NCBI GenBank assembly: GCA_025174535.1
Contig: JALBUN010000047.1
Location: 248,001 to 312,000 of the forward strand
DNA length: 64,000 nt
Direction of reading: 5' to 3'
Source: Cantharellus purpuraceus
Taxonomy: Eukaryota; Basidiomycota; Agaricomycetes; Cantharellales; Hydnaceae
The notes under the pieces are model-generated. The model ran no database searches. It was not told where the DNA came from and saw only the letters and a list, made by a program, of their open reading frames with translations. Made by a program: the position numbers and the translations under genes. This document shows, piece after piece, positions 1-64,000 of this stretch. Position 1 is the stretch's first letter; each line of letters starts with the position of its first letter.

Positions 1-2732
1 TATGCCCTCTTTGTGAGCCTGCGCTTGCGCCAAGGAGCAAATGTAATATACAGTCTATCACCAAGCCTTGGAGATCTCTGATAGCTGCACTAGAGGATTA
101 TGAGGCAGTGAACAACCAGCTACCATGACACATTTTACCTCTTGTCAATCTTGGCTAAATGTTGCCAATATGGGAGTAGGCCAATCACCAGGCCTGCTAA
201 TAGCAGACAATCGGCCACCAGGCGAGGAGGAGACTTTGGGTCATGGAGGCACTTGTTGATAAAACCATGCATGAAAATGAGGACACTTGAGTGGATATCT
301 CCATGCAAACGGTGAGTGAGAATATGGGCCATCCACATGTGGTCAGAGAATGGAAGGGATGGGATGTCCAGGTCACGAGGCGATGTTACCACACTTGAAA
401 TGAGCTCAAAACCTGGCTCAATGGGCATTGCATCTAAATGAAGATCCTTGACAAATATGTTATTATTCCAAATATTCAATGGACCCTGCATATCACATGC
501 AATATACAAGTGGAAGATTGCCTTTAGGCAAGTCCACACTCGTTCTCGCATGTGGGGTGTTGCCTGCCACAGAGAAGGAACGTACACAAATAGCTGGCTT
601 GTCAGTTGATCCAACACGAAAGTCACATCGTGCCCGTCTGGCCACTCGACATCTGGTATCATCTGCACTGCAGCAGTGATGATGTCCATGTCTGTAGTGT
701 TATTTGGAAGACCAGACTTCTAGGGAGAAAGGGGAGAGGGGATTAAAAGAACAGAGGGGGAACAGAGGGGATAGGAGGAACAGGAGCACATAGGAGGCTC
801 AGGAGGTTGAGGGGGAGGTAGGAAAGCGAGGGGAAATGGTTAGGAGGGAAGAGGAGAAGCCCCTGTAAGCTCCACACCCATCAGATCATTCTCCTATATT
901 TCTTTTATATTTTATTTCGTCATTTTTCCCCTATTGGCTCCACCCCCCATTTCATTTTTATCACAAGTTTCTTTCCCATGTTTCAAATGATTCAGGGCTT
1001 TTATCACATGTTCTAAAGACACATATCTTGTATAAAACATGCTTAGCTAGATATGAAATTGACCAGAGAATTTCCTCTCACCTGTTTCTGTTGTGTGTCT
1101 GAACTATTCGTTTCTGGAATAACTCCAGAACGAACGCGTATTTCTACAATCTTTTGCATAATATTCCAGAGTATTGCAACATATATTTGAATCCCAGTTT
1201 GCGAAGCCTAAGCTCCACTGGTTGATTTTCTATTAAGCATTTACTCTCGTTCGAGTCATCTGCTCCTGCTCCCTGCTCAAATTGTCAAAATCTAGACGAA
1301 TATCACCCCAGATTTCATCAAACTTCGTAGGAAGATACTACTCAAGTATATCTTCAATTTGACTATGCATACATCCAGTTCCCATCACTCCCTCTGTCCC
1401 TATTTGAAATCTACTCTCCACACACCCCCAGCAAGGCGAAAAAAAAATTTTAACATGTAGATGTCTCGATAATCCATTGGATTGATCGTGCTCCAGAGGC
1501 ATCTTCAGGCGATTTCAGCTCCTCTAAATCAATCACCTCAAAAGACGCCGATTCGTCAAAACTTCCGGTTGACTCTAGGTCATGGGTCAACCTTAGAATT
1601 CTTAGCCGCAAGGCTGACCGTAGTCGCAAGAGATATATACGAAAGCGAGCAATTGATCTGAAGACCACATCCTTTCCAAACTTGAAGACGCCTCTGAGGA
1701 AATCTTGCAGATGGTTCAGGAAGCTGGCCCAGGACTGGCCGCGCGCTCGATGTGCCCAAGCCACAATTCTTTCTTGGAAGTCATGCAGGATGCGGTTAAG
1801 AATCGTTGACACGGGGGTTTGGAATGGGCAGTCTTGCGATTTCAACGAAGAAACCACAGTGAAGACGTAAAAAATAAGTCCAAATGACGTTGCTCCCATG
1901 ATGACGCCTGCAACTGTATGTTGTAAGGTCCAAATGTTTGCTGCAAGCGCAACCCAGAAGAACCACAGGGGCAGCTGAAGGAGAATTGGTAGGGCGGCAA
2001 TGATGGCATTGAAATGCCATGTCTTCAGTCCGTCCAGCTTCCGCATGCAGCGTTCACGTAAGGCGCCATGTCCGAATCGGGATGTCTTGAAATGCCCAAG
2101 CCATTGCTTTGTAAGCACTCCGCCGAAGGCAGCGAGAAGACTCATTGACAGGCTTGTATAGGCGAGTGACTGGATCCAAATCAGCGTAGAGCCAGCACCC
2201 GTCCAGACGGGAAGGGAGGCCTCTTGTTCTGAGAACGTGCCATTGTCGACCTTGTTAATCAAGAGTTTTAACAGCGCATTCGTTGTATCACTCGCTTGGG
2301 GGCTCAGACTGGACTGCATGTTGACAATGAAAGCAAAACCGACGGAGGAGAACAGACCAGCCTGAGGGTCAAAGGGTGCTTCAGTTGAGTGGAGATAGAA
2401 GGAATCATCGAGGGAAGACACACGAATATGAGGAGCGCATCCAAGTCACGATTATGCCTGTCGATGAATTCGTCGTCATGTTGGTTCGCGATTCGTTCAT
2501 ATGTGGTCCAGTACTCTGAGGCCACATCCTTTTCAGCGCGTGGAGAGGCCTTGGGACCTTGCATGGCATCGAGAACGAGTCGAGGGGTGGTTTCAGGTCT
2601 GGAGACATGGGTCGATAACGTCCTCCAATAGACAGAAATGTGCACGTACTGGGCGGTAGTTTGAGACTCTTGGGCAGGGATTGAATTGTGGACCTCAGAT
2701 GGTGCAGCGGGAGATGGAGGGATCGACGCCAT
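1..2732 (-). CDS. DUF6535-domain membrane protein, truncated by the left edge
   Basis: Exons read on the minus strand are 2732-2424, 2361-1455, 691-139 and 89 to beyond position 1. The first exon gives a polar N-terminus starting MASIPPSPAAPSE and the pre-domain segment EYWTTYERIANQHDDEFIDRH. The second begins AGLFSSVGFAFIVNMQSSLS and carries the DUF6535 core with several hydrophobic helices and LLAAFGGVLTKQWLGHFKT. The third and fourth match the C-terminal region of the paralogue at 33265-36793, with the same splice position after DKR. DUF6535 is a family of unknown function seen mainly in Agaricomycetes; the helices suggest a membrane protein. The intron between exons 2 and 3 (1454-692) is about 760 bp, far longer than others here. 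The 3' end lies outside the window. Exon 2 is open throughout, so this copy looks intact as far as it can be seen. Confidence 0.85.
692..1454 (-). other. Unusually long intron in the DUF6535 gene
   Basis: About 760 bp separate the end of the DUF6535 core exon from the next homologous exon, whereas introns elsewhere in the window are 50-105 bp. Positions 720-860 are very rich in G and A (repeated agaggggag-type words) and 890-1000 is T-rich. No coding exon or terminal repeat was recognised. It may hold an old insertion, or the gene may be mis-joined. Confidence 0.45.
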
Positions 2733-3163
2733 CGGTTCAGTTATGATGGGAGCTACAAAGACTCATTAATGGCAGTGTATAGAACAAACGCCGGACGCAT
2801 CCCGCTTTCATCGTTTCCTACACAAATCTAGGCACGTGTCAGCGCTATCCGATGCAGGAGAAGCAAACAAGGCTTGTTCCTCTCATCCCAGTTCGATATC
2901 TGGAGGTCTGGATGCGACCTATACAGGTGAGTTTCTAGCTAGTATACTATCATGTTACCACCATATCGAGACGCTAGCCATAAGCAGAGCTACAGTCCAT
3001 ACCTAGAGGGAATTCAGAGATTATTACTATGCTATAGAACTGGTCGTGACATTGTACTAATCGTACCATCCTAGGACCTATAAATCTGACTCCAGAGTAG
3101 GAGGATTTGCTCCTAAGAAATTTACTTTTGTCATTTCAGCCTTTCTCCCAATCACTCCAAAAC

Positions 3164-4393
3164 CATGCTCTTCTCAACAACCTCCTTCTTTATCCTTTTT
3201 ACCACCAACTATCTCTATTCAACCTGTGCGTCCCCGATGGCGTTCATGGGCGGAGTTGCTGCTGGCCAATACTTCAACCTGAGGCCCCCACCAAGAGTGT
3301 GACCGCGCTGATCAGTGAAGGTACAGGCAGTGCATCCCTGAAATAAACGACAGGGCGTGGGAGGACGGATGTGAGACTGCCGCTCACTCCTGGTACAATG
3401 TGAATGGAATTTGTCCGGACAACACTCTATGTATGGCCCTGGATTCGATCATGACTCGATCATTGCATGCCTCGAACGCCCCTCTTGGGAGGACGATATT
3501 GGTAACACACCGGGCACAACAAATAGAATCTATCAAACTGGAGTCTATACGCTTGGGGATGTAACCGGCCTCCTCCTGTAGTCTCAGCCATAATTGAAGG
3601 TACGTGCTACATCCCTCCATTGATTTTCACCTAGTGATTCCTCTTGATAACTGTCGCCAACTACAAAGGCAATGATCTAACTTATGTCATTGAAGCAAAT
3701 CAGGCTATTGTGGGTTTCCCTGCGTGGCACACCCATGAAGACTCGTCGATACAACGAAACCCACCGCATCCGCACACCCACGAGCCAATACAACTTTAAG
3801 CGCGGGGACACGATTGACTTTACGTCTAGCCTCAGCTTTGGCCAAATTGTGAGGTTCTACTGCGCAATCGTTGGCAGCAGTTCATAAAGAAATGGCGTGG
3901 TGGATCAGGAAGCTCCGAGGACGGCAACAACATCAAGGCGCCTGGGGGTGCATCTTCCCTTTCTCTACATCCTAATCGACTAGAAGGCTCTCAAAATTGA
4001 TTTTTCGACTTTTCAGTGACTTAGGCAGGGGACGCACACGGAATCGGACAATGTCCACCGTAGATATTTCGTACAGCGGCTCAGACTCTGCATTTTACTT
4101 AAGTTTACATAAAGATAGTCTGCAGGTTAGATATTCTCAATAAAATCTTCGATGGGTACTACGCTCTAGAATCCGAAAACAAGCACACACGGATCTTCGG
4201 GGATGTCGACATCACTTGGTACAAGCGGAAGACATACACTCACTACCCAAACCCATGGAGATTGGTCAGTTGCATCTGCATCAGCCAGAAATGCCATTCT
4301 CCTTGCCTATAGGCACAGACTTGACGAACTCTCCGAATATGAACGCTATATTATCAAACAGTTCTTAACGAACCCTATGACCACTACCAAGTG
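3164..4393 (+). pseudogene. Unrecognised, apparently decayed protein gene
   Basis: An ATG at 3164 opens a hydrophobic leader (MLFSTTSFFILFTTNYLYS) like a secretion signal, followed by CASPMAFMGGVAAG and then a stop. Further stretches read like coding sequence but lie in different frames with stops between them: one near 3400-3570 (including IACLERPSWEDDIGNTPGTT), one near 3684-3790, and one near 4150-4390 including ASARNAILLAYRHRLDELSE. I could not join these into one open gene with ordinary introns and do not recognise the family. It may be a decayed secreted protein, or a gene whose splice sites I missed. Confidence 0.3.
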
Positions 4394-5589
4394 ATCAATG
4401 TTGAATAGCCAATCCGGTTGCGAGTTGCCCAATCAAATCGACTCACATTCGTCACGCCATGCATTGGCAGGTCTTCGATGACCTATGTACCCGGCATTTC
4501 GATGCAAAAGTGTATAACCCAAAACGCGCTTGGCCTGCGCCAACTGCTGACACACCAATCTGTCGCAGCCCGGAACGTACAACTCATATGACTGTCGACA
4601 TCTCTGCGCCACATGTCAAGCAAGGCAACAAGTGAAAAAAAGATTATGCGGGATTAAAACGCGTCACGGTGGTCCTCGGGAAGTAAACCGGCACATGAAA
4701 GATAGAAAAGACCGAAGTGGACTCGGGCGGGTTTCTATGGCCGGACTCTGATCTTCCTACCTGCCCGTCAGCACTCTACACGGAAAACAATGCTCAAGTT
4801 TGTCGTGTGAATTTTTTTGCTCAACTCTAGCTTGGCTGCCAGCGACCGGTCTCTTCAAGGCACCAGCCAGGATCTGGGATCTGGGCGGATCATTGCTGCT
4901 GTCTTATGTAACTACAAAGTCTCTTTCAGCGGGCCGCTTACACTGGTTTTCACAAGATCCCGAAGACCTCCGAGTGCTCCACACTACGTCGGCGTGCAAC
5001 GGGTATACGGTATGCTCATTTTGAGCTTTGTTTTTTTTTTTTTTTTTTTTTTTTTTTTCGGGATCCGCGCTTACATTGTCCTCCTCGCTTTTATTTTCCT
5101 GATGTCGCTGCGCCCTGAGTGATTCTTGTTGCCCTCCCCGTCTGTCCTTAGAGGCACCTGAAAGTGTCTGTGTTGAATATCAGTATCATAATATTATACT
5201 AGGTATAGCTCTTTTGTCTTTCCTTTGTACAACAGGTAATCCTACAAGTGATCAGCAAATTTTCAGCGTTGCATGTGCAAATTTTCCGTCAAGCACAATA
5301 GCAACATTAAAGTGGGAAAGCATCTCTCATTCCAATACAGTAAAGGAGCAACGTACAACAGAGATATGCCAAAAGACAAAAAGAGAATTATGAAATGATA
5401 ACGAGGGAAGGGACAAGCAGCAGTAGCAGGGCACACGACGTAGGACAGCACGCCGCAAAAAGCACGAGTCAGCAGAATCACTGAGCGAACCAAACACAAT
5501 GTAAAAATGCAATAAGAATGCATAGCCAAAGGAGGGACGGACTAGAATCAACTCAAAGAGGCATTGACGGAGGCAGAGGCAACGTACAC
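4394..5589. other. Intergenic, no gene recognised
   Basis: Short open frames only, none with recognisable homology. It contains a run of 28 T at 5031-5058 and then the 3' flank of the DSN1 gene. Confidence 0.5.
5031..5058 (+). repeat. Poly-T tract (28 T)
   Basis: An uninterrupted run of T in the gap between the decayed locus and DSN1. Read on the minus strand it is a poly-A tract, as left by retrotransposed sequence, but no element was recognised next to it. It could also be simple slippage. Confidence 0.9.
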
Positions 5590-7722
5590 CTAACTCCCAT
5601 TCCCACCCTCACTCTTTTGCCGCGGTGTCCCAGGCCGTCGCGGTGTCCCTGGCGCCGCACGGGGCGTCACAGCCGTCAACCGCCGCTCACCTATCGCCGC
5701 CCCCGCCCCCGCCGAGGCACCCCCACTCACACCCCTCCCAGGCGTCCCTGTCGCATTCACCCGCTGCACATCCCTCGCCGCCCGCCTCGCCGCCTCCCCC
5801 ACCTCCCCTCTCGGCCGCTCCACATCTGTTCTCGCCAACGCCCTTAATATATCCAACGTATGCGGCGCCGTCCCCATCCCCGTCGCACTCATCGGATCCA
5901 CATGCGCCGACACCAAACTCGCCAACGTCGACACCTCGCTCGGCTGCGTCGTTGACCGACTCCGTGCCGCCAACGCACTCGCCAGCGCCTCGAACCGCTT
6001 GTCCAGGTGCCGCGACGTCCGGTTCGTCAGTTGCTGTGAGATATGCAGCGAGCTGTGCACGCGGTCCACTTTGCTCTCCACCTCTGTCAGGCGCACCGAG
6101 AGCGGACTTTGCCCGCGTTTGCGGCTGGCCTTTTCTTTACATCGTCGAGCTAGCTGCGCACCCTGAAATTCACGTTCGTAGAGTGGGTCGGATGCGTCTG
6201 GGGGTATCCATTCTAAGGAGGTAGTACTTTGATGGCGTTGCCGTGAAATAGCATCTAGGGTGCTCGCTTGACGGGCATTATATAGTTGAACAACTGAGGT
6301 CCATGCATCACTTTCCCTCTTACATCTGGCAGAATGATAAGTAACCAATCACCATGAGACAGTCTGAAGACTTACCGATCAATATGTCGCATAAAATCGT
6401 CTTCACGCTTAAGGTTCTTGGCATTCTGCTCATGTTGCCTCACCCTGGGTCGATCACCATCCCCCTCCATTCGACTGCTGAAACTAATGTCGATCCGTTG
6501 CTCGGTTAACATCTTCTGTACCTCTTTCTGCACTTCCTGTAGGATGGTCGCCCCTTCTGAAGTAAGAGGTGGTAACGGTGGATTATCCGCCTTAGAGGAA
6601 CTTGACCCCGGACGGGCACTCGTGCGGGAGGCGCACCACACAAGAAGATGACGTGCACGGTGTGCTTCGGGCAGTTCGCGGTCAATGTGCTTGTGAAAAT
6701 TGGTGGTAGATACGCTTGCATGTGGTTGGGCTGTCGATGATATCAGATACACACCGTACCGACCTCAAGATCATGTCCTCACGAATAATGCCCGTATGTT
6801 CAAAACTGCTACTGGCGCGTTTCCCTCGTTTCGATAACGAACTCCGCCGTCGCTCTACAGGCTCGCCTCGCATCGCTCGATTCCGATCAATCGTAGGTGT
6901 GTCGCGCAAGGGGATCGGCTGCGTCATATCAATCGCAGTTCCACCCGGGGTAGTAGGTATCGTGCCAGAGGTAACATCCGTCTTCTTCCGCCGTGATACA
7001 GAGGGCGGTGGGAGTAATGGGGTTTTGAACTCTGAAGCCAGCGTGGCCTGCGACTGAGCTTGCACCTCGCGTACACGTAGCCGTTCCCGCTCCGCATCCA
7101 TCCGACGCACATCTTCCTCGACCTCGAGGTCCTGCAGTGTAGGAGCGACGATTTCGCGGCCTTTGCCTTTACCTTTGGCTTTCTTCGCGGCTGCAGCAGA
7201 GACGCTGAGATCCGACTTGTCTAACGCGGAGACATTTGTTTTGTCAGGCGGTCTCTTGGTGTGATTTGAGGATCCTTGGGCGGATGGTGGACGAGGAGGA
7301 GGCGCGATCGTGAGCGTAGAGGATGAAGGGCCGAGCGCGGCGTTCGAGGTAGACGGGAGCGGGGTAATGATAAGACCACCAGCCTTCTTTTCTCCCTTCA
7401 CTACACGCACCAGAGGAAATAAGTCAGCGATAAAAGAACAGAAACGGAGGACGAACTGGTCCTAGACTTGTTAGCTGGTCCATTAGCTTGCGAGCTCTAC
7501 CGCGTCCATAAGTTCATGACAATCACAACACAGGCGCGAAAAACGGTCTCGCACTTTAATTCTCTTGGTAGTATTCCCCACCTGACTATCCTCTTCATCC
7601 TGCGCCTTCCTCTTCGACGTTGGCGCGGCTTTATGTCGTCCAGCTACAGGTTGCGACGGTCCTGGTTGCGGCGCCAGTGGATCCTCAACGCCACCTCGAG
7701 ATGAGGCTCTGCCACTGTTCAT
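5590..7722 (-). CDS. DSN1: Kinetochore protein DSN1/Mis13
   Basis: Subunit of the MIND/Mis12 complex, which links centromere chromatin to the outer kinetochore in the nucleus. Exons: 7722-7501, 7395-6783, 6730-6376 and 6325-5590, giving 641 aa with no frame break. The N-terminus is low-complexity and basic. The DSN1 signature is the basic RRRSSLSKRGKRASSSFEHT, continuing across the third exon with QPHASVSTTNFHKHIDREL and PEAHRARHLLVWCASR, then a helical region rich in charged residues (VESKVDRVHSSLHISQQL). The C-terminus is Pro/Gly/Arg-rich (TPRRPGTPRQ). The first ATG in frame is at 7722. The boundaries of intron 1 (7500-7396) are the least certain, since a second possible donor lies upstream. 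Identification rests on remembered fungal Mis13 sequences. Confidence 0.85.
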
Positions 7723-9140
7723 TTGTAATTTCGTGTCCTCAGCTGGTGAATATGACCCCAATCGTGCGTCGCAGCGCGTTCTGGCGCGATCCTTGGTCGT
7801 AGTTTCCGGTTACCTATAAATTACAAACATCAACAAACAACCGCGTCTCGGAGTTTCAAAGTTTCCCAAACCATTTCAACCAACAACTCACTGGTCTACG
7901 TGGTGGTTATTCTGCTACAAGGATCGCGTGCAAATTTAACACGGAGCATATGTTGCGTTAAAATTTCCTACCTCAGCAAGAAACATTTCCCTCTGGTCCA
8001 GCTTAGAGGTTTACCAACCACAGCTTTCTAGCTTCATGGAGACCCTTCAATTCCCATATCAACTCAAGGTGCTACCACAAGCAGGATGATACCCCAAATC
8101 GACTTTTGAATCCTCCAATGTATTTTATTTATATGCACAACCCCGGCCGCAAGCACTCAACCAAATGCACAAAAGTGTCCATCTAGTCACTCTAAGACAA
8201 AAAAAAACACCCTCACCACGTCATGAACCAATCCTTCCAGTGATCCAGCGCACTTGACCATGCAAGCACCAGTGATACACTACGCGGCCGGGCCTAACCT
8301 ACTCCTTCTACATCCCCACCAGACTCGATTAGTAAAGCGTAGTACAGGAATGACAGAATGAGAAAAACAGCTGTAGTAACTAAGCATCAAGAAGAATGAA
8401 AATGAAAGCAAAAAAAAAAAAATTCATTGTAACACTACTGTGGGGATCCAAGCATCGAAAAAGAAAATCACCCAATCGAGTAGAAAAGAAAACCAGTTTT
8501 ATAAACTAAATTTTTGTAAAAGGCGGCAGTGTGATAGCGCAACGAGGAAGAGCGAGCATGTGACCGTATTGATGACGTATGACACAGGAAAACAAATAAA
8601 AGTGGGGTGGTCCAGGGGGACCACTGATGTATGTGTATGAAATCCAAGTGAGCCAAATGAGATGATGGCATGGAGACAGCGACGAGGAGATGGTGGCAAG
8701 GGGAGATGGGGGGCGGGGATCCAGACAAGGACAAGTCGAGGAAGACACGATAATGAACATCCAGCGGCCAGGCATGGGATGGGGGGGAAAATTAACTTGG
8801 TGGCAATATGGGTGGCAATAGGATAGCAATGTGGGTGGCAATATGGGTTGCGATATGGGGGGGCAATATGATGCGACGAGGTGAAACAAAATGAGAGCTC
8901 GGAACGGAAGGACATGGTGGCGCCGCCGCCGAGGGTCGGTGGACGGTTAGATAGGGAGTCGGACAGGCAGGAAATATTGTAGGCGAGTAACCGGGCAAGC
9001 AAGCAGCACGGAAAGCGCGGGCGCAAATGCAGGAAGCTGGGGCTTGGAGCTGGAGAGAGGGAACCCCCCGTGCGCAACACGCCGGAAGAAACACCCTCCC
9101 AAAAGCAAGCAAGCAAGCACCCACCACAGATCCCCACCCT
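7723..9140. other. Intergenic, upstream of DSN1 and downstream of the GATA gene
   Basis: No coding sequence recognised. Around 8805-8870 there is a loose array of ggcaatatgggt-like words. Homopurine/homopyrimidine bias produces long but unconvincing open frames. Confidence 0.5.
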
Positions 9141-12075
9141 CTAACTCGGACTCCCCCTCGCATTCGAACTCCTCATCAAACTCGTCGAAAACGCCGACAT
9201 CTCATAACCCCCTGTATCCTCTCTATGCACTGACGACGACGTCCCAGTCGCCCCCGTAGCCCCAGGCGCACCGGGAGGAGGCCCAGACCCCCCCGGCGGC
9301 GTCCACTGATGTACTTGCATCGTCACCCCCATCTGCGCCGCCAGTCCCCCGCCCCCTCCACTTCCCCCGCCCCCACCACCACCTCCCCCCGCCCCGCCAC
9401 CAGAAAGAGGCACAGGCTGCAGCTGAATCTCTGCCATATCCCCCCCGCCCCCCGGTCCCGTCGAATGATGCATTCCCCCCACCCTCCCTCCCACTCCCAC
9501 CCCCATCCCCGCACCCGGTAGACCACTGACACCCGGACCCACTCCCACCGTTGGCTGGCTGCCTCCTATCATATCTGCCGTAAGCCCCGTCGACGCACGC
9601 AACATCTCCAGATCAATCGGCGGCGCATCCGCATGTGCATCCGGCCCCATCGCCTTGTCCCGTTTGCGTATCAACTTGGCGTAGTCTGCAGCACCCCCAC
9701 CGTATCAGTCCCATGTTTCGAATTAAAAGTGTAATTGGAATTAGGATTGGGATTGGGATTGGGATTGAGATTGAAATTGGAACAGAAATTCGTCTGTGAG
9801 GAGGATATACGCACGCAAACCACATGCATTGCACAAGGTCCGTGCACCATCAGGACCACGTCGCCACTCAGGCGTTTCTCGTATATTGCACGAATGGCAT
9901 TTGCCAGGAGGTGTCTGTCGCTGCAAAGAAGCCCAAATCACCGAAACAAAAGGAAAAGAAAGGAATCCATCAGCAAACCGCCCTGATCATCACCCAAATC
10001 ATTACAAAACTCACACTACGCTTGCGGTACTTTGCCTTGACAATTCCCTGCCCCACCGGAGTAACCCCGCTCCCCGCTCCCCGCTTACTCCGTATAATCG
10101 CCATATCCTTCTCGGCCACACTCCGCAACGTAGAAAGATCCTTCACATCAAACGAAGATGCACCTGCATGCTACAAACGAAAAAAAAAAAAAATTCAGCA
10201 TTGAACACGCAAAACCCCAGCCGCAGACACAATAAAAATTAAAAAACCTACATCTTCCACCGCCCGCTCCGCTTGTCCCTGTACACCCTCCTCCTCTCCT
10301 TCCCCCTCCACCCCTCCACCCCCTCCCCCAGCATCCTCCCACGGCCTCTTCTTACTCCCCTTCACCTTCACCTTCTCGTCCTCCCTCTCCCTCTCCCTCT
10401 CCCTCTCCCTCTCCCTCTCCCTCTCCCTCTCCCTCTCCATCCCAACCACCACACCCGCAGTCGCATATCCCCCCCTCTCCCCATTCGGCGACGCCAGCGG
10501 AGGCGCCAAAACCCCCGTCGCAGACGCTATCCGCCTCAAGTCCTCAACAAGCTGCAACACCAGATTCGCTCGCCGCGCCATTCCCGCCACTTCCGCCGAC
10601 GACGGGCGTATATGTGGCGCAGCAGCTACATCAAAATAACTATATCAGGCACACCGTTCAACAGACGGCGTCACGTAGCATGCCACACACCATAATGATT
10701 AGCAAAATCACACAACACCCTCGAGTGTTCCATAATCTTCACACACAACACCGTCAAAACACAACACATGTCAAACAAAAAAAAGGCCCGCACCTTGCTC
10801 AAATGCATGCCCTCTGCCGCAGCCCTCTGCGAGTCCTCGTCCAACATCTTTGGATCCATCCCCCTCACACTCCCCGTCCCAGACACCAAGCCCCCACCCC
10901 CTCCACCCCCCATGGTTCCCGCTCCCGTCCCTGGCCCCACATATCCCGCCGCAACAGCCGCAGCCGAGGGCGATCCATACTCCGCCCCCGCCGGCCCCTG
11001 CGCCATCCCGCCTCCAGGCCCTGCCAACGTCACAGAAGACGAGCTGGGAGTCGGCGGCCCAAGATGTGCCTGTGCCGGGGGACCAGTAGCGGCAGCAGCT
11101 GCCGCCGCCGCTGCGGAGAAAGAGGGCGCGCGTGCATGGGGCTGGAGCGGTGAGTGTGCTCCGGGGTGTTGGGGGTATGACGGGAACTGCAGGGTATGCT
11201 TTTGAGATGAAACGGTTTGTGGGGGGGGTAGTGGTGGTGGTGGTGGTGGTGGTGCTCCTGCACCTGTAGGTTGTTGCGGTTGCTGGTGGTGATGAGGATG
11301 ATGCGAATGGTGGTGGTGCGGGTGTTGTTGTTGCGGTTGCTGCTGGTGATGCTGCTGTGGTGGGGGTGGGTTAGGGGGTGGTGGGTGCGGATGCTGTTGT
11401 TGGTGGGGAGATTGGTAGTACCACGGCAGACGAGGGTAGTATGAAGAGGGATGGGGTGGTGACGTCTCTGGCTGCTGCTGCTGTGAATGGTGTGCATGTG
11501 GATACTGCGGGGGAGCTCCATGTGTGTGCCCTTGGGCATACCCCCCTCCTCCACCCGATGTCCTGCCTTGCGCCTCAGGTGGCTGCGGATGATACAGACT
11601 GGGCGAGGTGGTCGACTGAAGAGCGTACGGTGATCGCGGACCAGAATTCGAAGCAGAGCGGGCACGTTTGACCGGCGGTGGTGCTAGCACGGTATGGGAA
11701 GAAGACGAGGAGGCATCTGTAATATATATTCCTAAAATGAGATAAAAACAGGCCAAAAGGATTCAGAAGGGACGGGAACAAACCGCCCTGGTAATACGGC
11801 ATGTCTCTCTGCTGGTGATAGTGCTCGTCCGCCTGGGCGAACGGAACGCGGGGAGGCTGGTCGACACGTTGCTGGGTCTGTCCAGGAGCCTCCACCGACG
11901 CCGAACCAGGCTCGCCGACAGGGGGATATGCAAAATTGAGGCTACGCAAGGACGGAAGGCGTCGATCGGGCGTTTGTACGCCGCTGGATGTCGGCGGCGG
12001 CGGCGGGAGATGGGGACTCGACTGAGTGTGGGTGTGTTGGTGCAACAAATGCGGATAACCAGAATGCGAAGCCAT
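9141..12075 (-). CDS. GATA-type zinc-finger transcription factor (Gat1-like)
   Basis: Exons: 12075-11784, 11716-10794, 10736-10691, 10625-10248, 10163-10015, 9920-9815 and 9685-9141, giving 812 aa. The zinc finger spans exons 6 and 7: [18 protein letters not shown], then CNACGLHYAKL, spacing C-x2-C-x18-C-x2-C, preceded by YRKRSRQTPPGK. It should bind GATA sites in DNA. Upstream, exon 3 and the start of exon 4 encode a helical segment ([17 protein letters not shown] then [15 protein letters not shown]), and exon 5 has [18 protein letters not shown]. Most of the rest is low complexity: His/Gln/Pro tracts, poly-Ala, poly-Gly and a Glu-Arg dipeptide run. No PAS domain was seen, so it is not a standard WC-2. 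The architecture resembles the fruiting-related Gat1 of Schizophyllum, from memory. The upstream TTG-start extension is not used; 12075 is the first ATG. Confidence 0.85.
10381..10437 (+). repeat. Hexanucleotide repeat inside the GATA gene
   Basis: (ctccct)n on the plus strand. On the coding strand it encodes an alternating Arg-Glu run of roughly 20 residues within exon 4. Length variation here would change the protein without breaking the frame. Confidence 0.9.
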
Positions 12076-15000
12076 GTCCTCCAACGTTGCCGTCCTTTCC
12101 TGTCGCAGTGGGGTGGTGCTGCTCAACCTGGCCTCGAGGACGCTGTGCTCTTTTACGTCCCTAATTTGCCCGTTGTATTGGCGATGCCTTGACGTACACG
12201 TTCACCCTGTGTCGAGCTCAAGGACGTCGACGTTGGAGAGACGAACAGTATTCGACTTGCCTTTGCTGCTCACCGTCACGTACGGTATCGACCGCAGAGG
12301 AAACGAGGTTGAGACAATCGAAATCGGGCTAGGGATAATCCCAATCACCTGGTTTTACCTCACAATCTCCAACCGGACCAGTTTATGGCAATTCAGGGCA
12401 CGATTTTTGCCGAGATTTCTCTCAGAATTTCGACCCCAAATCATTAAAAAGCCGGGTGTGACGATCACTTTAGGCGTGCTTCTCATCTCCGTTGCTACCC
12501 TGTCACCGACAATCAACCTGGCCCAAAGTGAAAATGCAAAAAAAAAGAACAAAAAAAAAAAAAACGTTTTTAGTACAATCAGGGACGTAGACCATCAGCC
12601 GGATCAAAGCTGCCAAAGGCGTTGATACCAATAGCAGTGCTACCTGCCCGGGTACGCGAAAATAAACGGCTTTACTCTAACGCGGGAACACGGCGCACAC
12701 TACTGTATCGGGGGCGCCCGCTGCACTGCTATGGTTAGACCTATCTGGCGTATAGGAGAATTGCAGGCTCATCCCGGAGACCGCCCTAGGAACAAAGCAC
12801 TACCGTATGTAGGCAGTCGTCAACAGGCACGTGGACGGGCAATACCCGCCTGGCCTTGCGTTTCAAGGGAAAAAAAAAAGTAAAGAAAGTACAAAGGTTC
12901 GCGCTTCGGGGATCAAAAAGTCTATATCTTCACATCGAGCATGGCTCGCTCTCAGAAAAGTCTTAGCACAGGGACTGCGGAAAATGCTGCATGCAGGGAC
13001 ACCCACAATTGGGTCAGATGGCTCAAGCTAGCGGTACGCCCGAGGGCTCTGCATTGTGTAGCAATGTCGATTGTACATCCGCTATCCCAAAGCACCAACG
13101 TGCGAGCCCACCATCCCGAATCCGTCTATCACGAGTTCTATACGTCTCAACAAGCGTCTGTCCGACTCCCCGATTGATTTGCGATTCCGATACGGTTGCG
13201 ATTTACCTTGTTCACAGTTCCCGCACCCGATCGAGACCGCGGGGCGGTTGGACCCACAGCGCTAGCGCAATCAAACAATCAAATACAGCCAGATGCACTT
13301 TCGGTCCTGGCACGCACTTGGCGCACAAGAAGCTAGTTCCGTTCAATAAGGGCTGATGTCTCCTTAGTGGGAAATATTCATCGGTGTCTAATAGTATCGG
13401 ATATCAATCATCGGTATCTGCAAGCCTTCTCTCTTGCCAATACACACCCGGGCCACATGTCTTGGTACCGCCGTGCCTGAGTTTGGACAAGAAAGTTGGG
13501 ACCTTCGGTGCCAAGGCTGAAAGAGTCTTGTGCATGTTCAAAAGATTGACTAGGTCAAGACATCGAGGCAGATAGATCAAACTTACCGAGTGCTCCCGCA
13601 TCCTCCCACCGCCGGTTTCACGCTAAACACCAAGGACAGTCACAGAATACACCAACCCCTCCAATCCACTCACTCTTCGAATCAAGCCCGAGGCGGAAAA
13701 GGAAGCTAGCTTGGTGCCTTCGCCATCATAGAAGACACGAGACTCCCACCTTGATCCCACCCCCAGAAATTAGTCGCCGAGATACACTTGAAGATCTGCT
13801 CCAAATAAACGTGGGATATTTCCGGACGTCGACCAGTTAAAAAGACTGTCAATTTCCTTTGTCTGAGTTGCTACTGCTACCGCAGAAAATCGGACTCCTC
13901 TTGCACTCTAGTTTATCAGCGACGACGTCCCTGAGATGTTCCGGCGAGGCACCCCCGAGCAAAGAAAACAAAAATCACCTAAGCAAAACAGGCACGAAAG
14001 AAAACTTCGAGACTTACCGAACTGTAGATTCGAGGTGGAGTTTCTTGATATGCAACTATCCTTGTTGTTTCACAACATCTGCCAAAAAGAAAACTGGGCT
14101 TCAATATCTCTTACATAACTCTCGTACATAACTCTCGAATTTCCTCTCAACTTTCAGTTTACTACTCATGCCATGTGCCTTGTTGTTTAATACTACATCG
14201 TGCTGTCGGAAGCAACTCGGGTCGCTGAGCTTAAGTATACGTGTCACCCAAGTCTGTGCAACCTTCATGACATAATAATATTGGCGTGATTAGCGGCGGG
14301 CAATGCCGTAGGGACGCCGGCCGTGGTCGGAGTCTTGCATGAAATCCACACCCCACCGTGCCGTCTCGCAATACGCATAGTAATTTCGCTGATTGGACTT
14401 TTATAACAACAAGATCACCTGTCACACGCGCAATGAGCATGCCAGTGCAGAATTATCGATGGTTGGATAAAAAGACACTGATTACTTTGCTTTCACGCTT
14501 CAAGTGGACACCTTTGAATCCTTGAACGATTCACGAGGTAGTATACACTCGGAGCCTCCGACCATCCCGTGCTGGGACAGTGGGGCACACCGCATAGTGC
14601 CATGTTCTCACCGGTATACAGTTCAAGAACCCATGCAGCCTATCCATTCCATACACAGACTATCACCCTAAGGCTCACACGATGACGTGACCTACACAGT
14701 ACATGCAGCCCAGCCATGACTGTGTCCTTTACATCACTTGTAAGAAACGGCGAGGCGCCGCATTTCAGAACGGAACGCCTCTCGGAACTCCTCACGGGCG
14801 GACGCCCGTCAGCATTGCACCATCCGGAACAAGGGAAATAGGCGCCTTATAGTCACTCATTTCATAATTTAGACAGCGGGTTGGAAAGTGAATCTGGCGA
14901 CGTACCACGCCCCAATGCTCAAATTCTATCTCATGATATATGGGTCTCATGTTAATGTCAATCCAGATCCCCCACTACAGGACAATCCGGCGTTTCTCCT

Positions 15001-15264
15001 GGGTGGTGCGATGATGCGGGACTCTATCTCCGAACATCTCTTCCGTCAGACGATAACAATAAAGATGCACCCAGTCAATTGAATTGTGTCCAGAACAAGA
15101 GCTCGCTTCCATCTGCCCTTTAAAGTGTCCGGCAGCGTAGGCCCGATGTTTTGACTCCCATCGACTCCCTTTCCCCTCACCACCGCCGATGGTTAGACCA
15201 GCATGTTTCCCTCACTGTCCACGTCTCACCAGCCTCCCTGAGCCACCGGATATGCATCACCACC
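12076..15264. other. 3.2-kb stretch without a recognised gene
   Basis: The first part is the GATA gene promoter region. Beyond it are only short open frames on both strands with no homology I recognise and no clear exon series. No tRNA, rRNA, terminal repeat or long tandem array was seen by eye. Confidence 0.45.
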
Positions 15265-17266
15265 ATGACCTTCAATCAATCTTCCTTATCCTCCAGCAAC
15301 TGTGATTATCTTGTGCTCCTTGTTACGTTCTGATTCATTTGACCCCTGTCCAGTGCAGTAACAAAGGTGAGCTGCTGGTGTGGCGCCCGATTGGAATCAC
15401 ATTCAAATGTGCCCGGATCTCAGCAATATCTCTGTGCGGCGACGGCCATCCTTGTTTACGACCATATAATCACATTTTCAGACGAGGTATTCACAGTGTT
15501 CAATTGCAAAAGACCAGATGCTCATGGTCGTATTTCAAGGTCGAGTACGTATGGAAGAAAATGCGAAGCGTGGGTTGGTATTCGCTGCTTCTATGACACA
15601 ACACATGAACGAGCGCGTTAATATCTGTGTGTTCCAGTTTCGGTGCTCTTCCTTATCGTAATGTCCCCGTCTCCCATCCTATTGACTAAATCATTTATCC
15701 ATCGACCCAGAACCGATACTACACACTATTCTGCATGGTGATAGTCATGCTTGGTATGTCCCATCCCGTATCCCACCGCACAACGCTGCTGACTCGAAGC
15801 CCGCTTCCTAGCATCCTTCTCCCGGAATCGCAGTCGCGAGGTGAGTAATGCGGGTCCCGCCATCATGCGCAGTCGCTTACTGGGCACACATGCAAGGCGT
15901 AAGCACCATGCGCGCTCCGCAACCCTCTTCATATTCAACACACCACCCTTCTCCCATTAGGTGTCTTCGTTTCGCAATTTTTGAAAAATGGGCCATTGTG
16001 ATACCCTTAGTGACGCTTCCCAGCATCCTGCTCATCCTCCGGTAGGGCAGAATACCCACCATTACCTATCACTGTTCCTAACCTGGTCCGTTACAGAGTC
16101 CATGCGCTATACGGAAGGAACGTCTACGTCCTTCTCTACCTTCTCACGCTTCTCGCCGCGACGATAGCACTGGCCATTTGGGAAGCCTCGTACCCGGGTG
16201 GAGGACGTAAGCCCTGCAAACTTTCACCGTTGACTAGATAATTGAAGCACAATGCGTGTGAAACCACAGTGGTTCAACATCACCCACAGAAAATTGATGG
16301 ATTTCGGGGTGAGCTCAGCGGTTCATTGTAACATCACTTACAGACGCACGCGTTATCTTAGGTTGTTCCTTTCGTCCGTCACCTAACCTGTACGCGCCGC
16401 ACCAATCTTCTTCATTTCGTTGCCCACCTCTCATCCAGCTCCCCCACACAGTGGACATGGAGCAGGTGCATACCTCGGTGCCAACCTATTCTTTGACGTG
16501 TCCGTCTTCGCCCTCACAATGATGCAAATACGGCGCTCCACGTGGTGCAATAGCGGTCCTGCCCTCTTCAAACGAATAGGCCGCGACGGCGCATTGTACT
16601 TCGTGTAAGCTGCCCCCCTCCCGCTTTCACGCAAACGTACCCCTCTTCTGGTTGTGACCACCTATGTCCGAATATCTCATACATTGCGTCCGTTTCAGGG
16701 TAATCTTCTCTTCTGTATGCACTTGGCTCTTCATGGCTATATTTGCACCGGTACGTTTCCCATCTATCGTTTTCCGGTCTTGCGTTCTGTTTCACTGAAT
16801 GACAGAATAGTGGCAAATCAAATGGATGAACGGATTGTGAGTGCACACACGCTCCCCACCCCCCCTTTCTGCCCTATCTCATTTGAATGCGCTCAGCCCG
16901 ACTCTATGGTACGTCATGCGACTTTCCGTCTACCATAATTTTTATGATTCTCGTCACAGCCTCATTGCAACCATGATCAACCGGTTGACTATAAACATTC
17001 GTATCGACCCCGATCGAGACTTTGTCGAGCAGGACTCCACCGCGCCCATCGAAGACCCCCAGCCTGAGCCCCAACCCCACACCCAGTCCAAATCGCGACC
17101 TCAGTCTTGGCAGTGGGGTACTAGTGGACTCAGCTTCAAGAAGCGTATGCGATACCGGTGTCCAGTTTCGCCCTTTTCCCGTTCTGTGCCGAGTGCTGAG
17201 GATGCCTTTGCGATGGTGCAGTCTGCTCGTCAAACTCAAAATAACGAGCCGGAGGACAGTAAATGA
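15265..17266 (+). CDS. DUF6533-domain multi-pass membrane protein
   Basis: The DUF6533 signature is assembled from several small exons: QYLCAATAILVYDHIITFSDE ending at 15486, then VEYVWKKMRS (from 15540), a short exon near 15643-15660 (SVLFLI) and NRYYTLFCMVIVML (15711-15753). Later hydrophobic segments include AIVIPLVTLPSILLI, then across an intron RVHALYGRNVYVLLYLLT, then ANLFFDVSVFALTMMQIRR near 16500. The final exon ends EPEDSK at 17266. DUF6533 proteins are about seven-helix membrane proteins of unknown function, abundant in Agaricomycetes. The ATG at 15265 with an intron to 15420 is my best guess. Exons between 15754 and 15960 and between 16200 and 16450 were not resolved. Confidence 0.7.
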
Positions 17267-17827
17267 AAATGTTAGAGGATGGCCCCGTGGTGAGGAGAGG
17301 TTGGAGCAGGCATATTTTTCGATGATGTAGGAGTTATAGTGCAGTTGGGACATTGACATCCACTTTGGGATTGCTTTTTTGAACCTGAGGTGTGCTGAAG
17401 TTTGGCCCCTTTGACGTGGGAACCTGTCGTCGGAAATATAGATGTACGTTCTGCATTCCAGTTGCTTGTCGGTGCGCAAAATCTTGTTACTGGTGTACTT
17501 TCGGCGAATTAAGTGTCTGTGCGCCAAGTGTTTATTGACCGTCGTAGGTCGCCGAACTTGAAGATCCGGCGGGATGAAACTAGTTGATCGGAAAAGGTAC
17601 TAACGTCATTTGTAGTAGCGTTGATCACGGGTACCCACGTTCACGCCACCCCAACTTGGCTGTGAACGCTCTTTGAGTGAACACTGCTAACAACTTCTTA
17701 CACTTTCATACTATGTTAGTCGATGATATTGGGAAACTTGCGGAATGAAAGACAGTAGGTAGCAACGAGATTATGACACGCCCTTATTCAATATATGAAC
17801 CAAGTGAGCTAGACTTACGCCGACTGC
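17267..17827. other. Gap between convergent DUF6533 and laccase genes
   Basis: The two genes converge here, so this should be shared 3' untranslated sequence. No further gene was recognised. Confidence 0.5.
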
Positions 17828-20549
17828 TTATTGTAGCTGTAAGCGCGTATACAGCTGGTTAGCATCAACCCGCGCTGATCTTGCATGAGACTTACATCAG
17901 CGGGAAGAGCTATGCATTGGGTGATGTCAGAATTCAATCCTAAAGAAATAAAACAGGGACATACCATCGTAAATGGGACACAGGTTCCTCCATTCAGGAG
18001 AGATGATTTGTGACTGGGGTCCTTGAACAGCTTCCTCGACAGCTTCTCCCATGATCACAGCAAGGCCCCTTTATATCCAAGAATATTAAAAAAACATTGT
18101 CGTGGGAACAAAAAAATTACAAGCAGACTTACACTTCGAGATGCCAGTCGATATGACTAGAGAATCAGCGTTAGGAGGGTTAGGAACTGCGTGGTAATTA
18201 GAGATACGACAACACCCACCACTGTGGTTGTAACAGGAAATAGGATCAGGAATCATACAGCAATCCAACACAGGAGCAGAATACGTACATGCAAGAACCA
18301 CGGGCCTGGTCATTCAAGGAACCGCGACAAGCGACGTCAGACTGAGGAATATACTAGGAATATGAAGAACAGACCTGGGTTATCTGTGAGGAATCGGAAA
18401 GTCATGTTGCCACCGTTGACAGCCACAACGTCTCTGATACAGGAATGATTAAATACACCGATGGTGTATGATAAGTGTTTTATTCACCTCCTGGGGCTAA
18501 GGCAATTGTTCAGTCATTGAAAAAATAAGCCCTGTACAGGTACGTACGGGTTCTCGAAGTTGGTGATATTAGAGCCGGAAGTACGTATAACATCGAACGC
18601 GTGCTGCGCGACGTCCAGGGATTAACGGGAACTCTCATATGACAACTTCAAAATACACTTACTCCATGCAAATGGAAAGGATGGCCACCTCCACCAGGGA
18701 TAGAAATCTCGATCACCTTGTTAGAAGGAAGCAGGAACATCTGCTCGGAGGGCAAGAAATCAGACGGTTTACTGGCTCCACTCAGAATCTGGAGGAGAGC
18801 CGGCAATGTGGGTGGCTCGAACGTCACACCGTTGATCTCAAAGAACGGCGGTTGGGGAATTGAGATACTGAGCGTGATGTGCATGTCTGGTGGTCCGTCG
18901 CCTCCGGGCTACGTCATGCAGAAGTGAGTCAGCAAAAATATATAAACGTGCGAGTAAATGCAGCATCTACCGAGCCGGGGTTAATTAGCGCATGCAAGTC
19001 CTGCTCGACGAGTGGATTTGTGACGTTGGAGGTAGTGACAGGATCTTCATTCGGTGCACCAGCATAGCGCAATACGGCCTTGATGAGCGACGGGTCCACT
19101 ACCATTCATTTCAGAATGGTTGCAGCAATAACAGACTGATGACAGACATACAGTTTGGATTTCCACCCTGTGAAGCGGGAGCACCGCCTGTCAATGGTGC
19201 GCGAATCCCTACAAAACCGAACAGGGACTTGGTATTAACTTCGGTGAATTACATTAAATCACGTACAGTAGTTTCCGACAGGCTGATCGGCATGAAGCTG
19301 AAGAAACATGAAACATGACTTAATTTCAACTGTGCGCCAAGTATTGTACGCACTACAGCCGAGTATCGCTGCGCCGGGAAGATGTCGAATTCGTCCACCT
19401 CGAGGGGTTCATGAAGAATTCTGAAGGGAGTACACAATGATCATTCATGCCTGAGCTCAATGTCTTATTGAACACACCCGTCTGCCTCACTTCATATTCA
19501 CATTAGTACGGTAGTTCCAAAGTTAAATTGAAAACCTACATGATTGTTAATTTATGTCCGTCGATTGAGAAGCTGTGGAAGGGTCGGCAGCCCATATTGA
19601 TTACCCTCAATCTGTACCGCTTCCCAGCTTCTACATTGACAACTGAAAATGGAACGGCAGGGCCCCCAATGAAACGACCGGCTCCATTGATGACACCAGT
19701 GTCGGGAATTGGCACGCTGTGAGTGACATTGATGAACCTTTGTGCGGTGATGTCAGTGAAACATTACTGATGAAAATTGAAGTCAAACTTTTCGGTAAGG
19801 GCAAGAGCAGGGTCATGGTACCAATCTGCAAGGGTGATTATGGTGCTATCATCGTCTACGTCGTATAGATACTGAAGAGGATCATCCGGATCATATATCA
19901 CCAAGGGCCCACTACGAGAAACGTTAAGGAGAAAGTCACAAAGACGAAGATGACATTTACCGCAGGCCATCGCAGTATTGAGTTGAGAGATGACTCTGTC
20001 CAATTTGCATGAGCAAAAAAACTGAAAGAGAGAAAAGTACACACATGATACCAGAATGTACCGGTTTGCTCGTTGAGGGGGATCTGGTACAAGAAGCTGT
20101 GACCCGGAGCAATTGGACATTGCGTTACGAAAGCGGGGCCGTCAGCCTCTGCTGTGCGGTGTTGGAAGAGACCGTGCCAATGGACTGATGTGGAACGACG
20201 CATGGTTGGGTCAGTTAGCGCATTTGTGACATTGAGCTGTATGAGGGTTTGGCTCAGCCACAAGGCCCATGGCTTGCATGCGACAAGCGTACCATAAGTC
20301 TGTCCCCTTTCTGAGCCTTGATAATAGGCCCTGGGAATTCCCCATTCATGAGAACACCACTGTGTGGTCATTGTGTGTAGAGTTGTCAGAATTGCAAGCA
20401 TTTTATTGGACTCAATGAATGACGAACGAGCGGGGAAAACCATCGGGAGATACCTGGGCATTGTTAACAGTCAACTGAAGATTAATGTCTTCCGAAACTG
20501 AAGCCCTAGCAAGGAGCAAGACGAAAAGTAAGGGAGCGCTGGCGAGCAT
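17828..20549 (-). CDS. Laccase (multicopper oxidase)
   Basis: Secreted phenol oxidase that reduces O2 to water using four copper ions. A signal peptide starts at residue 1 ([19 protein letters not shown]). All four copper motifs are present: HWHG (82-85), WYHSH (H127, H129), HPFHLHG (427-433) and [12 protein letters not shown] (478-489), with Leu at the T1 axial position. The C-terminus is IYDALPADLQ. Exons (high to low): 20549-20428, 20359-20293, 20236-20045, 19995-19961, 19911-19768, 19737-19540, 19489-19478, 19420-19354, 19297-19267, 19208-19152, 19098-18971, 18908-18663, 18603-18548, 18490-18488, 18433-18375, 18305-18289, 18221-18220, 18156-18133, 18068-17965, 17909-17896 and 17836-17828. 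They total 1587 nt (528 aa plus stop), the usual basidiomycete laccase length. Three exons are extremely small (12, 3 and 2 nt). Confidence 0.93.
18220..18221 (-). other. Apparent 2-nt microexon of laccase
   Basis: The flanking exons end in ...FLH and begin with T-CAT-ATC, so TG is needed to make the invariant Cys codon of HCH. Exactly TG lies between cag and gtgggt here, leaving introns of about 67 and 63 bp, both normal for this gene. Confidence 0.7.
18488..18490 (-). other. Possible 3-nt microexon of laccase
   Basis: GAG lies between ccccag and gtgaat. Including it changes ...NP-DVVAV to ...NPRDVVAV, closer to the conserved RRDVV of laccases, with introns of about 57 and 54 bp. Skipping it keeps the frame, so it is less certain than the 2-nt exon. 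Confidence 0.5.
19478..19489 (-). other. 12-nt microexon of laccase
   Basis: It supplies the conserved EADG residues after the DGHKLTI strand, joining ...AT to T-GAG-GCA-GAC-GG. Without it the conserved motif is lost. Flanking ag and gt sites are present. Confidence 0.85.
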
Positions 20550-21889
20550 CGTTGATGGGCGCACTACGACTGTGGAGTTATGACATTGAATCCCGCAAGT
20601 ATAAAAGCAAACTGCATGGGCGCGTATTATCTCTAGATTGATATTACGGTCGGAAGTGAGCAAAGGTAAATGACTCTTCTTGAAGGGTGTTGTGGCCGAT
20701 TGTTCCAGCAGCTGACCCCAGCGATACACCGAGTTCCGTACAGAGCAAGGGAAGCTGTGCACTCACGGTCAATTAGAACCACTCCATTGGGCACCTGCTG
20801 TAGTGATAGTGATGTGAAGATCGGTGGTATAGCATGCAGTAGGTTTGGCGTTAATGTGTCATGATGGTTATAAGCGCTCCTCGCTAGTAGCTGATGAGTC
20901 GCCAAAGAGGCGATAAAATTTAAAGCGGAATATAGGCAGTTAGGGAACGCGCGGCTTACCGATGAGCCCTGCGACACGCATGGAACGCTGACCACCAGTT
21001 GTTGAACTTTTGCTGAACGCATCAAAATGGCTACCTAGTCTGAATATCTACATCATTCGGTGCCAGAAGTCTAGATACCTGAGGACGGCTCAACGCAATC
21101 AAGTTCATCATCAGATGTAGCTCTAACTTACATTGAACAACGATATCGTCTCCGGTTATCCTGGAAGCCCAATGGTTGTCAATGCCACCGAAGCATTCTT
21201 CTCCCATGTTGCAGCACTAATTCAACGGCTTAAAAGGCTCCCTAGTAAGATATACATGAATTTCAGGATTTCGAATCAACCCATCAAGCTCGGCTAGGAG
21301 TATGGGTAATGCCTAGAATTCATACCCCGACTCCTGCCTTCCTTCACACAGAAGAACAAATCCATCTACAGAGGCACTCTTCCCGCCATACTAGACACCA
21401 GTCAGAAAGCGCCAATAACACAAAACGATATACAGCGGCTAATGCCGCGTCAGCACTGTCAAGATGCCGAGTACTTTTTCAGGCACGTAGTGATTCTAAT
21501 AATCGAGCTTGGGGTGTCGACCCTTGTGTCTTATATGGAAAGCGGTAATCCTAGGGGCTATGTGGATTGCTGAGACTAGTACTGGTCCCTGCTGAGCTTC
21601 CACATGGTGACCGGTTGGCCCTTCACTTTGGGTCAAACCCCCCGCTCCTCCAGCAAATCACTCTCTTCAAAGCTCAAATTATCAATAGTTCCGGTCCCAC
21701 TGTGAATTTGAACAGACTTTCCAGAGTTCCCAATCGATATCAATACGATATTGGATAATGACAATGCCAAGGTCAGTATGCACTGGTCTGCTCTCCTCGG
21801 ATCAGCATGAAACACCCAATGCACATGACTGCGTGAGTGTGCCCTCCAGATAATTCCACAGTTTGTCATCACCGTACATGGAAGAATGG

Positions 21890-23130
21890 GAAGTCACACT
21901 CCTAATAAGGAGTCGGTACCGATACAGAGTCCGCTAGTCGACGATGCATATATGACCCAACCCGACTGGGAAAGCCTTTGCCCTGTGAGTCAGGGTGTAG
22001 GGTGTGCATGTCCGGAAGGTGCCATGGCTTTGTGGAATACCTGGCTGCTAGCGCTTATATGGCAGAAGGTTTCTCAAGGCACAATACACTGCCGTCTCAT
22101 AAGTTGAAGCTGCCGGGATTTGTTTAGCACTGGTTGATACATAGTTGGCAATGGCCAGTAATCGCTCATATACCCTGACATGAGCTGGCGCCATACAGAC
22201 CATACAAGAATACTATATGTGGCACATCCGTCATTATGTGGAGAGGAAGCTCTCAGTGACGAGCTTGGGGAAGTGGTTTTCGTCGCAGTGGTTGTCAGAT
22301 CGAAAATGCAGGGAAGGCGAGTGGACGAACGGTAGGGAGAGGCAAGGGTAGACAAGACAAGACAAGACAAGACAAGGCAAGGTGCGGCAACTCAAGCGCA
22401 GCAGGCTCCTGCTGCTATTCTTCATGTTCGCCGACAAGAAATTGAGATAGTTCATCCTGGTAAGTCGCCCATTATTACGCATATACAGGCACGGCTGATT
22501 ATACGATAGTCGTGCGAATGTGGCTAGTTGGAACAATGTATACGTACCCCAGTTCTAGCATCGCTATTTCGGAATATCCAAATCCGAGCCAGACAATGTC
22601 CTGCGATACCTCTTTGCACAGATCACATTTTCAAGCACGTGAGAGACAGCTCTATTGCCTTCTGGGACAATAGAGTTTGGTGGCGTCAATTCACCGGCGC
22701 GATCTTACAGGTCGCCACACGCCTAGGGATCTGAGTACCGATGCAGGGTCCGCCAGCCAACACCGCCGGTAAGTCTAGGCCAACCCGACAAGCAAAGTGT
22801 TATAGTAATCAGGCCCTGCTCGTCATAGTGTAGGGCGTAGTCCTAAAAGCGCCAGGGAAGTGTAACACACCTTAACCCTCCTGCTTGAATCGCAGGGAGC
22901 TCCCCAAGCTTACTAGTTCACTACCGTGTTAAACTGTCAAAATCACCCAGTTCTTGTACTAACACCTAGTCTTCATTGGATCACAATCGTATGCATACCC
23001 TGACTTGAGCCTGCATAGTGGGGACTGGTATGCAAATGTTAGTTTTTGCGGCACATATATCATTGTGTGGATAGGAAACTATCGAATGCGAGCGTGGGGC
23101 AATGTTTTTGTCAATCTCAGAGTCTCGTTG
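21890..23130. repeat. Pair of diverged direct repeats
   Basis: The segment 21890-22290 resembles 22730-23130. Shared words include a 'accgat.cagagtccgc' block, 'ccctgac.tgagc' and a 'ggcacat...tcatt.tgtgga.aggaa' block in the same order. A decayed dioxygenase fragment lies between the copies. Divergence is high, so this is an old duplication or an old element. Confidence 0.4.
22380..22690 (+). pseudogene. Decayed copy of the TauD-like dioxygenase
   Basis: Two blocks match the intact gene at 26116-27795. The stretch from 22385 to 22520, including 'cttcatgttcg', the splice donor 'ggtaagtcgc' and 'atagtcgtgcga', corresponds to 27139-27285. The stretch 22570-22682, including 'gacaatgtcctgc.atacctcttt' and 'ccttctgggacaatagag', corresponds to 27390-27513. 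The second block has an internal deletion and frame loss, and the rest of the gene is missing. Confidence 0.7.
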
Positions 23131-23427
23131 CCACAGAGACTCAGTTCAGTGTTCTTCTGCTTCTGATGTGGTGTACTTGATGGTCCACGATCATGCGAGG
23201 TCTCGTGAATCAAGGGGAAACAGGGTTATTACCTTCTAGTGCAGATTAATCGTTGCCTTTGTGAACGATTCGAATGCTGTTACACTCAATCGGGTTCATC
23301 CGATGCAATAGTCGTCATGCAACAAGTCTGTCTACACGCCCTCGTATCTAAATCCTCTACTGTCACATGGGAATCCTGACGAGAAGGGTTGAGAACACAT
23401 GGCGGGGGTAAAAGTCAACGAGTCAAT

Positions 23428-24687
23428 TCAGACCCAATACGAAGAATTTACTGTCAGTGGGCTCGCCGCTTCGCCTCCACAGTAGCCCCAGCGCCCTATG
23501 GCTGGGGTGGAATTTCCACCAAAGCGATGTCGTTCAGACACATCTGGTTCAAAACACCTGACACCTTCCCCTGATGCTTCAGATCCGACAAGCATATCAA
23601 CCTGCAAATCCCCAAACTCTCCTATAATGGCATCATGCATCTTTTGACTTTCCGCATGGAACTTTCCGAAAGAGATCATAGGTAGGCCCCAGGAGGTGTT
23701 GGTATTTGGGTATGCATGTCGCCCTTGGATGTCGAGATGAAAGCGACAAATCTTACTTTGTTGACCAACTAGATCACTAATTGACCCTTGGTGCCATATT
23801 GACTGTTTGTGAAGCCTCCAAGCACGGTGTGTGTTGGTGAGCATAACAGCAACTGCTACTGCGTCAAACAATATAATCGCAATGCTGCTGATCTCAACAA
23901 CTGAAAGAAGTGAATCAGTGAAGGAACGGATATATTGCTTTCGAGGCAGATCTTACGCCTAGTGGTTTATTAGTAATTTGAGATATTGCACTTTTCACTT
24001 ACATTGTTATGGTGTTACGTTGCCCACTGGTCATTGCACAACTATCCATGATTGCTCTTGGCTGATGGGCATTTATCACATGTTCACAGAAAACACGGAA
24101 AACATACAAATAGTGGAATAAGGACGCAACAGCTGAGTGCACCAAGAACTCCTAATACCAGTCGTTTATGATTGGTAACGGCATACGCTCGTGCTAGCAA
24201 AAGGCCTGCATTATTTGCGTAAATAATAGCCTATTGTAGCCACATGCGATCTCATCACCTTGAATCCCAATGACCGGTAGAGAGAAAACTAATGTCCAGA
24301 AAGCGGAGCATCACATTGCACACTCTGACTTGACATAAGACCCTGTCTTGACTAAGTGCGCATGAACTCGCTGTGTTACCAAATGAAACCTAGGCGAATT
24401 GGGTCAGGAAAGTCTACGGTGGACCAAAACATACCTGAAGGGACACGTTTAAAACCTGGCCAATTACGTTTAGCAAGAGAAGGATCAGTACGGAATACCG
24501 AGCCAACATGTATAGACTGGTCCCCAATTTGAATTTCTTAAACCATATATATCGAACCTCGTCGGACAGTGTTAGGAGCGTGTCATATGCGAAAAGTGCT
24601 AGTTCCAGCGACTGGCTGTTAGCTGGATTGTGAGCGCACGCCATAAGGCTCACCTAGTGCAGCTATTTGGATGCGCATGTATATCAT
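23428..24687 (-). CDS. DUF6533-domain membrane protein (second copy)
   Basis: On the minus strand MIYMRIQIAAL joins across a short intron to ALFAYDTLLTLSDEVRYIWF, the DUF6533 signature, followed by hydrophobic MLARYSVLILLLLNVIGQVL. Near 24190-24100 comes ARAYAVTNHKRLVLGVLGAL, the usual next helices. The last exon starts around 23880 with a further helix (IILFDAVAVAVMLTNTHRAW) and ends in a polar tail at 23428. Function is unknown. The ATG at 24687 is a minimum start, because an upstream exon is possible. Internal exons between 24400 and 24200 were not fully resolved. Confidence 0.6.
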
Positions 24688-24699
24688 ACTGATGCAGTA

Positions 24700-26115
24700 A
24701 ACGAGTTCAAATATCCTTGTCTCCAGTGTGAGTGGCAACTTACTTGTCTGATGCCGCCTGAACTGCGGCTTGTTCTTCCCGTGATGACATGGAACACTTC
24801 GATGGAAAAAATGAAGGTTGAGGCGTATCGAGTGGAATAGAATGTCGAGTGCGGATCTGAGGATGAGGTGGGCGACCAGAGGCCTATATTTCGGGAGAGC
24901 GCTACCTGTGCCAGCGATGCCATAGCAAAAGTTCCTTCCTCATTCCCATAGTGATGGTGGAGGTACAGAAGCTGTGTGTGGAACTAATGTGGCTCCGTAG
25001 GTTCGTCCCGGGATGAAACAAGTTCTAAACTGTTCCCACCGCGGAAGATCTCTTAGATCTTGGTGGAAGGGTATCAAAGCAGATGTCCTTGTCGATATAA
25101 AGATAGCAGACCAGCAGACCCGTGCACATGTGCGTATGCGCACTCACGACCATTACTGAGCTCAGACGAGGGTTACTGACCGTTGTTGAATCCTTTGACA
25201 ACTTATCGATGAAGACATGTGCCTCCATCGATTTAAGTTCTGATTCATTAGAAGTGGCCGACAAGTCACGGAGGTGATGGAAGATCTGGATACGAAATGA
25301 GATGTTGCGACAGCTGCCACATACGGCTTGCAACAGACTGGAGCAGAAAACCTAAAACTGTCATCAGTTTCTGTTGGTAGCGACAGAGGAATTGGGATGT
25401 GTATCCAGATCATAGGACAACAAAGCATCCGTGCATCTAAAAGAACCATAGCCAGCGCTAGATGGTATTTCCATGTCTCGTTATGGATGAAACGCGCAGC
25501 ATTGGTGGCGATCCGCGGTTGTGTTCGAGAGTGGTATGTCGAATTGCAGCCTCTCCGTAACGGTGTACACAGATATAGGACTCAGAGCCTATGCACTAGA
25601 GTTTCCAAGCTCAAAAAAGTAATTCCAATTCTGATTTGTGAGCAGAAGTGCGAGATGATAAAATGGAAGTGGCGGACTCAGGTGATAGGCTGAACAGTTG
25701 ACTTCAGCTCAATTGAGTTCGGTAGCTGAGACTTATCCAGACTAGACTTATATATACCCATCTTGAGGTCCAGTCTAAGTATATGCATGTGACACCTGGT
25801 CGGCCATACTCGTGTTTGTCGACATACAATGTGAATGTACCCAGAATTCAACTGAGAATGGCGGCGGATCGTCAAAATCAGTGATGTGACACTGTGACCC
25901 AGAATGACTTGCTCTCTCAGTACCTGATTCGGGCCGTGCCTTCTTCTTAGTTTAGACAGCACTACTGGTCGGGGCAAGGTGACCGGGTCCCATGACGCGA
26001 TTCTGTTGCTGAGGATGGCGCAATCCTAGCAGGTTCTGAGCATTCGAATTCTTTGGTGACATTATTGTGAAAGTCTTTATAAGAGTTTTTCCTGTGATAG
26101 TCTATTTTGTAAACC
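24700..26115. other. 1.4-kb region without a recognised gene
   Basis: Possible 5' exons of the DUF6533 gene (an ATG at 24923) and several open frames of 60-120 codons on both strands, none recognised. The last 100 bp are the promoter of the dioxygenase gene. Confidence 0.4.
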
Positions 26116-27795
26116 ATGGCTCCCGTCGCGACTACAACGTTGAATGGAGGATCTGACCCTCATGATCACGAAGTCAAAAAACAAGCCGAGTCGTTCTTTC
26201 TTACAAACCCATTTTACAGTCCTGCAGGAGAAGACGACAAAGATGACTCGTACAAGTACGCCAAGTATAAGGTAGGTGATCCCACTTCCGACATGATCAA
26301 AGCATGACGGATGAATGAACCAATAATTGAATGTTACAATTCAAGCCTTCATTCCCGAAGGTGGACTGGGAGCCGCTGAAGGAGCAGGCTGTCACCGATC
26401 GTGGACAATTCGCTGACCCCGAGAAGAAGGCACTCTTCTCCGCGGCCACCAAGGTCAAGCAGCTCACACCTTCCATCGGATGCGAGATTTCAGGAATTGA
26501 CTTGAGGACGTTGTCCAATACCCAAAAGGATGAGCTGTTAGTTTCTTTTCTCAAGCTTGTGTTGGGACTTTCCTTATTTACCTGGGTGGATGTGCAGTGC
26601 GTTGTTGGTTGCCGAACGCGGTGTTGTGTGTACGTCGTGCTTCTTCTTTATCGTTTAATCAGATAGGTATTGAATGGCCTGATAGTTTTCCGCAACCAAG
26701 CTATCAACGTCCACGAGCAGTTGGAACTGGCACGACACTTTGGGCCTTTGCACAAGCATCCGACTACCCCCGTCCCACGTGAACCTGGTCTAGAGGAAGT
26801 CCACGGTACGCTCGAAAAAGTTTGTTGAACTCTTTAACCGAATGATTGCCACAGTCGTGTATAACGATTCAGCCAGCAGAAGACCAGACACTACCGCGTA
26901 TTCTAAACTCGAGCTATTCCACAGTGATGTCACATTCGAGATGCAGCCACCTAGCGTGACATCGCTCAAGCTCTACACCGCCCCTGAGGTTGGGGGAGAC
27001 ACCATCTGGAGTTCTGGGTAAGTTGCAAGGTCCTGCAAGTTTGAGAATGGTCATGAATTTCGTATAGATACGCATTGTATTCCTCGCTCTCGCCCGGATT
27101 TCAAAAATATGTTGAGGGCCTTAGTGCTGTGCATAGTGCGGCAGCCCAGGCCCAGGGAGCGCGTGCTGCTGGTCTTCATGTTCGTCGTCAAGAAATTGAG
27201 ACGGTTCACCCTGGTAAGTCGCTCATTTTTACCCAGGTAAATACAAGGCACTGCTGATTATATGATAGTCGTGCGAGTACATCCTGTGACGGGTTGGAAG
27301 AGCGTATATGTTAACCCCGGTTAGTGTACTAGTCTAGCATTGCGCCCTTGACCCTCATTCTCCATTACAGGCTTTACTCGGCGCATCGTTGGAATACCCA
27401 AATCTGAGTCGGATAATGTCCTGCAATACCTCTTTACACAGATGACAGAGAATCCCGATTTCCAAGTGCGATTCAAGTGGGAGACGGATGACATTGCCTT
27501 CTGGGACAATAGAGTCAGTGCGATTTCTCTTTTGCTGAAAGTGGAGTAGATACGTGAAGATCTGACGGGTTGATCGCTGAAGATCGTCACACACTCTGCG
27601 ATTTTCGATTTCTGGCCACAGAGACGACACGCTCTGCGTGCGACTCCGCACGGGGAACGGCCCCTGTCCGTCGAAGCTTATGAGCGCTCTACTGGAAAGA
27701 AGGCCAAGGATAGGCAATTGGAGATATGGAAACAGCAGGGAATCGAGGCCCCAGTCTTATCTACGACCAATGGCCCAAGGGGCTACAATGACTGA
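26116..27795 (+). CDS. TauD/TfdA-type 2-oxoglutarate-dependent dioxygenase
   Basis: Fe(II)/2-oxoglutarate dioxygenase, the family of bacterial taurine dioxygenase and yeast sulfonate dioxygenase Jlp1, which releases sulfite from alkylsulfonates. The exact substrate cannot be told. Exons: 26116-26271, 26346-26536, 26598-26629, 26686-26805, 26855-27017, 27068-27213, 27269-27319, 27371-27513 and 27583-27795, giving 404 aa. Family landmarks: SIGCEISGIDLRTLSNTQKDE, FRNQAINVHEQLELARHFGP, the iron-binding HSD in ELFHSDVTFE, GGDTIWSSGYALYSSLSP, and the C-terminal VTHSAIFDF with the later Arg of RRHALRATPHGERP for 2-oxoglutarate. All key residues are present. A decayed partial copy lies about 4 kb upstream. 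Confidence 0.92.
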
Positions 27796-28262
27796 ATGAT
27801 AGATGTGACCCATCTCCGCCAATCGAGGCCCCGCGGGGTACTACATGTCATTACCGGTAGTAACATACACATCAACATTTCATCACTGTAATATGAGTTG
27901 TATATTGTTATCCGCCCTGGCTGTCTGTAGCGATGCCTTGTACTTTCTGCTGTTACTCCAGTAATAGTAGGAAACTAATGTCATGATATAGCGAACCTTA
28001 CGTAGACATTCATAAACCATCAACTTGATCAAAGGCTACTTGTCACGTGATGTCCCGTCGTTACTATGCTACAAGCACGCGAAGCTCGGAGCTAATATAC
28101 TAATAATGGTCCCGGATCCGCGTTTGGTTCCATCCCTCCATTCCCCCTTCGTCTCACTGCAACCGCGCATCTGCAGGGTGAGCCTCCAAAGTGGCTTGAC
28201 GAACGTCTCTTTCCCTTCTCCCCCACGTTCTTTAAAACCAGTACACTCTTTTGTTGAACGAC

Positions 28263-29278
28263 ATGGCTGACCCCAACTCCACTCCATCTACGCTTGGTTT
28301 ATCTACTACCATTATCGCGGGTATCATTATTGTTTCCGTGGCCGCACTGGTGTTGGCGGGCGTTCTCACGTATATCTTGTTACGAGGACGTAGAAACGGA
28401 AAGGCGAATGACGAAGAGAAGGCTGCAAGGATGTTGCAAGTGCAAGAAAGCATTGTCCAGACGTGAGCTGTTTTCTTTTATTTTCCATCAGCGTATTCTG
28501 ATCCCCCCGCAGGGATCTCCAACAGGCGAGATCACCAAACCCCTGTCTTGGTCGATCCGTTTCGAGACGCAACCTGACACCATCTATTATCCTTCCTTTA
28601 CCTGCACCCCCCATCCCTACAGCTCATCCCCGTCCCACCGTGGGCTCCCCAAGGCCCGCGATGCACATCTCGGGACGTTCCATGTCCTCCGTCGAGATCG
28701 TGGCGCACCACCAGGCCGCAGGCACCATGCCTCGCCCTTTCAGCCCCCACGGCATCACACAGCCCCCTCCCGCCTACGAAGCAGCAGGGGTGCGCACATC
28801 CACCGGCTCCGGCTCCTTCTCCTTCTCCCGCGCCTCCATCCTTCCCAGTAGCCTCCGCAATTCCTGTGGCTCCTCCCTACGCTCTTCACTGGGCTCAGCT
28901 AGCATGCGCCAGGACCCGGAGATGCTCAAAGTCCGGCACGTCTTCACACCGCTTCTCCCTGACGAGCTTGTGCTCCGGCTCAACGAGAAAGTCACGCTAA
29001 TTCGGACATTTGAAGACGGCTGGTGCGTTGTTGGGCGCAGGTCCCCATTTTATGCACCTGGGCTGGCCAAGCCGAATGACTATGCCTTCGGCCAGGGTGC
29101 TACTGCCGATGAAGTTGAGATCGGCGCGGTCCCGTCGTGGATATTTGAACGACGGGGACATGGGACGAAACCAGAACGCCCTATGCGCACTGTGAGTCTC
29201 GGTGTCACCTTGGTTGATGAAGGTGTGGGAAGCCCTACAGAGGCCAGAGATGGCGTGATGAGTTGGTCCAATTTCTAA
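28263..29278 (+). CDS. Single-pass membrane protein with an SH3 domain
   Basis: Two exons, 28263-28462 and 28513-29278, give 321 aa. Residues 13-40 form one strong transmembrane helix (TTIIAGIIIVSVAALVLAG) followed by basic RGRRNGK, placing the rest in the cytosol by the positive-inside rule. A Ser/Pro-rich linker includes PPAYE. The C-terminal third is an SH3 domain, starting VRHVFTPLLPDELVLRLNEK, then VTLIRTFEDGWCVVGR and ending GAVPSWIFER. Fungal proteins of this layout are common, but no specific partner can be assigned. SH3 domains bind proline-rich peptides, often in actin or cell-polarity pathways. Confidence 0.85.
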
Positions 29279-30395
29279 TGTGGAAAGACTTGATTCTCTC
29301 TCTGCGTACCCGTGGCTGTTAGTGTTCCCTCGCATCATGCATCTCTGGTCTCCAAATAACGTCTACGACGTTGTATCTCCTACTCCGAGCTCGGGAAGGC
29401 TCATACCCGTCTCGATGACAGTCCTTTTTACGAGGTTTACCTTTGCATTTTTTCCATTTATAGCATATCAAGTCCTCCCCGCAGGTCGCTCACCTTTTGT
29501 TCTCCGGATCGACTATCCGTGGTTCGTTCATAACTAGAAATGCTCGTGCATTCAACTCGATGAGTCATAGAACTCGACGTTACTCCCGTTGTACAGCAGA
29601 CTCGACGTCTTTTGCTCATTCACTCTCACTTACACTCTGTCATCATGTCACCATTACTTCACTTCTGTTCTCTTGCTTCACAAAAAAAGCAACCCACAGT
29701 CCCATTTAACCCCTACCAACGTCATTCAAATCCCCATGTATCAATATCCATATTGGTCATATACCCGCAAGCCGCATCGTATACCCCTTGCATCGATCTA
29801 CGTCCTAGGGTGTCAATGTGGGCTCTTTAGCTATGTATGTGCAATTTTTTTACGGTGTCCGCTTGATGCGATGTTATGTTATGGAATTATTTGTGGGTTT
29901 TAAGATGTGTGTGCGAGCTTTTCCGGTTGTAGCTGGAAGAGGTTTCGTGATATGTTTCTACGCTTTCGACTGGATAATTGTACCCCCTGTGTGCTATCCA
30001 ATTGTTGTCTTAGGCGAGTCCTTGGGGGCGTGCTGATTCAGCGTCTGCCGGACGGAAGCGGGTCGTGATTAACCGTGATTAATGTTAATGATCGATCTGA
30101 TCATTTAAAATTGATTGACCGACCGAGCCGCTTTGAAGGTCCATGCTACATCGCAGATATCGCTGCTCATCGAGTCCCAGGTTATCGAGTCGGTGAATTG
30201 CCATTTTATTTTCCTCATGTACAGTTGTACTTTCCTTTGGACATGAGGGTACAGTGACTTTTACATAGCCCGGGCACATGATCGCCGCCTTTGATGATCA
30301 TAATCGCCCGCATGTAAGTTTTTTTGTGTTGAGCGATGGATTAGGCTTTGCTACTTCATCCACACGTTACCGTGATATCGACTGCTGTATGTTCC
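29279..30395. other. Intergenic, no gene recognised
   Basis: 3' flank of the SH3 gene and about 1 kb with short open frames only. No repeat or RNA gene was recognised. Confidence 0.45.
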
Positions 30396-31870
30396 TTATC
30401 TCGCTGTATTAGGATGCGTCTCCTGTGTATGCTTGGGATCAACATAGGTGGCACGATGACCCTCGGGGTACATGCAGCACAGAAGCCTCATCACATGATG
30501 TGCTACATGGGATATGACATAGAAACGGAGGTGCTCGAGAGTGTCAAACGGAATGCTACATACAAAGTCACTGCTCGTGCCCAGACCCTCAAAGCGGAAG
30601 AACACATCACCACAACCGTCGACACCCGCCCACACGGTGTTGCACTTCTCGAGGACTGTACGTGCGTCGTCAATTGTCCTCCTCATGGACACATCAGCTT
30701 TGCCTGAGCCTTCGACTTCAAAGTCAAAGGCAATGCTTGAGCTGCTTTGTGTCGTGGCGCTACCCGCTTGCGCAGTGCAGTGCAGCACTGTGCTCTCCAA
30801 CCCACGAGTAGTCGCTGCCACTGTCGTTGTGTTCGTTGTCTTGCTCTGCCAGGTGCATTGCTGACAAGTATGTGCGGCGGTGGCACCGCACACGGTACCT
30901 TGCAATGCCACAAGCATCACGCAGTATTTCTAACGACAGCCGTGTTGTGGAACGACGTACACGAGGACGTACAGAGCACACTCGTAGAGACACGGGTGAA
31001 GCAAGCAGCGACGAGGGGGAGTCTTCGTGGGACGAAAGAAGCTGCGACACACAAACCTTTTCATCGCAGGTTCACACGTGCTCAGACGGTGAGAGTGAGA
31101 TGGTGATGGTGATGGTGGAGGGTGAGCCGATCAAGGGTCTCGAGAAGGGCTCTCACTTTGACGCGATACATGACGCAGTCATCAAGAACAACCGGTTGCG
31201 TCAGCTGCCCACGGGCACCATGCTGCACGTGCCTAACCTTGGCTACTGGATGCCACTCGCCAGCACAGAGAGCATGTAGTACCCTCCCACCGTGGCTGGG
31301 ATTGAGAATGCGACGGTTAGCTTCTACGATGCCGTCAGACCATTCAGGTGGCCAGGATCACATCGGTGCTGCACATTAGTGGCACCCTGTGAAAAGCAAC
31401 AGAACAGAGCAGGGTACAACAGAGCAAAGTGAACACAGCAGTGACACAACAAAGGACGAGACAGCACGACTAGTTGTCAGAGAGAAGGAAGTTGGCATCT
31501 ACTCTCACTGGCACTGGTGGCTGTGTAGGCGGCTTCCTTTCCACTCCTTGACGCGCATAGGTGACTTAGTGCTTGGGCCCATCACTTGAATGAGTGATGG
31601 CACGTAAGTTCAGTCTCCACACGTCAACCTCTGCGACCATGTCCTCGAGAGATCCCTCTGTCTTGGTCACTGATGCTTTCAGCTCAAAGTGCCCCTGAAT
31701 GAGCACAGATGGCGGTGAGGTTCTTCTCCATCCTACCGTTGATGTCCATGGTTTCACTGTCTTCCATGCCTTCGCGCAGCACCCTGACATTGTCACTCTT
31801 GTACTTCATGCCCGTCCACCTACAGTCGTCAGACACACCTGTAAAAGTAATTATGCGGCTATGGAGATAC

Positions 31871-31993
31871 TCAGTGTCTGGTAAGAACACTGGAATAATA
31901 TTGGATAGTACCTATGGAGATACTATGCTACTGTAAGTGAATGCGAAACGAATTGAGAACGGATGCTCACCTCAGTGTCTGGTAAGAACACTG
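31871..31993. repeat. 22-bp exact direct repeat with palindromic ends
   Basis: The words at 31871-31892 and 31972-31993 are identical. Each begins cagtgt and ends acactg (after the first t), so each copy is an imperfect palindrome around ctggtaaga. 'tatggagatact' also recurs nearby (31858 and 31912). Confidence 0.7.
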
Positions 31994-32469
31994 AGGTGTT
32001 ACATGAGTCGGTCACGCCTGTATAGCTGGTGTGAGTCACGTGCGTTCTAGCTTACTAGCGCCGTTGCCTCAACAACACCCCACCAATGGACTCGATCTTC
32101 ACCCGTTCTCTACGTTCGCTGTGTCGAAGTTGGAAGGAACGCGCTAGCGTGTTCTGTTGGGTCCACGCCGGTCTACAAACTTACACAGTCAGTCGCAGTT
32201 GTACTGACTGTTTATGGATATGGCGCCGAACAGGTATATAATGTTGAAAAATTTTCTTAGTAGAGTTTTCCCTCAGTCTTCGTACTATCGAGGCTGGGGT
32301 TCGTACTACAATCGCTTCCTTAGATCGAGTTAATTCCTAACATTCCTTTCTAGTCTCTCATTTCATAGCTCCCGCTGCGCATTACTATTTCAACAGTCAA
32401 CCCAGTCTGTGAGTTCGGACATGAGATCAGCAGGCACAGTTCAGCAGGCACAGCCACCGCTATCTTTTT

Positions 32470-32735
32470 CTGGTCCCACTTACCACCGAGACCCGTAATC
32501 TTCCTGTTCAGACAGTCCTTGATGCACACACCGTGGCTCTCAGCACCACTGATGAGGATCTGTCTACTATCTGTGTGCTTTCAAATTTGGCTAGGTGAAT
32601 CATGACCAAGGATGGTGTCATGTATCTGTGGAGACGGACCCTCATCAGTGGTGCTGAGAGTCATAGTGTGTGCATCAAGGACTGTCACTTGATGAACAAG
32701 AAGATTGCGGGTCTCGGTGGTAAGTGGGACCAGGA
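32470..32735. repeat. Inverted repeat, arms about 90 bp, spacer about 85 bp
   Basis: The arm 32470-32556 is nearly the reverse complement of 32641-32735. 'ctggtcccacttaccaccga', 'acagtccttgatgcacacac' and 'ctctcagcaccactgatgag' recur inverted, with one 8-bp indel and a few mismatches. This is a recent inverted duplication, since the match is high. Confidence 0.85.
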
Positions 32736-32937
32736 AAAGGTAGCGCTGGGGTACACGACAGCGACAGAGACTGAGTAACATATCAAAAAGCGCTTGACAT
32801 TCTCCAAGTCCCATCATCCCCGCCCGTGCGCACGGCGTGCCGCTGCTGCTGGAGCTCGTCGTTCTTCCATCATGACTGTGGCTCTGCAACCTGGGGACGT
32901 CACCAGGCCAGAGACGACATTCGGCGGGTGCACCCAA

Positions 32938-33264
32938 CTCGACGCGACGCTCATGCCGGGAATTCTATCCATATTCCTCCTATCGATCTAGGATGATGAG
33001 TCGTATGTATTTCTCAATGCGGGGCGGTGCTTGGAAGCTATGGGTGAACATCTATGGGAGGGTATTGCGGGTCATTGTTAATGGGGTTATATGGCACGCG
33101 CCAACTTGCACTGTTCTTTTGTCGTGATGCTGATTTTGATGGTCCCAACTTCAATAACAGGTGACCATCGGTAACTTTATTCGCGTTTACGGAGTATATA
33201 ACGAAAAGAACTAGTGGCTTGAGGCATCAGTGAGAGCTCAGGCATGAGAATAGACTAACCATAC
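32938..33264. other. Gap downstream of the second DUF6535 gene
   Basis: About 330 bp between the unrecognised locus and the DUF6535 stop codon. Nothing was recognised. Confidence 0.5.
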
Positions 33265-36200
33265 CTAACAGATCTGGACATTCCTCTGGGAGGCAACCAG
33301 CAACTCGGATATTTGCTTGTGTAGAGTTGGGAGGACCCGCTTCAAAAATGGGTCTTGTATGTGTTGGATACCATCCCATTCATGTTGTGGATCTTCTTCG
33401 TCAAGTTTACTGCACACCTTTTCAACCAACTCTATTAGACGGTTGCTTGCTTCACTCTCGTCCCGTTGTCTCCTTGCATATTCAACAAGCGACGGAAGAG
33501 CTGCACGGCACTCCTTAGTAGAAACGTCCGACATACCGGTCCCCCGCCTCCTTCTAAAGCCGTTAAGATTGAATATGTAACGCCAGGCTCGCAGAATAAG
33601 TGGCCAAATTGACTCCGCCTGGACTGCGGTAGACAATGGGTGTTGTTTGCCAGCTGCATCAATTATTGCAAAAATGTGCGCAACAGGTACAGCATAATCG
33701 TCAAATTCATCACCTCCTTTGGAAGACAGTGTTTTTGCAGTGGCAAGACAGTTGTTGAAATGACCGTTCTGCTGAAGTTGAGGATGCCAAGTGGACTCTT
33801 GGGAAAGGGCACAAAGTAACCTGGGGTAGGGAGTATGATGGAGCGAGAAGAAAGAGAGGTGTATGAATGGGCAATTGGTAGGCATTTGTGAAGCAAGTAG
33901 GAGGACCGTTGAAGCCAGCGCTTGTGAGAACTGTGTTCGGAGTAATTCATCGTCGCGACCCATTGAAGCCACTCTTGACCGAATGACACAAGCCGTATGC
34001 AGGGCTGCAGTGTCACCCTTGCCCATGAAACGCATCAGCATGTCAATGTAACAGCGCTCCCGGTCCGGGGTACTCGGCGATCCACACAACCACTCCAACA
34101 AAAAAAGTGTGTGTCTGATTGCCTCATCATCTGTGCCTTGACAAATGCGTAGATGGTAACCCACAAGCAGGTCAAACTGATCCTTGGTGGAAAGCCCACT
34201 TGCATTCTGGAGCGGGGCTGGAAGAAGGATACAAATAAGATGGGCGACACTCTTGGATCGGACTTGATCATCCCCCAGTGTGCCAGAATCATCCGCGATT
34301 AAAGAACAACACAATTAGAGAGCCCGTTTGAATCCGCGATGATCGCTGACCACATAATTTGTGTCCAAGCATGCAAGCAGTAGATGAATCAGCCTCAGTG
34401 AATTCCCGTGCCATCTGTGATTGCGAATCTCATCAAGAAGTACAGCTAGCGTGCGATTCATAGCTGTTTGTTGAAATGCTTCAATGGTTTGACTGCAGAA
34501 GCGATAAGTTAACAATGGACTATCCCAAATGTCTATCTTCTTACCTCTTGTCAAGCCTCACCAAGTCCCGTCGATCAATGTGAAGGCCGACTAGCATGCC
34601 TGCTAGTAATACACAGTCCGCCACCAGGCGTCGGGGGGAGAAGGGTGACTTGGAGCCAAGGCAGATGCCAATGAATTTAATTGCAAAGGCGTCAAATTCA
34701 GGATCATGTTTAGCCTTGTGCAGACGGTAAGTGAACATATGTGCCATCCACATCCTGTCTGATAAAGGGAGGCGCGTCATGTCTAGATGATTGGGTGGTT
34801 CATCTACGGCAGAGCAAACGACCAGAAAGCCTGGATCATCTGGGATCATGTGCCAGTACGTGCCATGGGCATAATCACCTTTGAAGACTATGTCACCGTC
34901 GGTGTATATATCAAACGGGTTGTTCAAATCTCGTTCAACACAAAATCGCCACATTGCTTTCAAACACGCCACCGCGCCTACTTGTGCGAGGGGAAGAATC
35001 TGCCGATCAGGGTCAAAGCACGCATAGAAGCCACTTTTCAATCTGTCCACGAGCGCGTCAGTTACCTCCACTCTGGCCGGCCATTCAATCACCGGTACTA
35101 TTCCGGCTGCTGCAGTTATAATGTCTATGTCTCAAGTGCCCACTGAACAGCACGGGGTGGCACAGCGTCTGCTGGTGAAAACTCGGCATGTGACCCTGGA
35201 AAACTATAATCAAGCTGATTGGAAGACAACATCTGTTCCCCAGTAGCTCCTAACTGCTCCAACCCTATAACCGCCTCTGGGCCGGCAGTCGGCAGGGGGG
35301 CTTGGGAGAGACATGGGGCAAAACGCACAATCCATTCCAAGATCAGGCTCTTTGCAGCGGAAAAGGCATTCCTCGAGAACTTTCGAAAGCGATCCGGCAT
35401 GCCTTCCCATGTTTTTGCAACCGACATTCTAAAGGGAGTCACACGCTGAAGTACCATTGACACCGGCGTCTGGAATGGACAGTCGGGCGATTTCAGCGGA
35501 CACCACGGTGAAGAAATAGAATATAGATCCGAACGTCGTTGTCGCTATACTTACACTTGCAACTGCATGTTGCAAAGTCCAGATATTGGCGGCGAGAGCA
35601 ATCCCAAAAAAGAGCAGCGACATCTGGAGTAAGATCGGCAGAGTGGCGATGATGGTGTTGAAATGCCATGCTGCCAGTGTGTCCAGCTTCTTCTGTCTAC
35701 GCTGGCAGCGTTCGTGCAACGTGCCTTGTCCGAAACGCATTGTTTTGAAGTGGCCTAGCCATTGTTTTCCTAGCACTGCACCGAATGCAGCTAAAAGACT
35801 ATTCGAGAGGCCTGTGTATGCCAGCGTCTGAATCCAAATAGTGGTAGAGCTCGGTCCAGTCCAGACGGGAGGGGATGCCTGCTGCACAGGAAACATAGGA
35901 CTGTTGATTGTGTTGATTAATATCATTAAGAGGGAGTTGGTGGTGTCGCTGGGAGCTGGACTGAGACTCGATTGCATGTTGACAATGAAAGCCGAGCTGA
36001 CAGCCGAGAATAAACCAGCCTGAACGATGTGTTTTTAAGTGATAATCAACGTAAAGAACGGAACACATACGAATATGAGCAGTACATCTAGACCACCGTT
36101 GTGTCTCTCGATCAGCTCGTCATCATGTTGTTTAGCCACGCGTTCATATGTAGACCAGAAACGGGAGGGGGAATCCTTTCTCGTGCGTTCAAACATATCT

Positions 36201-36793
36201 GATTCATACATGATATCGAGAATGTCTTGGAGGAGGGTTTCAGATCTGGTCCCCGACCATCAGCACGCAGTTAGATCAAGAAGTGTAGACGCTCACTTTG
36301 TCGTTGGTTTATCCCACGCGATAGGCTCAGCATTATTGGCGCCAGGCTCCTGTGTTGCCGACGTTGTTGGGACACCAGCTTGGGGGGTATCTGAAACTTG
36401 CAAGGGAGATTGTGGTTTGTGCATGGTGTCTATCACACCTTGTAGGCTGGCTTCCGGCCTGGTGGCAGGCCATCCTTTTTCACATGTTAGATCAATAATG
36501 CGCACTCATTGAACCATCCCATTATACTCGCCGTCATATGATGTGTCAATTGACTCATCCTGATCCCGGTGAGCTAGAGGAGGCCCTATGTACCCTGTCC
36601 GATGTGGTGGCGGAGTGTGTGATTTGTGCCCAGTGTCTGTTGCATCGTGAAGGGGTCTCTCTGGCCTGATTGCACGCCGTCAGCATCCATTTTGAATGTA
36701 AGATCAGGAGGCGCGCACTCACCGAGTCGACGGTTGACCCTGAGACTCTGCGGGGGCCGGTGGTTTACTTGCTCGCACTGTGGGGTTAGACAT
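33265..36793 (-). CDS. DUF6535-domain membrane protein with two apparent frameshifts
   Basis: The start is at 36793 (MSNPTVRASKPPAPAESQG) and is followed by small polar exons, then the pre-domain segment (FWSTYERVAKQHDDELIERH) and the DUF6535 core from about 36019, including LLAAFGAVLGKQWLGHFKT. Homology to the first copy continues through IEWPARVEVTDALVDRL (35092-34541), SQTIEAFQQTAMNRTLAVLL (34494 down) and a long helical C-terminus ending RNVQIC at 33265. Two joins are out of frame compared with the paralogue: near 35498, where FFTVVS must shift to reach LKSPDCPFQTPVS, and near 35127, where QWALET must shift to reach DIITAAAG. No short intron explains either. It is a pseudogene in early decay, or the assembly has two small errors. 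Confidence 0.7.
36220..36725 (-). repeat. Tandemly duplicated small exons in the DUF6535 N-terminus
   Basis: Three segments about 210 bp apart (near 36205-36300, 36421-36512 and 36635-36725) resemble one another: a ctggt/ctggc block, then ccatca or ccatcc, then ttagatcaa or taagatcag, then gc-cactca at the donor side. Each spans an exon-intron junction, so small N-terminal exons appear to have been duplicated with their introns. Similarity is moderate and was judged by eye. Confidence 0.5.
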
Positions 36794-37705
36794 GGTGGAT
36801 GACGAGTAGAGGGGCACTGGTTAACGCCTGACCGTCATGCCTCGTGTTCTGCCACTTAAAAAGTCATTGTCTCCTTCGCTTCCACAACTGGCGCTAGATC
36901 ACTTGTTAACGTGACAGCGCGTTAGTCGCATCTAACATCACGTGCGCCTAGGATGTCCATATTCACTGCCACTCTAACATTTGATAGTTTTCGTGGACCT
37001 ACTCAGGACTGAGTCGGAATCAAGCCTCCGGCTAGAGTCTGATACAGCCTGTCATGATCACCCCGACCTCCAAAGGCGAAATGTACCCTTTAATACCAAT
37101 GCCTACCTATGAGAAGCTTCCATGTAGTGAGTCACATTGTATTATGCCGTTGTGGCAGAACTGGGTGGTCCAGTCTCTGACGGGCGTACGGGAACTGACG
37201 CGTCGCCGGGGGATGTCTCGGAACGACAGGGATATCGTTGCTCCGGCATCGTCAACAGATGTCAATGGAGACACAGTAAAGTCTCCCGTCTCTTGATGAG
37301 AACTCTCGCGCGATTGTTTCGCACACAAAGAACTAGCACATGCACCCCGTCTGAAGCAGAGAACACAGCCAAGACGATATGAAAGCCGTCAATCTGCATA
37401 TTTAGACTACATTATTCATCGGTGTTGATATTGATGGAAGGGGGCGCCAATCAAATAATCGAGAGCATCATCATCCCACGGCTACAGCGAAACATAATCC
37501 GCTTGACGCATGGCTCACCATCCTGCATAAAATACTTGTGGGCAAAGCACGTTGCAAGCCTGAATGATCAGTGCGACGAAGGATGTAGTAGAAGTAGACC
37601 AGCATGAAATGATTGAGATAGAGTCGGTCAGTTGCTAATATGCCGTCGAATGAGTTCACATTGAATAGCGGATCACTTGGACAAATATATAGGAGGCGTC
37701 TGGGT
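36794..37705. other. Intergenic, no gene recognised
   Basis: Promoter side of the second DUF6535 gene and about 0.9 kb up to the transposon. Short open frames only. Confidence 0.45.
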
Positions 37706-37715
37706 GTTTGTCGGT

Positions 37716-38748
37716 AGTGTTGTTACCGACCCGTCAAAACTCAAATGACTAACCCCGGTTATAACCGGTCAGTCGGTTAGTCAATTCAAATATGGAAATC
37801 TGGCGGGTCAGTAGGGTCAGTGTAGAGTGGTCAGTAGGGTCAGTGTAGAGGGGTCAGTATGGTCAATTGGGAAGTGGGTAATGCTTAAGAAACGCACCCG
37901 GTTGGAAGAAGTTGCGTGATATTGCATACATCAAACTGAATTACGACGTCAACAAGCCATGGAGGGGGTCACAACTAAGCGCTGGAAACCAAGAAAGTTC
38001 AGCATCGAGCCAAGTGGATGACGAGGAGATTGTGCGTGATGCAGAAGGTTCTGGAGAGATAGGTAATGAGTCGGCTGGTGCGAGACTGATGATGACATGC
38101 CAGGTCAAGTTGCAAATGAGCTGCAATTATTCGCAAGGATAGCGCAACAGATGGATGCTGATGCTGATTCAGATAGCAAGGATAAAGAGTTTGAAAACCA
38201 AGCAGCCGAACCAGCCGCTCCAACAGCACCCAGTCGACAAGTAGTATGGATAATTGACGATCTTGTTCAGGTTCGTGTTTTTTTCAATCAAAAATTTGTT
38301 TGACTGGTCTGTGCAGAAAGGTTGGTGTTGGAATTATCAGGGGGGGTTCTGAGTCCCGACACAGCTGTATAGGTGATGAATCAGCTATACGTACAAGTTA
38401 GTTTTGCGTTCCGTGTTCTACATGTCGATTACTACTCCTTTGTGCCCTTGGCCTCGTATATTTTCAACAGTTGGGACATGTTTTGGGACACAGGGAGGAA
38501 GCATTATAATATCATGACGAGATGATTTTCTATGAGTTACTGTCTCAGGTGAATGCTCAGGATGAGTCTACCAATACAGGAGATGTTAGGAATGGCTCTA
38601 AGGAAGGCTCGTCATCTCATGATAGCCTAGATCTAACTGACTAGACTACATTGCTGCCATTATTATCCTTATTATTCTATTTCTAGTGGTTTTGACCTTT
38701 TTAACTCCTCCGACCCAAAGGCTAACAACCCGGGTCGGTAACAACACT
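37716..38748. mobile_element. 1,033-bp terminal-inverted-repeat DNA transposon, probably non-autonomous
   Basis: The two ends are perfect 18-bp inverted repeats, agtgttgttaccgacccg at 37716-37733 and its reverse complement at 38731-38748. They are flanked by an identical 10-bp direct repeat, gtttgtcggt (37706-37715 and 38749-38758), the target-site duplication. Near the left end a 23-bp unit (ggtcagtagggtcagtgtag...) is repeated at about 37807-37860, as in subterminal transposase-binding regions. The interior has only fragments of coding-like sequence (for example VANELQLFARIAQQMD near 38105), so no complete transposase is present. A 10-bp duplication fits Mutator-like elements better than hAT (8 bp), but family assignment is open. 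Confidence 0.88.
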
Positions 38749-38758
38749 GTTTGTCGGT

Positions 38759-39640
38759 CCATTCTCAGCATGAAGGAAGATGCGGGCCTGTGAGCCAGAT
38801 TTCCGGAAGGAGGACTGATAGAGACGAATCTCATGCACAGGCTGAATATCGCCACGTCCGCGTTAGAACGCCGAGACCATTCACGCGAACTGACCACGCG
38901 AACTGACCACGCGAACTGACCTGAAGCGCGACATGCATGGGTAACTTCTGCAGCAAGCGTGCGTATCTGCAACATCATGCCTTTGAGATACAGTATCTAA
39001 TTCCCTGTCGGATCGTGAGGTTCGCTCAATACTACTCATTTTCGTTTATGCTCCAACTTGACCGTTGAATTCCCGTCGCAACTCTCGGGTTATGTTCAGC
39101 TGTTTATCTTTGGGCGATGGGCGTTATTGACCCTTCGTCAAAGTGTTCATTGAGCAACTTGAGCATTGTCTCCATGGGACTCATAACTGACATTGTGAAA
39201 GTAAAAGTAAAGACTTTCGATGCACTGCTATGATAGTCACATGGTACAAGGTATCTGAGAAGTATGACGCACGTTAAGGAATGTAGTTCGGAAAGCTTTT
39301 TATATAATGTGATACAGCCCAATGCAGTTATGAACCTGATGTGCTGTGTTCAGGGATAGATGTTCTATGAGGAACACTAGAAGGCCATAGAGCCAGAGGA
39401 CACGAATAGCTACCCTGTATTGATTCTAACCGGTGATCCTTCCAGTACGGCGACAATGCATATTTGTAAGCGTTGTCAAGTGACCGAAGTGTATGACTAG
39501 CCTGTGAGAACCAAGGCTATAGCTACGGGCAGATGGCGAAGGTAGAATCAACATATGCATGAAGAGGATTGGTCGTCGATTGGTCGCTTATAGTTTTGTT
39601 AACGTGTTTTGATTCAGATAGTTGAAAAAACCCAGCAACT
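38759..39640. other. Gap with a small tandem repeat
   Basis: No gene recognised. A 13-bp word, cacgcgaactgac, occurs three times in tandem at about 38880-38920. Confidence 0.5.
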
Positions 39641-40132
39641 TCACCGTAGGAATTCACCGGTCATAATTGTCTCACCGTAGTAGTAGTGTGTCGGGTGTAA
39701 ACCTGCTTCACATCCACTATTAGGCGTGCCTCCTGCCACTGTATTCATGCTGCGATCAATATTGAAACTCCCTAGAAGTCCAGGGTGCCCTAGGCTGTTG
39801 GTGAATCTATCAAGGGTCTGTGCCATAGTTCGGCCAGCCAATAATATACAACCCTTCCGGCCGCACGACGATATAGCAGGGGATAGAACGCTACTCTCGG
39901 AAAGGCATGGATGGCCGGGGTGACAACTGCGGCAAAGTACCTTGCTGGGATTGGGATTTGAAGGTGGGTCATCCGGAGAGTGAACTACGTGCACGAGTGA
40001 ATAAACGTAGCCAATAGTCGACTGGCAGTCTGTAAAGGGTGTGATGATTTGGAGATTGTCCGCAAATGAGGAGAAGCAAGGAGACGCAGCTCCATCTGAA
40101 CGCCACCCATATACAGCCATGTGCTTGGACAT
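39641..40132 (-). CDS. Hypothetical protein, unrecognised
   Basis: A minus-strand frame of 163 codons starts at an ATG (40132) with MSKHMAVYGWRSDGAASPCF and continues FADNLQIITPFTDCQSTIGY and YSLVHVVHSPDDPPSNPNPS, which reads like real protein. A GT donor after NPS could begin an intron that removes the less convincing middle part. The final section includes QTLDRFTNSLGHPGLLGSFN and ends TGEFLR. No domain recognised. It may be partial. Confidence 0.35.
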   Translation of the reverse strand: MSKHMAVYGWRSDGAASPCFSSFADNLQIITPFTDCQSTIGYVYSLVHVVHSPDDPPSNPNPSKVLCRSCHPGHPCLSESSVLSPAISSCGRKGCILLAGRTMAQTLDRFTNSLGHPGLLGSFNIDRSMNTVAGGTPNSGCEAGLHPTHYYYGETIMTGEFLR

Positions 40133-40765
40133 CTCAGCATTGAAGGGACGATCTAAATACTAGTACAGTAACTAGCCCGAGATGGTCGAGAGACCGGTTG
40201 TCGCCCGTTGGGTATGTTTGGGCTTCGGGATTCAACTTAGATCCCGTCTCGGATCAACTGAATTCAACCGGGCGATCGGTGGTCTTCCAACCAGTTGATA
40301 GTCTATTAAACGACAAGGTTTCTGTGATCATGGCCGCGAAATGTATTTAGGAACTTCAGTGTGTGAATTGTGTACCACGGAGGCTCGTATGTCAAGTAAG
40401 CGTTGTCCCGAGCCGCACCAGTGCCCGCGATCGTTACCAGGGCAGGCCACGAGCCGAGACGGCGGTCCGGGACATGCATCGCGTTTGGATCTTTAGTCTG
40501 CTAGGGTCGGCCCCGGATGCCCCACGTCGTGGGTTTTTTTGACCATGATAACCTTTGGACGTCGTTGCTTTGTTACGGCATGTAAGGGAGCTTCCGGGTC
40601 TGTGGCGATAGAGAACTCATTCCACAAAGGCAATAAGTATTGATCCACGACGTGATTAGCACGGTGTTAGACTGGTGTTGGAATGTTGGAAGTAAAGATT
40701 GTTCAGGCAGATAAGTTAAGCAAGATCCAGCGGTGATCATCCCGCCGTGGGGACAGACCAGATGC
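40133..40765. other. Upstream region of the Zn2Cys6 gene
   Basis: About 630 bp with no coding sequence recognised. It probably holds the promoter of the gene starting at 40899. Confidence 0.5.
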
Positions 40766-40775
40766 TATATATAAA
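40766..40775 (+). promoter_or_regulatory. TATA-box candidate
   Basis: tatatataaa lies about 130 bp upstream of the start codon at 40899, a reasonable distance for a fungal core promoter with a 5' leader. It is a sequence match only. Confidence 0.4.
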
Positions 40776-40898
40776 GGAGACGCGTCGGTGACGCTGGCAA
40801 CCGACTGTTTTGGAAGGGCAGTGCCAGCGCTGATATCGGAAATTGCAACTCCGCTCAGATCTCCACGCGTAGCTTAGCGTACGATTTTCGCAGTCAGT

Positions 40899-43800
40899 AT
40901 GATAGGCTCTATTCCCTCACACAGTGCCCAGGACCAGTCTCTTTCTGACAACGACCTTTACCCTCAACAGTTTTTCCAAATGTATCCCAACACCGTTTAC
41001 GACGGAGGCAATCCTCCTGCGACTTATGTCGCTGGCACCGAGCATGCACAATACCAGTACCCATCGAACGGGAACAGTGGCGGCGCCGACCATTCCCCAG
41101 ACTTGTTTCAGCAGAGCGCAGTTGACTTTAGACAGGGTTCCTTCGCCGACGTGGGAGCCGCGTTCGGATTCCACCCCGATCTTCCCATTCAAATATCGTC
41201 CCATAATCTTCCCCAGTCTTCTTCGTCACATTTTGATGGTTATTCAACTGCATTCCACAATCCGCCACAATTTTTGCCACCGTTGCCTCTTGGAAACGTC
41301 CGCCAGCCAGACTCTGAAGAATACCAGGCTGCGTGGACGGCAAGTATACCTAATTCGGACGCGCGGTACGGTAAGAGACAGAGACGAAGTCCGTACGACA
41401 GCGATGAGGATGAAGCAAATGAGACTGGAGAGTATGCCGAGGGTCCCCGGAAACCCGCAAGACTGTATGTATCCCGGCACTCCGGGAATATTGTTACTGA
41501 CTGGCGGGACGCAGCCCAGGAGCCTGTGTGCATTGCAAGAGCTTGAAGGTGAGTCTTTTTGGCACGTGGGTGTCGCCTTTGAACTTGGCGACTAAACGCG
41601 CCCATAGGTCAAGTGCGAGTTCATTCCCGGCGCGAATACCTGCAACCGCTGTAGAGCGGGAAAGAAGGAGTGCAAGGTAATGGGTCGAAAGCCGCGCAGA
41701 CCCCCACCGTAAGTCCCTTCCGATTCATATGAATGTAGGCGTGTTTAGCCTCTGTTTGGCCCCGTTTCATCAGAAAACGGGAAGAGTTGCTTAATAAGAT
41801 TCGGGAGCTGGAGGCGCAAGTCAAGGAATTACAGGCAAAGCTCGACGCAGCCACCCAAAGCGTCCACGACGATGTGCTAAGCCCCACCTCGGTCGTGCGA
41901 TCCCCATCCCCGAGGGCTGCGCGCGTACAAGACAAAGACATTCAAGACTGGATCGACAAAGCGCGCGAGTCGGCCAACGTGTCGGGTGATCTGGAGCCAA
42001 GCGCCGTGTCGACGGTAGATGAGCATGAGCGACTATCAGCGCAGGAGAGCGAGGACGAGGATGAGGAACCGGAGAAGTCTCCAGAGCCGCAGCTGCGCGT
42101 GGAGGGGACGACGCGGAGTCCAGCGGTGGGAACGGCGTTGTCGCCTATTGGGCTCATTGCCAGCTCAGCGCTGAGGAAGGGCCGTGGGAAGGGTGGGAGC
42201 ACGGGCAGCGTGAGTGTGGATGGTGATTCGGATGTGGGCGTGGCCAACGCATCGTATTTCCGTCCGGGTGAGTAGGACGCGTGGCGTGTGGGGTCTTTTA
42301 TGTATTGATACACTACAGGTAAGAGCACAAATCCTGAGCTGAGATGGAGTGTTCGCGAGAGTCAACCTCCACCACGGATATTGGCTTCGAGTCTCATATC
42401 TCCACGAGAAGTGGACAAGCTTTTCGAGATGTACGTACATGTCTGCATCTTCCATCAGCAGCTTTAGCTGATCATATATTTATCTCGTTTCAGTTTCTTC
42501 AATCGTATGAATGTGGGTGGAATACGCGTTCCCTTATAATAGTGGTATTGATTTTTGGACATGTGAAGCTTTCCGTGTCACTTTTAGATCCGAAAATCTA
42601 CACAGCCCAGACAACGTACTGGCGCTCTCCGTTCCTTTTCACCGTCAGTAAGTACCAAGTTCGCAACTTATCCTATGTGCTCTTAATCCAAACTGCTCAG
42701 TCTGTGCTATTGCCTCGCGGTACTTGACGGAACGATCGAGTCTCTATCCCATTCTCATGAGTTATGCAAAAATAGAGGCGGGACAGGCCCTCGTGGCAGG
42801 CCTCAAATCCCCGGAACTCGTCGCGGGGTATATATTGCTCAGTCTGTATCCTGTGCCATCAACCCGCTGGGAGGAGGATCGCGGATGGTTAATGCTGGGC
42901 GTGGCTATACGGTATACTCTACCTTGTTACATTCGTTCTTGACGTGCGTCTCACACGTGCTGCGACAAGGATGGCGACTGACCTGAATCTGCACCATTCC
43001 CTGACGGCGCGGGCCTCGAATGAGCAACAAGCGCGGGAACTGGCGAACCGTGTGAGGATCTGGATCAATTGCTTTAACCTCGACCGCTCCACGTCGACGC
43101 AATTTGGAAAGCCGTCGACGATCAAGGAGGATTATATCGCGCGACATACCAAGTTTTGGTATAAGCAGTCGGGGTTTAACTATGATATCCATTTGTGTGG
43201 GTATACCCAGTTGTTGCGTGTGATGGCGCGGTTCCATGAGGCTATTTATTCGGATCCTGATGCTCCGACGGGATTGAATAAGGTCAGTTTGGGTGTATCT
43301 TGTTTGTTTGGGATATTTCTGATGGCTACACGTTACATGGTAGAGGATTGATTTCGAAGCGGTGACTGAAAGGTATGAACGGGAGCTCCTTGAGCATTGG
43401 GCGGAGTGGGAACCGCGATTCAAAGAAGAGTCGGATAACACGAGTATGTTGTGCTCTCTGGGTATAACCATAGTTACGTGCGGTATTGAAATCGTTTTAT
43501 CTGCAGGTTTGCACTGTTTCTATCGGGTAGAGTTGTTGCGTCTGTAAGCCAGATATTGCAGATTTTGTCAAGGCCATTCGTTGACAAGACGTTTTTGATC
43601 AGCGCGAATGCCTACTCTCGCCTCGTCATCCTATCCTTCCGATTCCAGAACGCGTTCCAAAATGGGTTAAGTCGCGGCGATCCATTTTTACAGCGAGTAT
43701 GTGGATCGCTTGTCATTATTTTTCCATCATCTTGGTTTATAGTTGTGCAGTGTCTTGATACAGCCACTGCCGTTGTGACGGTTGTTGTTGAGAATTTATC

Positions 43801-44709
43801 ACCGCATCCTTTGTAAGTCTAGACCTGTGAATGCCTTGTGCTATGTATTAATTTTAGTAGCCTTCGTACCGCTCCAGATGCGCAATTCGTGTTCGCAAGC
43901 TTTGCCTGTGTGTTCCTTCTCAAGGTGAGTCTTTGCTGCCTGTTCCTATTATTCCATGTCCACGAGTATGATTCGATAGCTCCTACGGCCACGATTCTCA
44001 TCAGTCCTACTACCTTCTCAACAAAACGATATCGTTACCCTCGTAGGTCGTCTAATTGACGTCCTGCAATCCGAAGAAGTCGCCATCGACGACCGGCACA
44101 CACCCAAGCTCTACGCCCGCTTCCTGAGCGGTCTTTTGGAGCGCCACATGTCCAGCCATCGCTCGTCGCGCAGTTCGGAGCCCATGTCTGAGACGGAGGA
44201 GGCGACCTCTACATTTGCGGTCACGATTGAGCAGCCACAACAGGACGAGCCGCCACCTGAAGTGCATACCTTTGCTACTACCCAGAAGTCGTATCCGCAT
44301 CCACACCCACCGCACCCGGTGTATCACCCAATTATTACGCCGCCCTCGCCGCGAATGAACCTGTCTGCGCCGTCGATCCACGACGGTGCGTCGTCTGTAT
44401 CGGACACGATCCCGGCACAGTCGCATGCCAGCTCGGGGGCGACAGTGCCGGAGACGGTCGTCACGGAGGATTACGTCCATGCGCATGTGGGGGACGATGC
44501 GATGTTAGCGACGATGCGATCTATGGACAACCCTACGTTTTGGTACGTAGCGGCCTTTTTGTTGTTGTTGTAAGGGGGGGGGGCGTTGAATATGTGATAC
44601 TGATGTATTCTGCTGCTGCGGTTTGTGTAGGGATGATATGATGATGCCTGGGTTCACATGGCCGATGGAAAACCAAACGGAGCTGTTTCAACAATACGCA
44701 TCGACGTGA
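40899..44709 (+). CDS. Zn2Cys6 transcription factor with fungal-specific TF domain
   Basis: A 996-aa nuclear regulator from 15 exons: 40899-41464, 41515-41548, 41608-41708, 41774-42267, 42319-42430, 42494-42512, 42569-42647, 42701-42911, 42970-43282, 43344-43447, 43507-43696, 43751-43812, 43861-43924, 43980-44542 and 44631-44709. The binuclear zinc cluster spans exons 2 and 3: GACVHCKSLKVKCEFIPG, then ANTCNRCRAGKKECK, all six Cys present. A coiled coil follows (REELLNKIRELEAQVKELQA), for dimerisation. The middle domain of the Fungal_trans type includes YWRSPFLFTVICAIASRYL and RMATDLNLHHSL. The end is acidic and Pro-rich. The layout resembles PriB-like factors of mushrooms, from memory; target genes cannot be inferred. 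Confidence 0.92.
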
Positions 44710-46372
44710 GGGGTGGATGGATGGACAAATGGATGATCTACCCAATGTGGTTTTATTGTTGAACCCTTGTTACTTTGTTTTTTTTTCTCTTCTTGTTCTT
44801 GGAGATCGTTGTTGTGAGACCTTGTGTGGTGTCTTAATGCTTGTGTTATGATAGACCGTGACCTCCTTATTTGTGACGGTAGACTTGACTTGGGTGGTTT
44901 TTTTTTTTTCATTCATTCTTTTAAATGATATGCTGGGGATTGAAAGTGTAAAGGTATAAATGAAAACTTTTCTAAAGCTTAGGTATCGATGAGTGAGTGG
45001 CGCGTGAACGTTTGCAAAAGATATTTGTACGTTGCGTACAGCTCTGTACGGAGTGATAAGTGTTGGTAACTCAGCAGCCTCCGTACCCTGTCGGCCTCTA
45101 GCGTTTCGGCTCTCATGTCTATGGTAGCACAAGTTTTTGGGAGTGCTGATATGCCCCTTGCCTTGGGGATGTGTTGACTTTGACAAATTTGTCTGTGTGT
45201 GCCGTGAAGTCCATCGAAGCAAACCGAGACCGTCACTCGATAAGATCAACAGAACATGTCTTACGTCTGGCCCGTCAAGCAGGTGTGTAACAATCAGCAT
45301 ACCTTTCCAAGTCTCCACAAATGACATACTTGCCATCTCTGGCACGGACTGAGGCGGTTTATATTCGTGCACTGTACAGGTGTACAGGTGAGCCATTTAG
45401 CCTCCAGGAGTTCCCCGTGATTGCAACAGATCATTAATACTATATAACCCAAGGCAGGAAAGGCCAGCAACAAGGCGCACCACAGCAGGTAGACATCTTC
45501 AAGGCGTGTGGACATAAGCAACGGTGGTTGCAATGCAGAGAAAAGGGACGTCAAATGCCATTTATACCGGGATTCGGGTGGAATCCCCAACTCTTCCCTA
45601 AGAGCCTGGCTTTTTGAAGGCAACGCGAAGGCAACGAGCCGCTATCCGCATTGTGGTGGCCCATGCGAAACAGCATGATCAGAAAATTTATTCGACATAG
45701 TCTTCAAAACATTAAAACTAAATCGTTTTACCGCTAGCCAGAAAACTGAACAGCTGCGTTGGGCAGAAAGGCCTTGTCGAATAATTGATATCACGCTTGC
45801 GATGCGTGAGTACGTAGCAAAGTTCACGTTGGTCTGCCTCATGTTCGTTACTCAATGCGGTGGACGTAGCACGGCGAAAGCCTGTGCCGCACTTGGAGAA
45901 TAATTATCACTTGGTTTGTCTGGAGATTTGAGAATGAAGGGTGGAAGATGGCAGGGTTTGATAGACGGCTGAGTCATAACAGAACTGCAACAATTGAGAT
46001 TGTCTGCCCGCGTTTATAATGACTGGAAATGTACCGGTTGTGTACGTCTATCGACACGGCGTGAGTGAAGATCACAACATTTCATCCATTTCTGGAAAGT
46101 TTGATCAACCGCATGCCACGCAGTCCGGATTTGCCGCTCTCAGACGCACGTAACTTGGTTTGAATCAGTGAAGGGCTCACAACGATAACGTCCCATGATT
46201 TTTAGAGACTTGCAAGTTGCGATATCCATAAACGCTATTATTCAGCATGACCATTGGACTCTTCCCTGCCTGAGAAAGACTGACGGGCGCGTTTTCGAAG
46301 TTCCAACGCAGGCGCCAAAGCCCCAAGGCCTCATGGTGTGAACGGCCACGCTGTCTGATGTATTCGATTTCC
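44710..46372. other. 1.7-kb gap with a repeat copy, no gene recognised
   Basis: It contains one copy of the direct repeat described at 45031-45345. A minus-strand frame at 45623-45294 has one hydrophobic helix (VYLLWCALLLAFPALGYIV) but no recognised family. Confidence 0.4.
45031..45345 (+). repeat. Direct repeat copy 1, upstream of the DUF6535-HEAT gene
   Basis: It matches 53583-53945 over its full length, for example 'gtgttggtaactcagcagc', 'gcgtttcggctctcatgtct' and 'tttgacaaatttgtctgtgt'. It lacks an internal stretch of about 66 bp present in the other copy. The two copies flank the HEAT gene about 8.55 kb apart, in the same orientation. Confidence 0.9.
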
Positions 46373-46717
46373 ATGTCTGAACAAGTGAAGGTATGTTGCA
46401 CTGCAGTACACCCTGTGATTGATTTTCACGAGTCTTGACTATTAGCACGCGTCTGACTTGCCAGAGGCCGAATCCCAAAAGCACAATCCTGAAAGTCTAC
46501 GGTACCGATCCTGGTTTCATCCTCTGACATTAGGCACATGTTTCGCTCCATGCACGTCTGAACAAGAGAAGGTCTGTAGCCTTGCGGTATACATACGATT
46601 GCTGATACTCAATCGTGTTGGTAATTAGGCTGAGGCCCTGAAGCATGACCCTGAAGGTCTGTGTCGATCGTGGCTTCATGACCTGACATTGTTGTTGAAT
46701 TCTCCCTGTATTTATAG
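46373..46717 (+). repeat. Duplicated N-terminal exon pair
   Basis: The block from 46371 (catgtctgaacaagtgaagg) and the block from 46546 (catgcacgtctgaacaagag) are two copies of one roughly 172-bp unit. Each has a SEQ-V/E-K exon, an intron, an EAExxKHxPE exon and a following intron ending ctgacatt. Confidence 0.75.
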
Positions 46718-49700
46718 ACACCCATAAATCCCCACCCAAGGATATCATCACTACTCCCTCCAAGTCTGATCAGGCCAAAACTAGTGACAGCCCATATGCC
46801 TCATACTATCGTTCTGATGCACGCATCTGGTCGCTCTATTTGAAGGAAACGGAGGCCGAAGACAAAGAATTGGTGTTGCTGTGGCAGAATGGTCTTGACT
46901 CTCTTTTGGTATTCGTGAGTGCAATTTTTCACCTGTACAAGGTCCAAGTCTGATGTGTCTTAGGCCGGTCTGTTCGCTGGAATTCTGACCGCATTCCTGA
47001 TCGAAAGCCGGAAGGGATTGCAGGCAGATCCACAAGTGCTATTGCTACAGGAAATTCTCTCTACTCTTCGGAACGATTCAATTATACCCACGTCTTCTTT
47101 CTATCCAACCACGCCGTCCTTGCATGTGAACTATCTGTGGTTTACCAGTTTGACGTTTACCCTCATCGGTGCTCTTGCCGGAGTGCTCGCCAAAGGTTGG
47201 CTTGCAAAATATGCACCGGCATCTCCAGGAGTATCTTCCAGCGATGCCTGTGAGCGTCATCTCCGCGCCATTGGGGCTTACAAATGGCATTTCAGTGCAG
47301 TCATCAATGGAATCCCGTTCCTGATCCAGCTTGCCCTCTTTTTGTTCTTCCCGGGACTCGTCCTATTCATCTTGGATAACAGCAGTGGGATTGGCTATAC
47401 CATTCTTCTCTTGATCGTTTTCACTGCGGCTATCTATCTTTTGGGGACCGTCTTGCCGTGGTTCTCCCCTGGGTGCCCATTTCAGACCACGATGTCTGAC
47501 TTTATACCGGGGCTGGCAAGAAACGCACGATACAAGCACAATCGCGCTTCTTCTTACAGGATAGGAAAGTCAGACTCTAGCCAGTGTTTGTCATTCTGGG
47601 ACGCCATTGTGGATCTTTGTCGTAAACCTGGACAAACGGAACTTGAAGTGACTATTCTGTCCTGGATCATCACAAACTCTACTGTAGAGAATAATATCGA
47701 AGAAGCCGTCAGAGTTGTAGCAGGTATGCCTTCGGCATACTTGGACGCATGGGGGGACACGATGGCCAAGTCTGGAGCTGTGTCAGTACTTTGCGAGAGG
47801 TTCTCCCGATGCTTTAAGCTTTCTACGGATCTCCAAATGACTACGGCTAATATCAATCGAGTCGAGGCCTATCTTTATGCTCTGCTCTCAGTTGCGAAGA
47901 CAGACCCCAAGTCATCCGTTGAATTGTTGGGACCCGGAAAACAATTGCACCGGTGGGATAATTTTCAGCCGTGCCTGCAATCTCTGGCGTTTTGTGTACG
48001 AATAGAAATCTTACTCGCGGCGGAAAAAGATGATCATCATGAGGAATGGGAGCAAACGAAGAGGAGCTTGAAGTCTATGTGTCAAACCGGGTCACCTAAA
48101 AATTTGGTGAAGAAGTTGATGGACGCGGCGACTCGCAGTATCGAAAGAGGAGGCGATCGCTTACAAAGAACAGGCACAATTTTACTCTCTTTACTAACGA
48201 AGATCGGAAAGTCCTCGCAACAATTCAGTTCATTGGTTACCAGCAGCACCAGAGGTACCATGGACAACAGTGTGGCTTCGTCGACAAAGAATGAGCGGGA
48301 TACAATAGCAAAGCTTTGTGCATTGTTCAAAGACAGGGATGCCGACATCCGTGACGCAGCTTCACTTGGACTTATAAAACTAGGGTATTATGGTGCGCCA
48401 TGGAAACTTGTGCGAAGTGAGCAATGAAAACTGAAAACAATGGCAGGTCCATTCCAAGTCGTGATCAAAAGTGCCGTTCCTCAGATTATCGAGTTGCTGA
48501 AGGACGGTGACTGGCATATCCAATCAGCTGGCGCAAGTGCATTGGACAAACTAGCTGAGCAATGTATGTGATCACACTCACCGTTGTCTTTAATGAGTCT
48601 GATGTCTGTGTCCAGCCATATTCCATGAGACGATCAAGGGTGTAGTACCTCAGATCATCGAGTTACTCAAGGACAGTAACTGGAGTGTCCGATCAACCGC
48701 TGACAATGCAATTGGTAAACTGGCTGAACGAAGTATGTGATCGCGCTAATCACGCTCTTTGACAAGACTAATGCCTGTCTAGCCGCATTCCATGAGACGA
48801 TCAAGGGCGCCGTTCCACAGATTATTGAGTTGCTCAAGGACAGTGACCGGAATGTCCAATTGGCCGCTACAAGTACAATTGGTAAACTGGCTGAGCAACG
48901 TATGTGATCATGCTCACCACGCTCTTTTACAGGGCTGATGCCTTTTCTAGCCGCATTCCATGAGACAATCATGGGTGCTATTTCTCAGATCGTTGAGTTG
49001 CTCGAGGACAGTGACCTACGTGTCAGATTAGCTGTTGCAACTTCAATTGGGAAATTAGCTGGGCAACGTATGTCATCCTGCTCACTGTGCTCTTTAATGA
49101 GACTGATATCTGTGTCTAGCCGCGTTCCATGAGACGATCAAGGGTGCTGTTCCTCATGTCGTTGAGTTGCTCAAGGACAGTGACTTGCGTGTCCGATCGG
49201 CCGGTGCAACTGCAATTAGTAAATTAGCTGAGCAATGTATGTGATGGTGCTCACCGCGCTCTCTCGATGAGCTTATGTCCGTGTCTAGCCGCGTTCCATG
49301 AGACGCTCAAGGGTGCCGTTCCTCACATCATCGAGTCGCTCAAGGACAGTTATTTGCGTGTCCGTGCATATGGTGCAGATGCAATTGGGAAACTGGCTGA
49401 GCAATGTATGTGATCACACTCACCATGGTCTTTCATGAGTTTATGCCCATGTCTAGCCATATTCCATGAGATGATAAAGGGTGCCATTCCTCAGATCATC
49501 GAGTTGCTGAAGGAAAATGACCGGAGTGTCCGATTGACCGCTAAAGATGCAATTGGTAAACTGGCTGAGCAACGTATGTGATTGCGCTCACCACACTCTT
49601 TGACAAGGCTAATGTCCGTGTACAGCCACATTCCATGAGACGATCAAGGGTACCATTCCTCAGATCATTGAGTTTCTCAAGGACAGTGATATGCGTGTCC

Positions 49701-52700
49701 GATCAGCTGGTGCAACTGCAATTGGCAAACTGTTTGAGCAATGTATGTGATGGCACTCACCACGCTCTTTGAAACGCTGAAGTCTGTTTCAAGCCGCATT
49801 CCATGAGATGATCAATGGTGCCATTCCTCAGGTCATCGAATTGCTCAAAGACAGAGACTGGCATGTCCGATTTGCTAGTGCAAGTGCAGTAGGCAGTCTG
49901 GCTGAGAAACGTATGTGATGGTGCTCACCATACTCTTTGGTAAGGCTGATGCCCATGTCTAGCCGCATTCTATGACACCATCAAAGGCACTGTGCCTGAC
50001 ATCATTGAGTGGCTCGAAGACAGCAACTGGTATGTCCGATCAGCTGGTGCAAGGGCAATAGGCAAACTGGCCGGGAAACGTATGTGATGGCGCCCCCCAC
50101 ACTCTGTGACGAGTCTAATGTTTGTTTTTAGCCCAATTCTATGACACAATTAAGGGTGCTGTCCCTCAGACCATCGAGTTGCTCAAGGACAGGGACTGGC
50201 ATGTCCGATCAGCTGGTGCACATACAATTGGAAAACTGGCTCAGCAATGTATGTAATGTTGCTGATCATGCTCTTTAGTGACACTGATGTCCGTTTCTAG
50301 CCCTGTTCCATGACGCGATTCAGTGTGCCGTCCCTCAGATTGTTGAGTTGCTCAAAGACAGTAGCTGGGATGTTCAGTCAACTGCTACAAAGGTACTTGG
50401 CATTCTCTCTGACCAAAGTACAGTATATTTTTTTCTCCTAGGTCTTTCATGTTGCTAAAACCGAATTTCAGTCGACATTTACCCACAACTGAAGATAGAT
50501 ATAGTCAATTTGCACGCCCAGATTGTCCATGAAAACACTGCTGTTGCGAATGCAGCTGCCATCGTATTTCAAGCAATTGCTCAACGAAGTAGGCCTTCCC
50601 TATCCATGTAATCATCGTTTTATCCTTGCTCATGCATAATTGTAGCCGATCCAGTAAATTGGCTGGGACACGGGCTATCAACATTTCTTGCCCAATCCTC
50701 CTCTTTATCAATGGTTCCCAAAGGCTCCTCACATTCATATGTAGATGTTCGTGGTAAGTTCCCATTTGCTGGCACATTAATCCTCTCACACAGCATTGTG
50801 TCGCAAGGGAGTTCATATAGTAGTCCGATACTGGCTGCCTGTTTAAATATCCATGGCAACAACTGCGAACTTCGTTATAATGGTATCCAATGCCTCTCCT
50901 TATTAGTTTCCTACAGTATGTGGTCCACAATTTGACTTCTCTCACACCAGCACATATCACCTTTGCAGTCCGCAAAAACACAATCTTTATTCCTCACTTC
51001 TCAACACATGTTATCGCACAGCTCCAGTCTCATGTGTCAGAACTGAGGTACAGTGCCACAATGGCTATGGGTACATGCGCCAAATACAGTTTAGTGGCGG
51101 TGCTTATTTCTCGGTGACGAAGCTGATGTCCATGCCTAGCCGTATTCCATGAGCCGATCAAGGGCGCCCTTCCTCAGATCGTTGAATTGCTCAAGGACAG
51201 TGACTTGCGTATCAGATTGGCTGGTGCAGCTGCAATTGGGAAATTAGCTGAACAACGTATGTGATGGTGCTCACCATGGTCTTTGAAGAGCTGATACCCG
51301 TATCTAGCCGCATTCCATGAAACGATCAAGGGTACTGTCCCTCAGATCATTGAATTCCTCAAGGGCAGCGACGCGCGAGTCCGATCGGCCGTGGTAACTG
51401 TCATTAGTAAACTTGCCGAGCAACGTATGTGACAGCGCTCACCGTGCTCTTTGACGAGCTTATGTCCGTATCTAGCTGAATTCCATGAGATGATCCAGAG
51501 TGCCATTCCTCAGATCATCGAGTTGCTCAAGGACAGTTATTTGCGTGTCCGTGCATATGGTGCAGATGCAATTGGGAAACTGGCTGAGCAATGTATGTGA
51601 TCACACTCACCATGGTCTTTCATGAGTTTATGCCCATGTCTAGCCATATTCCATGAGATGATAAAGGGTGCCATTCCTCAGATCATCGAGTTGCTGAAGG
51701 AAAATGACCGGAGTGTCCGATTGACCGCTAAAGATGCAATTGGTAAACTGGCTGAGCAACGTATGTGATTGCGCTCACCATAGTCTTTGATGAGCTTATA
51801 TCCGTGTCTAGCCGAATTCCACGAGACGATCAAGAGTGCCATTCCTCAGATCATTGAGTTTCTCAAGGACAGTGACTTGCGCATTGGATCAGCCTGTGCA
51901 ACTACAATTGGGAAACTAGCTGAGCAACGTATGTGATGGTGCTCACCAGTCTTTGACGAGCTCATGTCCGTGTCTAGCCGAATTCCACGAGACGATCAAG
52001 AGTGCGATTCCTCAGCTCATCGAGTTGCTCAAGGGCAATGACTGGCATGTCCGATCGGCTAGTGCAAGTACAGTGGGCAGGCTGGCTGAGAAACGTGTGT
52101 GATGGTGCTCACCGCGCTCTTTGATGAGCTTATGTCCGTATCTAGCCAAATTCCACGAGATGATCAAGAGTGCCGTTCCTCAGATCATCAAGTTGCTCAA
52201 GGACAATGACTGGCATGTCCGGTCAGCCGGTGCAACTGCAGCAGGCAATCTGGCTGAGAATCGTATGTGATGGTGCTCACCACAGTCCTAGATGAGCTTA
52301 TGTCTGTGTCTAGCCGCATTCTATGACACGATCAAGGACGCCGTTCCTCAGATCGTCGAGTTACTCAAGGATAGAGGCTGGAATGTCCGATCAGCTAGTG
52401 CAAGTGCATTGGGCAGACTGGCTCAGAAACGTACGTGATGGTGCTCACCAGAGTCTTTGACGAGCTTATATCCGTGTCTAGCCGAATTCCACGAGACGAT
52501 CAAGGGTGCCATTCCGCAAATCATTGTGTTGCTCAAGGACAGAGACTGGCATGTTCGATTAGCTAGTGCAAGTGCAGTGGGCAGGCTGGCTGAGCAACGT
52601 ATGTGATGGTGCTCACCATAGTCATTGAGCTTACGTTCGTGTCTAGCCGAATTCCATGAAATAATCAAGGGTGCCATTCCCCGGATCATTGGATTTCTCG

Positions 52701-53579
52701 CGGAAAGTGACATGCATGTCCGATCGGGCGCTGCAACTGCAATTGGGAAACTGGCTGAGCAATGTACGTAATGGAACCCACCCCGCTTTTTAACAGGGCT
52801 GATGACTGTGTCTAGCCGCATTCTATGACGTGATCAAGGGCGCCGTTCCCCAGATCGTCGAGTTGCTCAAGGACAGTGATTCGGATGTCCAATCGGCTGC
52901 TAAAAATGCAATTGGTAAACTGGCTGAACAAAGTCGACGTTTAGACCTGCTTGCAGACCGATTCCTTGATTCATTGCTTTCGTCCTTAATGTCATTACTC
53001 AAGACCGATTCTCCATTCGCCCAGTCTGCTGCCATGGACTTGCTGTCCGACTTGCTGCCCGAGCTGCCCGGTCACGGTTGGGTAACTCTTCTCGATTATA
53101 GCACCATTGCTGATATTTTTCCATTCAGCACTTGCCAGCCTTCCTGATAAATTTACCGTCTCCGATCTTCTGACTGTTCTCAAATGCAAAGATAGCACTG
53201 TCTCGGCCTCCGCTGCCCGCCTTTTTGGTGTACTCGCCACCCGGTCCTACATCAATGGCTCTTTTTCCACAGATCAATTTTCGGCGGCCATTCTGAATGT
53301 CGTTTTGTATGCTTTTGCCTGCCTTGATCATGTAGACGTTGGATTTCAAATATGTGGAACATCCATCCTCAGTGTTTTGATAGATCATGATGGTATATTG
53401 GCATTTCTGCATCTCCTGGTCTGATGATTTACTTTTTTTTTAGGTATTTTTAGGGATATCATTTCAGAAGTTGGTGCCATCCGTGGGTTTATTCAAATGT
53501 TTGCGAAAGATATTTCTCCTCGTCAGCAAGAACAATTACTGTATTCCCTGCAGGAATTCGGCATTTTGACGACCTTGTG
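46373..53579 (+). CDS. DUF6535 membrane protein fused to a long HEAT-repeat array
   Basis: Early exons are 46373-46390, 46446-46494, 46534-46571, 46629-46656, 46718-46914 and 46964-48392. They give a polar N-terminus (MSEQVKHASDLPEAESQ), then SLLVFAGLFAGILTAFLIES and the DUF6535 core with strong helices (WFTSLTFTLIGALAGVLAKG; GYTILLLIVFTAAIYLLG). From 48447 onward each exon is about 117 bp, starts in phase 1 and encodes one repeat like FHETIKGAVPQIIELLKDS then VRSAGATAIGKLAEQ. There are 12 such modules to 50405, a few divergent ones, then 11 more to 52935. The C-terminus (LPDKFTVSDLLTVLK; EQLLYSLQEFGILTTL) ends at 53579. HEAT repeats form protein-binding solenoids; the helices suggest membrane anchoring. 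Function is unknown. All visible repeat exons keep the same phase, so the gene looks intact, but exons between 50645 and 51120 are unresolved. Confidence 0.85.
48447..50405 (+). repeat. HEAT exon-intron array A (12 modules)
   Basis: Exon starts recur about every 168 bp: 48447, 48616, 48782, 48951, 49121, 49289, 49458, 49626, 49794, 49963, 50132 and 50300 (each good to within a few bases). Each module has an exon beginning cc-cattccatgag, a donor gtatgtgat, and an intron ending gtgtctag or similar. Introns are as similar to one another as exons are. Confidence 0.9.
49338..49593 (+). repeat. 256-bp block identical to 51525-51780
   Basis: Every base matches, across part of one HEAT exon, a complete intron, the next exon and part of its intron. 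Flanking modules differ, so this block was copied recently. Confidence 0.93.
50406..51139 (+). other. Divergent module island inside the HEAT array
   Basis: It includes an exon from 50474 (IYPQLKIDIVNLHAQIVHEN), one from 50645 (DPVNWLGHGLSTFLAQSSSL), a segment near 50790-50930 and one from about 50956 (ITFAVRKNTIFIPHFSTH). These are helical and spliced at the same phase but do not match the regular repeat. The exon near 50790-50930 is not open in the expected frame with the junctions I can see. Confidence 0.55.
51140..52935 (+). repeat. HEAT exon-intron array B (11 modules)
   Basis: Exon starts near 51140, 51308, 51475, 51644, 51811, 51978, 52145, 52314, 52481, 52648 and 52817, with the same splice phase and intron words as array A. 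The last module reads straight into the non-repeat C-terminal region. Confidence 0.9.
51525..51780 (+). repeat. 256-bp block identical to 49338-49593
   Basis: Second copy of the exact block, 2,187 bp downstream of the first and in the same orientation. Confidence 0.93.
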
Positions 53580-53582
53580 ATG

Positions 53583-53945
53583 TTGCTTACAGCTCTGTAC
53601 GTAGTTATAAGTGTTGGTAACTCAGCAGCTTCGTGCCCTGTCGGCCTCCAGCGTTTCGGCTCTCATGTCTATGGCGGAACAAGTTTCGGGAGTGCTGATA
53701 CGCTCCTTGACTTGGGGGACGTGTTGGCTTTGACAAATTTGTCTGTGTATGCCGTGGAGTCTATCGAAGAAAGTCTTGAGCTCTCTGTGCTTGCTATCTC
53801 TGAAGATCTGATGGCTATTCAATCTACCCGTAACAAACGAGACCATCACCCGATAAGATCGACATTATATGACTCACGTTTGGCATGTCAAGCAGGTATG
53901 TAACAATCAGCACACTTTCCACGTCTCTACGAATGACGTACTCAT
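53583..53945 (+). repeat. Direct repeat copy 2, downstream of the DUF6535-HEAT gene
   Basis: It starts 4 bp after the HEAT gene stop codon. This copy is open for 108 codons (including VGLQRFGSHVYGGTSFGSAD and ISEDLMAIQSTRN), while the copy at 45031 is broken in that frame and lacks about 66 bp. It may be a remnant of another member of the family or of a neighbouring gene that was duplicated. Confidence 0.8.
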
Positions 53946-55165
53946 GGAACAGCGCTGGCCACCGACAAAAGTAAAGTGTGGACCGAGTCAAGCATTAGAC
54001 AAATATTGCACGCTCAAAATCGTTGTCTCGCTCACAGTAAGCTTGATTAACGGCGCTGTCGGCTCGCCAGCCAGCCAGTTGTTGTTATCAGTAGGCAGGG
54101 ATTGTGTGAAAACAACCAGACGGCGCTGACAGCAGAGATAAATTGGCCGTTTCCTGAGACACAGCGGGGTGAAGTGAACGAGAATTTATGTTTTAAAGAT
54201 GTGCGCAAAACGATTGGATAGAGAAACCGAGGAAGATGAAACAGTGATAAACGTGCAAGCCACCGCAATACTGTTGGCCGTGCTTGATCAAATACCTCAC
54301 AGTACCCACAAGAAATCTAAGGTCAAGCACGAGTTCAGCAAGGATGAAGAATGAGTGTATTTTTTATATGGCGAGAAATCATAATATTCTATCCTTGTCT
54401 TTTCAATGACTGCGATGGTGTTGGATGAAGTTACATGGGAGAAACCCCCCATCATCTGTCTCATGTATGTTTCGCCGTTGTATCTATTGTTGCCAATCGG
54501 CTGTAGAAAGAGACCCACACGACTGCAGCGTGTGTCATCGACGATCCTCCTGGAGTAGATATGAGGCTACCTACTTCCGCCACATAACCCACAGCTCACA
54601 GAAGCTCGGTTGTGGTCGCACTAACTTGATCACAATGCAGCCTGGACCGGAGGCTCTCGGAAAGCATACGCGTACGGAGACCATTTTGCCAGCCGGATTT
54701 TGGCGATGTTTCATTAATGTGTGGCACATCACAGCAGTGACCAGATTCAGTAAAACTTTTGATGAGTGTGGGTGTTCGACTTTCACATGTGCAAAGAATA
54801 GCCCCGGAATGCTTGAGGATATGACGATAGCTAACTTGGAGCCCTGAGTCAAAGGTACTTTTCACATTGTGGCCAACCCCTAGAGCTCAAGGTCATGACA
54901 CTGGACGCTTGGAACTTGAAGCCTAACCATCGTACCTATAATGGTTACTGAGAAAATTTGCACAGTTGATAAACCGGTATTGAACAAAGCCGCTCTAGAA
55001 CATGCATGAGTATCACGTTCCATGCAGACACCACTGTCGCACCAAGATTCAAACAGCCGTGTTGATCATGCGACGTTACGGAGGTCTTCAATTCCTGATC
55101 ACTGATATAAATCCAGATCTGTCCGTTTAATTGTACCTGAAAACCGATTAGTATATCAATTCTAG
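53946..55165. other. 1.2-kb gap, no gene recognised
   Basis: Short open frames only, no domain or repeat recognised. Confidence 0.45.
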
Positions 55166-55578
55166 CAATGCATAGTCACTCCTTCGACAGCGACACCATA
55201 AACCAAGATTGGACATTGGATGCCGACCTCTCCATGTCCACAGTAAGTATTCCGACAGTTAGACCGTTCGGAAAGCTTCGGATTCAACTCAGAACGCCCT
55301 GGTCTTGATGAAGATTCGCTCTATTTCCAACCAATGCATACTTGGATATAGGCGACTCTCCAGGGTCGTAACTATATATACAGAGATGTTGCTGGACCTT
55401 CACAGGGATCGTAGGCAAACCCAATCAACGGGGCAAGAGCACTCTTGGAAAGTCTGGGGTAATCGAGAATGTAAACCCAGGAGGAGCTCGCGTCAACAAT
55501 GGGACAAGGCCTACATTCCTTGTCGGTGTTGACCATGATGGGCAAACGATTGTATCGATGGCATGCCCCTGTAGCGTA
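55166..55578 (+). CDS. Possible small unrecognised gene
   Basis: An ATG at 55166 gives MHSHSFDSDTINQDWTLDAD up to a good donor (gtaagt) at 55242. Further on, 55395-55578 reads NVNPGGARVNNGTRPTFLVG then VDHDGQTIVSMACPCSV and a stop, which looks like protein. The middle exons do not join cleanly in frame. No family recognised; it is a candidate only. Confidence 0.25.
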
Positions 55579-55694
55579 TAAGCTCTACTCGCACAAGTCC
55601 CGCAGATGGTTTAGATGTAGACGTGAGCTATTGGTATGGAAGGTTGTCCTACCACTCTCGGAACGGCATCCAGCCCATTAATATACAGTAGGTA

Positions 55695-56030
55695 TCACCA
55701 GCATGTGCACAGAAGTAGAAGCGTCGTGCGCACCATTGAATCGTGTCCTACAGCATTTGAATGCGGCAACAAGTATGATTTACCCGTCACCGAACTTCTC
55801 CCAGCAAGCCAACACGTCTCGTTGGACGCTACGATCAGAAGCAAGAGCATCACCAGGCTATGCGCAAGTCCGGTACGCATGATGCCATCGGCTGTCGCAG
55901 CTATCAAATACGGCAGGGCAAGCAAAATAACAAGGAGATGCAACGAAAAGCGGACGGAGCACTGAAGGACCACAACGGCGGCGCGCCACGACTCAGAAGC
56001 TGACACACTCCGCTGACTCATCTGAGGCAT
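55695..56030 (-). CDS. Hypothetical short membrane protein
   Basis: A 111-codon minus-strand frame starts from an ATG (MPQMSQRSVSASESWRAAVV) and holds two hydrophobic stretches (LHLLVILLALPYLIAATADG; LAHSLVMLLLLIVASNETC). It is divergent from the Cu-ATPase gene 120 bp away. No homology recognised, and it could be a chance frame. Confidence 0.25.
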   Translation of the reverse strand: MPQMSQRSVSASESWRAAVVVLQCSVRFSLHLLVILLALPYLIAATADGIMRTGLAHSLVMLLLLIVASNETCWLAGRSSVTGKSYLLPHSNAVGHDSMVRTTLLLLCTCW

Positions 56031-56150
56031 TTATTGAAGGGGGATAACAGCAAAAGTGCCTCACTCCAGAGTCTATTTAATGGCGCAATCTTACCAATAC
56101 CCCGTACATTCATTCATCCACCCATAGCACACGTTTTCACCACGACGCCC

Positions 56151-59100
56151 ATGATCTCCAACGCTCACGACCACACGCGCACTACGCTTCGAGTGGACAA
56201 CCTCCACTGCTCGTCATGCGTGGCGTCCATCACAGATATCGTCGCCAGCTACTCCCCCTTTGAAGAGCACGCGAACTCCACGTCGCCCATCACCGACCTT
56301 GACATTTCCCTGCCAGAACGGACCGTGTCTTTCACTCATCCGAAAGGGTTCGATCTGAAGCCGATTCTAAAACAACTCGACGCATCAGGATTTGACGTGT
56401 GGCCACTGCCACCAGACACCGCTACCACACCCCCCACAAAAATCGCTGATCCCTCCAAATGGAGATCCTTCCTCAAAGGCACCTTCGTATATCGAGACGT
56501 CAAGTCCTCTCAACGTCAAACGACCCACAGAGAAATTTGCAGCGCCTGCCGTGCCTTGGAAAGTGCCAGCAATAGCACCGTCGCGAGTGTGGACAGGTTA
56601 GAGAAGCAGGCTCTGCAAGAATCAAGATTTGCCATTGAGGGAATGACATGCAGGTAAGTTGGCAACCCAATGCAAGACCAACATTCTGACCATCGGTCCC
56701 TCATCAGCTCATGCACGTCTGCGATATCCGACATTCTGTCACCTTCATCTGAGCCCGGCATCCGCTCCTGCAAAGTGACGCTGCTGCCCCCCTCTGCGCT
56801 CGTCGTCCACGACGCCAACGCGCTCTCCGTCCATAATATTAAGGAGCTCATCGAGAACGCTGGCTATGGGGCAGAGCTCGTCACGTCCAAGAGCATCTCC
56901 GCGGCCGCCGCTTCTGACTCTCTACAAGACGTGACAACATACAAAGCAAAATTCTCAATCTTGGGCATGACCTGCGCCTCGTGCGTGTCTTCGGTCACAC
57001 GAGCTATGGACAGTGTCCCAGGGACAACCATGGTGTCTGTTGATTTGATTGGCAACACAGGCTCTGTCGTCGTGCCGCGTAAAGAGGATGTGGAGCTCGT
57101 CAGAAGTGAAATTGAAGACGTCGGATTCGAGTGCTCTGTAGTCGAGGTCTCGGAACTCCGAAAAACCAGGGCAACGAATCAATTCATCTCGCGGGTAGTA
57201 ACGATCAGCGTGGACGGCATGTTCTGCGGGTGAGTTGGTTTCAAGTTCTTCATGAGCGAGTTCTGATCGTGATGTTAGGGTATGCGTCACAAAGGTCAAC
57301 AATGCGCTCGCGACTCTTTCGCAATGTCATGGAATCACCTTTGACCCCATCACACTCGACCGCCCTACCACGACCCTCACTTATACACCCCGCCCTCCCT
57401 CGTTCACGCTCAGATTCATTCGCGAAGAAATCGCTTCTCTCGGATTCACAGTCTCGGTTGTCCATGTCGACAGCATCGAGGAGCGTGCCGCTCGCGCTCG
57501 CATGCGCGAGCAACGGCACCTTCTTCTGCGACTGGGCATCACGTTTCTGTTCGCCGTCCCTACCTTCGTCGTTGCCGTGCTCGGCATGTCGCTTCTCAGC
57601 AACACAAACACCTTCCGGAAACAATTGGAGATGCCGGCGTGGGGCAACGCCTCGCGTGGAACCATGATCCTCTTTGCGCTTGCCACGCCTGTCCAATTCG
57701 GGGTTGGCTGGTTCTTTTACGAGCATGCTTGGAAGAGCCTTAGAGGTGTGTGGAGGAGGCGCAAGGCCGGGACAAGCTGGCGGAGGGTCTGGTGGGAACG
57801 GCTCCTCAGATGGGGAAGTATGGACTCTTTAGTGTCACTGGGAACATCTGCGGGGTACTTTGCTAGTCTGGCATTGATGATCTTGGACATCAGGACCACG
57901 CCGGTTCAAGGCATGATGGGGGGTGAGATGGGGTGGTTCGATAGCTCTGTTTTCTTAATGGTATGCGCAGCTGTTCCTGCCGATGGTTGTGATTTTTGCT
58001 TATGCTCACGATACCAGCTATTCATCATTGCCGGCAGGTACTTGGATTCCATAAGCAAGCAGCGGACCGGCGACGCCATCACCACCCTATCTTCCACCAA
58101 ACCATCCACAGGACTGCTCTACTCAACGGTCACATCAACCGTCGCTTCCGAGGCGGTGGACTTCCTCGAAGTGGGGGATGTGCTCCTGGTCCCGGCGGGG
58201 GCCTCGCCGCCCTTGGACGCGGTCCTGACCGATGCAAGTCCGAAGACGACGTTTGACGAGTCGGCGCTTACGGGTGAAGCGCGCCCTGTGTTGAAGGCTC
58301 CCGGCGACGAGGTGTTTGCGGGCACCACAAACGCAGGGCCTGCAGCAGCCATCGTCGCTGTCACCAATGACGTCGGACACACGATGCTGGACGGCATCGT
58401 GGGGGTGGTCCGAGACGCCATGGGAAAGAAGGCGGGCATCGAGCGGATCGCGGATACGGTCACGGGCTATTTCGTGCCCTTTGTGGTATTCGTCGCTTCC
58501 CTGACATTTATCGTGTGGAGTTTGCGTGGGTATTTGGGCGATTTACCGTCTGAATGGATCGATGGTCGCCGGGGTGGTGGCTGGGCGTTGTTTGCCATCC
58601 AGTTTGGGGTTGCGGTCTTGGTGGTGGCATGTCCCTGTGGTGAGTTACACACTTGCGTATATGTGGGTGCAACTGATGGACGTTGGCAAACTTGAAACAG
58701 GCATAGGACTGGCAGCGCCAACGGCACAAATGATTGGCGTGGGTATTGCCGCACAGCATGGCATACTCTCGAACGGGGGCGGCGAGGCGTTCCAGACGAT
58801 CTCATCGATGAACACCGTGGTGCTCGACAAGACGGGCACCTTGACGACCAGCAAATTTACCGTGTCGGACCACAAGCTGTTCGGCGACGGTGCAGGTGCA
58901 TCGCGTGGACTTGTTCTCTCCATGTTACATATAGCAGAACAAACATCGACGCATCCGCTGGCGGTCGGCGTGCGGGACTGGTGCAATGAGCAGCTGTCGT
59001 CTGAAACCGTCGTTCGTCCCGCCCCCGTGGACCTCGTCTCCTCCGAGGAGATTCCCGGCCGAGGTCTTCTCGCCATGCTCAACGTCGCGGGAACCAAAAT

Positions 59101-59998
59101 CGAAGTGGCGATCGGAAACGAGACACTGATGGAGGATGTCAACGCAGTATGGGGAGGAGAGACGTCATCAAAGGACGATCTGCTCGGGTGGAAGATGGCC
59201 GGCAAGAGCGTCGTCGTCTTGTCCGCCCGAGTGATAGCGGAGCCACCGGCGGCGGCACCGGAGGCGATGATGCGCCTGCCTGTCACCGCTGACACCCACA
59301 CCGTCCTGGGCGTGTTCGGCGTGCACGACCCGCCGAGAGCGGAGGCGTCGACCGTGATTGCTGAGCTGCGACAGCTTCACATGGACGTGTGGATGATATC
59401 GGGGGATAATCTCATCACTGCCAACGCCGTCGCGCAAAGCGTGGGCATTGACAAGTCTCACGTCGTCGCCGGCGCGCTGCCACAAGACAAGCAGTCGTGG
59501 GTGAAACAGCTCCAGACGGCGTCAGGAGAGCCGCGTTCCGGGGGCAGGGGCCGGTGGTGGCGGTGGAGGAGAGGCACGCCCGCAAAGCAGAGGACCATTG
59601 TCGCCTTCTGCGGAGACGGCATCAACGACGCGCCCGCCATTGCGCAGGCAGACGTGGGGCTGGCGATGGGGGGCGGATCGGCGGTCGCCGTGTCCACCGC
59701 CGACGTTTGCCTGCTCAGCTCCAACCTGCTGGCCCTCCTGACGGTGCACCACCTGGCGCGCGCGACGCGGCGCAAGATTGTGACCAATTTCGTGTGGGCG
59801 TGCGTGTACAATGTGGCGCTGATGCCTCTGGCGGCGGGGGCGTTTTATTCGCTGGGGCGGACGACGCTGCCGCCGGTGTGGGGCTCTGCGGCCATGGCGC
59901 TGTCGTCCATCTCGGTTGTGGTGAATTCGCTGTTCTTGAGGTGGCTGTATACGCCTCCCAGGGCGGTGCGGAAGTGGACGCGCGGTAACGAGGCGTGA
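56151..59998 (+). CDS. CCC2: Copper-transporting P1B-type ATPase
   Basis: Pumps Cu+ into the secretory pathway, where secreted copper enzymes such as laccase are loaded. Exons: 56151-56653, 56708-57229, 57279-57960, 58018-58639 and 58701-59998, giving 1208 aa. Four N-terminal metal-binding sites are visible: HCSSC (C20, C23), GMTCSSC, GMTCASC and MFCGVC. Core motifs: phosphatase TGEA, channel CPC (774-776, read CPCGIGLAAPT), the phosphorylated Asp of DKTGT (819), the nucleotide-binding HP in STHPLAV, and GDGINDAPAIAQADVGLAMG. The last intron splits the codon right after CPC. A Gly/Arg/Trp-rich insert (GGRGRWWRWRRGTPAKQ) sits just before the GDGIND loop. The start chosen is the first ATG before the first metal site. 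Confidence 0.95.
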
Positions 59999-60071
59999 GG
60001 GGGATGGCGTGACGCTGGTGTTGTACTAGATTTCTCTCGCTGTAGCCATAATTGTAGCAGATAGACGTGTC

Positions 60072-60991
60072 ACTTTTCACCACCACACGGCGCCCTGCAT
60101 AAGACGACGGCCTTGGCGCTCCTGACGTGTCCATCGCTGCCAAACTCGGCTCCGACGTCCACCACGCCACTGGGATGTGAGATTCTGACCAGCCCTTGCT
60201 GTGGCCTGGCGGGGTTCGGGCCTGCTGCTGAACGATGCGCTGGGCGACGGTCATGGGGACGGCGCGGTGGAGTACGCCCATGGACATGGCGTGGATGCTG
60301 ATGGAGGGGTCGAGACCCATGGCGAGGGCGCCTGCGTGTCGACGAGGGAGAGGGTGTATGTGACGTCTGTGCCGTCGGGGTGGGCGACGGCGAGGCGGTC
60401 GACGGGGTTGCCGGTGGGGAGGAGTGTGCCGGTCCTGGCACCGGCGGGAGTGACGAAATTGAGTGGTATCTGTGATGCCTTTCCGGGCACGCCCGCGATG
60501 GAAGTCTGCTGGAGGGGAAAGGTGGTGTGGATCTCCTTGTGGGTGTTGGTGTTCCAGAGGCGGACGGTGCCTAGGGCACAGCCCCCGCCTGATGATGGGC
60601 GTGTGATGTGGGGGGTGCAGATGCCCTCGTCGACAGCGAATGCGCCGGCCATGCACGACAGATTGCCGCAGTGGCCAGAATAGTCGACGTCGGCGTCCCG
60701 GACCCCGACCTGGGCAAAGGTGTACTCTGCGTCCACCCCTGCGGCGGCCCCGTGCGACGACCATGATTTTGGAGAGGGAGGAGACGCCGCCGCCCATGCC
60801 GTCCAGCTGGCGTGCGTGCTGCGGGTCTGGGGAGCCCATGATGCGCGAGAAGATGGGGGACCAGGCGGCGTGCGGTTGATGAAGATGCCCTTGGACGTCC
60901 CGCCGCGGAGGAACGCAGCTGGCAGGGGATTGGCTGTGGTTCTGCGCCATGACGCGGTTTCAGACTCCGCTCCTCCTCCCCTTGATACCAT
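60072..60991 (-). pseudogene. prpF: PrpF-family isomerase, frame-broken
   Basis: The PrpF family isomerises substituted aconitates and related acids. The family order is preserved but spread over three frames: FLRGGTSKGIFINR, then shifted SRIMGSPDPQHARQLDGMGG with SSLSKIMVV, then back to DAEYTFAQVGV with DYSGHCGNLSCMAGAFAVDE and TGTLLPTGNPVDRLAV, then shifted MGVLHRAVPMTVAQR, then shifted ISHPSGVVDVGAEFGSDG ending at 60072. At least four frame changes are needed with no GT-AG introns to explain them. The stretch around INR also looks shortened. This is a pseudogene or a poorly assembled GC-rich region. It converges on the Cu-ATPase 3' end. Confidence 0.75.
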
Positions 60992-61742
60992 GGCCTCGTA
61001 TGTGCGCGCCTGGTGGTTTGGCGCAGCAGCACCGTCTCCGTCGCCCGTCGCTAGCCCACCACCCATCGTCGTATCGGCAGAGGAAACACAAGAGGCGATA
61101 TACGACGATGCCGTGGGTGGAGACGAAGACATTCCCCCCGCTTTTCCCAGCCTCCATAGTATACAGCGCTCGTCGCGGCGCGATGCAGCAGCAGCAGCAG
61201 CACTCATGCCGCCCCCTGCGCTGCCCGCCTCCAACCCACCTGCCGCGTCGACGCTGCAGCTCCCGCCGCCCGCCGCCCCATCGAAGAAACGCGGCAAAGT
61301 CGCCCTGGCACCCGGCCACAGCCCGCTGGACTGGGCGGCGCTGAAGGCGTCTGGCCAGGATCTCCGGGTGGGGCTGACTCTACACACACACACACACGCC
61401 TGCCTGACACACGCCCGTCGCACAGGGCACACCGGGCCTCATGCGCGTGACCCCGTCGCAGCTCAAGCTGCACAATACACGCGACGACGCATGGTCCAGC
61501 TTCAACGGCAGAGTCTACAACATCACGCCCTACCTGTCGTTCCACCCCGGCGGCGAGCGGGAGCTCATGCGCGTGGCGGGCCGGGACGGCACCAAGCTGT
61601 TCGGTAGGTGCGCCGTGTGTCGTTGCGGTCTGGCTGACGTGTGCTCTGGACAGCGCTCACACACGCGTGGGTGAACGTCGAGTTTATGCTCGACGAGTGT
61701 ATGGTGGGCTTTCTCGTCTCGGAACCCTTGTCTGCTGCATAG
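60990..61742 (+). CDS. Cytochrome b5-like heme-binding protein
   Basis: Three exons, 60990-61367, 61426-61603 and 61654-61742, give 214 aa. The N-terminal half is disordered (Ala/Pro/Ser-rich, basic KKRGKVALAPGH), followed by PLDWAALKASGQDLR. The cytochrome b5 fold runs from about residue 128: LMRVTPSQLKLHNTRDDAWS, FNGRVYNITPYLSFHPGGER (first heme His in HPGG), and LTHAWVNVEFMLDECMVGFL (second heme ligand His in THAW). It resembles yeast Irc21 and the cytochrome b5 part of fungal reductases; no reductase domain follows. The start codon lies in CCATGG, shared with the opposite-strand PrpF start. Confidence 0.88.
61383..61397 (+). repeat. Short (ac)n repeat in the first cytochrome b5 intron
   Basis: About seven ac units inside the intron at 61368-61425. 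Confidence 0.85.
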
Positions 61743-62224
61743 CCATCCATACCCACATGATTGTGATTGGTGTAGACCGCATTGTTGTATCATACATGTT
61801 AATCCAAACGGGTGTCGCAACAGGGCGAAGTGATGTGGGGACCACGACGAACAGAGAATGCTGACCCCCCTCTAAACATGCACACAAAGATGGCCCATCA
61901 CAGCTCAGGGGTGTGGTGCCTTGGATAGGGGTCGGGGCGGGTGGTGGTGCGACGCGTAGCATGAATTCTGCAGGAGCCGAGGGAGCATCAAGGATGGGCG
62001 GCTGAATGTTGCCAAAGGCCGGGCGGGTGCTGAGAGTATTGCTTAAGACAATGATGCCGTGGCGTGGCGCATGGACCCGTTGTGGGCGAGCATGGACCCA
62101 TTCTCATCGGCGGCGTCGGAAAGGACTTGACGCGTCGTGTGCGGTCGCCATCTGCACTCCCATCTGCATCCACCTCGTCGTCCCTCGCCTTGTCTCTGCA
62201 CCACCACCCCGCATACGCTCTCCG
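61743..62224. other. Gap upstream of the Whi5-like gene
   Basis: About 480 bp, probably 3' flank of the cytochrome b5 gene plus promoter. No gene recognised. Confidence 0.5.
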
Positions 62225-63892
62225 ATGCAGGCTGCCTCCCCGTCGTCGTCCACCACGACGCCCTCGCCCCCCCTCTCCTTTCTCCACCCCCCCGATGCCC
62301 CAGATACGCTCCACCTCCCCCATCTCGAGCCCCACGAGCGGGAGGAGCGCCGGCGCGCCGTCCAGAAGCTCTTTGAACGCGCAGAGTACTCAAAGGTGTG
62401 TCATCCGTCCCTCCCCCGTCCCACCCAAGGGCGCGCGATGCCGCCCATGTCGCCGTGTGCCCAGACGCGTCGATAGGCCGTCGCCGCCCCCCAGCACGCC
62501 CCCGCCTGCCACTCCCCCCCCCGCCGTCCCCTGCCCGTCGTCCCCTGCCCCCAGTCCATGCTGACACGTGTGCCGCGCAGCTGACACGCGGCCTGCGTGC
62601 TCGCCTCGCCTACGCGTCCTACAAGGCCGCCAACAACCTCTCCCACGTCCCCCTCCCCGTCCTCGAGGACCGCATCCACGACTGCCTGCCGTCCCCCGCC
62701 CCGTCGCCCTCCCCGCTGCCCCCGCCGCCGCCGCCGCCGTCAACCCCTAACTCCCCCGCCCATAAGCGCCGCGCAGCCATGGCCCCGCCCTTGTCGCCCT
62801 CCCGCAGCCTCTACGCCTCCCTCCTCGGCCCCCCGCCCTCCAAGCGGCCGCGCCACGTATACGGCCCTGCCGCTGCCCCGGGCGCCGCCCCCACCCCCGC
62901 GGACCTCCTCCCCTCCTACAGCCCCGCCACGCCCCGCAAGCCGCCACCCAGTCCCCAGCGCTCCGCGCACGCCAGCTCGCCCTTTGCCAGCGGCGCACAG
63001 GGCAGGACCGTCCGCACGGTCCTCCAGGGCCGTGCCCGCAGCACCGTCACCGAGAAGGAGGACATGAACGCCGCCGCCACGCTCACGGCGCTCATGTTCA
63101 ACCGCGCGTCGCCCCGGCAGCAGCGCGGCGAGGACGGCGGCGTGCGCACGACCACCCCTGCCCCGTCGTCGCAGGAGCACAAGGTCACGGAAGACGCAGA
63201 TGCCGCCGAGCTGATGCTGTATCTGGCGACGAGCCCGTCGCCTGCACGCCCCACGGTCGCGCGGCGTGCCCCCGGGTCCATGGGACGCGTTCTGTTTGCG
63301 TGTGCCGGTGCCGGTGCTGGCAGGCCGGATGGGGACGGTCTGACGGAGGGGAGCAGGACGCCGGCGTTGACTGCGGGCCAGTCGTCGATTCCGTCGTCGC
63401 AGGAGACGAATGCGACGGGGACGCAGCTGCTTCCGCCGCCGCCGTCTCCGTCGCGCCGAGCTGATGCTGTATCTGGCGACGAGCCCGTCGCCTGCACGCC
63501 CCACGGTCGCGCGGCGTGCCCCCGGGTCCATGGGACGCGTTCTGTTTGCGTGTGCCGGTGCCGGTGCTGGCAGGCCGGATGGGGACGGTCTGACGGAGGG
63601 GAGCAGGACGCCGGCGTTGACTGCGGGCCAGTCGTCGATTCCGTCGTCGCAGGAGACGAATGCGACGGGGACGCAGCTGCTTCCGCCGCCGCCGTCTCCG
63701 TCGCGGACGCTTGCGGGGACGCCGGTGGGGATGGGGAAGAAGGGAGGGGGGGGGGTGTCGAGGCGGCTGTTTGTGGAGAGTGAGGGTGGGGGGGGTGCTG
63801 CTGGTGCTGCTGGTGCTGCTGCTGGTGCTGGTGCTGGTGCTGGTGCTAGGTTTGGGTTGGGGAAGGGCATTGATTTGGTGGAGGCCAAGTAA
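62225..63892 (+). CDS. Putative Whi5/Nrm1-like cell-cycle transcription repressor, 3' end disrupted
   Basis: Exon 1 (62225-62395) ends EREERRRAVQKLFERAEYSK and exon 2 starts at 62581 with LTRGLRARLAYASYKAANNL. Together they make a helical block like the GTB/Whi5-type motif that binds G1/S transcription factors. Later come DMNAAATLTALMFNRAS and AAELMLYLATSPSPARPT, patterns I associate with basidiomycete Whi5-like proteins; assignment is tentative. An exact 250-bp tandem duplication (63204-63705) shifts the frame. As written, the first frame runs on to a stop at 63783. With one copy only, the frame would continue through RTLAGTPVGMGKKGGGGVSR to a stop at 63892 (GKGIDLVEAK), which looks like the natural end. 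Confidence 0.5.
63204..63705 (+). repeat. Exact 250-bp tandem duplication in coding sequence
   Basis: 63204-63453 is repeated at once as 63454-63703, with the match running to about 63705 and no mismatch seen. 250 is not a multiple of three, so it shifts the frame of the host gene. Confidence 0.95.
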
Positions 63893-64000
63893 GGTGAGTG
63901 GCACAATGTGGTGCTTGTGTGGATCGTCTCTGAGGCGGGTGTCTAGGTTTGCATGGTCGATATAACATTTTCGCTGCTGCTGCCGCTTCTTTCTCATGTT

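Follow-up and report, generated by a model that had tools for sequence, protein, structure and literature searches.

A modelled forward-strand gene at positions 46373..53580 of the window (the whole 64,000-nucleotide stretch of Cantharellus purpuraceus DNA that was analyzed) joins a DUF6535 membrane domain to an array of HEAT modules, each with an exon of its own. Its product is probably a recognition protein, tethered to the membrane in agaric-type fungi, the binding face of which is renewed through exchange of exon-intron units. This reading draws on sequence evidence for the gene structure, the copying of units, paralogs that have gained or lost modules or are mosaic in one case, conservation of the anchor and hinge, and variation on the predicted binding face, and it would further place the array on the cytosolic side, where ligand binding, non-self recognition, and a downstream response would follow.

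Gene structure and exon-encoded HEAT modules

Splicing of the gene was modelled from sequence. The 33 modelled exons form a single open frame of 1,807 amino acids plus a stop codon, and the order of the modelled protein is a DUF6535 four-helix membrane domain, 12 HEAT modules, a divergent hinge of four exons, 11 further modules, and a C-terminal cap. A protein from Mycena albidolilacea (P0001) matches this model. All features given below are on the forward strand. An initial sequence-only reading had placed the gene at 46373..53579; the start was retained, given that the leader exon is conserved in the three paralogs compared, and the end moves by one base, since the stop codon (TGA, 53578-53580) closes at 53580.

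Exon 1 (46373..46390), the predicted start, encodes MSEQVK and is followed by a phase-0 intron; the exon and its donor are conserved in paralogs C36, C32, and C25a. Exon 2 (46446..46494) is conserved in the same three paralogs, encodes a motif (AESQKHN) that recurs in P0001, and precedes a 223-bp phase-1 intron. An N-terminal helix and the beginning of DUF6535 are encoded by exon 3 (46718..46914), and the remainder of DUF6535 together with a helical, armadillo-like linker by exon 4 (46964..48416), as indicated by Pfam (PF20153), hydropathy, and a model of the relative P0030. The DUF6535 match scored 150.9 bits (cut-off of 23.9) across profile positions 1-176 of 177, increasing to 153.1 bits once exons 1-2 were included, and hydropathy reveals four hydrophobic helices in exons 3 and 4. 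The gene was thus correctly recognized as encoding a DUF6535 membrane protein. A sequence search for a solved relative of DUF6535 found none. To our knowledge, DUF6535 has no known function, which counts against a role in recognition.

The array comprises two blocks. The first (48447..50417) holds 12 modules that start at 48447, 48616, 48783, 48951, 49120, 49289, 49457, 49626, 49794, 49963, 50132, and 50301, while the second (51140..52932) holds 11 that start at 51140, 51308, 51476, 51644, 51812, 51978, 52146, 52314, 52482, 52647, and 52816. The claim that each HEAT repeat is encoded by its own 117-bp exon held on the modelled splicing: each of the 23 modules is exactly 117 bp long, preceded by AG and followed by GT, and free of stops in the coding frame (0/23), whereas stops occur in 16/23 and 23/23 modules in the other two frames. 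The GT that follows module 23 is not used in the model, and the exon continues into the C-terminal part. Introns between adjacent modules within each block are 48-52 bp, consistent with the roughly 50 bp first reported, and yield an exon-intron unit of ~168 bp. Also as first reported, introns are as alike as exons, with pairwise identities of 75.2% for intron interiors and 74.6% for module exons. The count of about 23 modules was likewise accurate. Their description as near-identical was not, and we reject it: pairwise exon DNA identity ranges from 60 to 100% with a mean of 75%, mean protein identity is 59%, and modules 7 and 16 are the only pair identical as exons.

Phase 1 characterizes 30 of the 32 modelled introns, the two phase-0 introns both being 5' of the array. 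Array introns are all in phase 1 and modules are 117 bp and stop-free, so that, as had been proposed, whole modules can be gained, lost, or exchanged without breaking the reading frame. Module exons are all symmetric, so skipping some of them in the RNA could also diversify the product of one allele. Profile matches in tandem (HEAT families PF02985 at 362 bits and PF13646 at 283.6 bits) identify the product as a HEAT repeat protein, and the modules form helix pairs in the predicted model of the relative P0027 (mean pLDDT of 68).

The array had been taken as continuous; it is divided by a hinge (50472..51088) of four divergent HEAT-like exons (50472-50588, 50646-50753, 50808-50915, and 50951-51088). 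Outside of the array, Pfam gave only the DUF6535 match, a HEAT match below threshold in the hinge, and a single match at chance level. The cap (52933..53580) comprises the remainder of exon 31 past module 23 and exons 53129-53392 and 53444-53580; its frame is open to the TGA, and a Pfam scan reaching E 0.1 found no match in it. Because the exon joins are modelled, and the hinge includes one weak donor (GTTTAG) and one 35-bp intron, the annotation might conflate a DUF6535 gene with separate HEAT genes on either side of an intergenic hinge; array matches at C10, which have no nearby DUF6535 among the matches listed, would fit such an arrangement. However, no stop interrupts the frame from the anchor through the hinge to the cap, and introns share a single phase once the array has begun. 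Moreover, hinge exons mostly keep their length and frame in seven paralogs, with dN/dS of 0.34-0.57 on gap-free exons, and P0001 is a single predicted protein of the same order, with a module-free gap of ~110 amino acids at the hinge-equivalent place. We therefore reject the two-gene reading as highly improbable. Exceptions among the paralogs include a stop in hinge exon 1 of C32, a hinge exon 4 that is off frame in the alignment of C20b, a shorter hinge exon 2 in C27 (96 bp), and a longer hinge exon 4 in C1a (141 bp). The donor of hinge exon 2 reads GC in C37a, C20b, and C27, and in C27 this exon also lacks an AG acceptor in the alignment; the hinge exon 4 acceptor is not aligned to AG in C36, C32, and C38.

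Array turnover beside a conserved anchor

The search for other DUF6535-HEAT fusions that the sequence-only reading had recommended recovered P0001 in Mycena and 11 further places in this genome where a match runs over almost all of the DUF6535 stretch and an array is present. The genome contains at least 132 DUF6535 profile matches, although one gene may match repeatedly, and 12 NACHT matches, nine of them above the cut-off. Copia-like retrotransposon ORFs, judged by eye, are located close to array matches in L035 and L037.

The proposal that the array grows by copying of exon-intron units as DNA is borne out by three observations. First, a 256-bp tract that covers exon, intron, and exon is exactly duplicated in two parts of the array: copy 1 (49338..49593) spans part of module 6, its intron, module 7, and part of the next intron, and copy 2 (51525..51780), 2,187 bp downstream, falls in modules 15-16. 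Second, paralogs differ by whole modules. Counted arrays hold about 18 to 39 modules, and C36 has six modules more than C32 and C38, with an offset jump of ~1,000 bp between flanks that are 93-95% identical. Third, the array of C1c is a mosaic: it follows C1b collinearly (95.9%) up to a backward jump of 2.04 kb, past which it continues as C20b-like sequence (96.9%). On the modelled splicing, the family thus combines exons of fixed length, uniform intron phase, variable unit number, and exchange among paralogs, as expected of an exon-per-module organization.

The anchor has changed differently. Comparison of the window gene with eight paralogs, in which DUF6535 frames of 376-509 amino acids are open, yielded anchor dN/dS of 0.21-0.28, indicative of purifying selection; in the recent paralog pairs C36/C32 and C37a/C37b values are higher (0.47-0.50) and are based on few changes. 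Synonymous difference between the window gene and C36 was 0.227 in the anchor, 0.216 in the hinge, 0.344 in same-position modules, and 0.371 in modules at other positions, and the excess of the array (module 1 excluded) over the anchor was significant (bootstrap p 0.0006). Same-position modules exceeded the anchor in seven of the eight paralogs compared with the window gene, the exception being C1a (synonymous 0.457 and 0.458). The recent pair C36/C32 shows no array excess as yet (0.035 and 0.031). When C36 and C32 are set aside, modules at matching positions in the remaining six paralogs were no closer at silent sites than modules at other positions. This result, the C1a comparison, and the C36/C32 pair all count against the exchange reading. 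At the sequence level, the anchor and hinge are conserved and the array between them lacks positional orthology.

These data bear on the possibility that recombination-prone repeats have spread and degraded without function, the window copy being a recent survivor. Stops or a partial DUF6535 in C32, C38, C25a, and C32:174631 would be expected of such a family, as would the proximity of retrotransposon ORFs. Nevertheless, the window gene is open across 1,807 codons, purifying selection is evident in the anchor, the DUF6535 frames are open in eight paralogs, and the Mycena protein shares the layout of 23 modules with a mid gap. We consider decay of an amplified family improbable.

Collectively, these observations are consistent with a mechanism in which the four DUF6535 helices anchor the protein and, as hydropathy and charges suggest, the HEAT solenoid extends into the cytosol. 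The inner helices of the modules would make up a concave face on which the solenoid binds a variable partner, and this face would be renewed by DNA exchange between the ~168-bp units: gene conversion or unequal crossing-over, inside one paralog or from one paralog to another, would add, remove, or swap whole modules. Amino-acid change would gather where the second helix is exposed, and binding would be relayed to the membrane domain, probably setting off a response in defence or incompatibility.

Variation on the predicted binding face

PDB matches to modules 1-6 include the PP2A scaffold and importins, and the closest solved sequences include alphaRep binders, which have shorter modules of 31 residues. 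alphaRep proteins are artificial HEAT-like binders with library-variable positions 18, 19, 22, 23, 26, and 30, according to the accessible part of their description (PMC3754942). A motif fit (xxVRxxAAxALGx) places these at module positions 22, 23, 26, 27, 30, and 34, and in the P0027 model the six positions are in the second helix of the two modules checked. Variation was concentrated at the six positions: entropy there versus the rest was 1.96 versus 1.18 (permutation p 0.004) and 2.61 versus 1.58 (p 0.00025). The ten positions of highest entropy include three of the six in clade A and four in clade B, and positions 1, 20, 21, and 28 are also variable.

Estimates of omega at the six positions were 1.41 versus 0.70 elsewhere in clade A (73 modules) and 1.38 versus 0.78 elsewhere in clade B (99 modules). 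In C36, C32, and C38, 14 amino-acid and no silent changes were identified at these positions, nine of them at position 23 alone (nominal p 1.2e-6; 4.7e-5 with 38-fold correction), in a comparison of three copies of which two are damaged; the stops in C32 and C38 imply that recent changes there may be partly neutral. No single codon survived correction in a tree-based test, which assumes a single tree, an assumption that recombination breaks. The tree-based set excluded duplicate modules, stop-bearing modules, copies C25a, C25b, C1b, C1c, C20a, and C37b, and modules too divergent for the module scan. Single-site positive selection was thus not upheld, and only the preset six positions as a group and the recent changes at position 23 stand out.

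Six arrays from Mycena, picked by choice rather than at random from database relatives, were evaluated after omission of out-of-register modules (5/23 in P0001, 0/20 in P0067, 2/12 in P0070, 2/12 in P0069, 1/10 in P0071, and 0/15 in P0072). Concentration at the six positions was significant in four (permutation p <0.05) and was not in P0070 and P0071. Together with the group omega values, this agrees with the expectation that diversity gathers on the predicted binding face.

A membrane-bound tether or trafficking scaffold, in which exons recombine passively and concerted evolution is neutral, could exhibit similar variation if exposed positions are less constrained. HEAT proteins are often scaffolds, as the PP2A and importin matches illustrate, and the varied positions should lie on the surface, where change is also predicted under relaxed constraint. 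Across the array as a whole, omega stays below 1 (0.80 and 0.89), and since no codon survives correction, relaxed constraint explains part of the variation. In contrast, group omega above 1 at preset positions in both clades and the 14 amino-acid versus zero silent changes in the recent set are not anticipated by neutrality, and array turnover beside a conserved anchor and hinge would be unusual given fixed partners. We regard a scaffold as somewhat unlikely. At the six positions predicted to bind, amino-acid change is in modest excess (omega of ~1.4), and positive selection at the array, as judged from these sequences, is suggestive.

Comparison with relatives and known systems

DUF6535-HEAT proteins are already present in databases. 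P0001 aligns with 94% of the query (exons 3-33; identity of 37%) and, as one predicted protein, comprises a DUF6535-like start, 13 modules, a gap, 10 modules, and a C-terminal part, the same domain order as in the window gene. Module identity is 59% within the window protein and 58% within P0001 versus 38% between them, which suggests that modules homogenize within lineages. Variation in three Mycena proteins named in databases as armadillo-type proteins (P0001, P0067, and P0072) peaks at positions that overlap those of the window gene, although their module consensus is unlike its own. By eye, P0067 has a membrane-ankyrin-HEAT layout, with no DUF6535 among the best 25 of 30 Pfam families. Related HEAT arrays in other fungi are attached to NACHT (P0079), PF09994 (P0070 and P0076), PF00069 (P0071), and ankyrin domains (P0078 and P0085). 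Coprinopsis cinerea also has a DUF6535 protein (P0006). A literature search, judged mostly by titles and with most subscription journals outside its reach, turned up one paper that contains DUF6535 and no description of a fungal exon-per-module HEAT gene or of a DUF6535-HEAT class.

The sequence-only reading had likened the gene to fungal NLR-like proteins. Fungal NLR (STAND) proteins, including NACHT-HEAT forms, have alike tandem repeats (>85% internal identity; PMC4986451), concerted evolution, variation in repeat number, variable sites on a concave binding face, and diverse N-terminal domains, as far as the accessible parts of two studies describe (PMC4986451, PMC12258605). There is a likeness in repeat behavior, from alike repeats and concerted evolution to a module number that varies among paralogs, variable sites on the predicted concave face, and diverse N-terminal domains. 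The nucleotide-binding domain is absent: no NACHT or NB-ARC match was found in the N-terminal 573 amino acids, hinge, or cap (Pfam, up to E 0.1), and membership among the NLRs is rejected. The window gene further differs in its N-terminal membrane domain, its one module per exon, number variation observed here among paralogs rather than strains, and modules (mean of 59% protein and 74.6% DNA identity) less alike than the >85% of NLR repeats.

Only 23% of basidiomycete NLR N-terminal domains are annotated, according to the accessible part of one survey (PMC9815663), which suggests that much of what mushroom-forming fungi use for recognition has yet to be mapped. Members of the large DUF6535 family with arrays that rebuild a binding face would be candidate incompatibility or defence loci. 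Tentatively, DUF6535-HEAT proteins may represent a second hypervariable recognition class in agaric-type fungi, membrane-tethered and with no need of a nucleotide-binding switch. Such a class would resemble an engineered binder library that arose in nature: exon-intron exchange in the genome would assemble the solenoid from interchangeable modules, and selection would tune the alphaRep-equivalent positions.

The gene offers a fungal parallel to the exon-unit LRR genes of Tetrahymena, which, in the accessible part of their description, have one repeat unit per fixed-length exon, >98% of introns in phase 2, 1 to 51 units in T. thermophila, and ectopic recombination among genes (PMC6564038). A unit per exon, near-uniform phase, variable number, and exchange among genes are thus shared, whereas the ciliate units are LRRs of 90 bp and those of the window gene are HEAT modules of 117 bp; neither DUF6535 nor selection at a binding face features in the accessible part of the ciliate description. 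Both alphaRep and the window array consist of HEAT-like modules with variable positions that correspond by motif fit; alphaRep differs in being engineered from thermostable HEAT-like repeats, soluble, and selected by phage display, as far as its partially available description indicates (PMC3754942). The window gene would be an example from nature of variation that falls on the positions picked by engineers for HEAT-type binders.

Gene model and copying of exon-intron units

The DUF6535-HEAT gene (46373-53580, forward strand) is modelled as 33 exons that form a single open frame of 1,807 codons followed by TGA. The placement of two leader exons (46373-46390 and 46446-46494, forward strand) rests on conservation of both exons and their splice sites in C36, C32, and C25a, paralogs in the same genome, and on the residues AESQKHN, which P0001, a Mycena albidolilacea protein, also carries close to its N-terminus. 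By eye, the leader exon region is repeated in degenerate form within the intron before exon 3 (46550-46690), and this second copy is also present in these three paralogs. DUF6535, four hydrophobic segments, and a helical linker are carried on exons 3 and 4; the linker is armadillo-like in the predicted model of a relative, P0030 (mean pLDDT 80). The loop between helices 2 and 3 comprises five basic and two acidic residues, and these charges suggest that both ends of the protein face the cytosol.

Two blocks make up the array, of 12 and 11 modules; the hinge between them consists of four divergent exons that are HEAT-like, and a C-terminal cap follows the second block. Each of the 23 modules is 117 bp long and free of in-frame stops, while the other two frames contain stops in 16 and 23 of the 23. 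Phase 1 characterizes 30 of the 32 introns in the gene model, and retention of an intron downstream of a module is predicted from sequence to end translation within three codons for 20 of 22. DNA identity is 60-100% between module exons (mean, 74.6%) and averages 75.2% between intron interiors, which bears out the sequence-only reading that introns are as alike as exons; introns therefore travel with exons. The copying of exon-intron units as DNA, also proposed there, is supported by a 256-bp tract, running from within module 6 through its intron and module 7 into the intron beyond, that recurs without a difference at modules 15-16, 2,187 bp away.

Elsewhere in the window, DUF6535 matches were identified in a 323-aa ORF (1450-2421, reverse strand; 99.7 bits) and, over the full profile, at 35576-36157 (reverse strand; 153.7 bits); an ORF downstream of the latter (33265-34314) matched no Pfam family at E 1e-5 or below. 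Downstream of the DUF6535-HEAT gene are P-type ATPase pieces (E1-E2_ATPase and Hydrolase; 57502-59998, forward strand), a PrpF-family ORF (60251-61432, reverse strand), and a 250-bp unit duplicated in tandem (63204-63705; two copies, 100% match) that overlaps long ORFs.

Turnover of the array among paralogs

DNA searches of the genome revealed at least 12 places, including the window, where almost the full DUF6535 stretch is matched and array matches adjoin it. Certain of these are exact or near-exact copies of one another (C37a and C1b over 9,643 bp; C20a and C20b over 4,678 bp), which may be explained by haplotypes, recent duplication, or effects of the assembly. Module counts, which include modules inferred from gap sizes (those found by scan in brackets), were 12+11 (12+11) in the window gene, 12+12 (12+11) in C36, 12+6 (11+5) in C32, 24+15 (22+14) in C27, 13+12 (10+11) in C20b, 15+11 (12+10) in C37a, and 11+12 (10+11) in C1a; the same gap-size rule, applied to further flanking sequence, gave 12+6 in C38. 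C38 is collinear with C32, both are damaged copies, and C36 differs from them by six whole modules. Another paralog, C1c, is a mosaic: positions 1118-6050 follow C1b at 95.9% and 6051-11142 follow C20b at 96.9%, with the switch resuming 2.04 kb further back in C20b; the first 5.3 kb of C1c are likewise similar to C20b (94.2%). Three places (C25:3136-3772, C38:59912-60659, and C32:174631-175378) lack ~950-1,080 bp of the query DUF6535 region at similar breakpoints, with array matches following. Copia-like gag-pol ORFs lie, by eye, near HEAT array matches in two places, L035 and L037.

Compared with C36, the window gene differs at synonymous sites by 0.227 (DUF6535 exon) and 0.216 (hinge); for modules the value is 0.344 when positions correspond and 0.371 when they do not. 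The excess of array over anchor (the DUF6535 exon) was significant with module 1 left out (bootstrap p = 0.0006); module 1 best keeps its position (86% identity to C36, versus 68-79% for the other eleven). Same-position array difference exceeded that of the anchor in seven of eight paralogs compared with the window gene. No array excess was detected between C1a and the window gene (0.457 and 0.458), nor yet in the recent pair C36/C32 (0.035 and 0.031). On these sequence comparisons, the higher synonymous difference in the array than in the anchor and hinge indicates that, among the closest family members, the array was turned over between flanks that both remained orthologous. Against the eight paralogs, dN/dS was 0.21-0.28 for DUF6535 and 0.39-0.57 for the same-position array. 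P0001, the closest full-length protein among the matches listed, shares this order of parts, and 23 modules can likewise be detected in it (13+10); their identity is 58% within P0001 and 38% to the modules of the window gene.

Variation at the predicted binding face

Solved sequences closest to modules 1-6 include alphaRep binders, engineered HEAT-like proteins whose library, in the available text of PMC3754942, varies positions 18, 19, 22, 23, 26, and 30. By motif fit these correspond to module positions 22, 23, 26, 27, 30, and 34, and the second helix holds all six in two modules of the predicted model of P0027, another relative. Omega, from parsimony counts on FastTree trees that assume one tree for recombining modules, was 1.41 at the six positions versus 0.70 elsewhere in one module set (clade A, 73 unique modules; Fisher p = 0.0009, permutation of positions p = 0.039) and 1.38 versus 0.78 in another (clade B, 99 modules; p = 8e-6, permutation p = 0.015). 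In block 1, the positionally orthologous modules of C36, C32, and C38 show 42 amino-acid and 13 silent changes in all; 14 and 0, respectively, fell at the six positions, nine at position 23 alone. Part of this change may reflect relaxed constraint, since two of the three copies are damaged. In six Mycena arrays that we chose, concentration at the six positions gave p = 0.0005, 0.0008, 0.010, 0.039, 0.10, and 0.32.

A proposed tethered solenoid and known systems

The simplest account is a HEAT solenoid tethered at the membrane whose predicted binding face would be renewable. Related HEAT arrays in other fungi are joined to NACHT (P0079), PF09994 (P0070 and P0076), PF00069 (P0071), and ankyrin (P0078 and P0085), which fits a putative sensor part reused with different outputs; we take PF09994 to be DUF2235 and PF00069 to be a protein kinase. 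A partial protein from a 15.7-kb contig of Acaulospora colombiana (P0002; matching 50% of the query) has, by eye, a DUF6535-like N-terminus followed by HEAT repeats; its filing under a glomeromycete may reflect contamination or transfer.

In fungal NLRs with N-NACHT, HEAT is among the main repeat types, according to the available text of PMC12258605; no nucleotide-binding domain was found in the parts of the DUF6535-HEAT protein outside the array. The array behaves like those of fungal NLRs with conserved repeats, as far as these are described in the accessible portion of PMC4986451, although its modules are less alike than the 85% threshold of that paper. The nearest precedent found for the gene structure is that of the Tetrahymena LRR genes, which, in the sections available of PMC6564038, are built of 90-bp phase-2 exons.
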